64,000 nucleotides of DNA from Termitomyces sp. T153 (taxonomy: Eukaryota > Basidiomycota > Agaricomycetes > Agaricales > Lyophyllaceae): assembly GCA_018296165.2 (NCBI GenBank), contig JACKQL020000047.1, forward strand, positions 248,001 to 312,000, read 5' to 3'. Position 1 is the stretch's first letter. Every line of letters starts with the position of its first letter. Under the pieces are notes generated by a model. The model did not search any database and was not told the origin of the DNA. It saw only the letters and a program-made list of their open reading frames with translations. This document shows positions 1 to 64,000 of the stretch, piece after piece. Position numbers and translations under genes: made by a program.

Positions 1-480
1 AGGTTGGGAGTAGTCCTGGAATTTGGTGATGTCATGATGAACTCTCCTTAGCAGGTCTGGCAGTGGGGCTCATTGGGGTCATGCAGAGTTGATGGGTGTT
101 GGTTATGATCAGTGGGCAGGCCACAGCAATATACTGATGGGATCAGATGGGAACACAGGCCACTCCAGAGTTGTCATGATGCTCTGGAGCTGGTTGGGTA
201 AGTTAGAGTGACAAACCTGTGATGTATGCTGGCCATCAGGAACAGTGGAGAAGGGTTCCAGGGGCTCAGGAGAGGAAGGGGAAGTGTCAAGGTCTGTGGA
301 AAATGCATCAGAGTTAGTCAGGGAGCTGTTGGAGTTAGCTGGGGTGGGTGCCATGAGTGAACAAAAGTTGAGGGAGTTTGAGGGGCTGTTGGGGGGGAAC
401 TCCAGGGGGCAAGGTGGCTGGAAACAAGGTCTGGGGGTTCAGGAAATGGGTTGTGACACTCATGGACACTGGGAAACTGG
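1..480 (-). mobile_element. Decayed transposon segment, Ser/Pro-rich, copy of the 40.1-40.6 kb segment
   Basis: On the minus strand this reads as a Pro/Ser/Asn/Thr-rich coding stretch of about 80 codons. It is a diverged, inverted copy of plus-strand DNA at 40,130-40,560: both share runs about Leu-Glu-Pro, 'ACTGTTCCTGA' and 'CATGACAACTCTGGAG'-like blocks in the same order. At the other site the segment follows a Cys/His motif, so I take both as the N-terminal linker of one transposase family, possibly Plavaka-type (CACTA-like elements of basidiomycetes). That family name is from memory of the layout and is uncertain. The copy is cut by the window start and contains stops. Confidence 0.45.
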
Positions 481-1178
481 ACTTTTCCTCTTTGATGTAT
501 TTTTGTCTCACGTCTCAGCTATATCTTGACTAAGCTCATTGCTCTAAATATCCATTACTTACACTTCTCTATAATTATGCAACAACAATCAAGGCTCTAT
601 TAGATTGTCTAATGGACCTTCTGATGACTTTTGGGAAAGCTCAGCTTTGTGTACAAGAGGCTCAGCAAGCATTCTTGGAGCTGTTGGCATTGATCAACTA
701 GCATGACATTTTCCAAACCCAGGTGTTAGGCAAGATGGCTCTGACAAAGAAATTAGATAATGTTATAGGCTGTTTCACATTCAATGTAGCCATCTGCAAG
801 GACTTCTACTGGTTTGGTGTTCTAGTCTATTTTATTTGCAACTTTACAAAATTGCACACAATGTACATAAAAAATGTCATCAATTCCCACCTTCCTAACA
901 AAACCATCACTTCTACATATCACATAAATTATGCTTCTATTTTTGTAGGAGCAGTGACATCACTTAAAAAATACCATGCCATCTGCTGGTTTTGCACACT
1001 TTTCATAAGAAACCAAATCCATTTAACAAATATCATGCCACTCCATGTCTAAAGACTTCACTACAGTACACAACCTTTATAAGTAATACCCAAGCTTGTG
1101 CTATGTGAGACAACCCTTGTAAGTTTGGTGTCTGGATTTTTGATTGCCTGTTCTTATTTCCTCAAAGATGCATAGCAG
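481..1178. other. No gene seen
   Basis: AT-rich, CpG-poor DNA with only short open frames and no family motif that I recognise. It ends in a possible intron acceptor just before the next decayed reading frame. Confidence 0.5.
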
Positions 1179-2190
1179 ATGAAGAAGAAATCCAAATTGT
1201 ATCCACCTGCAGGCCACAATAAGTTCAAAGACCCTAATGACCCTATTTTTCCACTGGCAATCCCAGCCTGGCACAAAGCCCTCTTTGAAGTGAATCTGTT
1301 ACACTTCAACTTTGTCAATCCAAATGTTCTCCCTTCAGATTTTGGCTATGCATTTCCAGAACCAGCATCCTTCATTGCCTTCAAGAAAGTAGAGAGGTGT
1401 AATGTTGCCTTTTGCAGTTGGATTTGATATCAAAATGCCTTTATTCATTGGCTGACATTTCAGAAGTATGATGCTTGACCCATGTCTGAGAAGGCTTGGC
1501 ATGATATTCTCAGGTTTGGCTGGCGTGAGAAGCCCTCCCCCACACATCCTTCCACTAACAAGCAGCCTAAAAATACTAGCAGACAGAAATTGAAAAATTC
1601 AAGCCAATTGCAATTGTTAAAGGATCTTAGGCTCATACCTGAGTGCAGATGGTCTTATGTCTAGCAAAGTGGAACCAGGGGAACAATGCTGGTATGGCAA
1701 GCCTTTTGTAGCATTGGACAATAAGGATTTCAAACAGGTTTTGTTGGAGCTCACTGAATTCAATTTCCATCAGGAATTTCATGCTTTGGAACTGCATACA
1801 ATTCTGAATCTGAGATGGTTTATCAACAAGAGTGTGTTTGTAGTTGCTTTCCAGGGTGGCAACTTCTCTCTATCTGACTTTCTGACACCAACCATGGCAT
1901 TGCAAGTCACAACAAGGAGAAGCGATGCTGATATTCACTTGAGATGCAGCATATGAATGGCCTGGAGAAAAAGCAAAGATTTCCAACTCAACAAACTGTG
2001 GTGGCATTTGAAGGAAATAAATGATCTTGAAGTGGCTGTTGCTCATTTTTACACCCAAACTTTTTACAGCTATTTCTGGCACACTCCAATTATCCCATGC
2101 CACCTCTCATACACAGTAGTTGAATTTATTCCCTCTCCCCCTCTTTTTCAGCATCTAAACCCTCCACCTCAGATTTCTTATGATTTGACC
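1179..2190 (+). pseudogene. Decayed ORF of unknown function, probably transposon-associated
   Basis: Three successive plus-strand frames (1,179-1,427; 1,482-1,664; 1,657-1,956) can be read as one broken protein. It includes an aromatic stretch near GYAFPEPASFIAFKK, then WHDILRFGWREKPSP, then a region with WYGKPFVALDNKDFKQVL. The order and composition recall a multi-copy protein that I remember from agaricomycete genomes near transposons, but I cannot name a domain. Stops and frame changes interrupt it (for example TGA at about 1,425), so it is not a working gene. It may belong to the same element as the 1-480 segment, although the strands are opposite. Confidence 0.35.
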
Positions 2191-2193
2191 TGA

Positions 2194-3419
2194 TCATTTT
2201 ATCTTGGTGGTCTCCTAGAGGACAAATGATCATTAAATGTACTACCAGTAATCAATGGAGGTACTATCTGCTCCTCAATATGTTACTTGTTGAGAGAAGT
2301 TGAAGTTAATCTCATGCAGCTGATGCAATGAAGTATACTTGCTTTTCTGCATCCTCTCCTGATGTGATGTCCAGCTCCAGCTCACTCATCTATACAAGAA
2401 ACTAGTGTCCAGGTCAATTTCATCTTTTCTGTATTGTTGATTTTCACAATTTGTAATGCACAAATCAACCCAAACAGTGAGGAGTGGGAATAATAAATAT
2501 TTCCTGCAAATCATCCGCTTCTCAAAGTGGAACAGATTTGTCAAGATATCTGACCATCTTTGTATTACAAAAATCTTCTCAAGTAGTATACATTCCTGGC
2601 TTTATTGACTCAATTTTGATTGACAGATATGTTCTCTACCAGGAAATTTTGTCAGTATGCAAGTATGTATATATTGTTGAAAGTTATTGAAGAATGGGAA
2701 AAGATAAGTATTTATGCTTTAAAAATCTACAAAGTTTCGGAGGTCATTTATTGGAGTTGGAGGTATGATCCTACCAATTGTAATTTTTAGAAAACTTTGA
2801 AAATTGCAGGATATACAAAAAACTTCCAAAATAAGACCCAGATCTATTATCAATTCACCAAAACAGAATTTGGATGGGATACCTCAAACTCCAAAACCCT
2901 CTCAAAGCCAAGGAATTGAGTATCTCTGAGACATGCAGAAGTAGAGCCAAATGGATGATAAAATCCTGTCTAGTGAGCCTACCAAAGGTATTACTCTCAG
3001 AAAGATCTCCACTCCTTGAAAAATTGAGGGAAACTAGAAAAATTGGGGGAAACTATAGTTAAATACCCACACTCAGGCTAGATACCATCTTGTCTGATGT
3101 TTACACTATTCACATGAAAAATGTTGGCCATCAAAGTAAGTGCTGCCCTCTTTTGGAAACAAACTGGCTTGCAAGTGTCACTGCTCTAGTACTCCTTTTT
3201 TATTGGAAACAGATCCTAGCACCAGCAGTGTGTGGAACCCTTTAATTCTCACTCAAAAAATAATGTGTGTAGTCTAAATTATATGTTTTTAAGTGCAGGT
3301 ACAAAGTCACATCCTGATTCCTTTGTCTGAATGGTGTCATTCTCTGAAAATTTGAGGTGCCATGAGAGTAGATCTATCATTGATCATTATGTGCAGCCTC
3401 TTCACTCTGCTGTAGTGAT
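2194..3419. other. No gene recognised; scattered short open frames
   Basis: CpG-poor DNA. A 62-codon open frame at 2,874-3,062 has no recognisable motif. I see no RNA gene and no element terminus. Confidence 0.45.
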
Positions 3420-3962
3420 GATTTTTTCAACAATTCTCTCAGCTAGGTTGTCATGAGAGACCTTAACTCAGAGGTGGACCATATACTAACAATCCCTTCA
3501 GGTTAGTACTTATTCTCTCAATGTATATTTGAACTGGTTCACTCCTTGTTGTTGTAAGTTAATATAATCCCCTTTTTTCTCAGACCATTTCTTGTTACTT
3601 GTTTCTGTATCTCCAATCCCATGGGGCATCCATGTAAGTATAACTCTCTAGAAGAGCATCAGCTTGCAAGGAGTGCATACTCCAGATGAAATTATCAGAA
3701 GTAAGTTTCTGAAATCGGAGATATTACAGATCATCTCATTGTTCCATTGTAGACATAAGGATACAGTGAACATATGCCACCAGATTCAAAGAATGAAAAA
3801 ATTGCAAGTTTTTGCCCTCCAGATCATACTTTTCAATTGAAAATTCATGGATCACAATTAAAGAAGGAAATGATGGTCTGCATGCAAGGGAGATCTTCTG
3901 AAGAACACACTTATTTTGATAGTATTTGCAAGTCTTATGATGTCTCATATATACACAAGTGA
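3420..3962 (+). pseudogene. Decayed intron-containing gene fragment, unknown product
   Basis: Intron-like units are visible: a GTTAGT donor near 3,502 with an acceptor near 3,583, a GTAAGT near 3,633, and GTAAGT near 3,701 with TAG near 3,752. The last open stretch (3,774-3,962) encodes 62 residues including ENHT-like and FQLKIHGSQLKKEMM motifs, with no family recognised. Intron remnants suggest genomic DNA of a former host gene rather than a transposon ORF. The first exon has at least one stop. The sequence could be a third captured fragment like the two farther right. Low confidence. Confidence 0.3.
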
Positions 3963-4066
3963 TCACAAGAAATCTATTATAAAAAAATTTAACAACATTC
4001 TCACAACCTCCTTGAGTGTTATTTTTGATAGAAGGTGTCCTTAGCAATCAAACCATAGCAAAATCT

Positions 4067-4067
<1 letters not shown>

Positions 4068-4097
<30 letters not shown>
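4068..4097 (+). repeat. (GAT)10 microsatellite
   Basis: Thirty bases of uninterrupted GAT repeat in non-coding, CpG-poor DNA. Confidence 0.95.
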
Positions 4098-4234
4098 CCA
4101 AATTTATTTCTTTAGAGACCTATTTTATGCACATAATATTACTTGAACAAGTTGCATCCTAGGTCCTGCAGTACATAAGGGGGTGGTAATCATGGACACT
4201 CCCATTAGTTCTCTGGTCAGATCTCTTTTCAGCT

Positions 4235-4325
4235 GATGCCAGTTATGCCTTGTAGCCACTTTACTACAATTTGATCTTGTCAGAGTTCATACTACTTCTC
4301 ACACTAAGTCCCATCCATCTTGAAG
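4235..4325 (+). repeat. Dispersed repeat, copy 1 (other copy at 50,565-50,645)
   Basis: Shares 'ACTTTACTACAA', 'GAGTTCATA' and 'TAAGTCCCA' blocks in order with 50,565-50,645. It is probably a fragment of an old transposon family; no coding sense was found. Confidence 0.5.
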
Positions 4326-4609
4326 GAGTGTGGCAAAACTCTCAAACTGTCAACTGTTCTTCAAGACTCACAGTAAATATTTTGTACTATTCTCAAGATT
4401 GATGACTATGAGTGAATGGGGTCTGAAGAAACTAGGGGAAACACAGGAATGTGAATGATTTCACAAACACTTGGTTTTCTGTGTAGAAACAAATATAAAA
4501 TATGCACAGCATTTTCCATGATAATAGTTTATTCAATGTATTTCTACTTTGCTTTGTTGAACTTCCAATCAGAAAATAAATTTTTATTATGTTGAATAGA
4601 AAATTAGCT

Positions 4610-5240
4610 AGGTAATGTGATCAATGAGTATCTGAGGCTGAAAGTCTATCCCAGCAGCAAAGAGTGCCACCAAAGCCAGTTTGTGCAATGGCAAGAGGCT
4701 ACAAGCTCATTCCACTAGTGAAAAGTGATGTACAATAATGAGGACAACTGATGCATTTGCAGTGGCAAAATATCTGACTAGGTTGTAAGCCAAAAGAAAA
4801 GAAAAATGATTGATTGAAAACTTAACATAACAAAGTTCCTCAATCAAAGGATCATCAAGGGAAAACCAAAAGGTTTGACTGGGTAATACATTAGGCAGTC
4901 AATATCTGGGTCTCAAAGTCAATCCCAATGGAAAAGAGCAATACAGAAAGCAGTCTGTGTGCTTGCAGCAGGCTCAAATCTCATCTTATAGGTGGACAGC
5001 AATGTCTAACAAAAGCAACTGATGCATTGGCAGCAGCAGGATATCTTACTGTATTGTAAGCCCAAATAAGAATGAATGAATAGGAACTGACTATCAAACA
5101 AAATCCCATCATCAAAGGATGAAAACCCAAAAAGATATATCCAACTGACTGAGTGACACAGTGGGCAGGTGATGTGAGGCTATTAATGGCAAATGGCACT
5201 GCCAAAACCAGTCTGTGTGATGGTGGGAGGCTGCAAGGCT
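4610..5240 (+). repeat. Diverged tandem repeat, period about 272 bp
   Basis: A unit containing AACTGATGCATT, then GGTTGTAAGCC or ATTGTAAGCC, recurs at 4,745 and 5,017. Flanking blocks also repeat: 'CAATGGCAAGAGGCT' or 'GTGCTTGCAGCAGGCT', and the 'CAAAGGAT...AAAACC' stretch. A partial third copy covers about 5,156-5,235. The units have diverged by substitutions and small indels. No coding frame runs through them. Confidence 0.65.
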
Positions 5241-6589
5241 CTCCCAGACAATGTGAGGCTAAGATTTGATCCCAACAAAGAAAAAGGAATGTTAAAGGAG
5301 CTTGCAAACAGTGAGAGACTCACTGACAACAACTAAGAAAGGACTTGAGAAGGACTTAGGAAATTGAGAAGGACTTAGGAAATGGAAAAGGTGATGAAGT
5401 AATGGAGCTGACTTAATACTCAGCCTGAGAAATATTTCTTTTTCCCTTTGTTCTCTGGATCAACTTTGGTAGTTTCATTGTGTGGACTAGGGCTTGCCTT
5501 CCACTACTGCATGAACAGGTTTTGGCAGTGTAAGGAATTGAGATGCTGGACCACTTTTGAATTAAAAAGGCATCTCTGTTTGGCAGGTTCATTGTATGCA
5601 TTGCTCTTTCTGATTATCTCACCTTCCACAGTATTTAAAGACATCTGGTTTTTGATGTACCTTTCAAACTCAAACCATCACCTCTGTCTGGTAAGCATCT
5701 GTGTTTACACCTCTATTTCAGTTCTTGACTGTGCACCAAGGGGTAATTAAAAGATGCAGTTAGTTCAATTCTGTTTCCACAATTTGAAGAACTAATCCCT
5801 CAATCTTTTGTGTGTTTTTGGATAACTTTTATGCCCTCAATGAATTCAACAGCAACATTGCAGAGGACAATTCCATTTAGAACTCAGACTATCACTTGAT
5901 GCAGTAGCCTTTTGTTTGCAAGGAAGGAGACACCTCTATGGATCATCCTCTCTAAAGAAATTTGCTTAGTTGGGATGGTTGCTTAGTCAAGATTGTGGTG
6001 CACTCTGATCATATAGTAAATGCTACATGTATAAATTTAGGGATTGGGCTCAACATCCAAGACCAGAAGATTCTGGTTGAACAGTGTCAAGAATGTGTGA
6101 CTGTCTTGACAAGAACTATTGTTAGTTAATGCAATTTCTTCTCATTTTTATGTCCAACTCTATAACTATGCCAGCTTATAAGTCTGAGCTCAATTGTCTG
6201 CTGCTCTTCAGGAATATAATGTAAGTTTGATAGAACCAATTAGTAGAGAATCAACTCAGTCAAAACAGGCATACTTATGTGAGAGGGCAAGATTCAACTG
6301 TTCAATGTTGGAAGATGAGCAACAATGTTGAACAGAAAGATGCTTTTGAGGCCAACCAGCCAGTGACAGCAGTGGCATTATTGGTACATTGTTCTTCACT
6401 TTAAGTACAATAATATTGCTCATCAGATGGCCAGGACAAAGGTTGGCTATCCAGATGTGAGGTCTCAATGGTAAGATGGTCCATTAATGACAATTCTAAA
6501 CCAACCAGGAATACAGATGGTTTAGTGAAAGAGATGGATAAGCCTACATCATCCTTCATCAGTTCAAAGTAGACTTCATGCAGCATACT
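5241..6589. other. No firm gene; short tandem repeat and possible AND-1 5' remnants
   Basis: A short repeat of 'GAGAAGGACTTAGGAAAT' occurs at 5,346-5,390. The stretch from about 5,940 has open plus-strand pieces that could be the upstream WD40 part of the AND-1 pseudogene that follows, but I could not align them convincingly. Confidence 0.35.
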
Positions 6590-8335
6590 GTATTCTGATG
6601 AGCATTACAAAAGCTCAACCACCTTTCTAACCAGCATCTACTCCAATAGAGAGTAGAAAGAGATATCTCAGTATGCCATACTCTTCCATCTTTGGTGAGC
6701 TATTATTGAGTTTGCATAGTATATAACATACTAGGTGTCATAGCAGTAACAGATTAAACCATGTATCAGATCATCAATATTGAATTCTTTGACCATTCTG
6801 CCTGGAGATCATACTATTTCAAAGATTACTTCAAATACAACCTTGGGTACCTTGGTGAGACATATGAATTTCTCCTCTTATCCACTCATTCCTCATCTTT
6901 TCCCAAGGCAAGCATTGTGCTGTTTTTGCATGTCCTCCACAAAGTAAACAGTGTGGTCAAATCTTTCATAAACCTTATGGCATATGGAGTGACCAGTATG
7001 ATTGGACATATGTCCTCAGATGTCCAGGAACATCAGTGTTAGGCATTGTAGTGGGTAGTACACCCCCCACACATAGTTAACAGTATCCAAATGACATTGC
7101 TGTACAGGATTGGGGAAATGCAGTCATTGCTACATCTGAGGGTGACTTGACATTTTTGAGTGGCATGGGAAAAGAGCAAAGGATTTTGGGGCTTGGTGGA
7201 GACTTTGTTTCAATGGTAGCTGGCTCTGAGTGGGTGTTTGTTGTACATCAAAATAGGATGGCAATGATTGATGGTATGGTTTTAATATATCTTGAGGGTA
7301 AAGTGGCCCAACAATATGCTTTCCAGGTTCACAGAACCTCTCATATTTGATCATCAATTTTGGAGACTTCAGTGTGAAAAGGTCACACTCTCAAATGGAT
7401 TGGGTTGACTGACCAAGAAGTTTACTTTCTATTGCTTTGACTGATGATTACCACATGCTTATAGACTTGTCATTCTAGGTGCCAGCAATGTATGACAGTA
7501 TAGGCTATGTACATATTCTCATGAAAAATTGTATGCCATGCCATGCTTCTTGGGTGAGAGTCATGGATACAAATTTGCTGGAGCAACATCAAAGAGAAGA
7601 TGAATCATGTTGGCCTGTTGGCATCCCTGTGAGTAGCTTCATGTGTTGTGTACTGAAGGTATGCTGCCAGAGAGAAGTCAGCTTTGTGCTCTGTTTGGAT
7701 GATGTGTTTTACCACAGAGAAGGCAGAAGCATTCCAGTTTCCCACATCCCCTAATTCAAGAGTTCTCACTATGCTTACTCTTCTAGCTTGACAAACCAAA
7801 GGAAGAACTGTAAGAGCTGTTTCTCTTTCACAAGTGATAAACAATCTAATGGGGCCATCATTACAGCATTGAACATGAATTACTATTTGTCCAAATTACT
7901 CTAGACTTGCTTGACAAGGAGCTTACAACTGATGACATCCTTAAGTGGGAGCCACTGGACAAGGAATTCATCATCCTTATCTAAACAGCCTGCAAAAGCA
8001 ACAATGTTTCCCATGCTGTTAAGCTTACAAAGCTTCTATACCACATCTCATCTTTCCACTCAGCAATTAAGATTCCTGGCTTTTATCACCTCATCAGTCT
8101 ACAAGAGAAGATTGCAAACCTTAAAGCAGATCAAGAGAATGTAGATAGATTCATTGCAGCACAAGATGAATGCAGATGATGGTTGAAGCCTGACCCACTT
8201 CTTTGTGAGCTTTGAGGCACTCCAAAGGCCTATGGACTACATGTGAGGATTGATTCACTGGGTGGTATTCCTTTCAAAGACAATGTAGATTTGGCCCCCT
8301 CAGTTTCATCATCTGGCAATGGTAAGCAGAAGAGG
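6590..8335 (+). pseudogene. AND-1/Ctf4/Mcl1 (SepB) pseudogene fragment
   Basis: AND-1/Ctf4 (Mcl1 in fission yeast, SepB in Aspergillus) is a trimeric adaptor linking the replicative helicase to polymerase alpha. In order I read AQPPFQPASTP then RKRYLS; an FFDHSAWRSYYFKDYFKYN block near 6,785; [16 protein letters not shown] at about 7,131, followed by [19 protein letters not shown]; a block around YDSIGYVHIL; DTNLLEQHQREDES then WPVGIPVS; and a C-terminal DKEFIIL...YHLISLQEKI region ending near WLKPDPLL. This is the family's order from linker through the second beta-propeller to the C-terminal helical domain. The frame changes repeatedly, stops are present, and intron-like gaps with GTGAGC or GTGAGT starts remain. 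That points to a DNA-level copy rather than a retro-copy. CpG is almost absent. The N-terminal WD40 part is missing or unreadable. Confidence 0.75.
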
Positions 8336-8439
8336 ACAGAGATTTGCATCCAACTTTTCAAGGCCTGTGCCCAAGCAAAGTTCAGGTTTGTGGCTCTGAT
8401 TATTGTGGTAGGCGGCTAACAATGATATCAAAGAGGCCA

Positions 8440-9110
8440 AACTATTTGCATACAAACCTGGCCATATCACAATGCAATTTGCTGTTGAGCAGGACTCCCA
8501 AAATCATGTGTGCTGTTAATCCTAGTCACATCTCCCAAACCTTTATAGACACTGCCCTTCATGAGGTTGTTGATAGCATTGCAGTCATCATGGTCTCTCT
8601 GTTGGAAATTGTTGATTACAATGTGGAGGTTAGTGGTCTTCATTGATTTTGTCTTTGGTAAAGTTATATTCATCGAATGTTTAGGGTCAACAATATATAT
8701 GTGCTGGAGAAATCATTGCTTTGCAAACAATTACCAATGTATTGAATCATTTGAAAGTTCAGAAAATTGATATCACAAAAGTACATATATGGCTATATAA
8801 TAAAATCTGATTGTATAGCTTATTTGAATATATCTCAACTGATGGAGAGCTTCACTGTTGAAAAGGTTAAGGAGATGTTTGGAGACATTGTCAAATGCTT
8901 CAAGATGGCTTCTGAAAGCACATCAAACTTGAGCATGGATTCACAACAATTCCTTTGCCTCAAATTGATGTACCAGTCCATTTGGAGTACCTCCGGGCTG
9001 GAGTGATGCTGTTCTGTGCTTGTAAGTTGACTGATTCTCTGACTGAATCTATATTTGAATGTGGCTTGTAACCTCTCAAAGAAAATCAATCAGAAGCAGA
9101 CAGAAGTCTG
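8440..9110 (+). pseudogene. Fatty acid synthase beta subunit (FAS1) fragment, malonyl/palmitoyl transferase region
   Basis: Fungal FAS1 is the beta subunit of the cytosolic type I fatty acid synthase. The fragment reads ITMQFAVEQDSQN, then CAVNPSHISQTF, then LLEIVDYNVE. An intron-like gap (8,630-8,682) follows, then GQQYICAGEIIALQT and NVLNHLKVQKIDITK, a second intron-like gap, a block around SFTVEKVKEMFGDIV, TTIPLPQIDVPVH and, after a third gap with GTAAGT at about 9,025, LSKKINQK. This matches the order of the malonyl/palmitoyl transferase domain. The catalytic GHSLG part lies upstream of what is present. Frameshifts and a small deletion break it, and it cannot be functional. It abuts the AND-1 fragment on the same strand. 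Confidence 0.8.
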
Positions 9111-9122
9111 GCACAAGATTCA

Positions 9123-9794
9123 GTGGACATGACAAGGATAAGCTTGAACTTGAATGCAAAATATCAAATGGAAGTGGTGAAGAAACCATTCTCACCTTTT
9201 TATTTCCATTCAAACCAATACAATTTTGTTGTCCAGATCTTGGATCAAATCCTCATCCTCTATCTTACACTTGCATGTAGTGCTGTCTACATCAAATTCC
9301 TGCACATTTATGATGTAGGGAGAGCATGCCATCTTGATGTATGGACCTGCAGCATCATTGTGCTTGATGTCAATGCCTGTGAGGCCTCAAGAGCAGGAAG
9401 AATGCTTGGAGACATTAGAAGACATGTTCATCCTCTATCTTATACTCTTTGTCATTTCCCCTGCAGTGTGGGTGAAGTGGCAAGGCTTGAGGCTGGTGCA
9501 GCTGTGCTTGCACATGGTGCTGTGTGCACCAAATCCCTGTGCATCCACAATGCAGGAAGGATGTGCTGTCTCAATGTATGGACCTGTGATGTTGATGTGC
9601 TTGATGTTGATGCCTGTGAGGCCTCAAGAGTGGGAAGAATGCTTGGACACATTAGAAGACTGGTGAGGTTAGTGGCAAAAACTAGGAATGCAGGGGGACT
9701 CACAATTGTTGACCCAGAGCTAGAGTTATTGTTGTTAGATGATGTTGTATTGTCACAGCTAATAGCTGCAAATTGTGACTGTTGCACATGGTGA
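9123..9794 (+). CDS. Open frame of 223 codons containing a 79-codon tandem repeat; doubtful gene
   Basis: This is the longest open frame in the left block. It is built on two in-frame copies of a 237-bp repeat (79 codons), each ending around VDACEASRVGRMLGHIRR or its variant. Between the repeats lie PLSYTL and Cys-rich pieces. No domain is recognised. The minus strand also reads open as a Ser/Ala-rich frame (9,452-9,787), so openness may reflect the repeat composition rather than coding. It starts right after the FAS1 fragment. The probability that it is a real gene is low. Confidence 0.2.
   Translation: MDMTRISLNLNAKYQMEVVKKPFSPFYFHSNQYNFVVQILDQILILYLTLACSAVYIKFLHIYDVGRACHLDVWTCSIIVLDVNACEASRAGRMLGDIRRHVHPLSYTLCHFPCSVGEVARLEAGAAVLAHGAVCTKSLCIHNAGRMCCLNVWTCDVDVLDVDACEASRVGRMLGHIRRLVRLVAKTRNAGGLTIVDPELELLLLDDVVLSQLIAANCDCCTW
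9252..9662 (+). repeat. Tandem repeat, period 237 bp, about 1.7 copies
   Basis: 'GTATGGACCTG' at 9,339 recurs at 9,576, and 'ATTAGAAGAC' and 'TGTGAGGCCTCAAGAG' recur at the same spacing of 237 bp. The period is a multiple of three, so both strands keep their frames through the repeat. Confidence 0.85.
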
Positions 9795-9977
9795 CTTTTT
9801 CCAAATTGACTACCATATCTACTTCTACCTCATGTTCCAAGTCCTAGCTATGATCAAATCTGGATCCTGCAAGCTTTTTTCCACCAGATCCTGACTGGAG
9901 ACAGAAGAGGTGGAGGAAGGTGCTATAGTACTGCAAGAACATTCCTTATTAATGAGGCACTGCATCACAAGAACTGC

Positions 9978-10508
9978 TTACCCTATTATCAACCAATATT
10001 TGAGGCTGCACCACTTCTCTCTACTTACCAAAATTATGTCCACAAGCCTAATCCAAATCTTTGCCCAAGGTTTAGTCAGAACATAGCCAGGATTAGACCT
10101 TAAGGAAGCCATAGCAGAGGACAAGAAGTTGGAAGCCCTTGCCAAATGGGGGAGGTTTGGAAGTTGAATACTGGTATTGTAAGTGGAGTTTGCTATCACC
10201 TGTGCCTTCTGACTGTTGATATCTCTCAGTCTGTGGCATTTGGGTGAGTATCCTTTGATTACTCCAGATATTTTTTTCATGGCTTGCAGGGGTGCAAGTT
10301 GGGGTGCACTTGCCATTCCCCAAGAACAGGCCATGTCACACATTGCCTTCATATTCTCCGCATCACTCTCTATTTCAGCACTCTTGTCCATTACCTTCAT
10401 TACAACTAACCTTGTGGTCATGCAAGTGAGTTCATTATACTCATTCTTCCAATTATTCAAGGTTGATTTACCATGAAAGGGAATATTTAACACATGCAGC
10501 AGTAGCAC
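9978..10508 (-). CDS. Open frame of 176 codons, unrecognised, probably relic
   Basis: An uninterrupted minus-strand frame with a Met/Ala-rich stretch and an APQLAPLQAMKKISGVIKGY motif. It has no recognised domain, signal peptide or membrane segment. It sits in CpG-poor DNA between the repeat ORF and the border of the gene island. It could be a gag-like or other transposon ORF, or a further captured gene fragment. No function is proposed. Confidence 0.25.
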   Translation of the reverse strand: MLLLHVLNIPFHGKSTLNNWKNEYNELTCMTTRLVVMKVMDKSAEIESDAENMKAMCDMACSWGMASAPQLAPLQAMKKISGVIKGYSPKCHRLRDINSQKAQVIANSTYNTSIQLPNLPHLARASNFLSSAMASLRSNPGYVLTKPWAKIWIRLVDIILVSREKWCSLKYWLIIG

Positions 10509-11597
10509 ACTAACTCCATCTACTGTTTTTGATACTGACTTTTGTCAACATATCCATCATTCTCACTACTTCTGTGGCTATGATTGCCCTTTCCACAACT
10601 TTTGAGCTGCTTGTCTTGGTCCCTATAGGCATTTTTTTTCTTCCTTTTGTCCTTTATCTCCTTTTACCTGATTTGCCCTCTTGAAAATCCTACTTCCTCC
10701 CCTGAAGGCAGCTCTGTTTGACCTTCATTTTCTTTCAATGTTGTTAATTTTTGTTTTTTGGTATTTTTTTCTTGGTATTCTTAGTCTATTTTTCGTGTAC
10801 ATGTAGTATATTTTAGAGAGAATCTTATTATGACTGTATTACATTGTATAAAATGATATATGACAATGAAAAATATGATATAAACTTGAAGTTTTCCAAG
10901 TCCTTCCAATAATCTGGAATTAGGGAACGATCTGGAGGTAGGAATGAAACTGTGGAAGTGTTGAAGGATGATCACTGGTCAGATCACCTGAGATGAATGT
11001 GAGATCAGAGGTAGTTTATTTTGAAATTACTCTCAAGGAAGTTGTCTCTGAGGCCTATTGCTGTCTGTCAAAACAATGAGCCTCCAAGGCCCATTAGGCA
11101 GCCCGATTAGTGCTGCCTCAGGTGCCACAAACAGCTTTCTAGTCCAACTCCAAAAGACCGCTCGAAAAGACAGAAGAAGCAGCACAAGTAATCATACATA
11201 TTTTCGTCGATGTCTCCTGATTCTGTGATCCAAAGTTGACTTTACAACCTATCTTCCAAATCTGCTATATTAGATCATTGTCGAGAGTTAAGCTGTCACT
11301 TTTCATAAAGATGTACTGTCGCATTTCATGACAACAACGACACGAATTTATATTATAAACAATCAATCCATTGTATCAATTTGGAAAGTTTGTTCATTGT
11401 TCCCATTCTAAAGGTCTCTCACCCAGTTGCTCAATCAAAGATGTAACCTTGAATATCTAAACTCCTGTAGGTAATTGTCAGAATTTAAAAAGTTACCAGA
11501 ATAAATAGGTGGGTATTAATACACTGAGCAATGATAGCAAACTGATGCTGAGAATGAAACAAGCCAGAAAATCATATATATCGTCATCAAGAGATAT
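10509..11597. other. Gene-free stretch holding the CpG-poor to CpG-containing border (about 11,090)
   Basis: Up to about 11,090 the sequence is almost free of CpG. From 'GCAGCCCGATTAG' (about 11,099) onward CpG is common ('CGCTCGAAAAGAC', 'TTTTCGTCGATG'). No gene is seen. The right half is the 3' flank of the kinase-like gene. Confidence 0.6.
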
Positions 11598-12930
11598 TCA
11601 AGACTTGGGTATAGCTGGAATACGACGCGCCTTGCGGATGAGTTGAGTCGCCCAGTGTCCGATCAAGTTGGTGACTTTGGTCCGCTGGTCAACTTCAATA
11701 ATGGGTGAACGCAACTTCCAGTCACTGAGTCCCTCAATTATAATTTTTAATCGAGAATTGGCTTCGCTCATCTGAGGCCGCTTCTTGGGATCGGAATTTG
11801 TCATGTCGTCAATAAGCTCACGCATAAAATCGAAACCTTTCTTGGCTTTCGCATATATACACCCCTAACACATCGTCAATATATCATCGATCGTCAAGAA
11901 GTTATACGCACATCAAGGAAATGTTGCCTAATACAGTTTCCTAGACAATACACGTCAACTGGGAATGGATCGCACGGAGGAGCATCAGGTAGAAGATGCT
12001 CAGGAACGGTTTTGTCGCCGCCCCACGGTGGTTCTTCCAAGCGTGGGGCTCCAGGGGGATACTCTTTGGACAAATCAAAGTCTATTAGATAGTACTTGAC
12101 CGGCTTAATGGTTCGAGAGGCGACAATCGAAGGTCTGCCAGTAAAATCACGTTTCATGAAAGTCAGAAAGGGATGTGGAGGAGCATCAAACAAATGCTGA
12201 GAATCTGCCATGATGTTATTGTACTTGCAGTCTCTGAGAAATTAATAAAAGTCAAGATGCTTGTGCATAAATTTAAAGTCGTACTCATGTGCGATGTTGT
12301 GTTCGTGCATGAATTCCAAACCCTATAGCAAAACTGAACCCATGAGTTCTCAAAAAATTTGGGATACGAGACCAACCTCAAATATTTGACGGAAGAACTC
12401 CACGACTTCACCAATAGTTTGAAAAGGTGCTCGTTCGATCCCTAACAAGAGAGGCAAAACTAAAAACGCTTTTTCTGAGCCTTCTGGGGGATCGATGACC
12501 TCCAGATATGGTATGCAGGAATTCCTTGGAGATGCAAGACGTTCGGAAGACAACAATTTGCCAACAGGGATTTCATCCGGGGAGCGTACCAGATGGATCG
12601 CCTTCAGCATGACTAGGGTTCCATCAGCTCGGCTTGCGTCCATGAGCGAACCCTGCGCGAAGAGAACATCTCTCGAGAGTGGATCAAGGGCAGTTACGAC
12701 AAGATACACACTGTAGCGACTACTCCATCTTCACATTCAGTCCACCGTTTGGAAGTGTCCAACCAGGAAGGTCTCCAGTCTGGCTGATAACGTGGTCTGA
12801 GAGTATAACCATGATCTTTGAGATATTGACAATGCTTGCGCCAGAAGAGTTCGGCAGGTATGAGTTGTCCATCCTTTGCGGCAACTCCAGGGGGTGCGAC
12901 GAATGTCTGGGGATCGAATGGAGTACTCAT
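11598..12930 (-). CDS. Protein-kinase-like protein, five exons, 373 aa
   Basis: Exons (minus): 12,930-12,712; 12,652-12,377; 12,322-12,285; 12,233-11,912; 11,864-11,598. Introns have GT/AG ends (47-59 nt) and the joined frame is exactly 374 codons including the stop. The start is the first ATG before FDPQTFVAPP; the upstream in-frame start is TTG and was not used. Read in order: an N-terminal region with YLKDHGYTLRPRYQPDW, a lobe with GTLVMLKAIHLV (lysine candidate), GLEFMHEHNIAH, a catalytic-loop equivalent HEDCKYNNIM, YYLIDFDLS in place of the DFG region, and PFPVDVYCLGNCIRQ as the D-x-x-x-x-G helix. This is the layout of the expanded agaricomycete kinase-like families. HED for HRD and DFD for DFG make catalytic activity doubtful. 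It is the only intact member of a local array whose other pieces lie at 14,843-15,086 and 17,145-17,275. Confidence 0.8.
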
Positions 12931-13262
12931 GCTCAAGACGTAGTTGGGGGGATCGACGCGACAAGGATGCACCAATTGCCAGTTAAGTGATGGACTCTTG
13001 TTCCATTTTCCGAAGTGATGAACGTGTCAAAAGCTGTTACGTACATAAGCGTACATACTACCGCTTCCCACACAACGATCAGGCGTCAAGAACAAAGAAG
13101 TGACGCGACTTGCGACTCTTCTGGTTTCAGAAAAACTTTGTTCCATTCTGATATTTGGATCACTGGATCCATGGATTCTGAGCCAACGCTCATATAAACT
13201 GATGCAGCAATGCGGCAAAAATAGGACTTCATATCATCAGACATCCTTCTCATCGGACGATA

Positions 13263-14080
13263 ATGGCACTTAATGGCTTCGTCGGTGCTTCCAACATCGG
13301 TTCATTTCTCCTACAAGCTGCATCCTTCGGCCAATGCACGATGAACAACTATAGCAAGATTCAAGTACGACTCTTGGATGCTAGTAGGCAGCTGATGAAG
13401 CGTAATCAGAAAGTACTCCAGATATCTGACTGATGATGAATTTGAGGAAGCAATGCGCCAGTGTGAGGAGTGAGTTCGAATTATTTTTCACCTCAACTTC
13501 TTATTCATTTTTATAGCACCATGCAAAAGGTGGCGAAAAGTCTGAAAGAAGATGCAGCTTGCAAGACTTTTATTGTTGAGATCAAGAAATATCGAGAAAG
13601 CAAAGAAAAGGCGCAATATAAAGTTGTTTCGAGCCACGTGATTATGGCAAATGTAATAGTAAGTAATCGTCTGGTATTAGTAGGCGGACTATAATGATTT
13701 ATTTTGGACTGTGTCCTCTGGCAAGAGTGTATCCACAAGAGCAAAAAGACGCGAAGAGAAACGAATCGATGAAACTGGGAACATTCTGCGACTCCAGCGA
13801 GTAGATGAGCTTGAAAGGATTTTGATGCAGGCCCCAGGTTTCGACGGAGCGACTTGTAAGGGTCTTCTGTTCGGTGGCATCCAATCACTCAATCATTTAC
13901 TTTCTGTCTCCAGTAATACATCACCTGAGGCAGGTTCCTCTTCCTCCTCCAAATTCTTCGCCTTCTCTGTCAGGCAATGAAGCCAGCAATCCTTTCAAAG
14001 ATCCGACGTCGGCGAGCGGCTTGAATTCAGTCGCCGGAGGAGACTCAGATGCTGGAGATTTGTCTCTTCAGTGCGCATGA
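13263..14080 (+). pseudogene. Small unknown gene, copy A, frame broken in exon 1
   Basis: ATG at 13,263 opens MALNGFVGASNIGSFLLQAA. A frame change of about 8 nt net, relative to copy B, falls after LLDASRQLM; downstream the other frame gives RKYSRYLTDDEFEEAM and ends at a GTGAGT donor. Exon 2 (from about 13,519) reads MQKVAKSLKEDAACK...IKKYRESKEK, exon 3 reads STRAKRREEKRIDETGNIL to DGATC, and a final exon with a Ser/Pro-rich tail ends at TGA 14,080. The composition (Lys/Glu/Arg heptad-like) suggests coiled coils; no family is recognised. It is divergent from the kinase-like gene with about 330 bp between their starts. It is unclear whether the break is real or hidden by an unrecognised intron. 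Confidence 0.5.
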
Positions 14081-14842
14081 CACCAAACTGGTGCTTGATA
14101 CAATTCACCCGTCGTGATGATACCCACATATCCTCTCTTGAATCCCGATCCATGACTCTCTGCTTCGAGCATGATTTTCTGGGAGTCTGCTGTAAATTTC
14201 TAGTATTGTATCTATTCAACGTCAATACTCAAGTTCGACGATGGTGGGACTTACTCTCTGTTTACTTTCTCGATCAAGAAAAAAGTTCCGAGCTTATGCT
14301 GTACTTCAGCTCAGTCTTTTCAGAGTGAAGGCTACAGAAGGGAATATGTGTGGTTCGGAAAGGCCTTCAAGTTAGAAAAGGTAAAAACAGATCGCAGCTG
14401 CCGCCGTCACACGTCGACCAAAATCAAGAACAGCTGAAACAAAGACAAAGCAGGAGAGTAGATATCAATAAGTGCCTATAACACCTATGAAGAACAAAAA
14501 ATTGTTCCAAGTTGACTTCGCCAAGATTGAGAACTTGTGAATTCATGTGTTGACCTCGAAAGGTGGCTGCAATTTGTTGGTACTTAGTAGACCTTACTTA
14601 GTATTATTCGAAGCCGAAAAAGGAACAATGGAATCCCTTCATCGCAGACGCTATGTTATCGCATCCGAAGCCGTTGCTTGTCAGTTGATCCTATGATCAT
14701 TGCCCACCATCACAAATGAACAAAGGATTTTGAGGATACAAGGCTTCCACGGAAACAAGTTGCGCTTCTTTTTGAGTAAATACATATTAATTCTGATATA
14801 ACGTAGTTACCAAAGAGCATACTGACAAGAAGAACAGCTCAC
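14081..14842. other. No gene; 3' flank of unit A, duplicated at about 16,090-16,830
   Basis: Non-coding CpG-containing DNA conserved between the two duplication units, including 'CACGTCGACCAAAATCAAGAAC' at 14,411 and its match at 16,391. I see no RNA gene. Its conservation follows from the duplication and does not by itself indicate function. Confidence 0.6.
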
Positions 14843-15086
14843 CAGCAGTTACAACGGGATACACATTGTAGCGACTACTGCATTTTCACATTCAGTCCAC
14901 CGTTTGAAAGTGTCCGGAAGGCCTTCAGTCTGGCTGGAAACGTGGTCTGAGAGTATAACCATGATCTTTGAGATATTGACATGTTGAACGTTTGCGCCAG
15001 AAGAGTTCGGCAGGTATGAGTTGTCCATCCTTTGCGGCACCTCTAGGGGGTGCGACAAATGTCTGGGGATCAAATGCAGTGTTCAT
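14843..15086 (-). pseudogene. Second kinase-like gene, N-terminal fragment only
   Basis: Start ATG at 15,086 opens FDPQTFVAPP, then AAKDGQLIPAELFWRK and YLKDHGYTLRPRFQPD, nearly the same as the intact gene at 12,930. It then meets a TGA where the intact copy has a Trp codon, plus a small deletion, and ends at the duplication junction (14,843). The rest of the kinase domain is absent. Confidence 0.85.
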
Positions 15087-15466
15087 ACTCAAGACGTAAT
15101 TGGTGATGGAACGACGTACTCCAACGACGCGAGAAGGATAAACCAATTGCCAATAAGTTATGGATTCTTGTGGACCTTGTTCATTTTCCGAAAGTGATGA
15201 ATGTGTCAAACGCAGTTACTTCCCACACATAAGCGCATACAGTTACTTCCCACCACGACGATCAGTAAAGAACAAAGAGGTCGCGAGATTTCCGATGGGG
15301 CTCTTCTGGTTTAATAACAGCTTTGTTCCAATTCTGATATTTGGTTCACTAGATCCATGGGGTTTCTGAGCCCGAACCCTCATATAAACCGATACAGCAA
15401 TGCGGTGAACATAGAACTTCATAATCCTCAGATTCCCTTCTCATCCTTGCTCACTACTGGACAATA

Positions 15467-16081
15467 ATGGCACTCAATAGCTTCGTCACCGACGCTTCTA
15501 ACATCGGTTCAGTCCTCATACAAGTTGCATCTTTCGGCCAACGCAGGCTGAACAACTCTAGCAAGATGTAAGGACGACTCCTGGATGCTAGTAGGCAGAT
15601 GTGGGAAAGCATGGGCGAACTCAGAAAGTACTGCAAATCTCTGTCCGATGATGAACTTGACCACATCATATGCCACTATGAGAAGTGAGTTTGGATTGAT
15701 CACCCACCATATTGACTCCTTCAAGTGATTTTTTTTTGACAGCCTCATGCAAATGATTGCAAATAGTCTGAAAGAAGACGCAGCACGCAAGTCTTTCATT
15801 GTTGAGGTTAAAAAGTATCGAGAAAGCAAAGCAATGGTAGAAAAAGCTATGATATTTGTGGAGGTAAGTAAATCGGTAGCTATAATGTTTTATATTGGAC
15901 ATTCAGTTGTGTCATTTGGCAAGAATGTATCCGCAATGACAGAAAAGAGACGAGTTGATGAAACTACGAACAATATGCGACTCGAGCGTAAAGACGAGTT
16001 TGAAAAAAGGATTTTGATGAAAGCAGGTTTGGACGGAACGAATTGTAAGGGCCTTCTGTTCAGTGACATTCAATCATACTA
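15467..16081 (+). pseudogene. Small unknown gene, copy B, with premature stop
   Basis: ATG at 15,467 opens MALNSFVTDASNIGS; a TAA follows NNSSKM (about 15,570), where copy A has CAA. After it the original frame continues with RLLDASRQMWESMGELRKY and SDDELDHIICHYEK to a GTGAGT donor at about 15,686. Exon 2 reads MQMIANSLKEDAARK then VEVKKYRESK; exon 3 reads SAMTEKRRVDETTNNMRLE to DGTNC. The Ser/Pro-rich last exon of copy A is deleted here. The two copies carry different lesions, so they decayed after the duplication. Confidence 0.6.
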
Positions 16082-17144
16082 AATCACCTACTTTCTGTTT
16101 AGAGATTCGTTGGTGAACGACTTAAATCTAATTTCAGCACGCATGACACTGCATCCGTGTGTTTGATACAACTCACCCGTCGCGATGTTATACGCCCACT
16201 CTCTTAAATCCCTCCTCATGACTCTCTGCTTCGAACATGACTTCTGGAAGTCAGCTGTAAAATATCGTATTTATTTAATGTCAGCGCTCAAGTTCAAGTC
16301 TTCTCCGAGTGAAGGCTACAGAGGGATTACGTGTGATAAGAAAAGGCTAACAAGTTAGAAAAGGTAAAGACAGATGGCAGCTGCCGTCGCATGTCGACCA
16401 AAATCAAGAACAACCGAATTAAAGACAAAGCAGGAGAGTGTCTATGTAGGACCTATAGCATCTGTGAGGAACAAAGAAAGTGCTCCGCGTTGACTTCGCC
16501 AAGATTGAGAACTTGTGGATTCAGACCCTCTGGTGAATGTGTTGATCCTTGATAGGCCGGCTGCAATTTTGTTGGTACTTACTATAATCTTATTAGAAGC
16601 CGAGGAAGGAACAACAAAATCCCAGACGCTATATCGGATCCGAGGCCGTTGCTTGTCAGTTGGTATGATCGTTGGCCACCATTCCAATGAACAAAAAGTT
16701 TTGAGGAGATAAGGCTTCCACGGAAACAAGTTGCACTTTTTGAGCGAATACATATTCATTCTGGCTTTGCGAGGCTTGGTCAAAAGTGACGTAGTTACGA
16801 AAACGAATACTTACAAGAAGAACTGCTCACCGATAGATTTCAGTACCGATAAAGAAAAATATCAATCGTGTGATGCCTCATATACAGATAACCTGAGCAT
16901 ATCCGATAACTCGTCTGGGACGCCGATTCAGTTTATCATCTGACAATCTTGTCAGTTCATCGGAAGAGGCTTGGACTGATACAAAGTGCACAGTAACGGT
17001 GGTGAAGATGAAGTGATAGACGAGCATGGATTCAACCTGACATAAACATCACATACCAAAAAGTACGATGGCTTGGATAGAGCAGATGCTATATACCTTG
17101 AGGATGATCGGTTTTTTAGGGATTCTGCTGATTGGTTAACAACA
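16082..17144. other. No gene; 3' flank of unit B and spacer
   Basis: 16,090-16,830 is the copy of the unit A flank. From 16,831 to 17,144 I see no coding frame with recognisable content. It could be the decayed middle of the kinase gene whose C-terminus follows. Confidence 0.5.
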
Positions 17145-17275
17145 CGGGAGCTTCCACTCGCTGAGATCTCCAATGATAACATACAAACGAGGAACTTGCT
17201 CTGAAAGATCACAATTTGTCGCATCATCAGAACTCAAAAGCTCATGCATTAATTCAAAAGCCTTTTTTCGCGGAT
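17145..17275 (-). pseudogene. Third kinase-like remnant, C-terminal fragment
   Basis: On the minus strand this reads KKAFELMHELL, then VPRLYVIIGDLSEWKLPCC and a stop. It aligns with GFDFMRELIDDM and LKIIIEGLSDWKLRSPI of the intact gene (11,864-11,700). It lies 0.3 kb beyond the duplication end. Together with the N-terminal fragment at 15,086 it indicates that a kinase copy once spanned this locus and lost its centre. Confidence 0.75.
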
Positions 17276-17279
17276 TTCT

Positions 17280-18668
17280 ACCTTAGTACCAACTGCATCG
17301 ACAGGAGGTTTCAATTAGCGACACAGTTTACTCGCAGTTAAGGCAGCAGAGAGGGGTAATGAACCATCATGGCTTTTTGGCAGACTGATAAAGAGGGCCT
17401 AGAGTGTGTCGTTGTCCTTGGCTAGCAATCGGTGCGAATTAGCTGGCAGGCCTTGTGGTCAATCGATATGAGCAATCGTCGATATGGAGGGTCAGGAGAA
17501 AATCAAGCTGAAGCATCTCAATTCCAGAGCAAGTGAGTGTGCAATTCAACCGAACTCGACGAGATAAAGGTATCATATTGACACGACGACTCGAATTATT
17601 GACAGGACGATATTCGGAATCGGAGGTGGAATGCAGGTCGTGACCGGCACCGGGCCATTGCGGCTTCCGAGCCCCTCGCTTGTTTTCCCACTGCTGCTAG
17701 TTCTCGCAAACACTCATCCGATGTCAATCGGAACGAGAAAACACGCAAGTACTTATTCAGCAGCTCAAATCTGTTGGAAAAGACATATCGTCCACGTGAG
17801 TGCACATTCCTGCCTCCGACCTCGGAGATCTTTATATTTTGTATGATCATTTATGAAGTCACTGTTACCTCGGGCCAGTCAATGTCAATTTGTAGCCTTT
17901 GATAAACTTGGGTGCCGTTCCCAGTCGGAACCTATTTCCCGAGGCAATCCCGAGGTCCGTCTGCCAATCACGTCGGCCTGTTTTGAGTCGGAAACCTCCT
18001 TCAGCCTTCTACTCGCTATCCAACCACGAATCTTTTGCTGTATATGTTGTTGATTGGCAGCATCCGATTGATCTTTCTAATGTTCCATATCGATCAATTC
18101 ATGGTCTAAACATGTGCTTTCCCTCGAACCTGAGTCCACTCTCTCTGACTTTCTGTGCATTTCCGAAACTTTTTTGCTTGCCAACATCTGTCATTGATCA
18201 CCCTTCATTTGCATATCCACCATCATCTTCCATCTCCCTTCTTCAGTCCATCATGTGTTCGTTACCAATTGTGCCATTGGCCTAACCAAAGAATCCGTGA
18301 AGTCCTCATCAATCAGGTCGAAGTGTATAGTATTCATCGGCAGTCTACATGCCGAAGGCGCAGCAAGACCATGGGACTTGCCTTCCCTGCTTATACGTCC
18401 CCACATGCGCCTGGATCTCCGTTCTATAAGTTAAATACATCTCATCCAGACAAGAAGTGATGGGCTGCCCACGCTAAAACTCTAAGATCTTATCCTTGCA
18501 CGATTGACCCCCCAGCGGTTCCTTGCACGACTGACCCCCCAGCAGTTTAAGATGGTGAGTCAGCGCTCGGTTTTCAATCGTCGCTACAAGTTGAGAGCTG
18601 CAGAAAGATTACTCATGAGGTAATTCCAACAGAGCCCTGTTACCACACAAAAAAGCCCCGTCAGTACC
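17280..18668. other. No firm gene; upstream region of the monooxygenase
   Basis: A possible short spliced frame starts at ATG 17,469 (MSNRRYGGSGENQ...), with a GTGAGT donor near 17,532 and a CAG acceptor near 17,606, but its downstream frame has no recognisable content. 17,850-18,490 is CpG-containing DNA with pyrimidine-rich stretches and no supported ORF. Confidence 0.4.
18494..18546 (+). promoter_or_regulatory. Two adjacent 27-bp direct repeats upstream of the monooxygenase start
   Basis: A block beginning CCTTGCACGA and containing TGACCCCCCAGC occurs at 18,494 and again at 18,521, with two base differences. It lies about 125-175 bp upstream of the ATG at 18,669, where a fungal promoter element would be expected. 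The role as a binding site is inference from position and repetition only. Confidence 0.35.
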
Positions 18669-20454
18669 ATGAGGGTGCGTGCAGAACCCCAGCCTCGAGG
18701 CGAACCAGACTCGTTTGTATGTATGTATGTCATGCTCACGTTCAACGAAACAGCACGAGGGCGCACCATGCAAGTTGGATATTACGATCGTCGGTGCCGG
18801 GATCGGAGGGCTGGCTGTTGCGTATTGTCTTGGGCGCGCAGGCCACAAAGTCACTGTCCTTGAGGCTGCAAGTTTTCTAAATGAAGCTGGAGCAGGAATC
18901 CAATGTACTCCTAATGTTACTCGTCTCTTGATACGTTGGGGCCTAGGAGAAGAACTCAAGAAGATCGCTGTCGTTCCGCAATCGCTCTCTCTACGAAGAT
19001 GTCTGTTTATCTCTTTTCCCTTGTATATATGTCACTGTCAAATCTGACTATCTGTTTCGTCTGTGTCTTTGTTTTTGCAGATTGGGACGGAGAACGCGTG
19101 GGGTGGAATAAATGGGGTGACGATGTTGAACGTGAGCACGGAGCGCCATATTACCATGTCCACGTTCGTCAACAGGATGTCTCTCCTTCTCATCTTCAAT
19201 TCTGACTGAATTTTTCCAACGAATAGCGAGCTGATCTACACAGGCTACTGCAAGAGAGAGCCGCTCCGTACATGGCACTACGCTTGAAAAGCAAAGTTCT
19301 AACCGTTGAAGCGAGCACTCCGTTCGTCGTGCTCGAATCCGGGGAGATCATCAAGACAGATTTGGTGATCGGCGCTGATGGCGTGAGGAGCGTTGTGAGG
19401 GATATCGTGGTAGGTAGGAAGGACGCGCCGCTGAAAACGGGGGACGCAGCGTATAGGGCCACGATACCTACTGCGGAAATAGTTAAGGATCCTGTGCTGA
19501 AACCATTTGTCGATGATGCGGAAGCGAATGTGTGGATGGGACCTGGAAGACATATTGTGGGGTATTGCATTGTAAGTCTGCGTCTATTCTGTTGTCGAAA
19601 GAAAATAAGCTGCCTACGGTTCCGTGTTTAGCGCGCGAAGAAGGAATATAATTTGGTGATGATACATCCTAGTAATGGAGAGGGGGAAGTTCCTGTACCG
19701 ACGGACTGTGAACAGATGAGGGCAGATTATGCTGATTTTGAGCCTCGGTATGGTTTTGAATGTGTCTGAGCGGGGAACTGACTGACTGAGATATAACAAG
19801 TGTTCGGAAGTTATTGGACCTCGTTCCTTCGACAATGAGCTGGGCCCTATGTGATCATAACCCATTAGATTCATGGGTTCACCCTAGCAGTAAGATCTGC
19901 CTGCTCGGGGATGCATGCCACCCAATGCTCGTGCGTATCTTGTCAACCTCATTTACAAGAGCTCAACTTTAATACAGCCCTACCGCGCCCAAGGCGCAGC
20001 AATGGCGGTGAGTTCTGCGACCTATTTCCCTTCTTTACAACTCAACTCAACCCCACTCAAGATCGAAGATGCAGCAGTACTCGGCAACCTCTTCACACAC
20101 CTTGCATCGCACGCCCAAATCCCCACCCTCCTGCGTGCATACCAGAAGATGCGGCACCCGCGGGCATCAGTCACACAGCTTGCGTCGCGCATGAATCAGA
20201 GTGTGTTTCATTTGCCGGACGGACCGGCACAGGATGAGAGGGATAGAGAGATGAAGGATGCGATGCAGGCGGAGTTGGTAAGGGTGCAGTTGAGGAGGCG
20301 GGGTATGGGTTCGGAGGAAGAAGGTAAGGGTAATAAGAATGTGTGGGCTGATAGAGAGAAAGTGAAGGCACTGTATGAGTATGATCCGGATGTGGAGGTG
20401 GAGATGTGGAGGAGGAGTGAGGATGCGAGAGTAGTTCAAATGGCTAAGTTATAG
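18669..20454 (+). CDS. FAD-dependent monooxygenase, salicylate-hydroxylase type, eight exons, 463 aa
   Basis: Exons: 18,669-18,716; 18,754-19,000; 19,081-19,163; 19,227-19,571; 19,632-19,747; 19,801-19,930; 19,978-20,007; 20,062-20,454. The lengths sum to 464 codons including the stop. Near the N-terminus lies the FAD-binding GxGxxG motif in ITIVGAGIGGLAVAYCLG, ending in VTVLEA. Then come RADLHRLLQERA, the DG motif DLVIGADGVRS and the second FAD motif ICLLGDACHPML, all in the family order. Such flavoproteins hydroxylate aromatic acids with NAD(P)H and O2, or act in secondary metabolism; the substrate cannot be told here. No signal peptide is seen, so it is probably cytosolic. The acidic and basic C-terminal tail (about residues 400-463) is longer than the fold needs. 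The first intron is only 37 nt; a start without it would need GTG at 18,679, so I prefer the ATG. Neighbours do not form an obvious pathway. Confidence 0.9.
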
Positions 20455-20860
20455 ATGTCTCAAAATTGTTGTGCTTTCAAACCCGCTAGCGCTGTCCATG
20501 ATGGGTATGAGAAGAATATGACTACTATTGCACACCTGTGTCGGATCCCCCCTTCAGTTGGACAAAGAAAGACTTTCTTCGACAACAGGACATTATTAGC
20601 ACTAGAAATTTAGTAGACAATAGCTGTTGCAGTTCCAACTTGAGCTGAGCTTCGTTTTGTCCTCACGCTTGCCGATTCTCATGGCAAAGCCTCGGAGTTT
20701 GAAACTTTTCAATTCCATCATTCGGACGCGGTCGCGGTCTTCTCGAGGCTCATGTGCTATTTCCGTGGATAATTCAAGAAATCAAGTTCCATCTAAAGGG
20801 GATAATAGGGTATTATGGTGCAATTGGATATACATGGTCTTGTGGTCTGCTTGTTACATG
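20455..20860. other. No gene; 3' flank of the monooxygenase
   Basis: CpG-containing DNA ('GGACGCGGTCGCGGTCTTCTC' near 20,724) with only short open frames. It ends at a repeat flanking the copia remnant. Confidence 0.55.
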
Positions 20861-22788
20861 TAGACCAAGATATGTACACAAGTACTCAGGTGTCGCAACG
20901 ACGGCTATCGAGACAACTATATTGACCTGTAGACCAAGATATGTACGGAGTTGAGCTATATTCATCCCAGCATTTGTTTAGCCATCATTGTCCCATGTCA
21001 ACCTGTGCCTCCCAATGATGCCTTGGATGCGGGCCCCCACAGGTCAATGGATACACATTTGTTTGCGTTCTTTTTGACGTCACGCTCTTGATCATAGGTA
21101 CATGCAGTGTGCTTGCCATAAACATAGTCTTCACATACCCCTCTCACTTCAGGGTCCCCTTTCACGACTAGGCCATCCAGGAGTTTTGCCCTCATTACTT
21201 TATGGATGGTGTCCACCATCTGAAATGGCGGTGCCATCTGCCTATGTCCACCGGCATATCTAGGTGAGTTGCAATCATTGCTGTGATTTGCAGTGCTGTG
21301 TTTAGTCTGTCCAGCAGGTACATGCCCTTGTTCCCCTGTCCAACCAAAACAACCTTGCCATCGGAGTCATTGAATGTTGCCCTCCCATTTGCAAACACCG
21401 CTGTAAATCCCACTTGATCAAATTTCCCAATGGATACCAGGTTTGCTGACAGGTCAGGGGTGGGGAGTGCATCCCTGAATATAAGTTCTGCTCTGCCATG
21501 GTCAGTATTAACAACCTTTTTGACAGTGCCTTACAGTGTGGAAAACATTGTCTTTAGATGCTGCCTGCCCCTGTCTAGGGACAGTGAATCATGTGTATTA
21601 AAAAACAACATTGCAATTAACAAAACAGTGATCTGTTGCTCCAGAGTCTGCAAATGTTGGTACAGTGCCACTCATGAGGGTCAGGGCTGCAATAGCCATG
21701 CCTGGGACAGGAGTGATCCATTGGGGTGTGTGTGGTGCCATAGCAGCTAGTGTGTATGTGGTCTGTGGATTGTTCTGTCCTGAGTTTGCATTTGCCAAGT
21801 GAGCAGTAGGGGTGTTTTGGAAAGCATTGTTTGATGTGGCTAGATGGCTCTTTCACCTTCTTGCCAGTAGCATCTCTCAATGGTGTGTTCTGTTTGTTTA
21901 CAGTTTGGGTTCATGCAGACCAGTTTTTCCCTCTGTGGATAGGTATCAGCTTGGAGGGCTGTGACTGATGGTGAAAACTGTCATCTGAAGTTTCAGACAT
22001 TCCCAGTGTATGAAGAGAGCCAGAATTAAGTCTGTGGATGTCTTTATGGAATACATGCTTGGAACCATAGTATTCCATGACTCTGGGAGAGATGTCATCT
22101 CAATGGAGTGGAAAGTTGCATTGGTGAGCACCACCCCTTTTTTTGTAGTGCTCACTTACCTCATGCAGAGTTCAGTAATGTGGGTTGGGAAATCCACTCT
22201 GTGAGTGAACTTCATGGCTGCTATATCTGACATTACACCATACACTTTTATTAGTGGTCTGCAGGCTTCTGCCACTATTCTGTCCATCTTTACTCCTAGA
22301 CCTACAGGGTTCTTGCAATTGTAGATGATAAGACCCAGTGTCCATGCATCACATTGATCCCATTCATTGGTGGATGAGTTCTTTGAGGTCTATTGTGTAG
22401 GAATAGGCTCAGCAGGTTCTTCAGGAGCAGTGGAGGTTCTACCCATGGTGGGCTTTTGTTTGGTTCTGGCAGGTGTGGTCTCAAGTGTGTTGTCACCTGG
22501 TTTTGGGCAGGCAGCTATTAGCACTTGGTTTTTAAAACAGACAAAATTTGTCCTGTCAAATTGTTGGTCCTCAGAGAAAGTAGGTGGACTGGCAGTAGAT
22601 GTGTTGTTTGACATTACTTGTATAAGCAGTGGGCAGTAAAAAGGGTTGACTTTGGCAGGTATGTTGCAAGCAAATAATCTTGCACAGGAGAACACTTAAT
22701 GGGGCCTATAGCCTATAGACCAAGATATGTACATAAGTACTCAGTTGTTGCAACAAAGGTTTCAAGACAACTATATTGACCTGTAGAC
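20861..22788 (-). mobile_element. Ty1/copia retrotransposon remnant with flanking direct repeats
   Basis: Direct repeats of about 74 bp lie at 20,861-20,934 and 22,716-22,788. Between them, reading leftward: a gag start at ATG 22,614 (MSNNTSTASPPTFSEDQQF), the aspartic-protease motif FADSGATDHCF near 21,640, a pre-integrase region with GQGNKGMYLLDRLNT and RWHRHF, then a CEDYVYGKHTA-type motif and SIDLWGPA at the start of the integrase core (about 21,050). Reverse transcriptase and RNase H are missing, so this is an internal-deletion derivative. Frames are broken and CpG is scarce. The repeats may be parts of the LTRs; the full LTR ends could not be fixed. Confidence 0.75.
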
Positions 22789-23129
22789 TAACGTCTTACA
22801 AGTATATGACCACCCCCATTCTGGGTTTTGGAATTTATTTCAGTGCAGAGTACATGGCTATTGTTTATAATGCACTGTAGTATATGTAATGGTTGTGTGG
22901 TTGCTATAGCCTTAACCCCATCTTTGATTTACCATTTTTGGCCCATCCCATCTCTTTATTTACTAATTAAGGTGTTCCTGAACCCAAGGCTCCACAATTA
23001 CTAAGTCCTCTCCACACCCTGAACTGGTGCTCTAGTGAACCAACCTGGCCCAACCAACCCAGTATGCCACTGCCATATCAGCCAGGACTCCTGACATTAT
23101 TCTTGGTAAGTGCATATACCATCTACTTA
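22789..23129. other. No gene seen
   Basis: CpG-poor spacer between the copia remnant and the pogo left end. Confidence 0.5.
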
Positions 23130-25600
23130 CAGTCAAACTTGTCATAACCCATGGCCCCTCTGTCAAGGTCCAAAGTTATAGGTGATTGAAGATTATGAGT
23201 TAGTGGAAGTGTCATTGTAGGGGCATATAGAACACTTGATTTTGTCAATATAAACAACAGTATATTGTTTGTATTATATAGGACTATTAAAGCATCTTGA
23301 GAGGTAAAATACTGAGTGATTATAGTAGGGTGGAGTGATTTAGACCCACCAAGGTGTGTTTGGTGTCCAAACCTGCAAGAATTGCCTCTAGCTTATGTGC
23401 AAATGAATCATTCATGTTGGAAATGTAATTGATTGAGGATTGTTGAGGCTGCAGAAAGTGCTTCTTGGCATGATAGTCTATTGCTTTCTTTGTTGTTACC
23501 ATTGTCCATCTCCTCCTCTGCATGGTGTTGTTCCATGACTGCTCTGTAAATCTCCTCTTTAATCTCTTCTTCTATGCCATGGCCATACACCCTGTCCTCA
23601 TCTGCAGGGTTGAGTAAATCTTTGATATCCATTTGGTTATTTTGATGAAGGACACCAATCTGTTCCAGATGATAGAGCATCTAGTATTTCAGTTTCACTG
23701 TTCAGAAGGGATGAGACAGGGATGGCTGGAGTAGCAGTGACCAAATCAAAATGAGTGTTGAGAAGTGTATCAGGGAGAATCCTTGATCTTTTACAACAGT
23801 TACAAATCATTGTAGTATTGACTTCTTTTCATGCTCCATCAGCAAAGCACATAGCTTTGAGAATATTAATGCTGTATATATCAGTGGGAAAAATGCCCCT
23901 GTCATAACAATTGATGGCCCAATTCATGAAGCTTGCATGAAAATGAGCTCTGGAGCAACAAATAATACAAGCATCAGCTGGTTGAATGTGAGTGGTGAGA
24001 CTAGGTGCAAAGTATTCAACACAGATGTTGGCAAGGTCATTAGGGGGAATGTGAGCAGTAAAGTTATCCTGCAACAGTAGCACTTTATGCTCATCACATC
24101 ACAATTTGACATCCTAGTCATGGAGCCAATTCTGGTAAAATTTGTGTAGTCATCCAGGCCTTGGCATTGCTTCTGTAATTGAATCCAAGCTGGCCCTGAA
24201 TTTTCCTCCAAAAGTTTGTAGACATTCATACTTGCTGATGATCAAAGGAGGGAGCTTCTCAGTCCCAGCAGTACTCATTATAAATGCAAAGGTTTAACAC
24301 TTTTTATCACCTTTTACACTAGACATTTGCTTGTTCATGATACCACAGTTTGTGTCAGGGGATGTCTCACTTGTTTCCCCTTCTCCTCCTCCAGTTCTTG
24401 TCAGATTTGCTCCATTATAGTTTTCCTTTATTCTCCTTCCTTTTCCCTATCTATTGGTCCTAGTTTCAGCCCTCAGGCTGCACCGGTTCTCTGTTAATAA
24501 TTCAGACAAGTGTGGCTCTTTGACACTGCCACTGGCTTATATAACTGTTGACCAATTGCTGACACATCACTTGTGTCTTTTTTCTCTGTCATACTGTACA
24601 GTTGTTTCTCACACTTCTGAAGCCTCTGAAGCATCACACCTGGCCTAGGGAATCCCCAGACTTGTTCTCTTTGGATTTCCCTTTGCCAGGTGAGTAGTTA
24701 TCTCAGTAGACACTGTACAGTACTGAATAGACTTTGGATTTCCCTTTGCCAGCTGTGTGATTGAGCCCCAGCCTCCAGAGGTCACCCTTACAGTTTGGTG
24801 GCATTCTGGAACAGAATGAGTATAAATGTTCTGTTAATGGATGAATAAACTTATGCTCCAAAGAGTCCAGTCTTATCCATATTGAAAATGTCTTTTAGCA
24901 GGTAACTATATTTCACAAATCAGCTCCCATACATGTTTCTATTCACATTCAACATTTCTTGGATCTACAGAATCAGCTTCTTCATGATGTTAATTGATCC
25001 AGCCATCCTGCACTGCAGTCCTTTTGTTAGCTGGTACTCCTGGAAGACATGGAAAATGGTACCACTTCTGTCTGAGAATCTCTCCACTGAGCCCAATGCC
25101 ATCAGACATAGCCTTTAGTATCCATAATTCTATCATCTTATTGATTTTGGGATGCTCCACCTGCTTTTGTTGTTTTGCATTTGTCAGTTGACTCCTTTTC
25201 AATGCTTTTGCATACTGTTTACAGTACCTGCTCTCACCCTGAATCTAGGTTGAAATGGTGGCTGTTTGAGACAAAGGGTTGGATAGATCTTGTCTCAGTG
25301 CACAGCTGTTTTGCATTGACTTGAATTATTCTTGTGATGCCAGTCCATAATTTCAATTCTCTGCTTTAGTGTTGCATTCACTTTTTTCATGAAGACTGGT
25401 TCTTTCTTTCTTTTTTCCTCTTGAGACACAATCTTTCTATTTTCACGGCCTAATGCACAATTGAGGTGAAAATTTTGATTGATTTCTCTATGACATATGC
25501 TTTCTTTCATCTCCAACAACCTTCTCCTGGCCTTCTCCAAGCTCCAGAAACCTTCCAACAAGACTTTTCTGGAGAACAAAGGAAAAACATCAGGGGGGAA
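23130..25600 (-). mobile_element. pogo/Tc5-type (CENP-B-like) DNA transposon remnant, interrupted
   Basis: The left end at 23,130 starts CAGTCAAACTTGTCATAAC next to TA, matching the inverted repeats of the MITE at 28,030. Reading leftward on the minus strand: an N-terminal HTH region (about 25,400-25,290: NATLKQRIEIMDWHH), a CENP-B-type HTH (25,160-24,990: MIELWILKAMSDG), DIFNMDKTGLFGA (about 24,870), then, after an insertion, KQMSSVKGDKK and GTEKLPPLIISKYE, and the DDE core with VLLLQDNFTAHIPPNDL (about 24,080) and LTTHIQPADACII. A C-terminal tail, AASTILNQL, lies near 23,420. Stops and frameshifts abound. The right terminus was not found. Confidence 0.8.
24355..24850 (+). repeat. About 0.5-kb insertion inside the pogo transposase, LTR-like
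   Basis: The transposase reading breaks between GLFGA (near 24,850) and NKQMSSVKG (near 24,340). The intervening DNA starts TGTCAGGGGATGTCTCACTT and carries an AATAAA near its right end, like a solo LTR. An inverted copy of its first 80 bp or so lies at about 25,585-25,656, and its middle (24,657-24,800) recurs at 60,912-61,050. The right end is approximate and no target duplication could be fixed. Confidence 0.55.
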
Positions 25601-25656
25601 TCCAACAAGAACTGGAGGAGGAGTCAGGGGGACAAATGAGACATCCCCTGACAGGT
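25585..25656 (-). repeat. Inverted fragment of the 24,355 LTR-like repeat
   Basis: The minus strand reads TGTCAGGGGATGTCTCATTT followed by CCTCCTCCAGTTCTTGT, matching 24,355-24,410. It sits just outside the transposase N-terminus. Confidence 0.7.
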
Positions 25657-28029
25657 ACTACATTACTAACTAATATATAAACTTGAGTATTTCTTTTTTC
25701 AATCCATACTTACAACAGTTCTTTTAATTGATCTAAGACTCTATCCCTTAATGACACTGTTACTTAATACTGTTATTACAAGGGTCCAGACACATCATTA
25801 ATTTGTGCTCAGATAGACAATCAATGTACAGTATCTTTGTGAATCAGACCTTGTCACCATTAAGACATGCCATTCTTCTCTAGTTGTATGTTTGTCAAGT
25901 TCTTTTGGCATTTCAGAAGTCATGGTTGTGTGTCATAGACTTGTCCTCATTCAGCATGTCATTATCAATTATTGCATCTTCAAAGGTTTGCATGGTTTTC
26001 TTCAAAGGGTTTGCATGGTTTTCCATCTTTTAGAGTTATTTAGTACATTTTATGATGTCCAAAACACCCTCATATTAACCATTAAAATTGTCAGAGACTA
26101 CTTAGAAAAGACATACATTCTCTTTTCTGCATTTTTGGGTTTTTTTTAGTTAAGATAATACAGCCTTTTTGATGTTCATAAGAGCATATTTTCCAAAGTT
26201 GGCCAAATTATGCAAGGCATATTTTGGCATCTTCCTTGGGCTGTAAAGCACCTCTAACATGTTGAAAAGTGTGTATAGATGACCCTTTTGGAATGTATTT
26301 CCTTAATAGCATCTGTAAATTTGATTTTACTCAAAGTTGAATCATGCAAAAATCCTTGATGCTACTTTATCTAGAAGTCTGGACAAACAGATTCCTTAGT
26401 TTTAGCCCTTAAAACCATTGAGGATGGGCCATTGCAGTGCACAGCAAGTCCAAGGTCTACTAGAACTCATCAATATGTTTGTAGTAGATTCAGTGTATAT
26501 ATATTATAATGTGACTACAAATGATATATAATATAAATATATACAGGTTTCCTTGTAATCATCTGTTATATCTACATGTTTTCACAAAATAAGATGTCCA
26601 AAGAAATGACTGATGTTGTGTAAATTCATCAGAAGACTACATGTAATAGTACAAAGGCACATACCTGAATTTACTGGAATAAAACAACACTGCTGGACAA
26701 CAATTGTCAATTAACTGGCTAAAGAAATGGGAGTTACCATGCAATTCCAGCTGACCTGGATTACACAATTCATTGCTGTAGTAGCAGCTGACTAATCAGC
26801 CAACCCAGTGTTTTGGTTAAGCCAATTATACAATCCATTGTTGTAACAGCAGCTGACTAATTAACCAACCCACTGTTTTTATTAAGCAGATTACACAATC
26901 CATTGCTGTAGTGGCAGCTGACTAATCAACCAACACAGTGTTTTTGTTGAATATTTAATCTCAAATAATGGAAAATTAACACATTATGAAATTACCTTTG
27001 TAAATTTAACTTGTTGTCATGAACACAGACACATTGTGAAGCTGTCCTGAGAGAAATACAGAATAGCTGAGAGAGAGCAAATTTTCAGGACAGAGTATGT
27101 CAAAGTCATGTAATGTTCATTTTCATGATATTAGTTGGTGGTAATGATACACTGGCCTCAAAACTGAGGACTGGCAAAAGTACTAAAACAACTAAAAAGA
27201 ATGCTTTCCTATACTCAAATGACCAAAAACTATAAGCCAAACATCAAAAACTGTAGATGTGAAAGACATACCTTTTAAGAAACAAGTACTGCCACCCATG
27301 TAACACTAAAAAGATGACTGAACCAAAGCAGGCATATCAGAATTACAGCAATCAAAAGAGATCAAATGCTGATGAAGAGCTGAGTCTGTGGCAGTGCTTA
27401 GGCTGAGACAGCAATCCTGGATCATAATCTGAGATCAGCCATCAAGGCAGACAAAACTCTGCACAAACTGCCAAACCTTCCACTGATCAAATGCCTGATG
27501 CAACATGTTTAGTTAAGACTCCCAACATGCTATTAAGTCCTGAAGATGACCACAACTTGCTAGTATGCAAGAAAGGAAGGGATGAGGAAAGAAAAAGGCA
27601 AAACTATAAAAGCTATGGGTAAACAGAATGACATGAAAGAGATGATGCAGAGACCAGTCTATTGTGGCTGATACCATGTGGAGCACAATGTTCTGTGCAT
27701 GAACAACAAGGTATAAAAGGGACAGGATTTTGGGGAGGATGGGCAAGCAATTACTTGCCATGGCTCAGCCATCCCCAGGGAGCAGATTGCTTAGGCTTAT
27801 GAGCAAATAGTTGTTTCAGGTTTTTAGTTTTGATATTACTTTTGAACCCATTCAATAGTGCAAGAACCATCTCAACCTTGCAAATAAATCATATTAAAAA
27901 TATATTATACATTACTTCTGTTCTACATGAAGTTGTGTGTAACTGAGCCTCCAAACATCTGTGAAAACCAAGTTTGATCTGTTGATCTAATCATTGATGG
28001 CATCAAACATACATTTTGCATCAGTAATA
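25657..28029. other. No gene; CpG-poor repeat-rich spacer
   Basis: Only short open frames (for example 25,892-26,149) with no recognised motif. A 65-bp tandem repeat is listed separately. At 27,088-27,170 there is a distant copy of the repeat found at 28,850-28,945 ('GTCAAAGTCATG', 'GTTCATTTTCAT', 'GGTGGTAAT'). Confidence 0.5.
26760..26950 (+). repeat. Tandem repeat, period 65 bp, three copies
   Basis: Copies start at 26,760, 26,825 and 26,890. Each holds 'CAATCCATTG' or a close variant, 'GCAGCTGACTAAT' and 'CCAAC', then 'GTGTTTTTGTTAAGC'-like ends. No coding sense. Confidence 0.9.
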
Positions 28030-28716
28030 CAGTCAAACCTCTCATAACTGATGGCCCCTCCATGGAAGCTAAAAAGTATCGGTTATTAGAGTTATTAGGG
28101 AGTATCAGGTATAGGAGGGGTTGTTGTAGAGTCTCTTCTAATGCTTCCTTTTAGTATAAGTAGACATTATATACATCACTGCTCATAACTATTTGAATTT
28201 TTAATGAAATATTTGTTAAGAGTAAGTCTATTAACAGTAGTGGCACAGCAGGAACTAACTACATACCTGGCACAGGGAAATCCAAAGAGAATAAGTCTGA
28301 GGATTCCAATGCCTAGGACTGCAAATTTACCAGAAATGAACTATGGGAAATATGACGTCGGGCTCTGCGCATGCCACCCAATGTCATCATCAAAGCCATT
28401 ATCAAAATCATGTGACCTGAAACCAGAAATCCATCATTTGTATCTTTTTTTTTCTCAATTTGTCATTAAAATTACAACATTATGTCAATAATACAGTGAT
28501 TCTTCCATCATATACTTAGGAAAAACTAATTAATTATGATGAAAATCTATACTTTTTAGGCAAATTACCAGTTATGACCTTTCCTGGGACCCATTGAATA
28601 TTGGGTATTGGAGGGTTATCGAATTTCCCTGCGAACTAAGTTGGTGGATGCCGAAAACCCATCGGATTGAAGGGGTTATCAGTTACAAGGGCCATCTGTT
28701 ATGAGAGGTTTGACTG
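28030..28716 (+). mobile_element. 687-bp pogo-type MITE with 28-bp inverted repeats and TA duplication
   Basis: The left end CAGTCAAACCTCTCATAAC continues to GGCCC, and the right end is its reverse complement with one mismatch in 28 bp. The element is bounded by TA at 28,028-28,029 and 28,717-28,718. It has no transposase. The termini resemble the pogo left end at 23,130, so it was probably moved by that family. The right half retains some CpG ('GACGTCGGGCTCTGCGC' at 28,354), unlike older elements in the window, hinting at a more recent insertion or a less methylated site. Confidence 0.9.
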
Positions 28717-28719
28717 TAG

Positions 28720-29000
28720 CTGGAAGGGAGCAAAAATTGAGGATACACATGGTGTTGATTTTCACAATATTAGCCAGTGGCAATAGCCAGAAGGGAGCAA
28801 AAATTAAGGACAAGGAAAGGATACCCAGTCAGACCAGATCACATGCCTTACAGAGCAAAATTCAAGGACAAGGATACCCAGTCAGAGTAGGTCAAAGTCA
28901 CGTGGTGTTCATTTTTATTATATAGCCAGTGGTAATAGCCGGAAGGGAGCAAAAATTGCGGACAAGGAAAGGATACCTGGTCAGACCAGATCACGTGTCT
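28720..29000 (+). repeat. Tandem repeat, period about 152 bp, across the gene-island border
   Basis: A block starting AGCCAGTGG and including 'AAGGGAGCAAAAATT', 'GACAAGGAAAGGATACC' and 'GGTCAGACCAGATCAC'-like ends occurs at 28,772-28,845 and 28,924-28,997, with partial units before and between. The left copy has CA or TG where the right copy has CG (AGCCAG/AGCCGG, ATCACATG/ATCACGTG). Confidence 0.8.
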
Positions 29001-29343
29001 AAGAACCTTTTCACGTGGGAGCATAAAATCGAGGACAAAACTTGGCGGGTTGAAGATGGAGGAAAGCCTCAGCTTCGTAGACCTCGGAAATGCCATTAGG
29101 ATTTTCGTGAATTGTCACGGCAGAATCACGCTTTGGCACGTGACGTCAGCGCGTTTTACATGACTGCGGGAATCCAAATAAGTCCAATCAGCTTCCGATC
29201 ATACCTGACCGATAAGAGATGTGTGACATGACATATGTGTGACGTCCGACTAAAGTCTTCGTGAAGTTGTTCTCCAATGATGCTAATTTACATACAAGTC
29301 CATCGCGTCCGACATACGTCTAAGAGAAACCAATGAAAGTAAG

Positions 29344-31905
29344 TTACTCATAACATAATATAAAGATCTTTCCATCCCTAACACTCAGAATCACCGCGCC
29401 CTGGCTCTGGTCAATATTGATCGTTTCAACCACGTCCAAATCCAAATCCGGCGGGGTCTCCAAAGTCCTAACTATACCCCCAGTCTTCGACCACGGTTTG
29501 TCGCCCTCACTAACCTTTCCAAGGCTCTCATTGAACGGTGGGAACGTGACAAATCTTAACCATTTCGCGTCCGAGTCCTCCGAGCGCGGACGCGTAGGGT
29601 CATCCTCATTATCCACAAACTCGATCCACGCCGCATGCCCAAAGTCAACTGCAACAAGCGGGCGAGGACGATCCCCATCATTATCCTCGTCCTCCGGCTC
29701 CTCTGTTGTCTCCGCGACACACACGACTTCGAACGGGGTGTCAACATACCAGAGATGCATCAGGGCCGCATCATCCACTTCCTGCTCTTCGTCTTCTCGT
29801 CTCCACGAGTGACTCTCCCCTTTCCCCTTATCCTTCACACCCACCTCCGCGCCCTCCCGCTCACCCGGCGGCCGTAATGAGTGCTCAGGCCCCACGAGCT
29901 TATGTGTAAGCTCTGACACGACGTTTGGATCCCACTCGCCTTGGGTGAGCGGGACACGAAAGTAGTGCTGCGCGAGCATGAAGCGTGTGTGGTGTGTTTC
30001 AGGATCATGTGCGGCGAGAAGGACGACGGTACAGCTCACGCGAGGGATACCGGGGAGGCTAGGCCACCATTGTCGGACAAAGTGCGCGCTATCAGGGCTC
30101 CAGAGTGGGAAGGGGTATGGGTTAGGGTTGGGTGGCGATAAAGGCGCGGAGGGGCCGGCAGATAAGGATGGGGTAGGTGGCGGGCTGGACGAAGTTGAGG
30201 CCTCAGATCCGCTTGAGGTAGACGGTGATAGAGGGGGTGTCGCGCTGGATGAAGATATCGAGAGGGTAGGGGCGACAAAGCCATTCGTCGCGCCAACTCC
30301 ATGTGTACCGTTTGTAGTTGGTGAGGGAATAGGGCCAACAAGCTCAGCATGGAGATTGTTCTGGAGAATGGGAAATATGAAATTTCTGTGTAGTGTTACC
30401 GCCGGTGATACACGATAAGAAATTCTTGGAATCTCAGATTTAGAATCCATTTTTTTGGCAAAGACCTCCAGGAGATGCAAGGGATAAAAATACTGAAATG
30501 CCCCGTGGCTTTCTTCGCAGTGAATAACGATATTGCGTTCGTATAAAATACATGACCAATTCGATGATAGGACCTATTGAAATGATACAAGGTTAGTGTG
30601 AGCGCAGTCCACCGATAGTTCTGTTCACTCACGCATTCGATTCCCGTGTCAATAAATATGTATTGAGGCTTGTCCCAGTCAAGCAGCGCGTACAAACAAA
30701 TGGTATTAGTACCATTGGCGTATATGAAAGCCGACAACAGCCTCGCTATGGGATCGAGGAGAAATATGTTCATGACGACACCCCTTGTCTTGAACTTGGT
30801 TACATGTTCGAATACCGGAAGAGTATCCGCACTTTCTCCGGTGCTTCCATCAAAGAACCTCAGCCTCATGAGAACGAATTCCATGAGCCGTGTATCGTCG
30901 TTTCTGTCGGAATGTCAAGATGGTGAGCCAACCATATAATGAACATGACCTGAAATCCAACCTAGGAACAATAACCTTCGCCATAGTAAAATACACCGTC
31001 TTCTCCTCAAACTCAACTCGACACTTCCAAAGTTCCCACCGCTCGCCCAGGCTCCATTCAGCCAGACGCCTGTCCGTCTGCACGTCCCAACAGACAACCT
31101 TCCCGGTCTTCGTTGAGCATAATGTATAGCTTGACGTGATTGGAGACAGCCAGTCGACTTCTTCATTCGGTGGCGCACTGACAATTTTATACCATGATTT
31201 AGAATTCCTAACGGTACCTTCCACACCGTCCTTGTATGATCCGCCACAGATTGGCCGGGGCCCACGATGCTGCCACGCGTACTCGTATCGTGCGGCCTTG
31301 TTCACGGCGCGTATGAGTTGTTGAGTAGAGAGGTCTGTTATTTGTTGAAAACCTTTCAAAGGCAAGGCTCGACTTCTGCGGAGCAGGTCGTTGGCGATTT
31401 GGCGATAGACCGGACGTGAGATCGAAAATCCGTAAAGGGCTCTACATGTCTAGGATAGATGATTTAGCTGTAAGACGCGCTGATATGAAAGAAAAGGCGT
31501 TGAAACCAGCTCGAGGTCGATGCTTCAACAATCAATCAAAGTCAGGTGTCAGTGTCCTGTCCGACCACAGCGTTCCACCGTCGAGTTCTCGGCGCTACAA
31601 ACTTGCCACGTGAAGCTGAGCAATCAATACTCGGAGAAAAAGATCCAGACATTGTATCACTTAGAGCGTGTTACTCGTCCTTGCACAGTTGCAATAGACA
31701 CGAACACAGAGATGGACACACTCCATGCTCAGATGACGATGAGGACGCTAGTGACGTTGCCCCTGTTCCACATTTCCCAGGCATGATCAGAAATGTTACT
31801 CACCAAATGAAGATTGTGTATGTCAAGCAGATCGAGTCGTAAGGCGATATTCAATAACAGATCATAAGGCAACGAGTGGAGTTTCGGGGGCCCCAAGATC
31901 CCCAT
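29344..31905 (-). CDS. F-box domain protein, four exons, 696 aa
   Basis: Exons (minus): 31,905-31,804; 31,449-30,962; 30,903-30,633; 30,573-29,344; total 697 codons including the stop. The N-terminus LHSLPYDLLLNIALRLDLLD, then HNLHLTCRALYG across the first junction, is an F-box, the segment that binds Skp1 in SCF ubiquitin ligases. After it comes a basic helical stretch (QQLIRAVNKAARYEYAW) and repeated strands such as LCSTKTGKVVCWDVQTDR, which resemble blades of a beta-propeller and would be the substrate-binding part. The last exon has a Ser/Pro/Thr-rich low-complexity insert (about residues 350-420) and a Glu/Asp-rich loop (about 500-540). The first intron (354 nt) is unusually long and might hide a small exon. 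The target protein is unknown. Confidence 0.8.
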
Positions 31906-34900
31906 GCTGTCTCTAGGAGCTTCTAGTCAGTACACGCTTAGAAATTAACAAGTTAACCGTGTACCTTCTTATGATACAAGGCGAATAGGGTGTGGACTAT
32001 ACTTGAACAGAAAAGCCGTCACGGTCCGTTCAAGGGAATGATGTGATCTTTGCTGACTCAGCAATCATTTTAACGATGTCACGATGTTGGTGTAAAATAA
32101 ATACGACTCTTACCCTTATGAGGGACGACACGACGTCCTTGTAATCCGTTCGGATAACTTCTTTTTTCCCCACTGCGTATCCTATTGCTTGGCACTGACG
32201 TGCTTGGGACTACTTATTTTACCTCAATTTCGAACTCAAGGATCTGGAAGACGTAAGGTCACGGTCTGGAATGGCGACGAACGTTGGTTGACTACTCGTG
32301 ATTGTACCAGAGCATCAAACTTGAAGAGACTAGCAACTCAGACGCAGGGTGATATTTATCGGACCTTTTAGTTGTGAACCTTCTACTCTAATTCTTTCAT
32401 TGGTTACTGGGACGACCCGTTTGTTGATCATAATGTTAACTCCTGACATCATGATGCGAGTAACTCGTAAAGTTCGAGCTCTTTGAAGACAGCGACAAAG
32501 CGTCTTGAAGACTTTTCTTTTGGTTGTATGCAAGAACCATCTGAAAAGACGCTCAAGGAAACTAGTGCATACACGGCATGATCCTTGGTTCGTTTCCATT
32601 CTCCATTGAGAAACGCATCTCGAACCACCTCTGTGCTTTCACGTTTGAATCATGTGTGAGGTACGACCGTTGCGGCACCGACATGCCGCAATTTCCGACA
32701 AGAAGCCTTACCGACTGGTCGGCCGCCGACTCCAAGCTGGATCCTACATGTATATTTGCCGCCTAAGATGTCAAGCGACCGCAACTTCCCCGTATCGGGA
32801 CTCTTCCATCACATGATAGTGTATGGAGACAAAGGCGATACATATACAAGAATTTCAAATATTTCCTTCTCTTATATAGACTGCACACACTACGCACGCG
32901 CACCAAGATACATGGTTACAACGACCCTTCAATTTTGCAAACTATCGCCCAATCATGGTGTGTCCCTCACAAACTCCGTCATGACAACCCGAAGTATACG
33001 TTTTTTTCTCATTGGGAGATCTCACAGCCGATGTTGACTTGCTTCGCCAGATTCGCCCTGAGCCTTTTGTATGTGAGGGTCTTCCGGAAGTACGCCGCCG
33101 CCGCCACTCACTTCTCTTTCCCCCTTCGTCGTTCAAATTTTCGATGTTCCCTCTATCTACACCAGCTTGAAATCTCTTCCACTAGCAGAAGCCAATCAAG
33201 ATATATCGTCGCACTTTGGCCTCCGAACAAGTAATCATCACGGTGCCTACTGAAGGCCATTGAACAGGTCGTCTCTCATAACGTGGAGATTACAAAATTT
33301 GCTTTAACTCGATACAAACCCACGAAGGTACATTTCTTCCCAGTATCGATTAGGACTTTAATTTGTCTCCTTTCGTGCCCAAGAAACCGTAGACGTGTGT
33401 GTATGTTGATCTAGACTGATCTACCTCGCGGGTATCGTTTTTTTCTTTTTGGTTCTCCATTGGGCGAGTTTATTATTGATCAATGATAGGACAATTTCTC
33501 ATGCCATGGCAGTCCATCGCCAGACATCGTCCTACGTCACATGGTGTCAGGCGTGATTGTCAGCAGTCTCTCTTGTCCGTTCGCGCGGTTACTGATGAAA
33601 CATTCACCACACACAGAGGACCAACCACGCTTCGTCGCGATATGAAATGTGTAAGGCCAGCCGTGAGACCTGTGTATCAACCTTTTTTGGAGCCATCATT
33701 TGATCACTTACTATGCCGAGGCTGACGAAAAATTCCACCCACGTATCTATTGCTAATAACAGCTCTCTTGGCCGATTACAGGTTGCGAGCTAACTACTAA
33801 GCTTTGATGTGACTATGTCCGTGTCAGTCACTCTCTCTTTATCGCGCCGGCGAGCTCGTCACTATCTATCCTGCGCCACTACTGCAATCTCGTCAGATAC
33901 GTGCAAGACTCAACGGATACATGTTAGATGCCTTTTCAAGTCCTAGAGGTGCACTGGAGGCCGGATTCTAGGAAATCACATCGTTACAATTTTATCGAAT
34001 TTAAGCCTTTCTCAATTTTTCACTCGTGCGTTTGAAGTCTAGAGAGGCCAACACGAAGTTACCTGCTCCAAAGCCTTTTCAAAATTGATGAATCGCCCTC
34101 AAGCGCGTGATCAAAGATTTTGTCATAAGATGCGGTACCCGAAATATCGAAGTCTCCGAGTTGGAAGAAATATATTTATCCCGCAACTTGATTGTGGATC
34201 CACTTCAATGATTATACATATGTAGGCAACTGTGAGCTTCAGACCAAGTTGACGTCCTTACGCAACTAGTCTAGAGCATGAAGAAAAGTCCCAGTAGGTG
34301 CAATGAATCTCACGACGACCGGATTGCAAGTTAGAGCAGACCTTCAGCACTATCGCTGCTCACGTTGTCACAAGAAGTCGATGGCCACGAGTCCCTCTGG
34401 ATCGATCAATCTCGCCAAAGAAAATTATCCTGGCAAAGTAAAATTCCAGTGTTCCGAAGTACCTTAATCCAGTCCAATTCGTCGACAAATAAAACTTGAA
34501 CCGCATTGCCTCGTACACTCTCCACAACGAAAAAATCCAAGAAATCGAAAGCTCAGCTGATCATGAAGCAGAAGATGTCAGAAGACACAGTCCATAAACG
34601 ATTACCTCAACCGGAATGAAAGCGAGTCGCTGAGTTACACCTGGGTGGCTCACTTCGCATAAGACGGCTCGGATGAATGGAGCACGAGTCGAGTCGAAGC
34701 ACCACGATGCACCAAAAGGGAAAACGGAGATTTCGTAGGTGCGTTGCCAATTAGTTTGTTTGTCTCGGCTCGTCCCTGCTTTGTGGTGACCCAGGGTCCA
34801 AGAGAGTCTAACCTCCTTTTTATTTTGACAGTTCACAATCACACGCCCCGAGCGTACAAAAGCCCATGATGTGAAAGTATCGAATATCTTGAAAAATTCT

Positions 34901-34928
34901 ATTCCACCTTCACAGAAAAAATAACATT
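31906..34928. other. 3-kb gene-free divergent intergenic region
   Basis: Lies between the F-box and Zn2Cys6 start codons. CpG content is that of the gene islands, not of the transposon blocks, and I find no transposon termini. Open frames do not exceed about 100 codons (longest 32,935-33,234) and none shows a motif or convincing splicing. It may be a long promoter region, possibly with non-coding transcripts; nothing in the sequence decides this. Confidence 0.5.
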
Positions 34929-36589
34929 ATGTACCCTGACTCCGTGTATCCAACTTCTATCACGACCGCCTTTTCTGCTGCTCCTATGCAGCCGCGCTGT
35001 TCCTATCCGACATCTCGTTACGAAGCCGAGCTTCACTGGGAGTTTGAACGCCAGAGGGTATGTTTTTATAGCCTCTCGCTCTGTTCTGGCTTATCGTATG
35101 CCAGCTTCGAGCTCACATTGCAAGTCTACCGAGCTCGTCCTTTGAAAAAACTAAATTCGAAGAAGATGAGGGTTTCTACGCCACCTTTCCCGAAGCTCGT
35201 CAGGCTGCGATTAATCGTTGGATCGCTGAGCATTTTCCTCTTGCCCCATGGGCGCAGTCTCAAGTCGCTCAGTATCAAGACATTACCTACGATCTGTCCC
35301 TGGCGCCATGCACTTCACCTTTTATCGCCAGTGTACCTGCTCCTACTGTTGCTTTTACCACTTACACGCTGGCGGATGCTCTCAAACCCCCCGCCTCTCC
35401 CCGCAAAGCACACAAGGCACTTGTAGTACCCAAAACCCTGACGCCGCCCATGCCCGCTGTCCATTACGACTATGGTGGTGCCGCCACCAGTTACGATGCT
35501 CACAATAGCCCGGACAGCATTCTTACTACTGACGAGGTACTCTTCAACAAGAAGCAGCCTCACGTTGATCAAAAGGCTTTCTCGGTGTGTAATTCGTTTA
35601 TTAATTTTCCACTCATTGATTTTCATTTAGGTTGTTGAAAAGGCCCCAGCCTTGTCGTCGCCGTCGTCGTCGCCGTCGCCACCACCTAAAGACGACGACG
35701 TTCTGCACACTCTTCAACTCCTGGCGCCAGCGCGACGATCGAATAAACACACGCGAAAACTGCACACTCGTTCGCCGCCAACCTTACGAAATCGAGAAAA
35801 TCCTTATCCGTCGACATCTCCCACTTCATCGCGCTCTTCCCTCGATACTCCCCCCTGTTCGCCGGTATCTTTTCGATCGCCTTCCAAACCTATCATTGTC
35901 CCATCGAACGTACCTCTTGTCCAACCACGCTATACCGGCGACTGGGAAACAGATGCCATCGCCACTGCTGAATACCTTCATTCGGCCCTCAACACCGGCA
36001 AGAAACACTCAGTCTCACTTTCAGTTCCCGCGCTGCCATTATTGCCTATAGAACCTCATATCATTGACCTAGAACATCTCCCGTTCCGTCGCCATCACCA
36101 AACCCGTCGTCATGCATCTCGTCAGCGTGCTCGCCCATACTCGTCCCCTCTCCGTCCTAGTCCCAGGTCGCCTTCCCGCGAGTGTTCGAGGAGCACGTCG
36201 CCACCGAGCAAGCGGCCGAAGATGCTGAGAGACAAAAATGGCAAGCCGATCATGGCTTGCCTATTTTGTAGGGGCCGAAAGATCGCATGCGGACCGCCAC
36301 CCAGGGGAAGTAGTGATCCCACTTGTAAGTGAGTATATTGCGACTTTTTCTTGTTTGATTTGTTATTCATGCATTCATCAGTCAGTGCGCTCGTCGTGGG
36401 CTCGAGTGTCAGTATCCGACCATCAATCGTCGTGGGATGCGCAAGAAAAAGCTTCATGTCACGGTTTCTGAAGCCTCGGCTTCACCAAGTAATGCTGGCG
36501 CAGTTCTCGAACTAGCCAAGGTTAATAAAGGCATTTCGATGTCGGATTACTTGGATGGTTCGGGATCCAGTGATTGGGACGAGGATTAA
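34929..36589 (+). CDS. Zn(II)2Cys6 protein with C-terminal zinc cluster, four exons, 504 aa
   Basis: Exons: 34,929-35,057; 35,105-35,584; 35,631-36,328; 36,382-36,589; joined 505 codons including the stop, introns 46-53 nt. Residues 1-205 are low-motif with acidic parts and PWAQSQVAQYQDITYDL. Residues 205-400 are Ser/Pro/Arg-rich with a run of Ser/Pro codons and RSPSR-type dipeptides. The cluster (about residues 412-455) reads ACLFCRGRKIACGPP, then across the last intron CNQCARRGLECQYP, giving C-x2-C-x6-C, a spacer of about 13 residues, then C-x2-C-x6-C as in Gal4-type DNA-binding domains. A short acidic tail ends SDWDED. In most such factors the cluster is N-terminal; here it is near the C-terminus. 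Probably a nuclear transcription regulator; targets unknown. Confidence 0.85.
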
Positions 36590-37022
36590 TTTCTTCCTTT
36601 CTATTGTCTTATCTATGTTCAATTGCTGAAACTTATATTGCTTTCGTTATTCCTCTCATACGTCAGGAATTTTCTTGTGCGCTTGTATTTAGTTTCATGT
36701 AGTTGCTGTCTCCACGTTATCCATGCTTTGTTTCTGCTTTCTGTATATCACTTGTTTCATGCCAAATTAAAAAGAAGTCCAAACTCTCAGGCTTGTCATC
36801 GAAATGATCAGATTGGGCATCCTTACTTCTAGCCATGCGTATAACCAGTAGGGTGGCGCATTTATATAGCACTTCTTTCAAATCTTGAGTGCCACCAGCG
36901 GCCAACTGAAATGTGTCAAGCAAGTTCCACCGGCGCGTGACAACTTCAACATTATCATGAAGATTTGAATTGGTCATGTAGACTTTCATTGATTTGAAGG
37001 ATTAGTACACAAATAAGTTTAT
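36590..37022. other. Convergent 3' intergenic region
   Basis: 433 bp between the stop codons of the Zn2Cys6 gene and the CE16 gene. AT-rich in the left part. No gene seen; it should hold both 3' ends. Confidence 0.7.
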
Positions 37023-38680
37023 TTACCATATAGTGTTCTTGAGGACGACCTGTCCGACTTCTTGTCCGAAGTAGTAGTGGGCGTAGCCTTTAGAAGGCAC
37101 GTGTCAGTTCTAATTTGAGGGAGAATAGTGTAAAAGGCATACTGCTGGGATGGTAGTTGTTACTGCAGAATAGATTACGTGTGGGAAAGAAGTTGATTGA
37201 ATGTACAAAAAACTCACCCCCAGAAATCGTTCGAGTTCGAGCCAATGGTCGAATTATCAATGAAGCCGTAAGCGGACGGGTTGTCGAGGATGGTAGAAAA
37301 CTGGGTGTTAGAATCCCAGAAGTAGATTGTTACCTGTGAGAGTAACAACTCAACTTGAACCTTGACAAAAAGACTTTTGCGGACATACTCCGGTGTTATT
37401 CGCCTTGAAAGCGGCGGCGTATTGCGATAACTTACTATTGAACCCAGTGATGACACTCGCTTCGAGTGAGGTTGCCGAGGTGCCTTGCGCGGTCATCTAG
37501 TAGAGGATGCCTGAGCACAAAGTAGTCAATCAGAAGGGAAAGAAAAGAGTACCAATGGGGAGCGATCAATAGGAGGAACATTGACGAAGAGGAAGTTCCT
37601 AGCTCCAACATTGCTGTAAAGGCCTGATTAGAACAAGAATGATCCACGTTGATTTAGGCCGTACTACTATCAAGAGGAGAAATTGTTAAAACACCAAAGA
37701 ATGATGACATAATGACAACATACGAGCTTCTGAACCAAAGCAAACTCGGCAGTCAAGAGCGTCTCGGAAAAACTACGAAAAGATTCAACGACTTGGCTGC
37801 AAGATAGATCGGCATGACACACGCATCACGATCACCTCCCAAGTAATAGCTGTTACCAATATCATTGATGCCGATCCAGATCGAGAATAGCGAGTTGGTG
37901 CTAGTCCAGGGAGTAGCCACGGGCTGGGTTCCAGCACCACTCAAGAATTGATTGACCTGGTCCGTCAAAGACAGGACGGTGGGCGTATAAGGCGCAACGA
38001 GGGTGGCATCAATGGTAGCGCCTCCGTAGGCATAGTTATAGGTGAAGAAAAGCGAATTATTGAATTTAGTGGTCACGTAGTCGACCCAGTTCTCACCACC
38101 GGTTGCAGTATAGCCGGGATAAGTCGGGTTGCCCAGGGGGTTGCCGATGGCGGGGAGAGTAAGGGCGGGGTCGAAGCCAGTTTGGGTGTAGGAGTCGCCA
38201 CTGGTTTTCGGAGGAATGAGAAAGTGATCAGTGTAATAGATTGCACAACTTACAAGCTAAACCAATAGTTCGCATTGATGGGTAATGTGGGAGAGGAGGT
38301 ACTGGAGGTAGAGGTTTTAGTTGAGCTAGCAGGTGTGGTAGTGGCGGTGGACACTCCAGGAACACACTGGTAATACCCTATTAAAGTAGCTTCAGTTCTA
38401 TTTATCGAAACATGAGGCTTTGTAACTGACAATCGTTCTGGTAGGTACAGACAGACCTTCGTATAAGAATGAAGAATAGTCAAGCGTGCTCAAAGGTATA
38501 TACACGTACCCAGTGACGCAGGCAGTCGTTCCTGTCCAGCTAGTGCCACCGCCTGATGTTGGGTTCAGCAAGCTTCGCATTGGGTCCAGAGATGGACTTA
38601 CATTGTCCCCAAACAGGTGATTGAGCGAGAGCAACGGAGTTCAAAGCCCCAAGGACAACAAATTGGAAAGAGAATCTCAT
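37023..38680 (-). CDS. Secreted CBM1-CE16 acetylesterase (GDSL/SGNH), about 13 exons, 356 aa
   Basis: Exons (minus): 38,680-38,602; 38,552-38,510; 38,456-38,431; 38,377-38,254; 38,200-37,823; 37,772-37,724; 37,666-37,665; 37,613-37,553; 37,496-37,389; 37,333-37,218; 37,162-37,143; 37,087-37,023; 357 codons including the stop (12 exons with these junctions). The signal peptide is MRFSFQFVVLGALNSVALAQ. A CBM1 follows at about residues 21-57 (VWGQCGGTSWTGTTAC, VCTYQNDWYYQC, with the usual Cys, Tyr and Trp pattern), then a Ser/Thr linker. The catalytic part has FGDSYTQTG (GDS serine), YAYGGATID, SIWIGINDIGNSYY, FLFVNVPPIDRSP and WGNNYHPSS (catalytic His). CE16 enzymes remove acetyl groups from xylo-oligosaccharides; the CBM1 would hold it on cellulose. 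The frame across 37,724-37,613 closes only with a 2-nt exon. An unusually intron-rich gene. Confidence 0.85.
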
Positions 38681-39389
38681 CGCTGAGGTGGTATGCGAGG
38701 TGCAACTTAGACTCACTTCCACGTGGTGGTCGTTCTTTTAAAGAACGATGCGGTTGCTGCCATGCGCGTTTGGATGAAGCTCGGTGGACCAACGGACACC
38801 GTATCGAGTGGGACAAAGGTAACAAGCCGGGTTTACGCCGAAAGCCGCAGCGGATTGGAATAATCGAAACTATGTACAGGGATAAACTCCCTGGATAAAC
38901 CCGACTATCTCCAGTGGCTACTATCCTGCACCCCTCGTGAAGCAACGAGAATTTCAGAATAAAAATGTATGATGCCAGATGTTTGACTTAGGTAAGTGGC
39001 CACCGCTGTGCGGTGGGCATAACTCGGATGGCTGTTGTCGGAAAAATCCTTGGCGCCCTGGTATCAGAGGTTAGCTTAGTCAGCGATACTTTTGCACGGC
39101 TAATATTCTTGGAGAGCGCGAATTAAGAGCGAGAAAAGGGTCTATGTGCTGATTAAGCATCTGAGTGAGCGAACTTTTTCCTCGCTTGCCGACCAAAAGT
39201 CGTTAGAGAGCCTCATAGACAGTGAGTAGTAGTTTTTGATAAAGGACAACTTATCGACATAATTAGACATGCCAATGCGGGTACTCAGTTCTCTGTTCAG
39301 TTCGTTCTGTTCACTTTTTGCAATGGTGCGGAGTTTCGGAAATTTCCATCAAGTGCAGACAAATGATTGAGGGTACTGGTCCACAAACC
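38681..39389. other. Upstream region of the CE16 gene; no gene seen
   Basis: CpG-containing DNA. A short inverted match 'CGTTCTTTTAAAGAACG' lies at 38,730-38,746, about 50 bp upstream of the start codon, and could be an operator-like palindrome. No ORF with recognisable content. The CpG-poor block starts near 39,450. Confidence 0.5.
38730..38746. promoter_or_regulatory. Palindrome upstream of the CE16 gene
   Basis: CGTTCTTTTAAAGAACG is nearly a perfect inverted repeat about TTTAAA, 50 bp upstream of the esterase start codon at 38,680. Position and symmetry suggest a core promoter (TATA-like) or regulator site; nothing more can be said from sequence. Confidence 0.3.
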
Positions 39390-40570
39390 GGGGACCTGAC
39401 GCCTTATCAGGTTCATAACCTAATTAGGTCAAATCAGGCCATTAAGTTGTCTTAATCGGGCCTGATTAGATAGGCACTGAGCTGATCAGAGTTTTCTATT
39501 TATAATAATACCCTATGAAAATGTACACTTTGTCAATACAGTCTATCTATCTTATTGTTGTCCAATAGTAAAGTTCCTGTCTCATAGTGGACCCTATCCC
39601 TTGACCTGTACTCTTTATTATCATACCAGGTGCAATATTTGTGGAGAGATTTGCCAGAACCATGGAATTGGGATACACAGGAAAGTGTGTCTGAAAAGAC
39701 AAGAAAAAGCACATCAAAATACAGCATTTTTTGAACATTTTGGTTCCTCATATCAGACAAGTAAGTTTGAAAAGATCTGCCCTTGTATCCAACTGCAGAA
39801 AGTAATAATGTAAAAATAACTAAGGCCTGGACCAATACAAGTTCATTGATACTGACATGTCAATTCAGATATCAGATTCAGTGGATCCTGTCATTGGACC
39901 AGTTCAACTATTCAAGAATTTTCACCAACTCAAATTCAACCCTCTAGTAAATTTGAGTCTACTGATGGTCTAGTACTGAATGATTTTGATGCTGAGCCCA
40001 ACAATGCTTTTGCTTCTGGAGATGTTGGACAAGAGGTATCATTAGATTTTTTCACATCTGATCAATTGCACAAATAAAGCTATTATCTTATTTTATTACA
40101 GGCCAAAGACACTGCACTGAATCAGCTTGACAACTCACCCAATGGTCCAGAAAGTGTCATGACCTGCTCCCTAGACCCCCGACATCATTCCCAGTCCTTT
40201 CCAATGCCCTGCCAAACTCCCCCAACCCTTGCTCACCCTCTGGGCCCACTCTGAGTAACTCCGACACTTCTCCAGCAAACCCCGATGGCCCCCTGACCAA
40301 CTCCAACACCTTCTCTGCAGCCATCAACACTTCCTCTGAGCCCCTGGAACCCTCCCCCACTGTTCCTGACCCTGACTCACTACCCTGGTTCACCCAACCT
40401 GCTCCAGAGTATCACGACAACCCTGGAGCAGCCTGCGTCCCCAAATGATCCCATCAGAATATCACTGCAGCCTGCCCCTTGATTGTATCCAACACCTGTT
40501 GACTCCATGCAGCTCCATCGAGTCCTGCTGCCATGCCCGCTGTTCTCCAGAGCTGTCCAGTAGTCAGTAT
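39390..40570 (+). mobile_element. 5' part of a Plavaka/CACTA-like transposase gene, truncated
   Basis: 39,390-39,485 is rich in short palindromic repeats of CCTGATTAGG/GGCCTGATT type, as in subterminal repeats of DNA transposons. At 39,629-39,720 the plus strand reads CNICGEICQNHGIGIHRKVC, a Cys2-His-Cys motif like the N-terminal finger of such transposases. Further exons follow with intron-like gaps, then a Pro/Ser/Asn-rich stretch (40,130-40,560) shared with the inverted copy at 1-480. The catalytic part is missing. The Plavaka assignment is from memory of the layout; another basidiomycete DNA-transposon family is possible. Confidence 0.45.
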
Positions 40571-41337
40571 AAAAGTTGTAGAGTAGCTCCTCATACTCTA
40601 GTCTTGATATTACTTGCATTTACTGGTTTCTTGTGTCCTGTGTTTTGATCTGTCTCTATTTCTAGTTTTAGTCTCAAATATATCTCCTGTCCATCTCATC
40701 TCGTCTCATCTCTGTCTTGTCTCAATTGTCTCCTTTTCCTTTATTTTCCTAAGTTCTTTCCGTCTCTGACATCAGTACAAACTCTGTGCATGTGCTATGA
40801 CCCCTGAAACATTCTTATGACAACTCTGGACCTCACTCTCCGCTTGGCCCCAAACCCATCAAATCTTACTTGATCCCCCCATCAGACTCCAGCTCTGCCC
40901 CTGACCCTAGCAAAGCCCCTGTCTACCCTACAGTCTATTTACATGCCTGCAAACTTGTTCCTGATGCCCACCCAAGCCCAGCATTAACATACTTGGTCTT
41001 AGACTTCTCTGGACCACTCTAGACTCGCTCAGACTGCTTCCCTTAGCTTCCCCTTGCAAGTCTCACCCCTCTGCACCACCTCTGGAGTGCTAGGTTATAA
41101 GTGCAGGACATTGTGTCTGCCTAGTAAGGATTCGCCAGTGTAGCTGAGCCTCCATTGTCAGCAGAACCTGATAGAAAGTATTGTAAACCATCAATGAAAG
41201 AGCTCTTAAAATAAAATATCATCTACACTCTGGAATCCTGCTCCAATCCTGCCTCTGGACTTTGAACTGTGGAAGTCCTTCAATTTACATCTTTTTTGAA
41301 TTGCTAAACTGGGACTTGAGGCTACCCTCAATGAATC
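40571..41337. other. No gene; repeat-like spacer
   Basis: Pyrimidine-rich, CpG-poor DNA ('CTCATCTCGTCTCATCTC' near 40,695). It may include a decayed LTR of the gypsy element to the right, but no matching partner was found. Confidence 0.45.
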
Positions 41338-42322
41338 CTAACTGGATTGCCCTATCCAATTATTCCATTGAGCTGCTGCTTGTGACAATGAAGACTCACT
41401 CACTCTGAAAAATGGTGCTGACATGAGTATAATCTTTGATTGATAGACTTTGTATAGTGGCTTGGGTTTCCCTGCTACAGAGTTTGAATGACTAGCAATT
41501 GCCAGAGCTTCAACACCTCTGAGAGCAAATGGGTCACAGAATTGTAACATGGTTTGTTTTAATGAGACAGGTAGACCCATTCAAATATTGGGCAAGAAGT
41601 TCCCGATGTAATTCACCAACCCCACAAAACATTGGATATCATTGTAGGTTCTAGGAGTATGCCACTCCTGGATCTGGTTCAACTTATTCATGTCAGAATG
41701 TATACCCTGTGAGTCAATAACATGACCAAGGCACTCTATGTGCTTGATATACAGCTTGCACTTCTTTCACTTGAGGTAGAGCTTGTTCTTACATAGTCTT
41801 TTAAAAACTACTCTAAGGTGCTGTTCATGCTCCTGAATGGAATCTAAAAAGACAAATATGTCATCTAAATACATATGCATCCATTTTCTAATAACATCCC
41901 TAAAAATGGATGTTATCAGATGTTGGAATGTTGCTGGTGCATTGAAGTTGCCAATCTGCATGATATTGCTGTGATATGTCCCAGTGATGGTCATAAACAC
42001 AGTTTTTGGTATATCTGAAATATGTATCCTCACTTATTCATATGCATCTGTGAAGTCAATTTTTGACTTCACTGGCACATGCACTACATCTTTCTGAATG
42101 ACATCCTGATCTGGTAAGAACATTACATCCTTAACAGTGTTGTCATTGCATTGGCATGCATCTAATGCTGTCTGCAAGATCCATACTTCTTAGGAAATAT
42201 ATACTAATGGTGCAGCCTGATTAGCTGCACAGGGCTCCCACTACTTAGCATGCACATAGCAGTTGATCTTATCCTGCAACTGCTGCTAAAGTGACTTAGG
42301 GCACTTCAACATAAAGTATGAG

Positions 42323-42855
42323 TGTGATGACTACAACTCTTGCAATAGAAGTGATCAAACAACTGAACCAAAAGGCCACAATGTCAAGCCTGGCTTAACA
42401 AGTTGCAGGTATGATTCAAGCAGTATCCAGTGTCATGATGCTGTGGGTCATAACAGTGCCCTGCCTTTAGCATTTAGTCCTTAAGATGCCTGTAAAAGTA
42501 CTGTTGGCCCCTTCTGGCTGCCCACCAGCTGCTTAACTGGGAAACACAGGGACTCTCAGTCTCTAATCAAGGCTCCTGGCACCTGCTCATTTCAATAGTA
42601 GGCCTCCTGACATCTTGTCAGTAAGCCAATTGTTTAGAGAGACCCCAATGCAATAATTCTGGCCACCCCAGATTTTTACCAACTGAGGGAGTTGAATGCT
42701 TGACCTTTTAGGCTTGACATTCTGTGATGACCACAACTCCTGCAATACAAGTGATCAACCAACTAGACTAAAAGGCTACAATCTTAAGCCTGGCTTGACA
42801 AGTTGCAGGTACTACTTAAGCAGTATCTAGTGTCATGATGCTGTGGGTCATGACA
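42323..42855 (+). mobile_element. TRIM: 533-bp miniature LTR element with two 133-bp LTRs
   Basis: LTRs at 42,323-42,455 and 42,723-42,855 are equal in length and about 88% alike by eye. Each starts TGTGATGAC and ends in TCATAACA or TCATGACA, so TG...CA with short inverted ends. The 267-bp internal region has no ORF. Flanks are ATGAG (42,318-42,322) and ATGAA (42,856-42,860), a 5-bp target duplication with one change. Removing the element restores the gypsy reading from KWYS into FMLKCPKSL, an independent check of both borders. Such non-coding terminal-repeat retrotransposons in miniature depend on an autonomous LTR element for movement. Confidence 0.85.
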
Positions 42856-45607
42856 ATGAATACCATTTGGTCTCATCTATAAGATCTATCTCATGGTTCA
42901 CTTCATGCCATGGAGGAAGTTCCTCCTTAGTCCCATTAACAATCTCCTGGAACTTATTGTACCACTGCTGCCAAAGACAAGAGATATTGCCTTCTGTTAG
43001 CTTAAAAGGCTGTGCCTTCCCATTGTCTACTCTAGGCCAAGGACAATGTTTCTCCTTGGCCAGCTTTAACTGTAGCACTACCTTTGTGTACTTATCCTGC
43101 AAGGCCATCAGACAAATCAGAGATTTGTCTGGTATATTTAGCTGGGCAGGGCAACATTCTGTCCTGCCTTTCACTTTAGTTCATGAGTATTCAAACTTGC
43201 TAGGCTTGGATATCTCATCCTCCATAGCCAGTCTGTATACTTTGCTGGCAGGGATTAATCTTCTTACCCCTTCCTACCATCTCAAGTTGACTAGAACCTG
43301 ATTTCACTCCTGTAGCATTTGTGGATTGTATGCCCATTCAAGGGCAGGCAGGCTTTGAAATTGGTCTATCCCAAATTCTTTGTTCTCTTGTCGTTGAAGG
43401 ATCAATTCAAGCCTTCTGGTATACTCTCCTCCCCTCCTGAAGAGTGCTCTTCTAGTACTTTTCTTCTGAGATCAGTAAAGATGGATGGTCATTGGGTAAA
43501 CTCTCTGTCACCCACACCACATTATCATCTACCATCTCTTCTATGGTGGGCTGCTCGAGTCCACTAAGGAGTCATGGTCACTTGTTACACCACTTCTCTA
43601 CAGTACAGAAGCGTTGTGCTTGCCTATCTGCATTCTCCAGCTCCAACTTGTGAGCTGGAGTCACTATCCCATCAATAACCACCTAGTCATTCTCAAAATA
43701 TAGGAGGAACTTATGAGCCCTCATAAATGGTGTTTCTACAATCATGTCATAGTAATCAAAATTTGCAATGTCCACATGGACATTATAGAACTCACTAAAA
43801 ACCTTCATGGTCATCTTAGCCTCAGAGTTCACAATGGAATGACTTCAATCATCCCCAGCTGCAGGATGACTAGTGTGGCAAGTGGTGCTACATGTATCCT
43901 AGCCACATGAGTGAATAATAGTGTGATTTTAGAGGTCATACTCCCAGAGTCCCACACCATCCATGCTCAATGGCCATCAACTTCCACCCAAGTGACAAAA
44001 CACTCTTTGTCTTGTGCTAGCAGCACTAGTTGGTCCATGGCATCTTTAGCTGCCATAATCCATACCTTATGCATGCAAACCTCATTACCAGGTTCCTTCG
44101 CCCTATGCTTGGCAATAAGGACCTCTGTGAGGGCAAACAATCCCTCACTATCACTTTCCCAAGTATAGTAATTATTCTTATATATTTCTCATTCTTATAT
44201 ATTTGTAATTCAATGTACTCCTCATCAATCTCCTGAGTCTCTTCAGACTCAGCTATGTGGTCATTGTTGGCTGCAGCAGGCTCTTTGTCCTGCTTATATT
44301 TGGCATCTCTCATATCCAAAGGAGCAGCAGTATGTGCCACTTGCATGAACACTCAGAGATAGCCAGCTTCTTGCATTTGTGGGCCAAATGCCCAACCTTT
44401 CCACACTTATAATAGTTAGCAGACTGCTTGGCATCCTTACCTAGTTGGCCAGATGCTATGGCCACCAGGTTTTTTCCTGCAGCAAAATGTTTTTTTGCTA
44501 CCTGTACTGCACTCACAGATTGGGAAGGGCCTGGGCCTAGACTGACTTGCAGTTGCATAGGCCTTGAGGCCATGCATACAGTAGGCCTCTTCACCAACTT
44601 AGATAGTTGTGGGTGGACATGGTGTCCTGCTACCTCTATCCACTTGACCAAGGCAGTCCCAAACTTTGGAGAATGCACTGCAGCTAACAACAGCTGCCAT
44701 CCTGACCAACTCTTCATGCTGCACTTTAAGTAGTGTGCAGCAGTTTTGATGCTCTTCCTATAGGCCTTTGCCTCTGAGACAAACTCTTCAAATATATTCA
44801 CTTCAGGAGCAAGTCTGCTATTGATATTAATGCAACAAGCATATCAGAGAATATCCCCTCCAAAAACTGCTCACAAATTGTGAATTTATCAGGAAACACA
44901 GCCATGTTCTAAGCATGGTTGAGCAAGGCATTCCTATTTATTGCTTAGTTGTCAGACCAACTTGGGAGGACATTCCCTTCCTGGTCAGCTGGACATTGAC
45001 ATGCAGCAGAGCTACTTATAGTTCTAACATGCTCATCTATCAGGAGAGAGTGAGAACCTTGCTCTTCTCTCTTAATGTGCCTAGTACATTCTGGTGGAAC
45101 ACAGCCTTCAGGCCATGCATTATAGGTGGTATTCCCCTGGAACACTGCTCCTTAGTCATCCATATAGGACTGTCCAAAGTTCTCCATATCATTGTTGCAG
45201 AATTACTGCAATGTGATTCTATCTTTCCAGGTCAATGCCTTATGCATAGACCCAGTAAGTCTCCAATGCACTACAGGTTGCTTGACTGTAATTACTAACC
45301 TAGCCTCTGTAAAAGCTAGGTCAGAGGCTACAATTGTACCCAATGTAGCTCATCTCTGATGGTCTACTGCAGCCTGTCTTGCTACATAGTCATGCAGTGT
45401 CTCTCTAGGCTGCTGCAGCATCTGTAATAGAGTCAATGCTTTGTTGACCAAAAATAATGGAGGTAAATGAGCCCCACCTACAAATGGCAAAGGCATCACA
45501 GACAATGCTTGTGATCTCTGTGACTTTTTCTGCTGGAGGTAGTCTGCTACCTCTTGTGCTAGAAAAATTATATAAAATTCCATGAACTTTACCAGGTTGG
45601 TTGGAAT

Positions 45608-48600
45608 AATTCCTTTACCTAACTCTCTTGTCTATTAGCAGAGAAGATTTGCAAGGCCAAGGAAGAACACTGGGCCAATTGGCTTGAAAACATTGATGTG
45701 AGGCAAGTCTATATAGCAAACAAGTACATCATATGCAAGCCAACCAATACTGCCTGCAATAGAGTCCCAGAGCTCAAGATAAGATGTGATAACAAAGTCA
45801 GTTGAGTGACAACAAATGCACAAAAAGCAGAAATCCTAGCTGAGTCCCTTATTCCCTCCCCCTCCTCTCCTCCCCCCCATACTTCACTCTGTATACCCTG
45901 AACCTCTGCCCAGTATCCAACTCCTATAATAGAGCCAGATCTTGGATGCCATTGCATATCTGCAATCATACAAAGCACCAAGTCCTGATAGGATCCTAAA
46001 CATTGTGATTAAAAAATGTGCAGACACTCTCATTGATCACCTTTACTACATCTACTGAGCAGTTCTTGAGCTCAATGTATACCATGAAATGTGGCTAGTC
46101 TCTACCACCCTCATCCTCCATAAACCTGGAAAACTCTGCTATTCTGAAGCCAAAGCTTATCACCCGATTGGTCTTCTCAACACCGTCAGGAAGCTCCTCT
46201 CAACTATTATTGCAGCTGACCTCTCTTTTTTAGCAGAGAAACATGGTATGCTCTCTGCCAGACAATTCAGAGGTTGCCCCAGATGCAACACTACCAATGC
46301 AGTGCATATGGTGGTCTCCAGGATCAAGGATGCCTAGTGCTCAGGCCACATAGCTGCAGCTCTCTTCCTTGATGTGCAAGATGCCTTCCCAAACACAGTT
46401 GGAGACAGGCTCATCCATAACATGTGCAAATATGGGGTTTCCAATTGCTATGTCAGGCTCACTTGATGAATGCTCACCAGCCACAAAACCAGACTCAAGT
46501 TCGACAATTTTATCTCCAAACCCTTTGATGTCCTTAATAGCACCATGCAGGGGTGTCTGCTGGCTATGCTATTCTATGCCTTTTACAATGCACTCCTCAT
46601 CCAAGTCACCTCTGATACTGCCAAAAACAAACTTGCATCAGGCTTTGTCAATGACACCATGTTCCTTGCCACTATGAAAACCCTAGCTGAATGCCATGCC
46701 ATTCTAAATGACATGATCCACCAACTGGGCAGAGGTTTTGACTGGTCCACCTCTCACCACTCACCATTCAAACTCTCAAAACTGGTGCTCATGAACTTTC
46801 TATGCTCCTACCTTAATGCCATTCCATGTGACCTCTCACTCTCACAGGTCAATCCAGATGGTATGATGACCATCCAGTGGGTTGAGACAGTACTCATATA
46901 CAAATACCTGGGTATGGTCTTTGACCAAAAAAAGAGGTGGTCAGCTCACTGCCAGAAGGTAATAGCCCAGGCTACTTGGTGGTCACACCAGGTGATGAGG
47001 TTATCAAGAATCTCCAGAGGCATGCCAGCACATCAAGTCCACCAACTCTACAACACTATTGCAATATCAGCAATCACCTATGCAGCCGACATATAGTACA
47101 CAGGCATCCATGACTTTCCCTCAGGCAAGACTCAACTCAGATCAGTTGCCATCACCAAGAAACTCACCCCAGTACAACACCAAGTAGCAAAAACAATCAC
47201 AGGCATACTCAGCACCACTGCTGGCAATGTGCTCAATGCTTATGCCTACCTTCTTCTAATCAAATACCTCTTCAAGAAAAGCCTCCTTAAGGCTACAGTG
47301 CATCTATCTTCTCTCCTCCCCCCCACCACCCCCTCTACTCTACTATCTGCTAAGCCACTAGGCACTTTATGGCCTGGCACTGCTCTCCACTACACTACCT
47401 CTTTTATGTTACTGGAGTCAACCTCAAAACCATTGAAACCGTGGAGCCAGTCAAGTGCCACCCAAACTACTCACTCTTTCTTGACCCTCATAGCTTGGAA
47501 CAAAGACTTGGCCTCAGAACTAGCTGCAGCCACCCTGGCCACAACCCTTGTAGCAGTATATTGCAATGGGTCTGGCTTTGAGAATAGAATTAGTGCATTA
47601 GCAGTCCTGTTTGTGAAAGGGGTTGAGAAGCAGCACCTGTGCTGCCACCTCAGAAGCAAGTTAGAGCATACCATCTATGAAGCCAAGATAGTGAGTATTC
47701 TCCTTGCCCTTCACTTACTCATGCTTTTAGGCAACCAACTCCCTGCATTAGCCATGATCAGCAATAACAGTTAAGCTACTATAAAGGCCCTAGTCAACCA
47801 ACACTCTCACACCTCCCACTACCTCCTCAACCTAACTCATACAGTGGTGGAGAACCTCCACAAAAAATAAAACCACCTCATCTATGCCTCTGACTGCCGC
47901 AAAGCACTCCACTCCAAAACTAGATGGATTGACCACACTTACAACATCATTGACCTCCAGATTCACTGGACACCTGGTCATGTTGGGTTCAGCCCCAACA
48001 AACGTGCTGACAAGCTTGTGAAACAGGCATCTCAGGGACACTCCAGCACATCCAAGTCTCTCTCACTATCCCTATGCCAACCCCTCCTCCCAATCAGTAT
48101 TAGCACCTCTCACCAGGCTACTATTACTACCATACACTCAGCCTGGAAAGTGCAATGAAAAAGATCCCCACAATATGCCAAGAGCCACATCATCAACCAA
48201 TTACTCCCCTCAAATTCCTACCTCTACTTGATCAATCTCCTTGACAGACCTCAATCCACCCTCCTCACTCAACTCTGCACCTGGCACATTGCACTGAACC
48301 ACCACCTCTTCTGCATTTGCTGTTCAGAAACCCCCATATGCCCCCACTGTAGCAACATCACAGTCAAAACAGTGAAACACCTCCTAGTAGAATGCAGGCA
48401 TTACCAATTCGAACAACACCTACACCTGCACTGCAAACTATGGTGAAAAGCTGAGTCCTTATTCTACCTGCTCACAAAACCTGATGCCTTAGCACATCTT
48501 TTCAGATTTGTATGCTCAACAAAATGTCTACAACTACATAGCTGGAAAGCTTGAACCTACTGGCAACTCCAAAAGCAACTACAGGACCATATTCCACACT

Positions 48601-49004
48601 AGATTACCAACAATAGGACCTACCTACTTTAACACCTTAATACACTTTACCTGAGCCTTTTCAATCTTGGCACCAGTGATTCTCCCCTCCTCATCTACCA
48701 CTTTATCTTACTTCTCCAGGGTTGGGTGCAACACTGCATTGCTCAACCCTTTGCTGACCACTCCATGCAGGACACTCTTGTTGCAACCCAAACAGCTAAC
48801 TTTCTCCTCTTTCTTGCAGATGTACTAGGGAAGTACAACCAAAAATAGTATTGGAAATGCCAGCCAACTCTTTCTTCATGTACATGAGGAGGCTGGATTC
48901 TCATAGCTCTCATAGACCTTCAGTAGTACCATGCAGCATGACAATATGCATTGAGCATGACTAAAATTGATAAAAAAAAATAAAAAAAAAAAAATTCCTT
49001 TACC
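45608..49004 (+). mobile_element. RNase H-bearing LINE, 5'-truncated, with poly(A) tail and 12-bp target duplication
   Basis: AATTCCTTTACC occurs at 45,608-45,619 and 48,993-49,004, and the element's 3' end is an A-rich tail (48,971-48,992). Removing it rejoins the gypsy gag (IAIQQSLGKGI with NLVKFMEF). Plus-strand content: the region before the RT (EHWANWLENIDVRQVYIANK, about 45,650); RT blocks including PIGLLNTVRKLLSTIIA, then LFLDVQDAFPNTV, a GCLLAMLFYAFYN block and GFVNDTMFLA (46,640), where the usual DD is ND; an RNase H region, VYCNGSGFENRISALA, with WTPGHVGFSPNKRAD (47,960); and a C-terminal CPHCSNITVKTVKHLLVEC zinc motif (48,330). The endonuclease domain is missing. Frame breaks and stops make it inactive. 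Confidence 0.88.
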
Positions 49005-50564
49005 CAATGACTGCTGAATTGCTATATGCTTAGCTACTCTTACAGCTAAGCATTGATGAGTTGAAGTCTTTGGGACCTCAACCTGATTTTGCCAGAATAC
49101 CAACACCCTCCTATAGAGGATGTCTGTCTCAATAAATGCTGAGGGACCCACTGTGAATAAGCCCAGCATTGTTTCTGTTTGCAATCAATTAGGGCTGTGG
49201 GCCCTGTGAGGAGCATTCTCAATTCTCAGCAGTGTAACCACTATTGAAGAGTCACTACAACCTCCTATAGCCTCTGGAAAGGATTTCAACCCTTCTATTT
49301 GCAGTGCAGTAGGCATATGCAAAGAGTTCTTCTCTTTGTTTACTGCTCCCACTGCACCCTCTGGCTCTACTGTTGGTATATCCAAACAAAGGACACTCAA
49401 GTGCCCTCCATTGTAGAGCTTGTCATACTACTCAAGAATGGTTGAATAGGAGTAACTGCTGGCAGTGCTCCTAGCATCACTCCACCTTCTCCCCTATCTG
49501 TGGTGTGATGTGGCAACACCCATTGGTTCATGTGGAGCAATTTGCATTGTTCCATTGAGCTCTGGTTCAGACCTAGGCCCAAACACCTAACCTTCCATAG
49601 TCACCACTGTGCCCATTGCAGAAGATGAACATTAAAATTTTGAATATTCTGATCATAACTTGTTGTGGCAGTAAAATTCTTTTTTAGAAGTTTGGCTTCT
49701 TGCTTTGCAAACAAGTACATGCTTGTTTGACTCAAAAAAATGTAATGTTTCCATTACACTTTGCACAGCTTATGATTTACACTTCATAAGTCAAAACCAG
49801 TCAATTAGTCTTATCTACAAAGTATGAAGTAAGGTGCTGCCTTATGTAATTATAATATGAGTATTTAAAGATAGCATCATGTGACACTACTTAATAATAA
49901 CATAAGTAAATTACTATTAAATTAAAGAATATTGCTACTGAGAAGTAACAGGTGCTCTGTTACATTTTGACTGCCCCACGTTTCTCCTCTTTCATGTATA
50001 ATTGAAGATGGATGAGTTTTGTGTTCAGATAGTTTTCTGTGTGATTCAGAACATCTGTGAGGTGCTACACTATTGTACTAAGGTCTCTACCAGGATTCCT
50101 TACTTTGCCTGTGTGGCTTTTCTATCTGTATAACTATTTTTGCCTATGGCCTAGCCTGTGTGGCACCCTGAGCAGCTATGTGCACTCATCTAGAAAACTC
50201 CAATCTTTGTACTTTGTACACTGTGTTCCAGCTCCCATTTGCCATATGCAAATATACTCTATTCATTTAGCATTTTCCTGACTTGAAGTGAAGCATGGTA
50301 TTTCTTAATACTCTTTCTCTGAACTCAGAATCAGCAGTTTGTCTTGTGCTAGCCTAAAGACAGAAGGAGCCCATCCTATTTAGATTTATATTAGTGTTGT
50401 AATGACTCTAATACCTATTGTGTGTAAGGCGCTCAGCCAGTTATAGCTCTGCATTTATTCCAGCAGTGACTACATGAGCATTGTTTAACTCACATGCTGT
50501 ATTATATGTAGGTATAGTTCTACAAACACATCCAACTGATACTCTAGCCAGATACCTTTTCAAG

Positions 50565-50645
50565 TGTGCTGGTTATTCTCCATAGCTACTTTACTACAAA
50601 TTGATTCAATTGGAGTTCATATTATTGGGTCTCCATATTAAGTCC
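50565..50645 (+). repeat. Dispersed repeat, copy 2 (other copy at 4,235-4,325)
   Basis: Same block order as the copy at 4,235, including 'TAGCTACTTTACTACAA' and 'TTAAGTCCCA'. Confidence 0.5.
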
Positions 50646-51665
50646 CACATTATATACCATTATTGTGCTGTCCCATCCATTTTGACTATTGTGCTTGGCA
50701 AGGTGTGCTGGAGGGTAACTCCAACAGGTCCCACACTTAACTAAACTCCCCCACACCCAAAGTTGGTGTACTAATTGCATGCTTAAAGTGAACCAGATCC
50801 TGAATGATCCAGCCTTTTTGCCAACCCCACCCTCCAGTAATTTTGGTATAGCAGCCATCAAACTCCCTATCACACTGTTTTGCTCATTGAATCTGAATTC
50901 CACCTATCTAATGTTGTCTTCCTGACTAAGTTTAGCCCTCCTCTTGCAAGGGAGTTGATGCCCCATTGTGGCAGCACACTTAGAAATCAACTTGAATCCA
51001 AACATGACTCTATTATGATTATATGGACCAGTACAGGATTTAGTACTCTTGAGCCAGTATCAGGGACTGCCTAATACTGTTACTACCCACTTACTAAGCT
51101 GAATGGCAAGTCCAACCATTCAGCTTCCAGTTGTAAGGCACATGGTTTGCTAAAGCCATTGGGCACAGATTCCCATGTATCCCCACTCTACACTTTGCCT
51201 TCAGCCAACTGACATGCTCCTGGTCATATGACCATGTCAGAATTATTTCAGGACCACCACATCCTTACTACCAAAGACTAATACCTATGGTCTAATCTTA
51301 TCTTATCTTATGCAACTTGGGGAGGGGTGGCCTGTCCAATCGGCATTGAGTCTAGTATTTTGGCATCAGGCAATACCTAAGGGCCTCAAACCTGACACCT
51401 CAACCTCTTCATACCAAGTGGTTGGCTTGTTATCAGCATCAAATACCCCATGCTTATTGTTCCCTATTCTCTTGGAGCATTTCTACATTTGGGAATTGAT
51501 CTTGGATTACTCTGGGACTATAACAAGGAGTGGAGATATTTCCCCTGTGAACTGACTTTACTAAGACCAGACTCCTGGTCACATGGCATGCCATTTCTCT
51601 TGGCATCATCAGGATCAAGATCCATCAGTTGCCTCACTGGAAATCACCACAGAGCTTCATAGTAT

Positions 51666-51760
51666 CCATGCATGTGTGGGAATTGAACCCACAACCTCTA
51701 GGGTAGGAGCATACTACTCAACAACACAGACCAGGTATTTGTTAGGCCACCTGTCTGGTT
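51666..51760 (-). repeat. tRNA-derived (SINE-like) head
   Basis: On the minus strand, TGGCCTAACAAATACCTGG resembles a pol III A box with a D-arm-like palindrome. About 40 nt later TGTGGGTTCAATTCCCACA gives a perfect 6-bp T-stem with a B box (GGTTCAATTCC). The anticodon arm is weak and no acceptor stem closes, so it is not a working tRNA. A SINE head or a decayed tRNA gene fits. Confidence 0.45.
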
Positions 51761-52583
51761 ACCTATTGTTTATTACTCTATGTATTTGCATATAGAATCT
51801 AGCAGGTTCATCACCACATGGGATTCAATTTTTAAGCATGTCCTTCAAAGAACAACATGGTAACAAGTTTGTAAACAGGATGAAGAAGGCATAGGAGAAG
51901 GAAAAGGCAGCATTGGCAAAGACAAAGGATGACATGGCATGGTACTACAACTACTAGCAGACAGCAGCCCTTCTAGAAGTGTTTGACTCTATTCTGAACT
52001 TAGTCTGAGGATGATTCACCATTCTAGCTCATCTGACATACTCTCTGTTATGCCCTGCACCCTTCTGTCTCTATTAGTTGCCTTCCATGAAACACATGCT
52101 TGGACTTTACTCAGTATAAATTAATTGTTAGCTATGCTTCCATACATACTGTGATGTGCTCCTATATTGCTTAGCTGCTGTGCAGGAAACCAAAAAGGAA
52201 GATTTAAACACTGGCAACTAGACAGGGTAGCTGACAAGAGAAAGTTAATAGAGGGCAAGTCAGTAACCATCCTAGAAAGCAAGAGCTACTGAATGTGAAG
52301 AGAATGAGGAATCAAGTGAAAAGTGTTGCTATTATTAGCCTAACTTGCTAGATGGTAATAAAAAATTGCCAGATAGTAGAAAGAGAAGATAACAGAGGCA
52401 AAAGAGTTTCTAGGAAAGGGGAAACTAAGTGATAGAGAGGAGTTGGAAAACAAGGAATAGGTAAAGGTAATGTAAACTGAGGCACAAATGCAAACTAGTT
52501 GCTAGCCATAGTTGCTAGCATTGCTAAGTTGTAATAATACTCAAGGCACCCATAGTTAGCACCCTTGCTCAATTGAAGTCAAG

Positions 52584-52848
52584 TGGAAGGCTGCCAGTGA
52601 CAGCCTTACTAGACCCAAACAGACAAGACAAAATTATCTTCATTTGCTTGTAGTAAGAATACATAGGAATAAATATAGATATCTAATGCTCACCTTTGTT
52701 TGCTCATAGTAAGAATAAGAGCAAACAAAAGTGAGACAAAAACTTTTTAAGGCAGCAGCCACATAGTTGTGCTGCACTATGATGCAATTGTGATGCAATT
52801 AATGCTTGCATCTTCTGAATTGTTATAAGTTGTCTTAGCAACCTTACA
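52584..52848 (-). repeat. 3' LTR of the 52.6-56.6 kb gypsy element
   Basis: Aligns end to end with 56,334-56,598. Contains a tandem duplication of a block with 'TTTGTTTGCTCATAGTAAG'. Confidence 0.92.
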
Positions 52849-55800
52849 CTCCTCCCCCCTTTAAGAAGTCATGTCAGGCCAAAATCCCATTCCTGGCCTC
52901 CCACTTATCCAAGGCCTTGCAGTCCTCCAGTTCCTTTCTTGGCAGCCACTCATTGTAATCCAGAGAGTAACCAACCCAACACACATTGATTATTTCATCA
53001 ATGATGTGGTGATCAAAGGCCCCATCTTTGGTGACAACAGGACCTAGTTGGGGGTATTTGTGGCCCAAAAAGAGCACAGAGTCATTAGGAATATGTCTCT
53101 TAAGGAAACTAGCATGGAATCTGGGGAAGGTACATTTCTTGTTGCTGGGCAGTTGAAGAGTGTATTCTAACTTCTTAAAAAAGGTGGCAATGACCTCATA
53201 AGAGCCATTGTTTCTTAGCATGAATTTGGTGACCTGCTTGGTGCCTTTCCATTTGTAGTCTCTGCAGCAGTGCTTGGTAGCAAGCATAACAAGATCCCCA
53301 ACCTTGTATACCTCTTCCCTGCCCCTCCCTTTGTTTATGTGATAGGCTTGTTGAATTTTCATGGCCAGAAGGTTATTCTGTGCCTTCTTTACATCTCAGT
53401 CTAACTGTGTAATAATTTTGTGTGCAGTAATCTCATTCTCTAATGCATTCTTAGGAAGTGGTGTAAGGGGGGGAATGACTCATGATGAGCAGCCTATCTT
53501 AAGCTGGAAAAGAGAGAAGCCTGTTGATGCATTCATTGTGTTCATAAAAGCAAATCCATGGTAAGGTACTCAACCAAGTCTTCTGGTCCTAGTTAACAAG
53601 GTACCAAATTGACTGGGCTATGGTCTTGTTGGAACATTTGCTTCCTCCATTGGTCTCAGGATGATACAATGTAGACATCTTAAGTTTGACTCTGGTGAGC
53701 TTATGGAGCTCCTGCCAGACCTCTGCAATGAACAGATGATCACAATCAGAAACAATTTAAGTCATCAATCCATTCTTGCAATACTATTTGTTAAACAATA
53801 TAAGTGCAATGTTTGTGGCTGAGTTCTTGGAGTGAGTTGTGGCAAAGTGGATGTCAGCCTCAAGGAGCTTGGTCATTGTCATAATAGTGTCTTAATAGTG
53901 TCTTTCTCTTCTTCTTTTGATAATGGTCCAATGAAATTGATTCCTACAATGGAGAATTGCTTATCAGGGACAAGGAGCAGGTGTAGTAAACCCAGCAGCT
54001 TAGATGTATAGTCCTTGTTGCATTGACAGGGTCCACATGAAGAGATGTATGTGCTTTCAAGGTCTCTATACATGTGAGGCTAGTAATAAGAGTCTCTTCA
54101 AGCATAACTTTTTTTGAAACCAAAATGCCTGAGAGTGACATGGGCAAGATTGTATAGCAATTTGTGGACATGAGTGTTGCTTGGGATGAGAAGCCATTTC
54201 CCCATATAGAGTAGTCCATTGCACAACCACATCCCCAAAATGCTTATTCTTTTGATCCCATCCTAAACCTGTTTAGCAAATGAGTCATTCTCATAGCCTG
54301 CCATTATCTCCTTGAGAAACTCCTTATCAGTCTTGATGTGTAAGGCACCCACTGTCACATAAGTCTGTGCTGGTGGAGAGTGAGTATAGGTGAGTGCACA
54401 GGCAGCTAGCCTAGCACATGGGGTGGCATCTGGCATGTGAGAGAGGGTGTTGGCTGCTGCATTATCCTCACTGTAGATGTATGATTTCAAATTAAAATCT
54501 GCAAGGTACATAGCCCAGCATGATTGCTGCTAGAACATCTCTTTTTGAGACTGGAAGTATTCTAAGGTGTGGTAGTCTGTGTAGACCCAAAACTTGACTC
54601 CTAACAGGCTAGTCCACCACTTCTTTAGGGCCTTGACAATTGCCAATAGCTTCCTCTCATGGACAGGATACTTTTTTTGTGCTGCATTGAGCTGATACAA
54701 GTCATAGGCCACAGGGCATGCAGACTCTCACATCTCTCCAAAACTCAACACAGCACTGGTCCAATGGTCACTGGCATCTGTTGTCACAAATATCTTCTTG
54801 GTGGAGTCATCATAGTTGATTACCATGAGCATCTCTAGGTCTGTGACTAGCTTGTAAATTTCATCAAAGGCTTTCTGATGAGCCCAAGTCCATTTCATGA
54901 ATTTAAAGTCACACTCCTTGTTGGTGAAGGGCATGAGGACACTGGTATATCCTGTGAGGGCAAGGATAAACAGAGCAAGGTATTGAGTTAATCCCAGGAA
55001 ACCTCCAACATTGGTGGCTGTTGTGAGTACCAACCAATCAGCTACTTGGTCAACCTTCCATGGATTGGATTGAATGCTGTCTTATGAGATGATGTGGCCC
55101 AAGAAGCTGATCTCCAATGCAAAGAGCATGGACTTTTTGAAGTTGCAGAAGAGGTTGGCCTCCTGAAGGAGTTTGATGACCTTCTGGAAGTTCTCCTTGT
55201 GGTCTTTGAGAGACTAGGACAATATAATGATGTCATCCAAGTAAATATGACATACTACTCCTAGAAAGCCCCATAGGGCATTAGTCATTTGTCTTTGATG
55301 CATCAAAGGCATGTTGCACCCACCTATAGGCATGACAACCCACTCATAAAGTCCCCAGGATGTGCAGATGGCTGTCAGGTGGATATTGTTGGGATGGACT
55401 TGAGTCTGAAAAAATGTGTTGGTTATGTCAATTTTAGCAAAGATCATGCCCTTGCCACAATCCACCAGGATATTGTTGATGCAAGACAAGGGGAAATTGT
55501 CCTGGATGGTGTTCTAGTTCAACAATTAGTAATTGTTGATCCACCAAGGCAGAATGGTCAAGTTAGGCATGCCATCCTTGTGTTTGGAAATGCAGAAGGC
55601 CAGGGATACAAATCCTGACAACAACAGACATAAATGCCCTGCTATGAGGTGCTCATTTAACAACTTCTTCCAAGATTTGTGGTACTTCTTGGGTGCAGCA
55701 TAACCCTGGAAGTAAACAACAAGGTTGAGGTCCTTGAGGTGGATTTTGTGATATATATAATCAGGAACATCATTGGTGGTGGGTGGAAGAACATTGGGGA

Positions 55801-56333
55801 AACAGTCTGCATATGCTGATTTGGCCATAGTATCTTTCTGAGCTAGTTAATCTTCTATTGACAGTGTTTCTATTTATTTGCATACTATGGCCATTATTCT
55901 TTCTGCTAACTTGCCACCCACAGAGGGAGGTGTGATGATGTGAATTTTGATTGGCAGTAATGGCTGATCTGCAATAGGGGCCAAGTGCCAAGCACTGGTG
56001 TCTCAGGGTTGAGTTGATGGGAGGTAATGAGTTCATCCTCAGACAACAATAACTCTAGGCTAGTTAGCAGCTCAGACAAGCTGGACTGCAGTGATGGAAT
56101 AAGTATGGCAGATGTTTCAGCTTTGCTGGTTGTGGGGGATGGTTCCTCTTTAGGCATCTGAAAGTCATTCCAGAGAGAGCCAATAGGTGGAGGAGTAGTT
56201 GGAAGGGCATCTAGTAAGAGTACTGTAGCTCTTTGTTGGCACACTGCTTATCTAGTGACTAGGAGGGAGGAATTAATAGTCTGTGGTGGGTTGAAGACAG
56301 GTTGAAGAAATTTGTTGGTGTCAAAAAAAAAAG

Positions 56334-56598
56334 TGGAAGGCTGCCAATGATAGCCTCACTGAACCCAAACAGACAACACAAAATTATCTTTGTTTGCTCA
56401 TAGTAAGGATACATAAGAAAGAATATAAATATCTAATGCTCACCTTTGTTTGCTCATAGTAAGGATAAGAGCAAACAAAGGTGAGATAAAAACTTCTTGA
56501 GGCAGTGACCACATGGTTGTGCCACACTGTGATGCAATTGTGATGCAATTGGTGCTTGCATCTTCTGAAGTGTTGTAAGTTGTCTCAGCAACCTTACA
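56334..56598 (-). repeat. 5' LTR of the 52.6-56.6 kb gypsy element
   Basis: Partner of the LTR at 52,584. Immediately inside it on the minus strand is a T-rich stretch rather than an obvious primer-binding site, consistent with decay. Confidence 0.92.
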
Positions 56599-56603
56599 TC
56601 AAG

Positions 56604-57895
56604 GTTATCAAGACTTGTCACTAAGTTGTTGGCAATGATAAGAAGAAGCAATAAGAAATCTGAAGCTGGTAAGCTAAGAGCTAAGAAGGGGAATGGTACT
56701 CTGTCCATTGTTTTTGTCTCTATGTATAGGCAGTATTTATACTTTTTGTAAGTATAGTATTTAGAGAGGAAATATTAGTTGCTGCCAGCAACAGCATCTG
56801 CCAAAGTGTTTATGATACATACTAGATGTCAGTATGATAACCAAGTATATGTACACAATGTCAATATAATGGGTCAATATTGTTAAACACAAGAAAAGAG
56901 CATTTCTAACATTAATACCTAAAGTGTAGATGCTGTTCAAGTATGTTTGTAAGCCCAACAAGAAAAATGATAAGTAAGAAATCACATGGCTTTCAATATA
57001 TCCCTTTTTAGAGAGGAGGCAGTGTTGTTGCTAAGTGAGGGTTGCTGGCAATTGTTGCTAAAATAGGTCTTGGCTTTATCATTCTAAACCCAAGGACCAG
57101 ACTCCATGTGATGAGGCTTGTGATCCAAGAGTCTCATGGTTGCTAAAATCCCATGCAAAGGCTACATTGTTCCAGACCTTGGAGCTAGACCCATGTGATA
57201 AGTGTCATGACTTGTGCATGGTCATGGGCAATATAGTCAGATGCTGTCCAATCAGAAATGCTAAAAATAGTGCTCAGCAACAATTGGGTCTTATCAACTG
57301 CTAACAAATGAAGTAGTTATGTTAGTCATCATTTCTAGCAATGTAGTATATAGGACAGTCTGCAGGATAAAATATCCTTGAACCAAACAATAGCAGTGTT
57401 CACCAGGTCTATTCATTAATTTAACTATAAGATTCTCCAGTGCTGTCCCATGCTCAGCTTGCTTTGCTTGCTCACTGCCCAAATCTTGGCTGCCTACATG
57501 CCTTCTTGACTCTTGCTCCTCACCTGTGCCTTGTCTACTCTTGCCAGGTTTACCTTCAGAGTAATTGTTTCCTTATACTCTGTATATAAGCTGAGAAACC
57601 ATGTGTACTTGGACAGCTTGGACATAAAGACAACAAGGCCATCACTGAAGCTATTACATAATCACCTTGGCCCTTTTGTAGTGATAAGACCTATTCTCAC
57701 TGAGTACCAATTTCTGTCTTTTCCTGTATTTTGATAACCTCCATAATTTCTGGTTTCTATGTGATGCAACAACCCACCAACTGATTTTCTCCCAGTGCCT
57801 GCTGGCAATCTCCTAGCAAAGTCCATAACAATATTTCCTTTCTTGGTATTATTGCTACAATTTCATTATCCCTTGATTTGGACTTATTTCTTGAA
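56604..57895. other. No gene seen
   Basis: CpG-poor DNA between the gypsy and Tc1 elements. Short open frames only (57,294-57,482 and 57,513-57,734), without motifs. Confidence 0.5.
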
Positions 57896-57897
57896 TA

Positions 57898-59503
57898 CAG
57901 TGGCTCAAAAAACTGTTCTGATGTTTTATACTTCTTGAAAGATGACATTGGCATGATAGGCTCAAAGTATATAAAATTCTGGTTAAATCATGCAAAATAC
58001 TATGGCATCATAGCTACAAATTGCATTTTGGTTTATGTAATTTAAATTAAAATTGATGGAATAATGGCCATTTTAAGATATTCACTCATTAGAACAATTT
58101 TTTGAGCATCTCTAATTTTTGTATTTAGTACTTTGTATGTTCTCCATTTGCCTTGATAACTGCTTGAATCCTTCTATGCATGCTTTCTATCAGTCTTTGG
58201 CATACCTTTTCTGGTATTCCATCCCACTCCTTTGCAACACTCTCCTACAATTCATGCATACTATGAGGAGGTGTTTCATACTGCTTAAGCTGCTTCTTGA
58301 GGTACTCCTAGAGGTGCTCAATAAGATTAAGATCAGGGGATTGGGCTGACTACCAGAGGACATCAAAGTTGTTGTCTTCAAACTACTTGTTAGCCCTCTT
58401 AGAGTTGTGTTTGAGGTCATTATCCTGTTGAAAATAGCAGGCACCCTCCTTTATTTCCAACTTTTCAAAGCTCTCCTTTGCTCCATCATCCAAAATTTCA
58501 CAGTACTGCTCTGCATTCATGATTCCCACCACCTCTACCAGCTTTTCTACCCCATTCCAACCTACACAGCCCCATACTATGAGATATTCCCTCCTCCATG
58601 TTTCACAGTAGGTGTAGTAGTTCAGTTTGAAATGCCTCCCCTTATAGCTTCTACACATACTGCTTTCCATCTGACCCAATCCTGTTAATCTTTGTCTCAT
58701 CTGTCCGCAACACTCTTTTCCAGTCCTCTACAGTCTATTTCTGATGCTCTTAAGCCCATTTAAGTCATAGTTACCAATGTCTAGCTTTGAGCATAGGAAT
58801 TCTCCTCTTTGTAGCAGACCAATACCCCTCCTCCTTTAGCACATTTCAGACAGTATGAGGAGATACAGAGTTGGAAATGATGTTGTTGATAAAATTGGTG
58901 GCCTGAACAGCTGTATCAAGTCTCCTAGTTGAGATTTGTTGAACAATAGCCTGTTTATCATATTGAGTAAGCTTAACTGGATGGCCTCCAGGATGGTTTT
59001 CCTTGTCCACCTCCAACTCTCTACCAATCCTCCCAATAGTAGACTTCCCTAGACCAGTTTTAGCCTCAATCTGATGCAGAGAATACCCTTGAGCAAGAAG
59101 AGAAGCAACAGTAAAACATTGTGCAAGAGAAGGAGCTTCTATGTTGGTGGTTGAAGATCAAGATGTGGTTTAACCAACTTGAACTACTCCCAAATATAAC
59201 CAAACATGGTCACATGACTCTTTTAATATTCCCACATGCAACTTGCTCTTTATTTTTAACTAAAATAGAGATAAACCTGCAAAATTAGAGATGCTCAAAA
59301 AACTGTCTCAATGAGTGAATATTTTAAAATGGTCATTACTCCATCAGTTTTGATTTGAATTACATAAACTAAAATGCAATTTGTAGCTATGATTCCATAG
59401 TATTTTACATGATTTAACCAGAATTTTAAATACTTCCAATCCTTCATGCCAATGTCATTCTTTCAAAAAGTATAAAACATTCAAACAGTTTTTTGAGCCA
59501 CTG
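57898..59503 (-). mobile_element. Tc1-type DNA transposon with long inverted repeats
   Basis: Ends CAGTGGCTCAAAAAACTG at 57,898 and its reverse complement at 59,503, each beside TA (57,896-57,897; 59,504-59,505). The inverted repeats extend about 215 bp inward. The transposase lies on the minus strand (about 59,150-58,105): a paired-type HTH with GYSLHQIEAKTGLGKSTIG, then a second helix region, then DDE pieces including GCVGWNGVEKLVEVVGIMNA and YFQQDNDLKHNSK (second catalytic Asp), followed by a decayed SPDLNP-like region near 58,340. Frameshifts and stops make it inactive. Confidence 0.9.
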
Positions 59504-59505
59504 TA

Positions 59506-60283
59506 TGCACCACCCTAACAACCAGCATACTGGCTGTCATTCCATGTGTCAAATTTAGCTATAGTCAGGTTATTGACTTGCCCAAGCCACCTACCTTGCT
59601 TATATTGCTAGTGCTCCTTTTCACCATTATTGACTCCTTTTAGTTTTATTATTATTACTCACTATAAATACCATTATGTTTTCTACACTATCATCAAATA
59701 ATTGCACCTTGTTATTAGCTCCAGACTTCAGATCTAAGTCTAGCAACTTTAATACATCTTTTTTCACTCTAGCACCCTCTCTATTGAGTCAGCACCCTCA
59801 TTGTTTTGCTCAGCCAGTACTACTTGAGGATACTATATTGCCAAGTCTATGTCAAGTGCTAGCACCTATAGCTAGTTTAGTTTTATCATTATTCCCTGTC
59901 ACTAATGCCTTCTTCACTACACCTAGCACTAGCCTTTAGCATTGGTTTGCTAGCAACCTTTGTTTAGCACCTTAGTTCTACTCTAGTTGGGTTTACCCAC
60001 AGAGTCTCTCCCTTTCCTATTTGCTATCACCATCTCTCAACCTTGCACTAGCAACTTAGCACTACTTCTGCATCTAGCAGGCTTTCTGGGACCTAGCTTG
60101 ACTTGGAACCCTCATTTCTTTAGTCTGTTCATACTTTACTTGTAGAACCACTAGTTGTTGTGTTCTCTGCACAGCAGCTAGGTGGCAATAGATGTCATCA
60201 GCAGTGGAAAAGTAGGTAGGGTGTTTAGCATACCAATTCAAGCTCCTAGCAGGCCTGCATCAACTGCACCTAGTCTATAATGT
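59506..60283. other. No gene; decayed repeat DNA
   Basis: The open frame 59,676-59,939 (Ser/Leu-rich) has no motif. The region may belong to the gypsy element whose chromodomain follows. Confidence 0.45.
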
Positions 60284-60445
60284 TGTCAAGCTGTTCCCAG
60301 ATGTAAAAGACCCTATCTCTAGCTGCCATCCTAAAGCACCACCATCAATCCTGGTTAATGATGAGGAAGAGTATGAGGTGGAGGAAATTTTGGATAACAG
60401 GATATTCTGAGGGAAGTTACAGTTTAAGGTGAAATGGAACTTGTG
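60284..60445 (+). pseudogene. Chromodomain fragment of a third gypsy-type element
   Basis: The plus strand reads VKLFPDVKDPISSC, then EEEYEVEEILDNRIF, stop, GKLQFKVKWN. EYEVEEILD...KVKW is the hallmark of chromodomains at the integrase end of chromoviruses. Only this tail is recognised, and two stops break it. Confidence 0.75.
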
Positions 60446-60911
60446 ACTGAAAGATGGAAGGTCAACAATAAACAGCAGGCTTGGAATAAAGGAAACAATC
60501 AGAAGGTCTAGTAAGAGCAGTCTTCTGACATCACTCCCCCTCTAGCATGTAGTATCTCAACATACTGAGTAGAAGAAATCATGGATTGCTTGGTCAGCTG
60601 CAGAGATAGGGTAGATGCCCCTCATTGCCTTTGGGGCATTGGGGTGCCTGCAGTAAAAGTCTTGGACTAGAGCTAGTGCATGTACAATTGGCCTGTGGTT
60701 CTCAAGAGATATCCTCAATGCCATATCCCTAATTTCAACTGAAGGCTATTGTTTGGTCATATTTGTATGTGGTCACATGTTCTGAGTCTGGAGATTGAGG
60801 CCATTTACAATGAATTTTTATTTTTGGATCAAATTCCAGATTTGATTGTTGTTGAGTGTTCTTTCCAGAAGCTCTAGAGTAAATTTTCCAAACACTGGTA
60901 TTGTAAATCCT

Positions 60912-61050
60912 CAGACTTGTTCTCTTTAGATCTCCCCCTGCCAGGTGAATAGCTAGAACTCTAGAGCTTCTTATAGATGCTGAACAGACTTTAGATGTTT
61001 CTCTCCAAGTTGTGTGATTGAGCCACAGCCCCCAGAGGTTGCCCTTATGA
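60912..61050 (+). repeat. Copy of the LTR-like repeat inserted in the pogo element
   Basis: 'CAGACTTGTTCTCTTTAGAT' through 'TGTGTGATTGAGCCACAGCC' and 'CAGAGGTTGCCCTTA' match 24,657-24,800 in order, so the two sites carry the same repeat family. Confidence 0.75.
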
Positions 61051-61051
61051 T

Positions 61052-61223
61052 AGCCATTACTCTGTCAGTTCTAATTCAAATTACATAAGCCCAGATGCAA
61101 TTTGTAACTACAATGCCATAGTACTTTACATGATTTAACCAGAATTTTATGTACTTCCAATCCTTCATACCAATGTCATCTTTCAAAAAGTATAAAACAT
61201 TGGGACAGTTTTTTGAGCCACTG
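61052..61223 (-). mobile_element. Solo inverted-repeat fragment of the Tc1 family
   Basis: Collinear with the right inverted repeat of the Tc1 element (59,330-59,503), including 'CATGATTTAACCAGAATTTTA' and the terminus TTTTTTGAGCCACTG beside TA. The rest of the element is missing. Confidence 0.85.
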
Positions 61224-61279
61224 TAGGTCAGTTTTGGAGGAAATCACTAGGATCATGGTAGCACAACTACCTGTGCATT

Positions 61280-61280
<1 letters not shown>

Positions 61281-61340
<60 letters not shown>
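61281..61340 (+). repeat. (ATA)20 microsatellite
   Basis: Sixty bases of perfect trinucleotide repeat, probably the tail of the SINE-like element on the minus strand. Confidence 0.95.
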
Positions 61341-61487
61341 GGTGAATTTATTGCTCAATGTGTTGTGGGACTCCTTATTGGCTAGGATATTGTAGCTCAT
61401 GTAGACCAACACAGGACACAAACTGGAACTTCTGGCCAGAGGACCTGCAGTTTTTTCCCCAAACTCAGCCAAGTGGTCACCAAGCTA
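61281..61487 (-). mobile_element. SINE-like element with trinucleotide tail
   Basis: On the minus strand an A box TGGCTGAGTTTGG (61,459-61,471) is followed about 30 nt later by a degenerate B box in AGTTCCAGTTTG (61,419-61,430), then a short body and a (TTA)20 tail at 61,281-61,340. A pol III head, short body and simple-repeat tail is SINE architecture. The B box is weak and no target duplication was identified. Confidence 0.5.
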
Positions 61488-62432
61488 TTTAGAGTGGAAT
61501 CCTTTCATTTGTTCAACTAGCTACAATTAAAGACAAGTGTTTTTCTTTAAACTAACCACTAAATGTTCAAACACATAAATGAAACATTTGATAAAATTGT
61601 TTGTTGTTATTGATCATCTTATTGGATGCTGTGACCCCATATGTTCCAATCTGTCACACCAAGAGCTTTCAGGTCATCATATTCAATTTTATTCATACTA
61701 TGCAGTACCATGACAGACTGCTAGTCAACCAAAGACATAGAATTTGTTTAGACTGAGGTGTAAATCAGCAATGTTGGGGCTGATATTTAGTGCCAAAGAG
61801 GAATCAGAACTTTGATGGGACTTGCAACCCACTCATCATGGCCACTGATGTATGAAACAAATCTTTGTACTCAAGCAGAAATGTTTTTTTTTGAATTTTG
61901 ACATCTATATATTATGCAATGATGGATGTGGGAAAGTGGCTGTGCAAACAACTTTTTGGGATTCTGCTGAAGTAAGCCTGACTAATGCTGACCAATTCTT
62001 ATATAAGAATTGCCTTTTAAAGGTGAACACAATACAAGTTGGCTGTTTTTAGCTGTTTGAACATGTTTTCTTGAAAAAAAATTACAGTAGACAGCTTACA
62101 TACATATATACAATCTTTTGACTATGTGTGAAACATTCCAGATAGTCTGCAGGTGTCAAAAAGGCCAAATGCAATTTAGTGCACACTGTTTTTCATGCCT
62201 CACATGTTTTTTGACACAATATGACCAAATAATGGGCATTTACAAGGTTGTGAAAAGGAGGCCACATGACAAAATATGTTTGGTCACATCTATTGATTGA
62301 TTGATGTTAACTAACAAGCTTATTAGTAACTCCTTAACCATATTGGGCTATTGATATATCAAATATCTTATCATGCAAGTTGATTTTTAATGGTTTTTGA
62401 CTGTTAAATTGCTTAACAATTGATGTTTCAGG
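61488..62432. other. No gene recognised; 5' region of the Helitron ORF
   Basis: AT-rich. The short frame 61,852-62,052 has CNDGCGKVAVQ but no recognised domain and may be an early exon of the element. An acceptor-like TTTCAG lies at 62,427-62,432. Confidence 0.4.
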
Positions 62433-64000
62433 CAACCACCTACTACTCCTGAAAGCCAAAGGCAACAAGCTAGGATTCAAAGGAGATTTGAACAGTTACA
62501 AATGACAGATCCTGATGATTGTCATGCAAATAGAAACAATGGATCTTTGGAACAGATCAATACTGTGGTTGTCTCACCACTTCAATTGGGGCCTGGGAGT
62601 ATGGGAACTGGGAGTAACAATCAATTTATGGGATCTAGGGGTATGGGAACTGGGAGTAACAATCAATCTATGGGATCTGGGAATATAGGATCTGGGGGAT
62701 TGAAGCTTAATCACCAATCTATAGCCACCACTTTTGGCTCTTCAGGAAGACCTATTAGGCAGTTAGCACCTGCTGATGATCCATTCTCTATGGTCATTCC
62801 TGAAACTATTTTACCTGAAGAATGGAATGCCTCTTTACAGAATCCCTTAACTAGATTGTTGCCTCCTCTGCTTGCTCCTATACAGAAAAGAGTCAATAGA
62901 CTCAATCAGCCTATTGCAACTATGAGTATTCCTTAAACTCATCTGCCTGAAGGTTGGAATGCCCCTTTACAGAATTCCTTACCTAGATTGGTGCCCCCTC
63001 TGCCTGCTCCTATACATGGAAGAGTTATAAAAGCTTCTATACCAGAACCTATGCCTATAATAGTACCACCTCCTCCTCACACACTAGCTCTATTTCAAGA
63101 GCAACAAAGGCTGAAACAGAGGCAACAGGAGCAAGCACTAGCAGCCTTGCAAGAGCAACAAAGGCTGAGACACATTGCTCTAGCTGAAGAGCAGAAGAGG
63201 CAGCAAGAGGAGGTGCTAGCAGTGCTGCAAGAGCAACAAAGACTCAGACAAATTGCTATAGCTGAGGAGCAGGAGAGGCAACAACAATCATTGGCTATTC
63301 TCAGCCAGGAGAGAGAAAGAAAGGAAGAAGAGCAATTTATGCCAGAGGTTAGTTTAAAACAGATTTAAATGCTACTTTAACTAATAAAGTTGAACAGCAT
63401 ATAGATTTGAATCCTGAACATAGGCCTTTGAATGCAGCTATGGCTCAAAGGATCTTTCAAGGCTAGCAACAGCAACATGAAGCTGATCTGGAAGAGGATT
63501 TCAATGATTTAGGTCCTCAGAATGATATACCTTCTGAGGATGACTTGGAATATGTTGATCCTGCTGGACATTAAGCACCAAAGCAATTGGATCCTCCCCT
63601 TGATAATCCATTGGGTCCTCAGGATGACATACCTTCTGATGATGACTTGGAATATGTTGATCCTGCTGGACATCAACCAGCAGAGCAATTAGATCCTCCC
63701 CTTGATGTGCCATTGGGTCCTTAGGATGACATCCCTTCTGATGATGACTTGGATTATGCTGATCCTGTTCAACAGAGACCTGCAGAAGACTTGGACCCTG
63801 CTCCACCCAATCATCCAGCAGGACTACAAAATTCTGCTGAACAGCCTCCCCTTGAGCTTCCTATTCTACTACAGCTTGGCCCTATTCAGCCTATTCCAAG
63901 AGGAAGGCAACCTTACTTGATTGAATACCCTTCACATTATCTTGGTCCTATGATTATCATATGTCCACACTGCCAGGTTCTACATTTTGATGCTGAAAAG
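62433..64000 (+). mobile_element. N-terminal part of a Helitron Rep/helicase-type protein, continues past the window
   Basis: The open frame starts after the acceptor with QPPTTPESQRQQARIQRRF. It contains two 14-residue repeats (MGTGSNNQFMGSR type, period 42 bp, 62,599 and 62,641), two copies of a LP-E-WNA-LQN-L-RL-PPL-API block, a Gln/Glu/Arg-rich coiled coil with repeated LQEQQRLRQIA units (63,090-63,330), three 34-residue acidic repeats with DDIPSDDDLEYVDPAG (63,515, 63,617, 63,719; period 102 bp), and ends HYLGPMIIICPHCQVLHFDAEK-like (zinc motif CPHCQVLHF). That last motif stands at the start of Helitron-like proteins in fungi as I remember them; the Rep and helicase domains would lie beyond 64,000. 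Four Gln codons have become stops (for example 62,934 and 63,721), so this copy is dead. Confidence 0.6.

Follow-up and report, generated by a model that had tools for sequence, protein, structure and literature searches.

A gene-fragment mosaic of Termitomyces sp. T153 as the probable cargo-bearing part of a dead Kyakuja-type DNA transposon

Gene fragments and their parents

How did pieces of unrelated housekeeping genes come to lie side by side within the transposon DNA of Termitomyces sp. T153? The question was raised by a stretch of 64,000 nucleotides, hereafter the window, in which the original prediction had recognized parts of the AND-1/Ctf4 and fatty acid synthase (FAS) genes at positions 6590-9110. 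We searched the fungus's own genome of 72.4 Mb, comprising 307 contigs, in which the window corresponds to C47:248001-312000; positions given without a contig refer to the window. A DNA search with 6590-9110 as the query found AND-1 at C17 and FAS at C13, as well as partial copies at C11 and C21. The intact AND-1/Ctf4/Mcl1 parent (C17:940924-942455) matched with an E value of 2.2e-170 and an identity of about 69-70%, and the FAS parent (C13:320512-321177) with an E value of 4.9e-186 and an identity of 82% with gaps included or 85.7% with gaps excluded. The similarity is thus strong, and the two unrelated gene fragments were correctly named. The pieces in the window are copies, since intact parents sit on three other contigs: C17 (AND-1), C13 (FAS), and C38 (a third gene). 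The gene-derived part of the mosaic was made up as follows:

6078..8464, plus strand: decayed AND-1/Ctf4/Mcl1 copy with introns kept; it starts in the start-codon region and ends opposite C17:940442
8464..8465, plus strand: exact AND-1/FAS junction (parents C17:940442 and C13:321177), by eye without clear microhomology
8465..9128, plus strand: decayed FAS fragment, malonyl/palmitoyl-transferase part (C13:321177-320512, weaker to about 320483), intron kept
9183..9271, plus strand: third gene piece, gene unnamed (C38:387338-387424, 79% over about 80 bases, E 2.1e-10)
9270..9660, plus strand: imperfect tandem duplication (9270-9423 and 9507-9660, 77%)

Positions 6426-8464 of the AND-1 copy aligned with C17:942594-940442. 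In a comparison with the fetched C17 stretch only, the copy was clear from about 6150, close to the start codon (63%, E 4.7e-23), and a weaker alignment reached about 6078. The fragment had been taken for the second half of the replication-adaptor gene, but it begins near the start codon and lacks about 1.1 kb of the gene's middle, with the gap near 6426-6496. A DNA search with 4340-6500 listed no other match; the same search missed the weak start-of-gene AND-1 match. The Mcl1_mid domain (PF12341) was above the cut-off both at the C17 parent and in the window copy, where it was split into three stretches inside C47:254713-255658 with 5 internal stops. Five candidate introns of the parent, unannotated and recognized by the GT-AG pattern, each had a counterpart in the window copy. 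The parent AND-1 protein, joined at approximate splice points, matched that of Termitomyces sp. J132 at 95% over residues 450-800 of the joined query. The window copy scored 545, 513, and 526 bits against three Termitomyces proteins and 531 bits against the outgroup Blastosporella, which suggests an old capture of AND-1.

The FAS fragment could be followed clearly up to 9094 and, as we read the alignment, less clearly up to about 9128. The C13 parent carried Acyl_transf_1 in the family search and corresponded to about residues 1614-1905 of solved fungal FAS beta chains. The window fragment was not among the matches listed for Acyl_transf_1 and is therefore identified through its DNA similarity to the C13 parent. 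By our reading, a single frame of the parent locus (L019) covers the transferase part and, after it, an acyl-carrier-like part, so the enzyme may be a fused beta-alpha FAS.

The two fragments are joined on the same strand without a gap, as had been proposed; the parent alignments place the junction exactly at 8464/8465 and not near 8340-8440. Part of the third gene piece was repeated at 9422-9465 (46 columns, 80%, compared with the C38 locus only). The intron-like gaps noticed earlier are parental introns kept in both the AND-1 and FAS copies. Because introns were retained in both main fragments, their source was DNA; a processed (retro)pseudogene, in which introns would be absent, was rejected. 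The proposal that the fragments were copied as DNA and joined inside mobile DNA is supported by the kept introns and by the location of the parents elsewhere. Introns and internal order kept within each fragment would also be expected from an ordinary segmental duplication or the local decay of neighboring genes, but the intact parents on C17, C13, and C38 contradict local decay in this genome and the gene pieces recur elsewhere together with the carrier repeat described below, which makes this explanation very improbable.

CpG loss and divergence

CpG depletion of the gene fragments, another feature of the original prediction, was confirmed: the copies contained 3 CpGs per 3,051 bases versus 188 per 3,705 and 31 per 695 in the parent stretches. 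Differences from the parents comprised many CpG losses plus transversions. The near-total loss of CpGs in the copies is most likely due to methylation-linked decay. Transversions relative to the parent were found in 165 of 1,699 columns for AND-1 and in 24 of 629 for FAS (p 1e-6); with fewer transversions, FAS looks like the later capture of the two, although a higher rate of change in the parent AND-1 gene would give the same difference.

The depletion extends beyond the gene pieces. Positions 1-11103 of the window (11,103 bases) contained 12 CpGs versus 401 in the next 8,897 bases. Across the whole window (1-64000), the CpG observed/expected ratio was near 0.00 in blocks at about 1-11, 22-28, and 41-64 kb and mostly 0.75-1.2 between them, and the block edges were sharp.

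The carrier repeat and its terminus

To the right of the gene pieces, the following features were found:

9421..11103, minus strand: carrier repeat of about 1.7 kb, shared with C42 (82%), C11 (85-87%), and, in pieces, C21
10970..11124, minus strand: 5' terminal stretch of the element, beginning 5'-CACCTGAGGCAGCACTAATCGGGCTG
11125..11131, no strand assigned: possible target-site duplication of 7 bases, TTTGTGG on the minus strand

Considered as a host gene, the carrier yielded no Pfam domain. Its far end begins, on the minus strand, with CACCTGAGGCAGCACT... Outside the CpG-poor carrier copies, the matches listed comprised a 61-base terminus at C157, 0.3 kb at C290, in a locus with a CpG observed/expected ratio of 0.45, and a piece at C38. 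In the four carrier copies, homology stopped somewhere inside a zone of about 200-400 bases. Past this zone, the neighbors differed from copy to copy, which suggests that it is one of exchange.

The boundary at the terminus was common to C47, C11 (571241), C21 (170573), and C97. The terminus was also present in C132, in a weaker form, and partly in C157 and C42. The C42 copy stopped about 18 bases short of it, at an internal A/TC, and C157 and C97 contained short terminus parts only (about 50 bases in C97). A degenerate pattern, built from the five copies already known, occurred at 6 places in the genome versus 0 for the reversed control; the sole new place was C97, with 3 mismatches. The element starts with a 5'-CA end (CACCT or CACAT) in C47, C11, C21, C97, and C132, and a near-terminal hairpin, imperfect in the window, was read by eye at 11075-11095.

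CpG depletion in the window ends at the terminus (11124). The corresponding boundary at C11 separated 3 CpGs in 11,241 bases from 176 in 3,759, and at C21 the flank was CpG-normal, with 72 CpGs in 1,572 bases versus 92 in 9,428 bases of the interior. A search for a partner of TTTGTGG at the left end gave a 1-mismatch match after TG at 4467 and a few others, by our own reckoning about as many as expected by chance; none was convincing. No inverted partner of the terminus was found above background in 1-24000 of the window and in the fetched stretches of C11, C21, and C42.

These properties of the terminus bear on whether the fragments were picked up and joined by a Helitron through rolling-circle read-through. 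Helitron_like_N is abundant in the genome (150 scored of 281 candidates), and the near-end hairpin, the internal A/TC at which the C42 similarity ends, and the missing inverted partner would all suit such an element. However, the similarity in C47, C11, C21, and C97 runs about 18 bases beyond the A/TC, no CTRR is present at the boundary GTGG/CACCT, and the window flank is G/C and not A/T. The one known end of the element thus lacks the features of a Helitron (5' TC, 3' hairpin plus CTRR, insertion between A and T). Moreover, at both C132 and C11 the same terminus lies ahead of a KDZ transposase. No Helitron domain (Rep/helicase) was found in the six frames of 1-4892, 9100-11202, and 59101-63992; non-autonomous copies would lack one as well. 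The Helitron suggested at the right end of the window is unconfirmed, since none of the 150 scored copies is on C47 and the six frames of 59101-63992 gave no Pfam match. Gene-capturing Helitrons, including HELPO1 and HELPO2 of Pleurotus, likewise join unrelated gene pieces in a mobile element, but the end found here does not fit a Helitron; in the Pleurotus study, none of the intact Helitrons carried P. ostreatus gene fragments, and the captured genes were of unknown origin (PMC4289320). Overall, a Helitron is an improbable source of the mosaic.

Sibling copies in the genome

Carrier zones combined with AND-1 and/or FAS were found at three loci. At C11, the terminus with the 5' stretch, the carrier, AND-1, CxC1, and the KDZ transposase follow each other on one strand. 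The Ctf4_C domain (E 1.3e-10) and the KDZ transposase (E 3.7e-10) were detected, and the CxC1 match was weak and under the cut-off (E 0.0016). KDZ loci related to that of C11 were also present on C12, C30, C73, and C114. Two long inverted copies of one repeat, one CpG-free and the other CpG-richer, flank this KDZ/AND-1 stretch (L021/L022, C11:560010-578734).

The C132 locus contained a KDZ match and a CxC1 match just under the cut-off (E 3.3e-5) and was CpG-normal around the terminus, which lies 0.2 kb ahead of the transposase start. This terminus scored 41 against a hand-typed composite terminus; none of 1000 resampled C132 sequences reached 41, the maximum being 27. An open reading frame spans the C132 terminus, which counts against the Kyakuja-type reading proposed below. 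Two parts of C132 and C11 could be aligned, one at the terminus and the other beginning with the start codon. They lie about 0.2 kb apart in C132 but 3.1 kb apart in C11, and the excess of about 2.9 kb in C11 consists of the carrier and the AND-1 fragment, placed between parts that are adjacent in C132. At C11, therefore, a captured fragment lies inside a DNA transposon, as in Pack-TYPE elements; in the window, one end of the element is known.

At C21, the terminus, a carrier piece, and a FAS piece were found in the same order and orientation as in the window; the whole spans 6.3 kb and is interrupted by other repeats. A repeat that is Tc1/mariner-like by our own reading of its frames occurs at 58416-59505 of the window and at C21:176888-177962 (87.5%), where it abuts the FAS piece.

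Relationships among the captured pieces

Relative to the carrier and the element, AND-1 is antisense in C47 and sense in C11, and the C11 piece reaches about 30 bases further on the 3' side. Transversions between C47 and C11 amounted to 56 of 663 columns (8.4%) in AND-1 versus 49 of 1420 (3.5%) in the carrier (p 3e-6); in three cleaner AND-1 segments, hand-picked from seven, there were 22 in 339 (p 0.014). Because AND-1 diverged more than the carrier, the two did not move together as one unchanged unit. Over 654 columns, C47 and C11 AND-1 had 24 shared transversions and 15 and 23 private ones, and all three sequences differed at 21. They shared 27 amino-acid changes in 166 codons, of which 16 were absent from ten orthologs; 5 of these 16 fall in an intron. 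Since the other 11 match an ortholog, part of the shared signal reflects change in the parent after capture. A single frozen AND-1 cassette common to both loci, considered as a candidate, was weakened by the orientation and by the divergence relative to the carrier. The pattern would be explained if AND-1 had been taken up twice, or if an AND-1-FAS block had been inverted and the copies had also exchanged sequence.

The FAS pieces of C47 and C21 differed by 7 transversions in 194 columns, and from the parent by 6 in 202 and 6 in 215, a star-like pattern, with 2 shared transversions among the 194 columns. With a mutual distance about equal to the distance from the parent and few shared transversions, these pieces may be separate captures.

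An alternative origin is host double-strand-break repair in silenced repeats, which would have put fragments of genes next to an old transposon end, with C11 and C21 as separate events. The AND-1/FAS junction without clear microhomology, the different orientation and divergence of AND-1 in C47 and C11, the star-like FAS pieces, and the many nested repeats in the surroundings are compatible with this scenario. Against it, the same carrier zone is paired with AND-1 and/or FAS at three loci, and the C11 cargo lies between element parts adjacent in C132. We consider this origin unlikely, but less so than a Helitron.

Probable assignment to Kyakuja-type transposons

There is good support for the mosaic being part of mobile DNA. 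Positions 6078-11124 probably represent the cargo-bearing 5' part, in reversed orientation, of a dead Kyakuja-type DNA transposon of the KDZ superfamily, and Kyakuja is likely to be the branch concerned rather than another KDZ branch. The window copy would once have had a transposase. No KDZ domain was found in the six frames of 1-4892 and 9100-11202 and the plus-strand frames of 4890-6491, none of the 110 KDZ matches in the genome is on C47, and a 3' end of the window element with TG was not found.

According to PMC12730594, Kyakuja elements of Agaricomycotina have 5'-CA..TG-3' ends, no terminal inverted repeats (TIRs), and 7-bp target-site duplications (TSDs), and some carry TET/JBP genes. 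The elements described here share with them the KDZ transposase (in a sibling copy), the 5'-CA end, with no inverted partner in the stretches searched, and the extra gene cargo inside the element. Unlike in those Kyakuja, the cargo consists of broken housekeeping gene pieces with introns and not of a TET/JBP gene, and the 3' TG end and the 7-bp TSD were not found.

The original prediction had offered a Helitron or a Pack-type DNA transposon as the capturing element. The second is close to the preferred reading, while the first is disfavored by the misfit of the terminus and the link to KDZ. Pack-TYPE elements and Pack-MULEs of plants (PMC8903248, PMC13317346) are similar in having host gene fragments inside a DNA transposon, but they are described as TIR elements of other superfamilies, whereas the present case is from a fungus and no TIR partner was found.

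Under the Kyakuja-type assignment, copies of this small family would have acquired genomic DNA, along with its introns, in the space that separates their 5' terminus from their transposase gene. The uptake would have been stepwise, with more than one rearrangement, involving the AND-1 gene, the FAS fragment, and the third-gene piece. Capture could have occurred via faulty repair, either by end joining or by template copying at an excision gap. The copies would also have inserted into several sites and been depleted of almost all CpGs. Being broken, the gene copies are not expected to have a function.

Significance and surroundings

Plant Pack-TYPE elements and Helitrons are well known to capture several host gene fragments. 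A light check of the open-access literature found no report of such capture by KDZ elements. Beyond the original prediction, the analysis provided the third gene piece, the sibling copies, the exact junction, and the likely kind of transposon. Tentatively, Kyakuja/KDZ elements might act as gene-fragment shufflers in mushrooms: pieces of unrelated host genes would enter, step by step, a cargo zone that separates the 5' terminus from the transposase, and would be swapped and inverted there, which would make these elements a TIR-less fungal counterpart of Pack-MULEs. According to PMC12730594, TET-bearing Kyakuja occur in all five Agaricomycotina orders that have TET-bearing transposons. General uptake of host DNA by KDZ elements, if true, would help explain the passage of TET/JBP genes between transposons.

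Two other repeats were observed near the element. Positions 4063-4321 contain a short repeat, about 220-250 bases in length, of which the genome has very many copies; nearly all of the 40 matches scored, of 244 candidates, were to this stretch. To the right of the element, in CpG-normal DNA, a 1.2-kb duplication was found (12690-13907 and 14845-16098, 74%), near which one frame looks kinase-like by our own reading.
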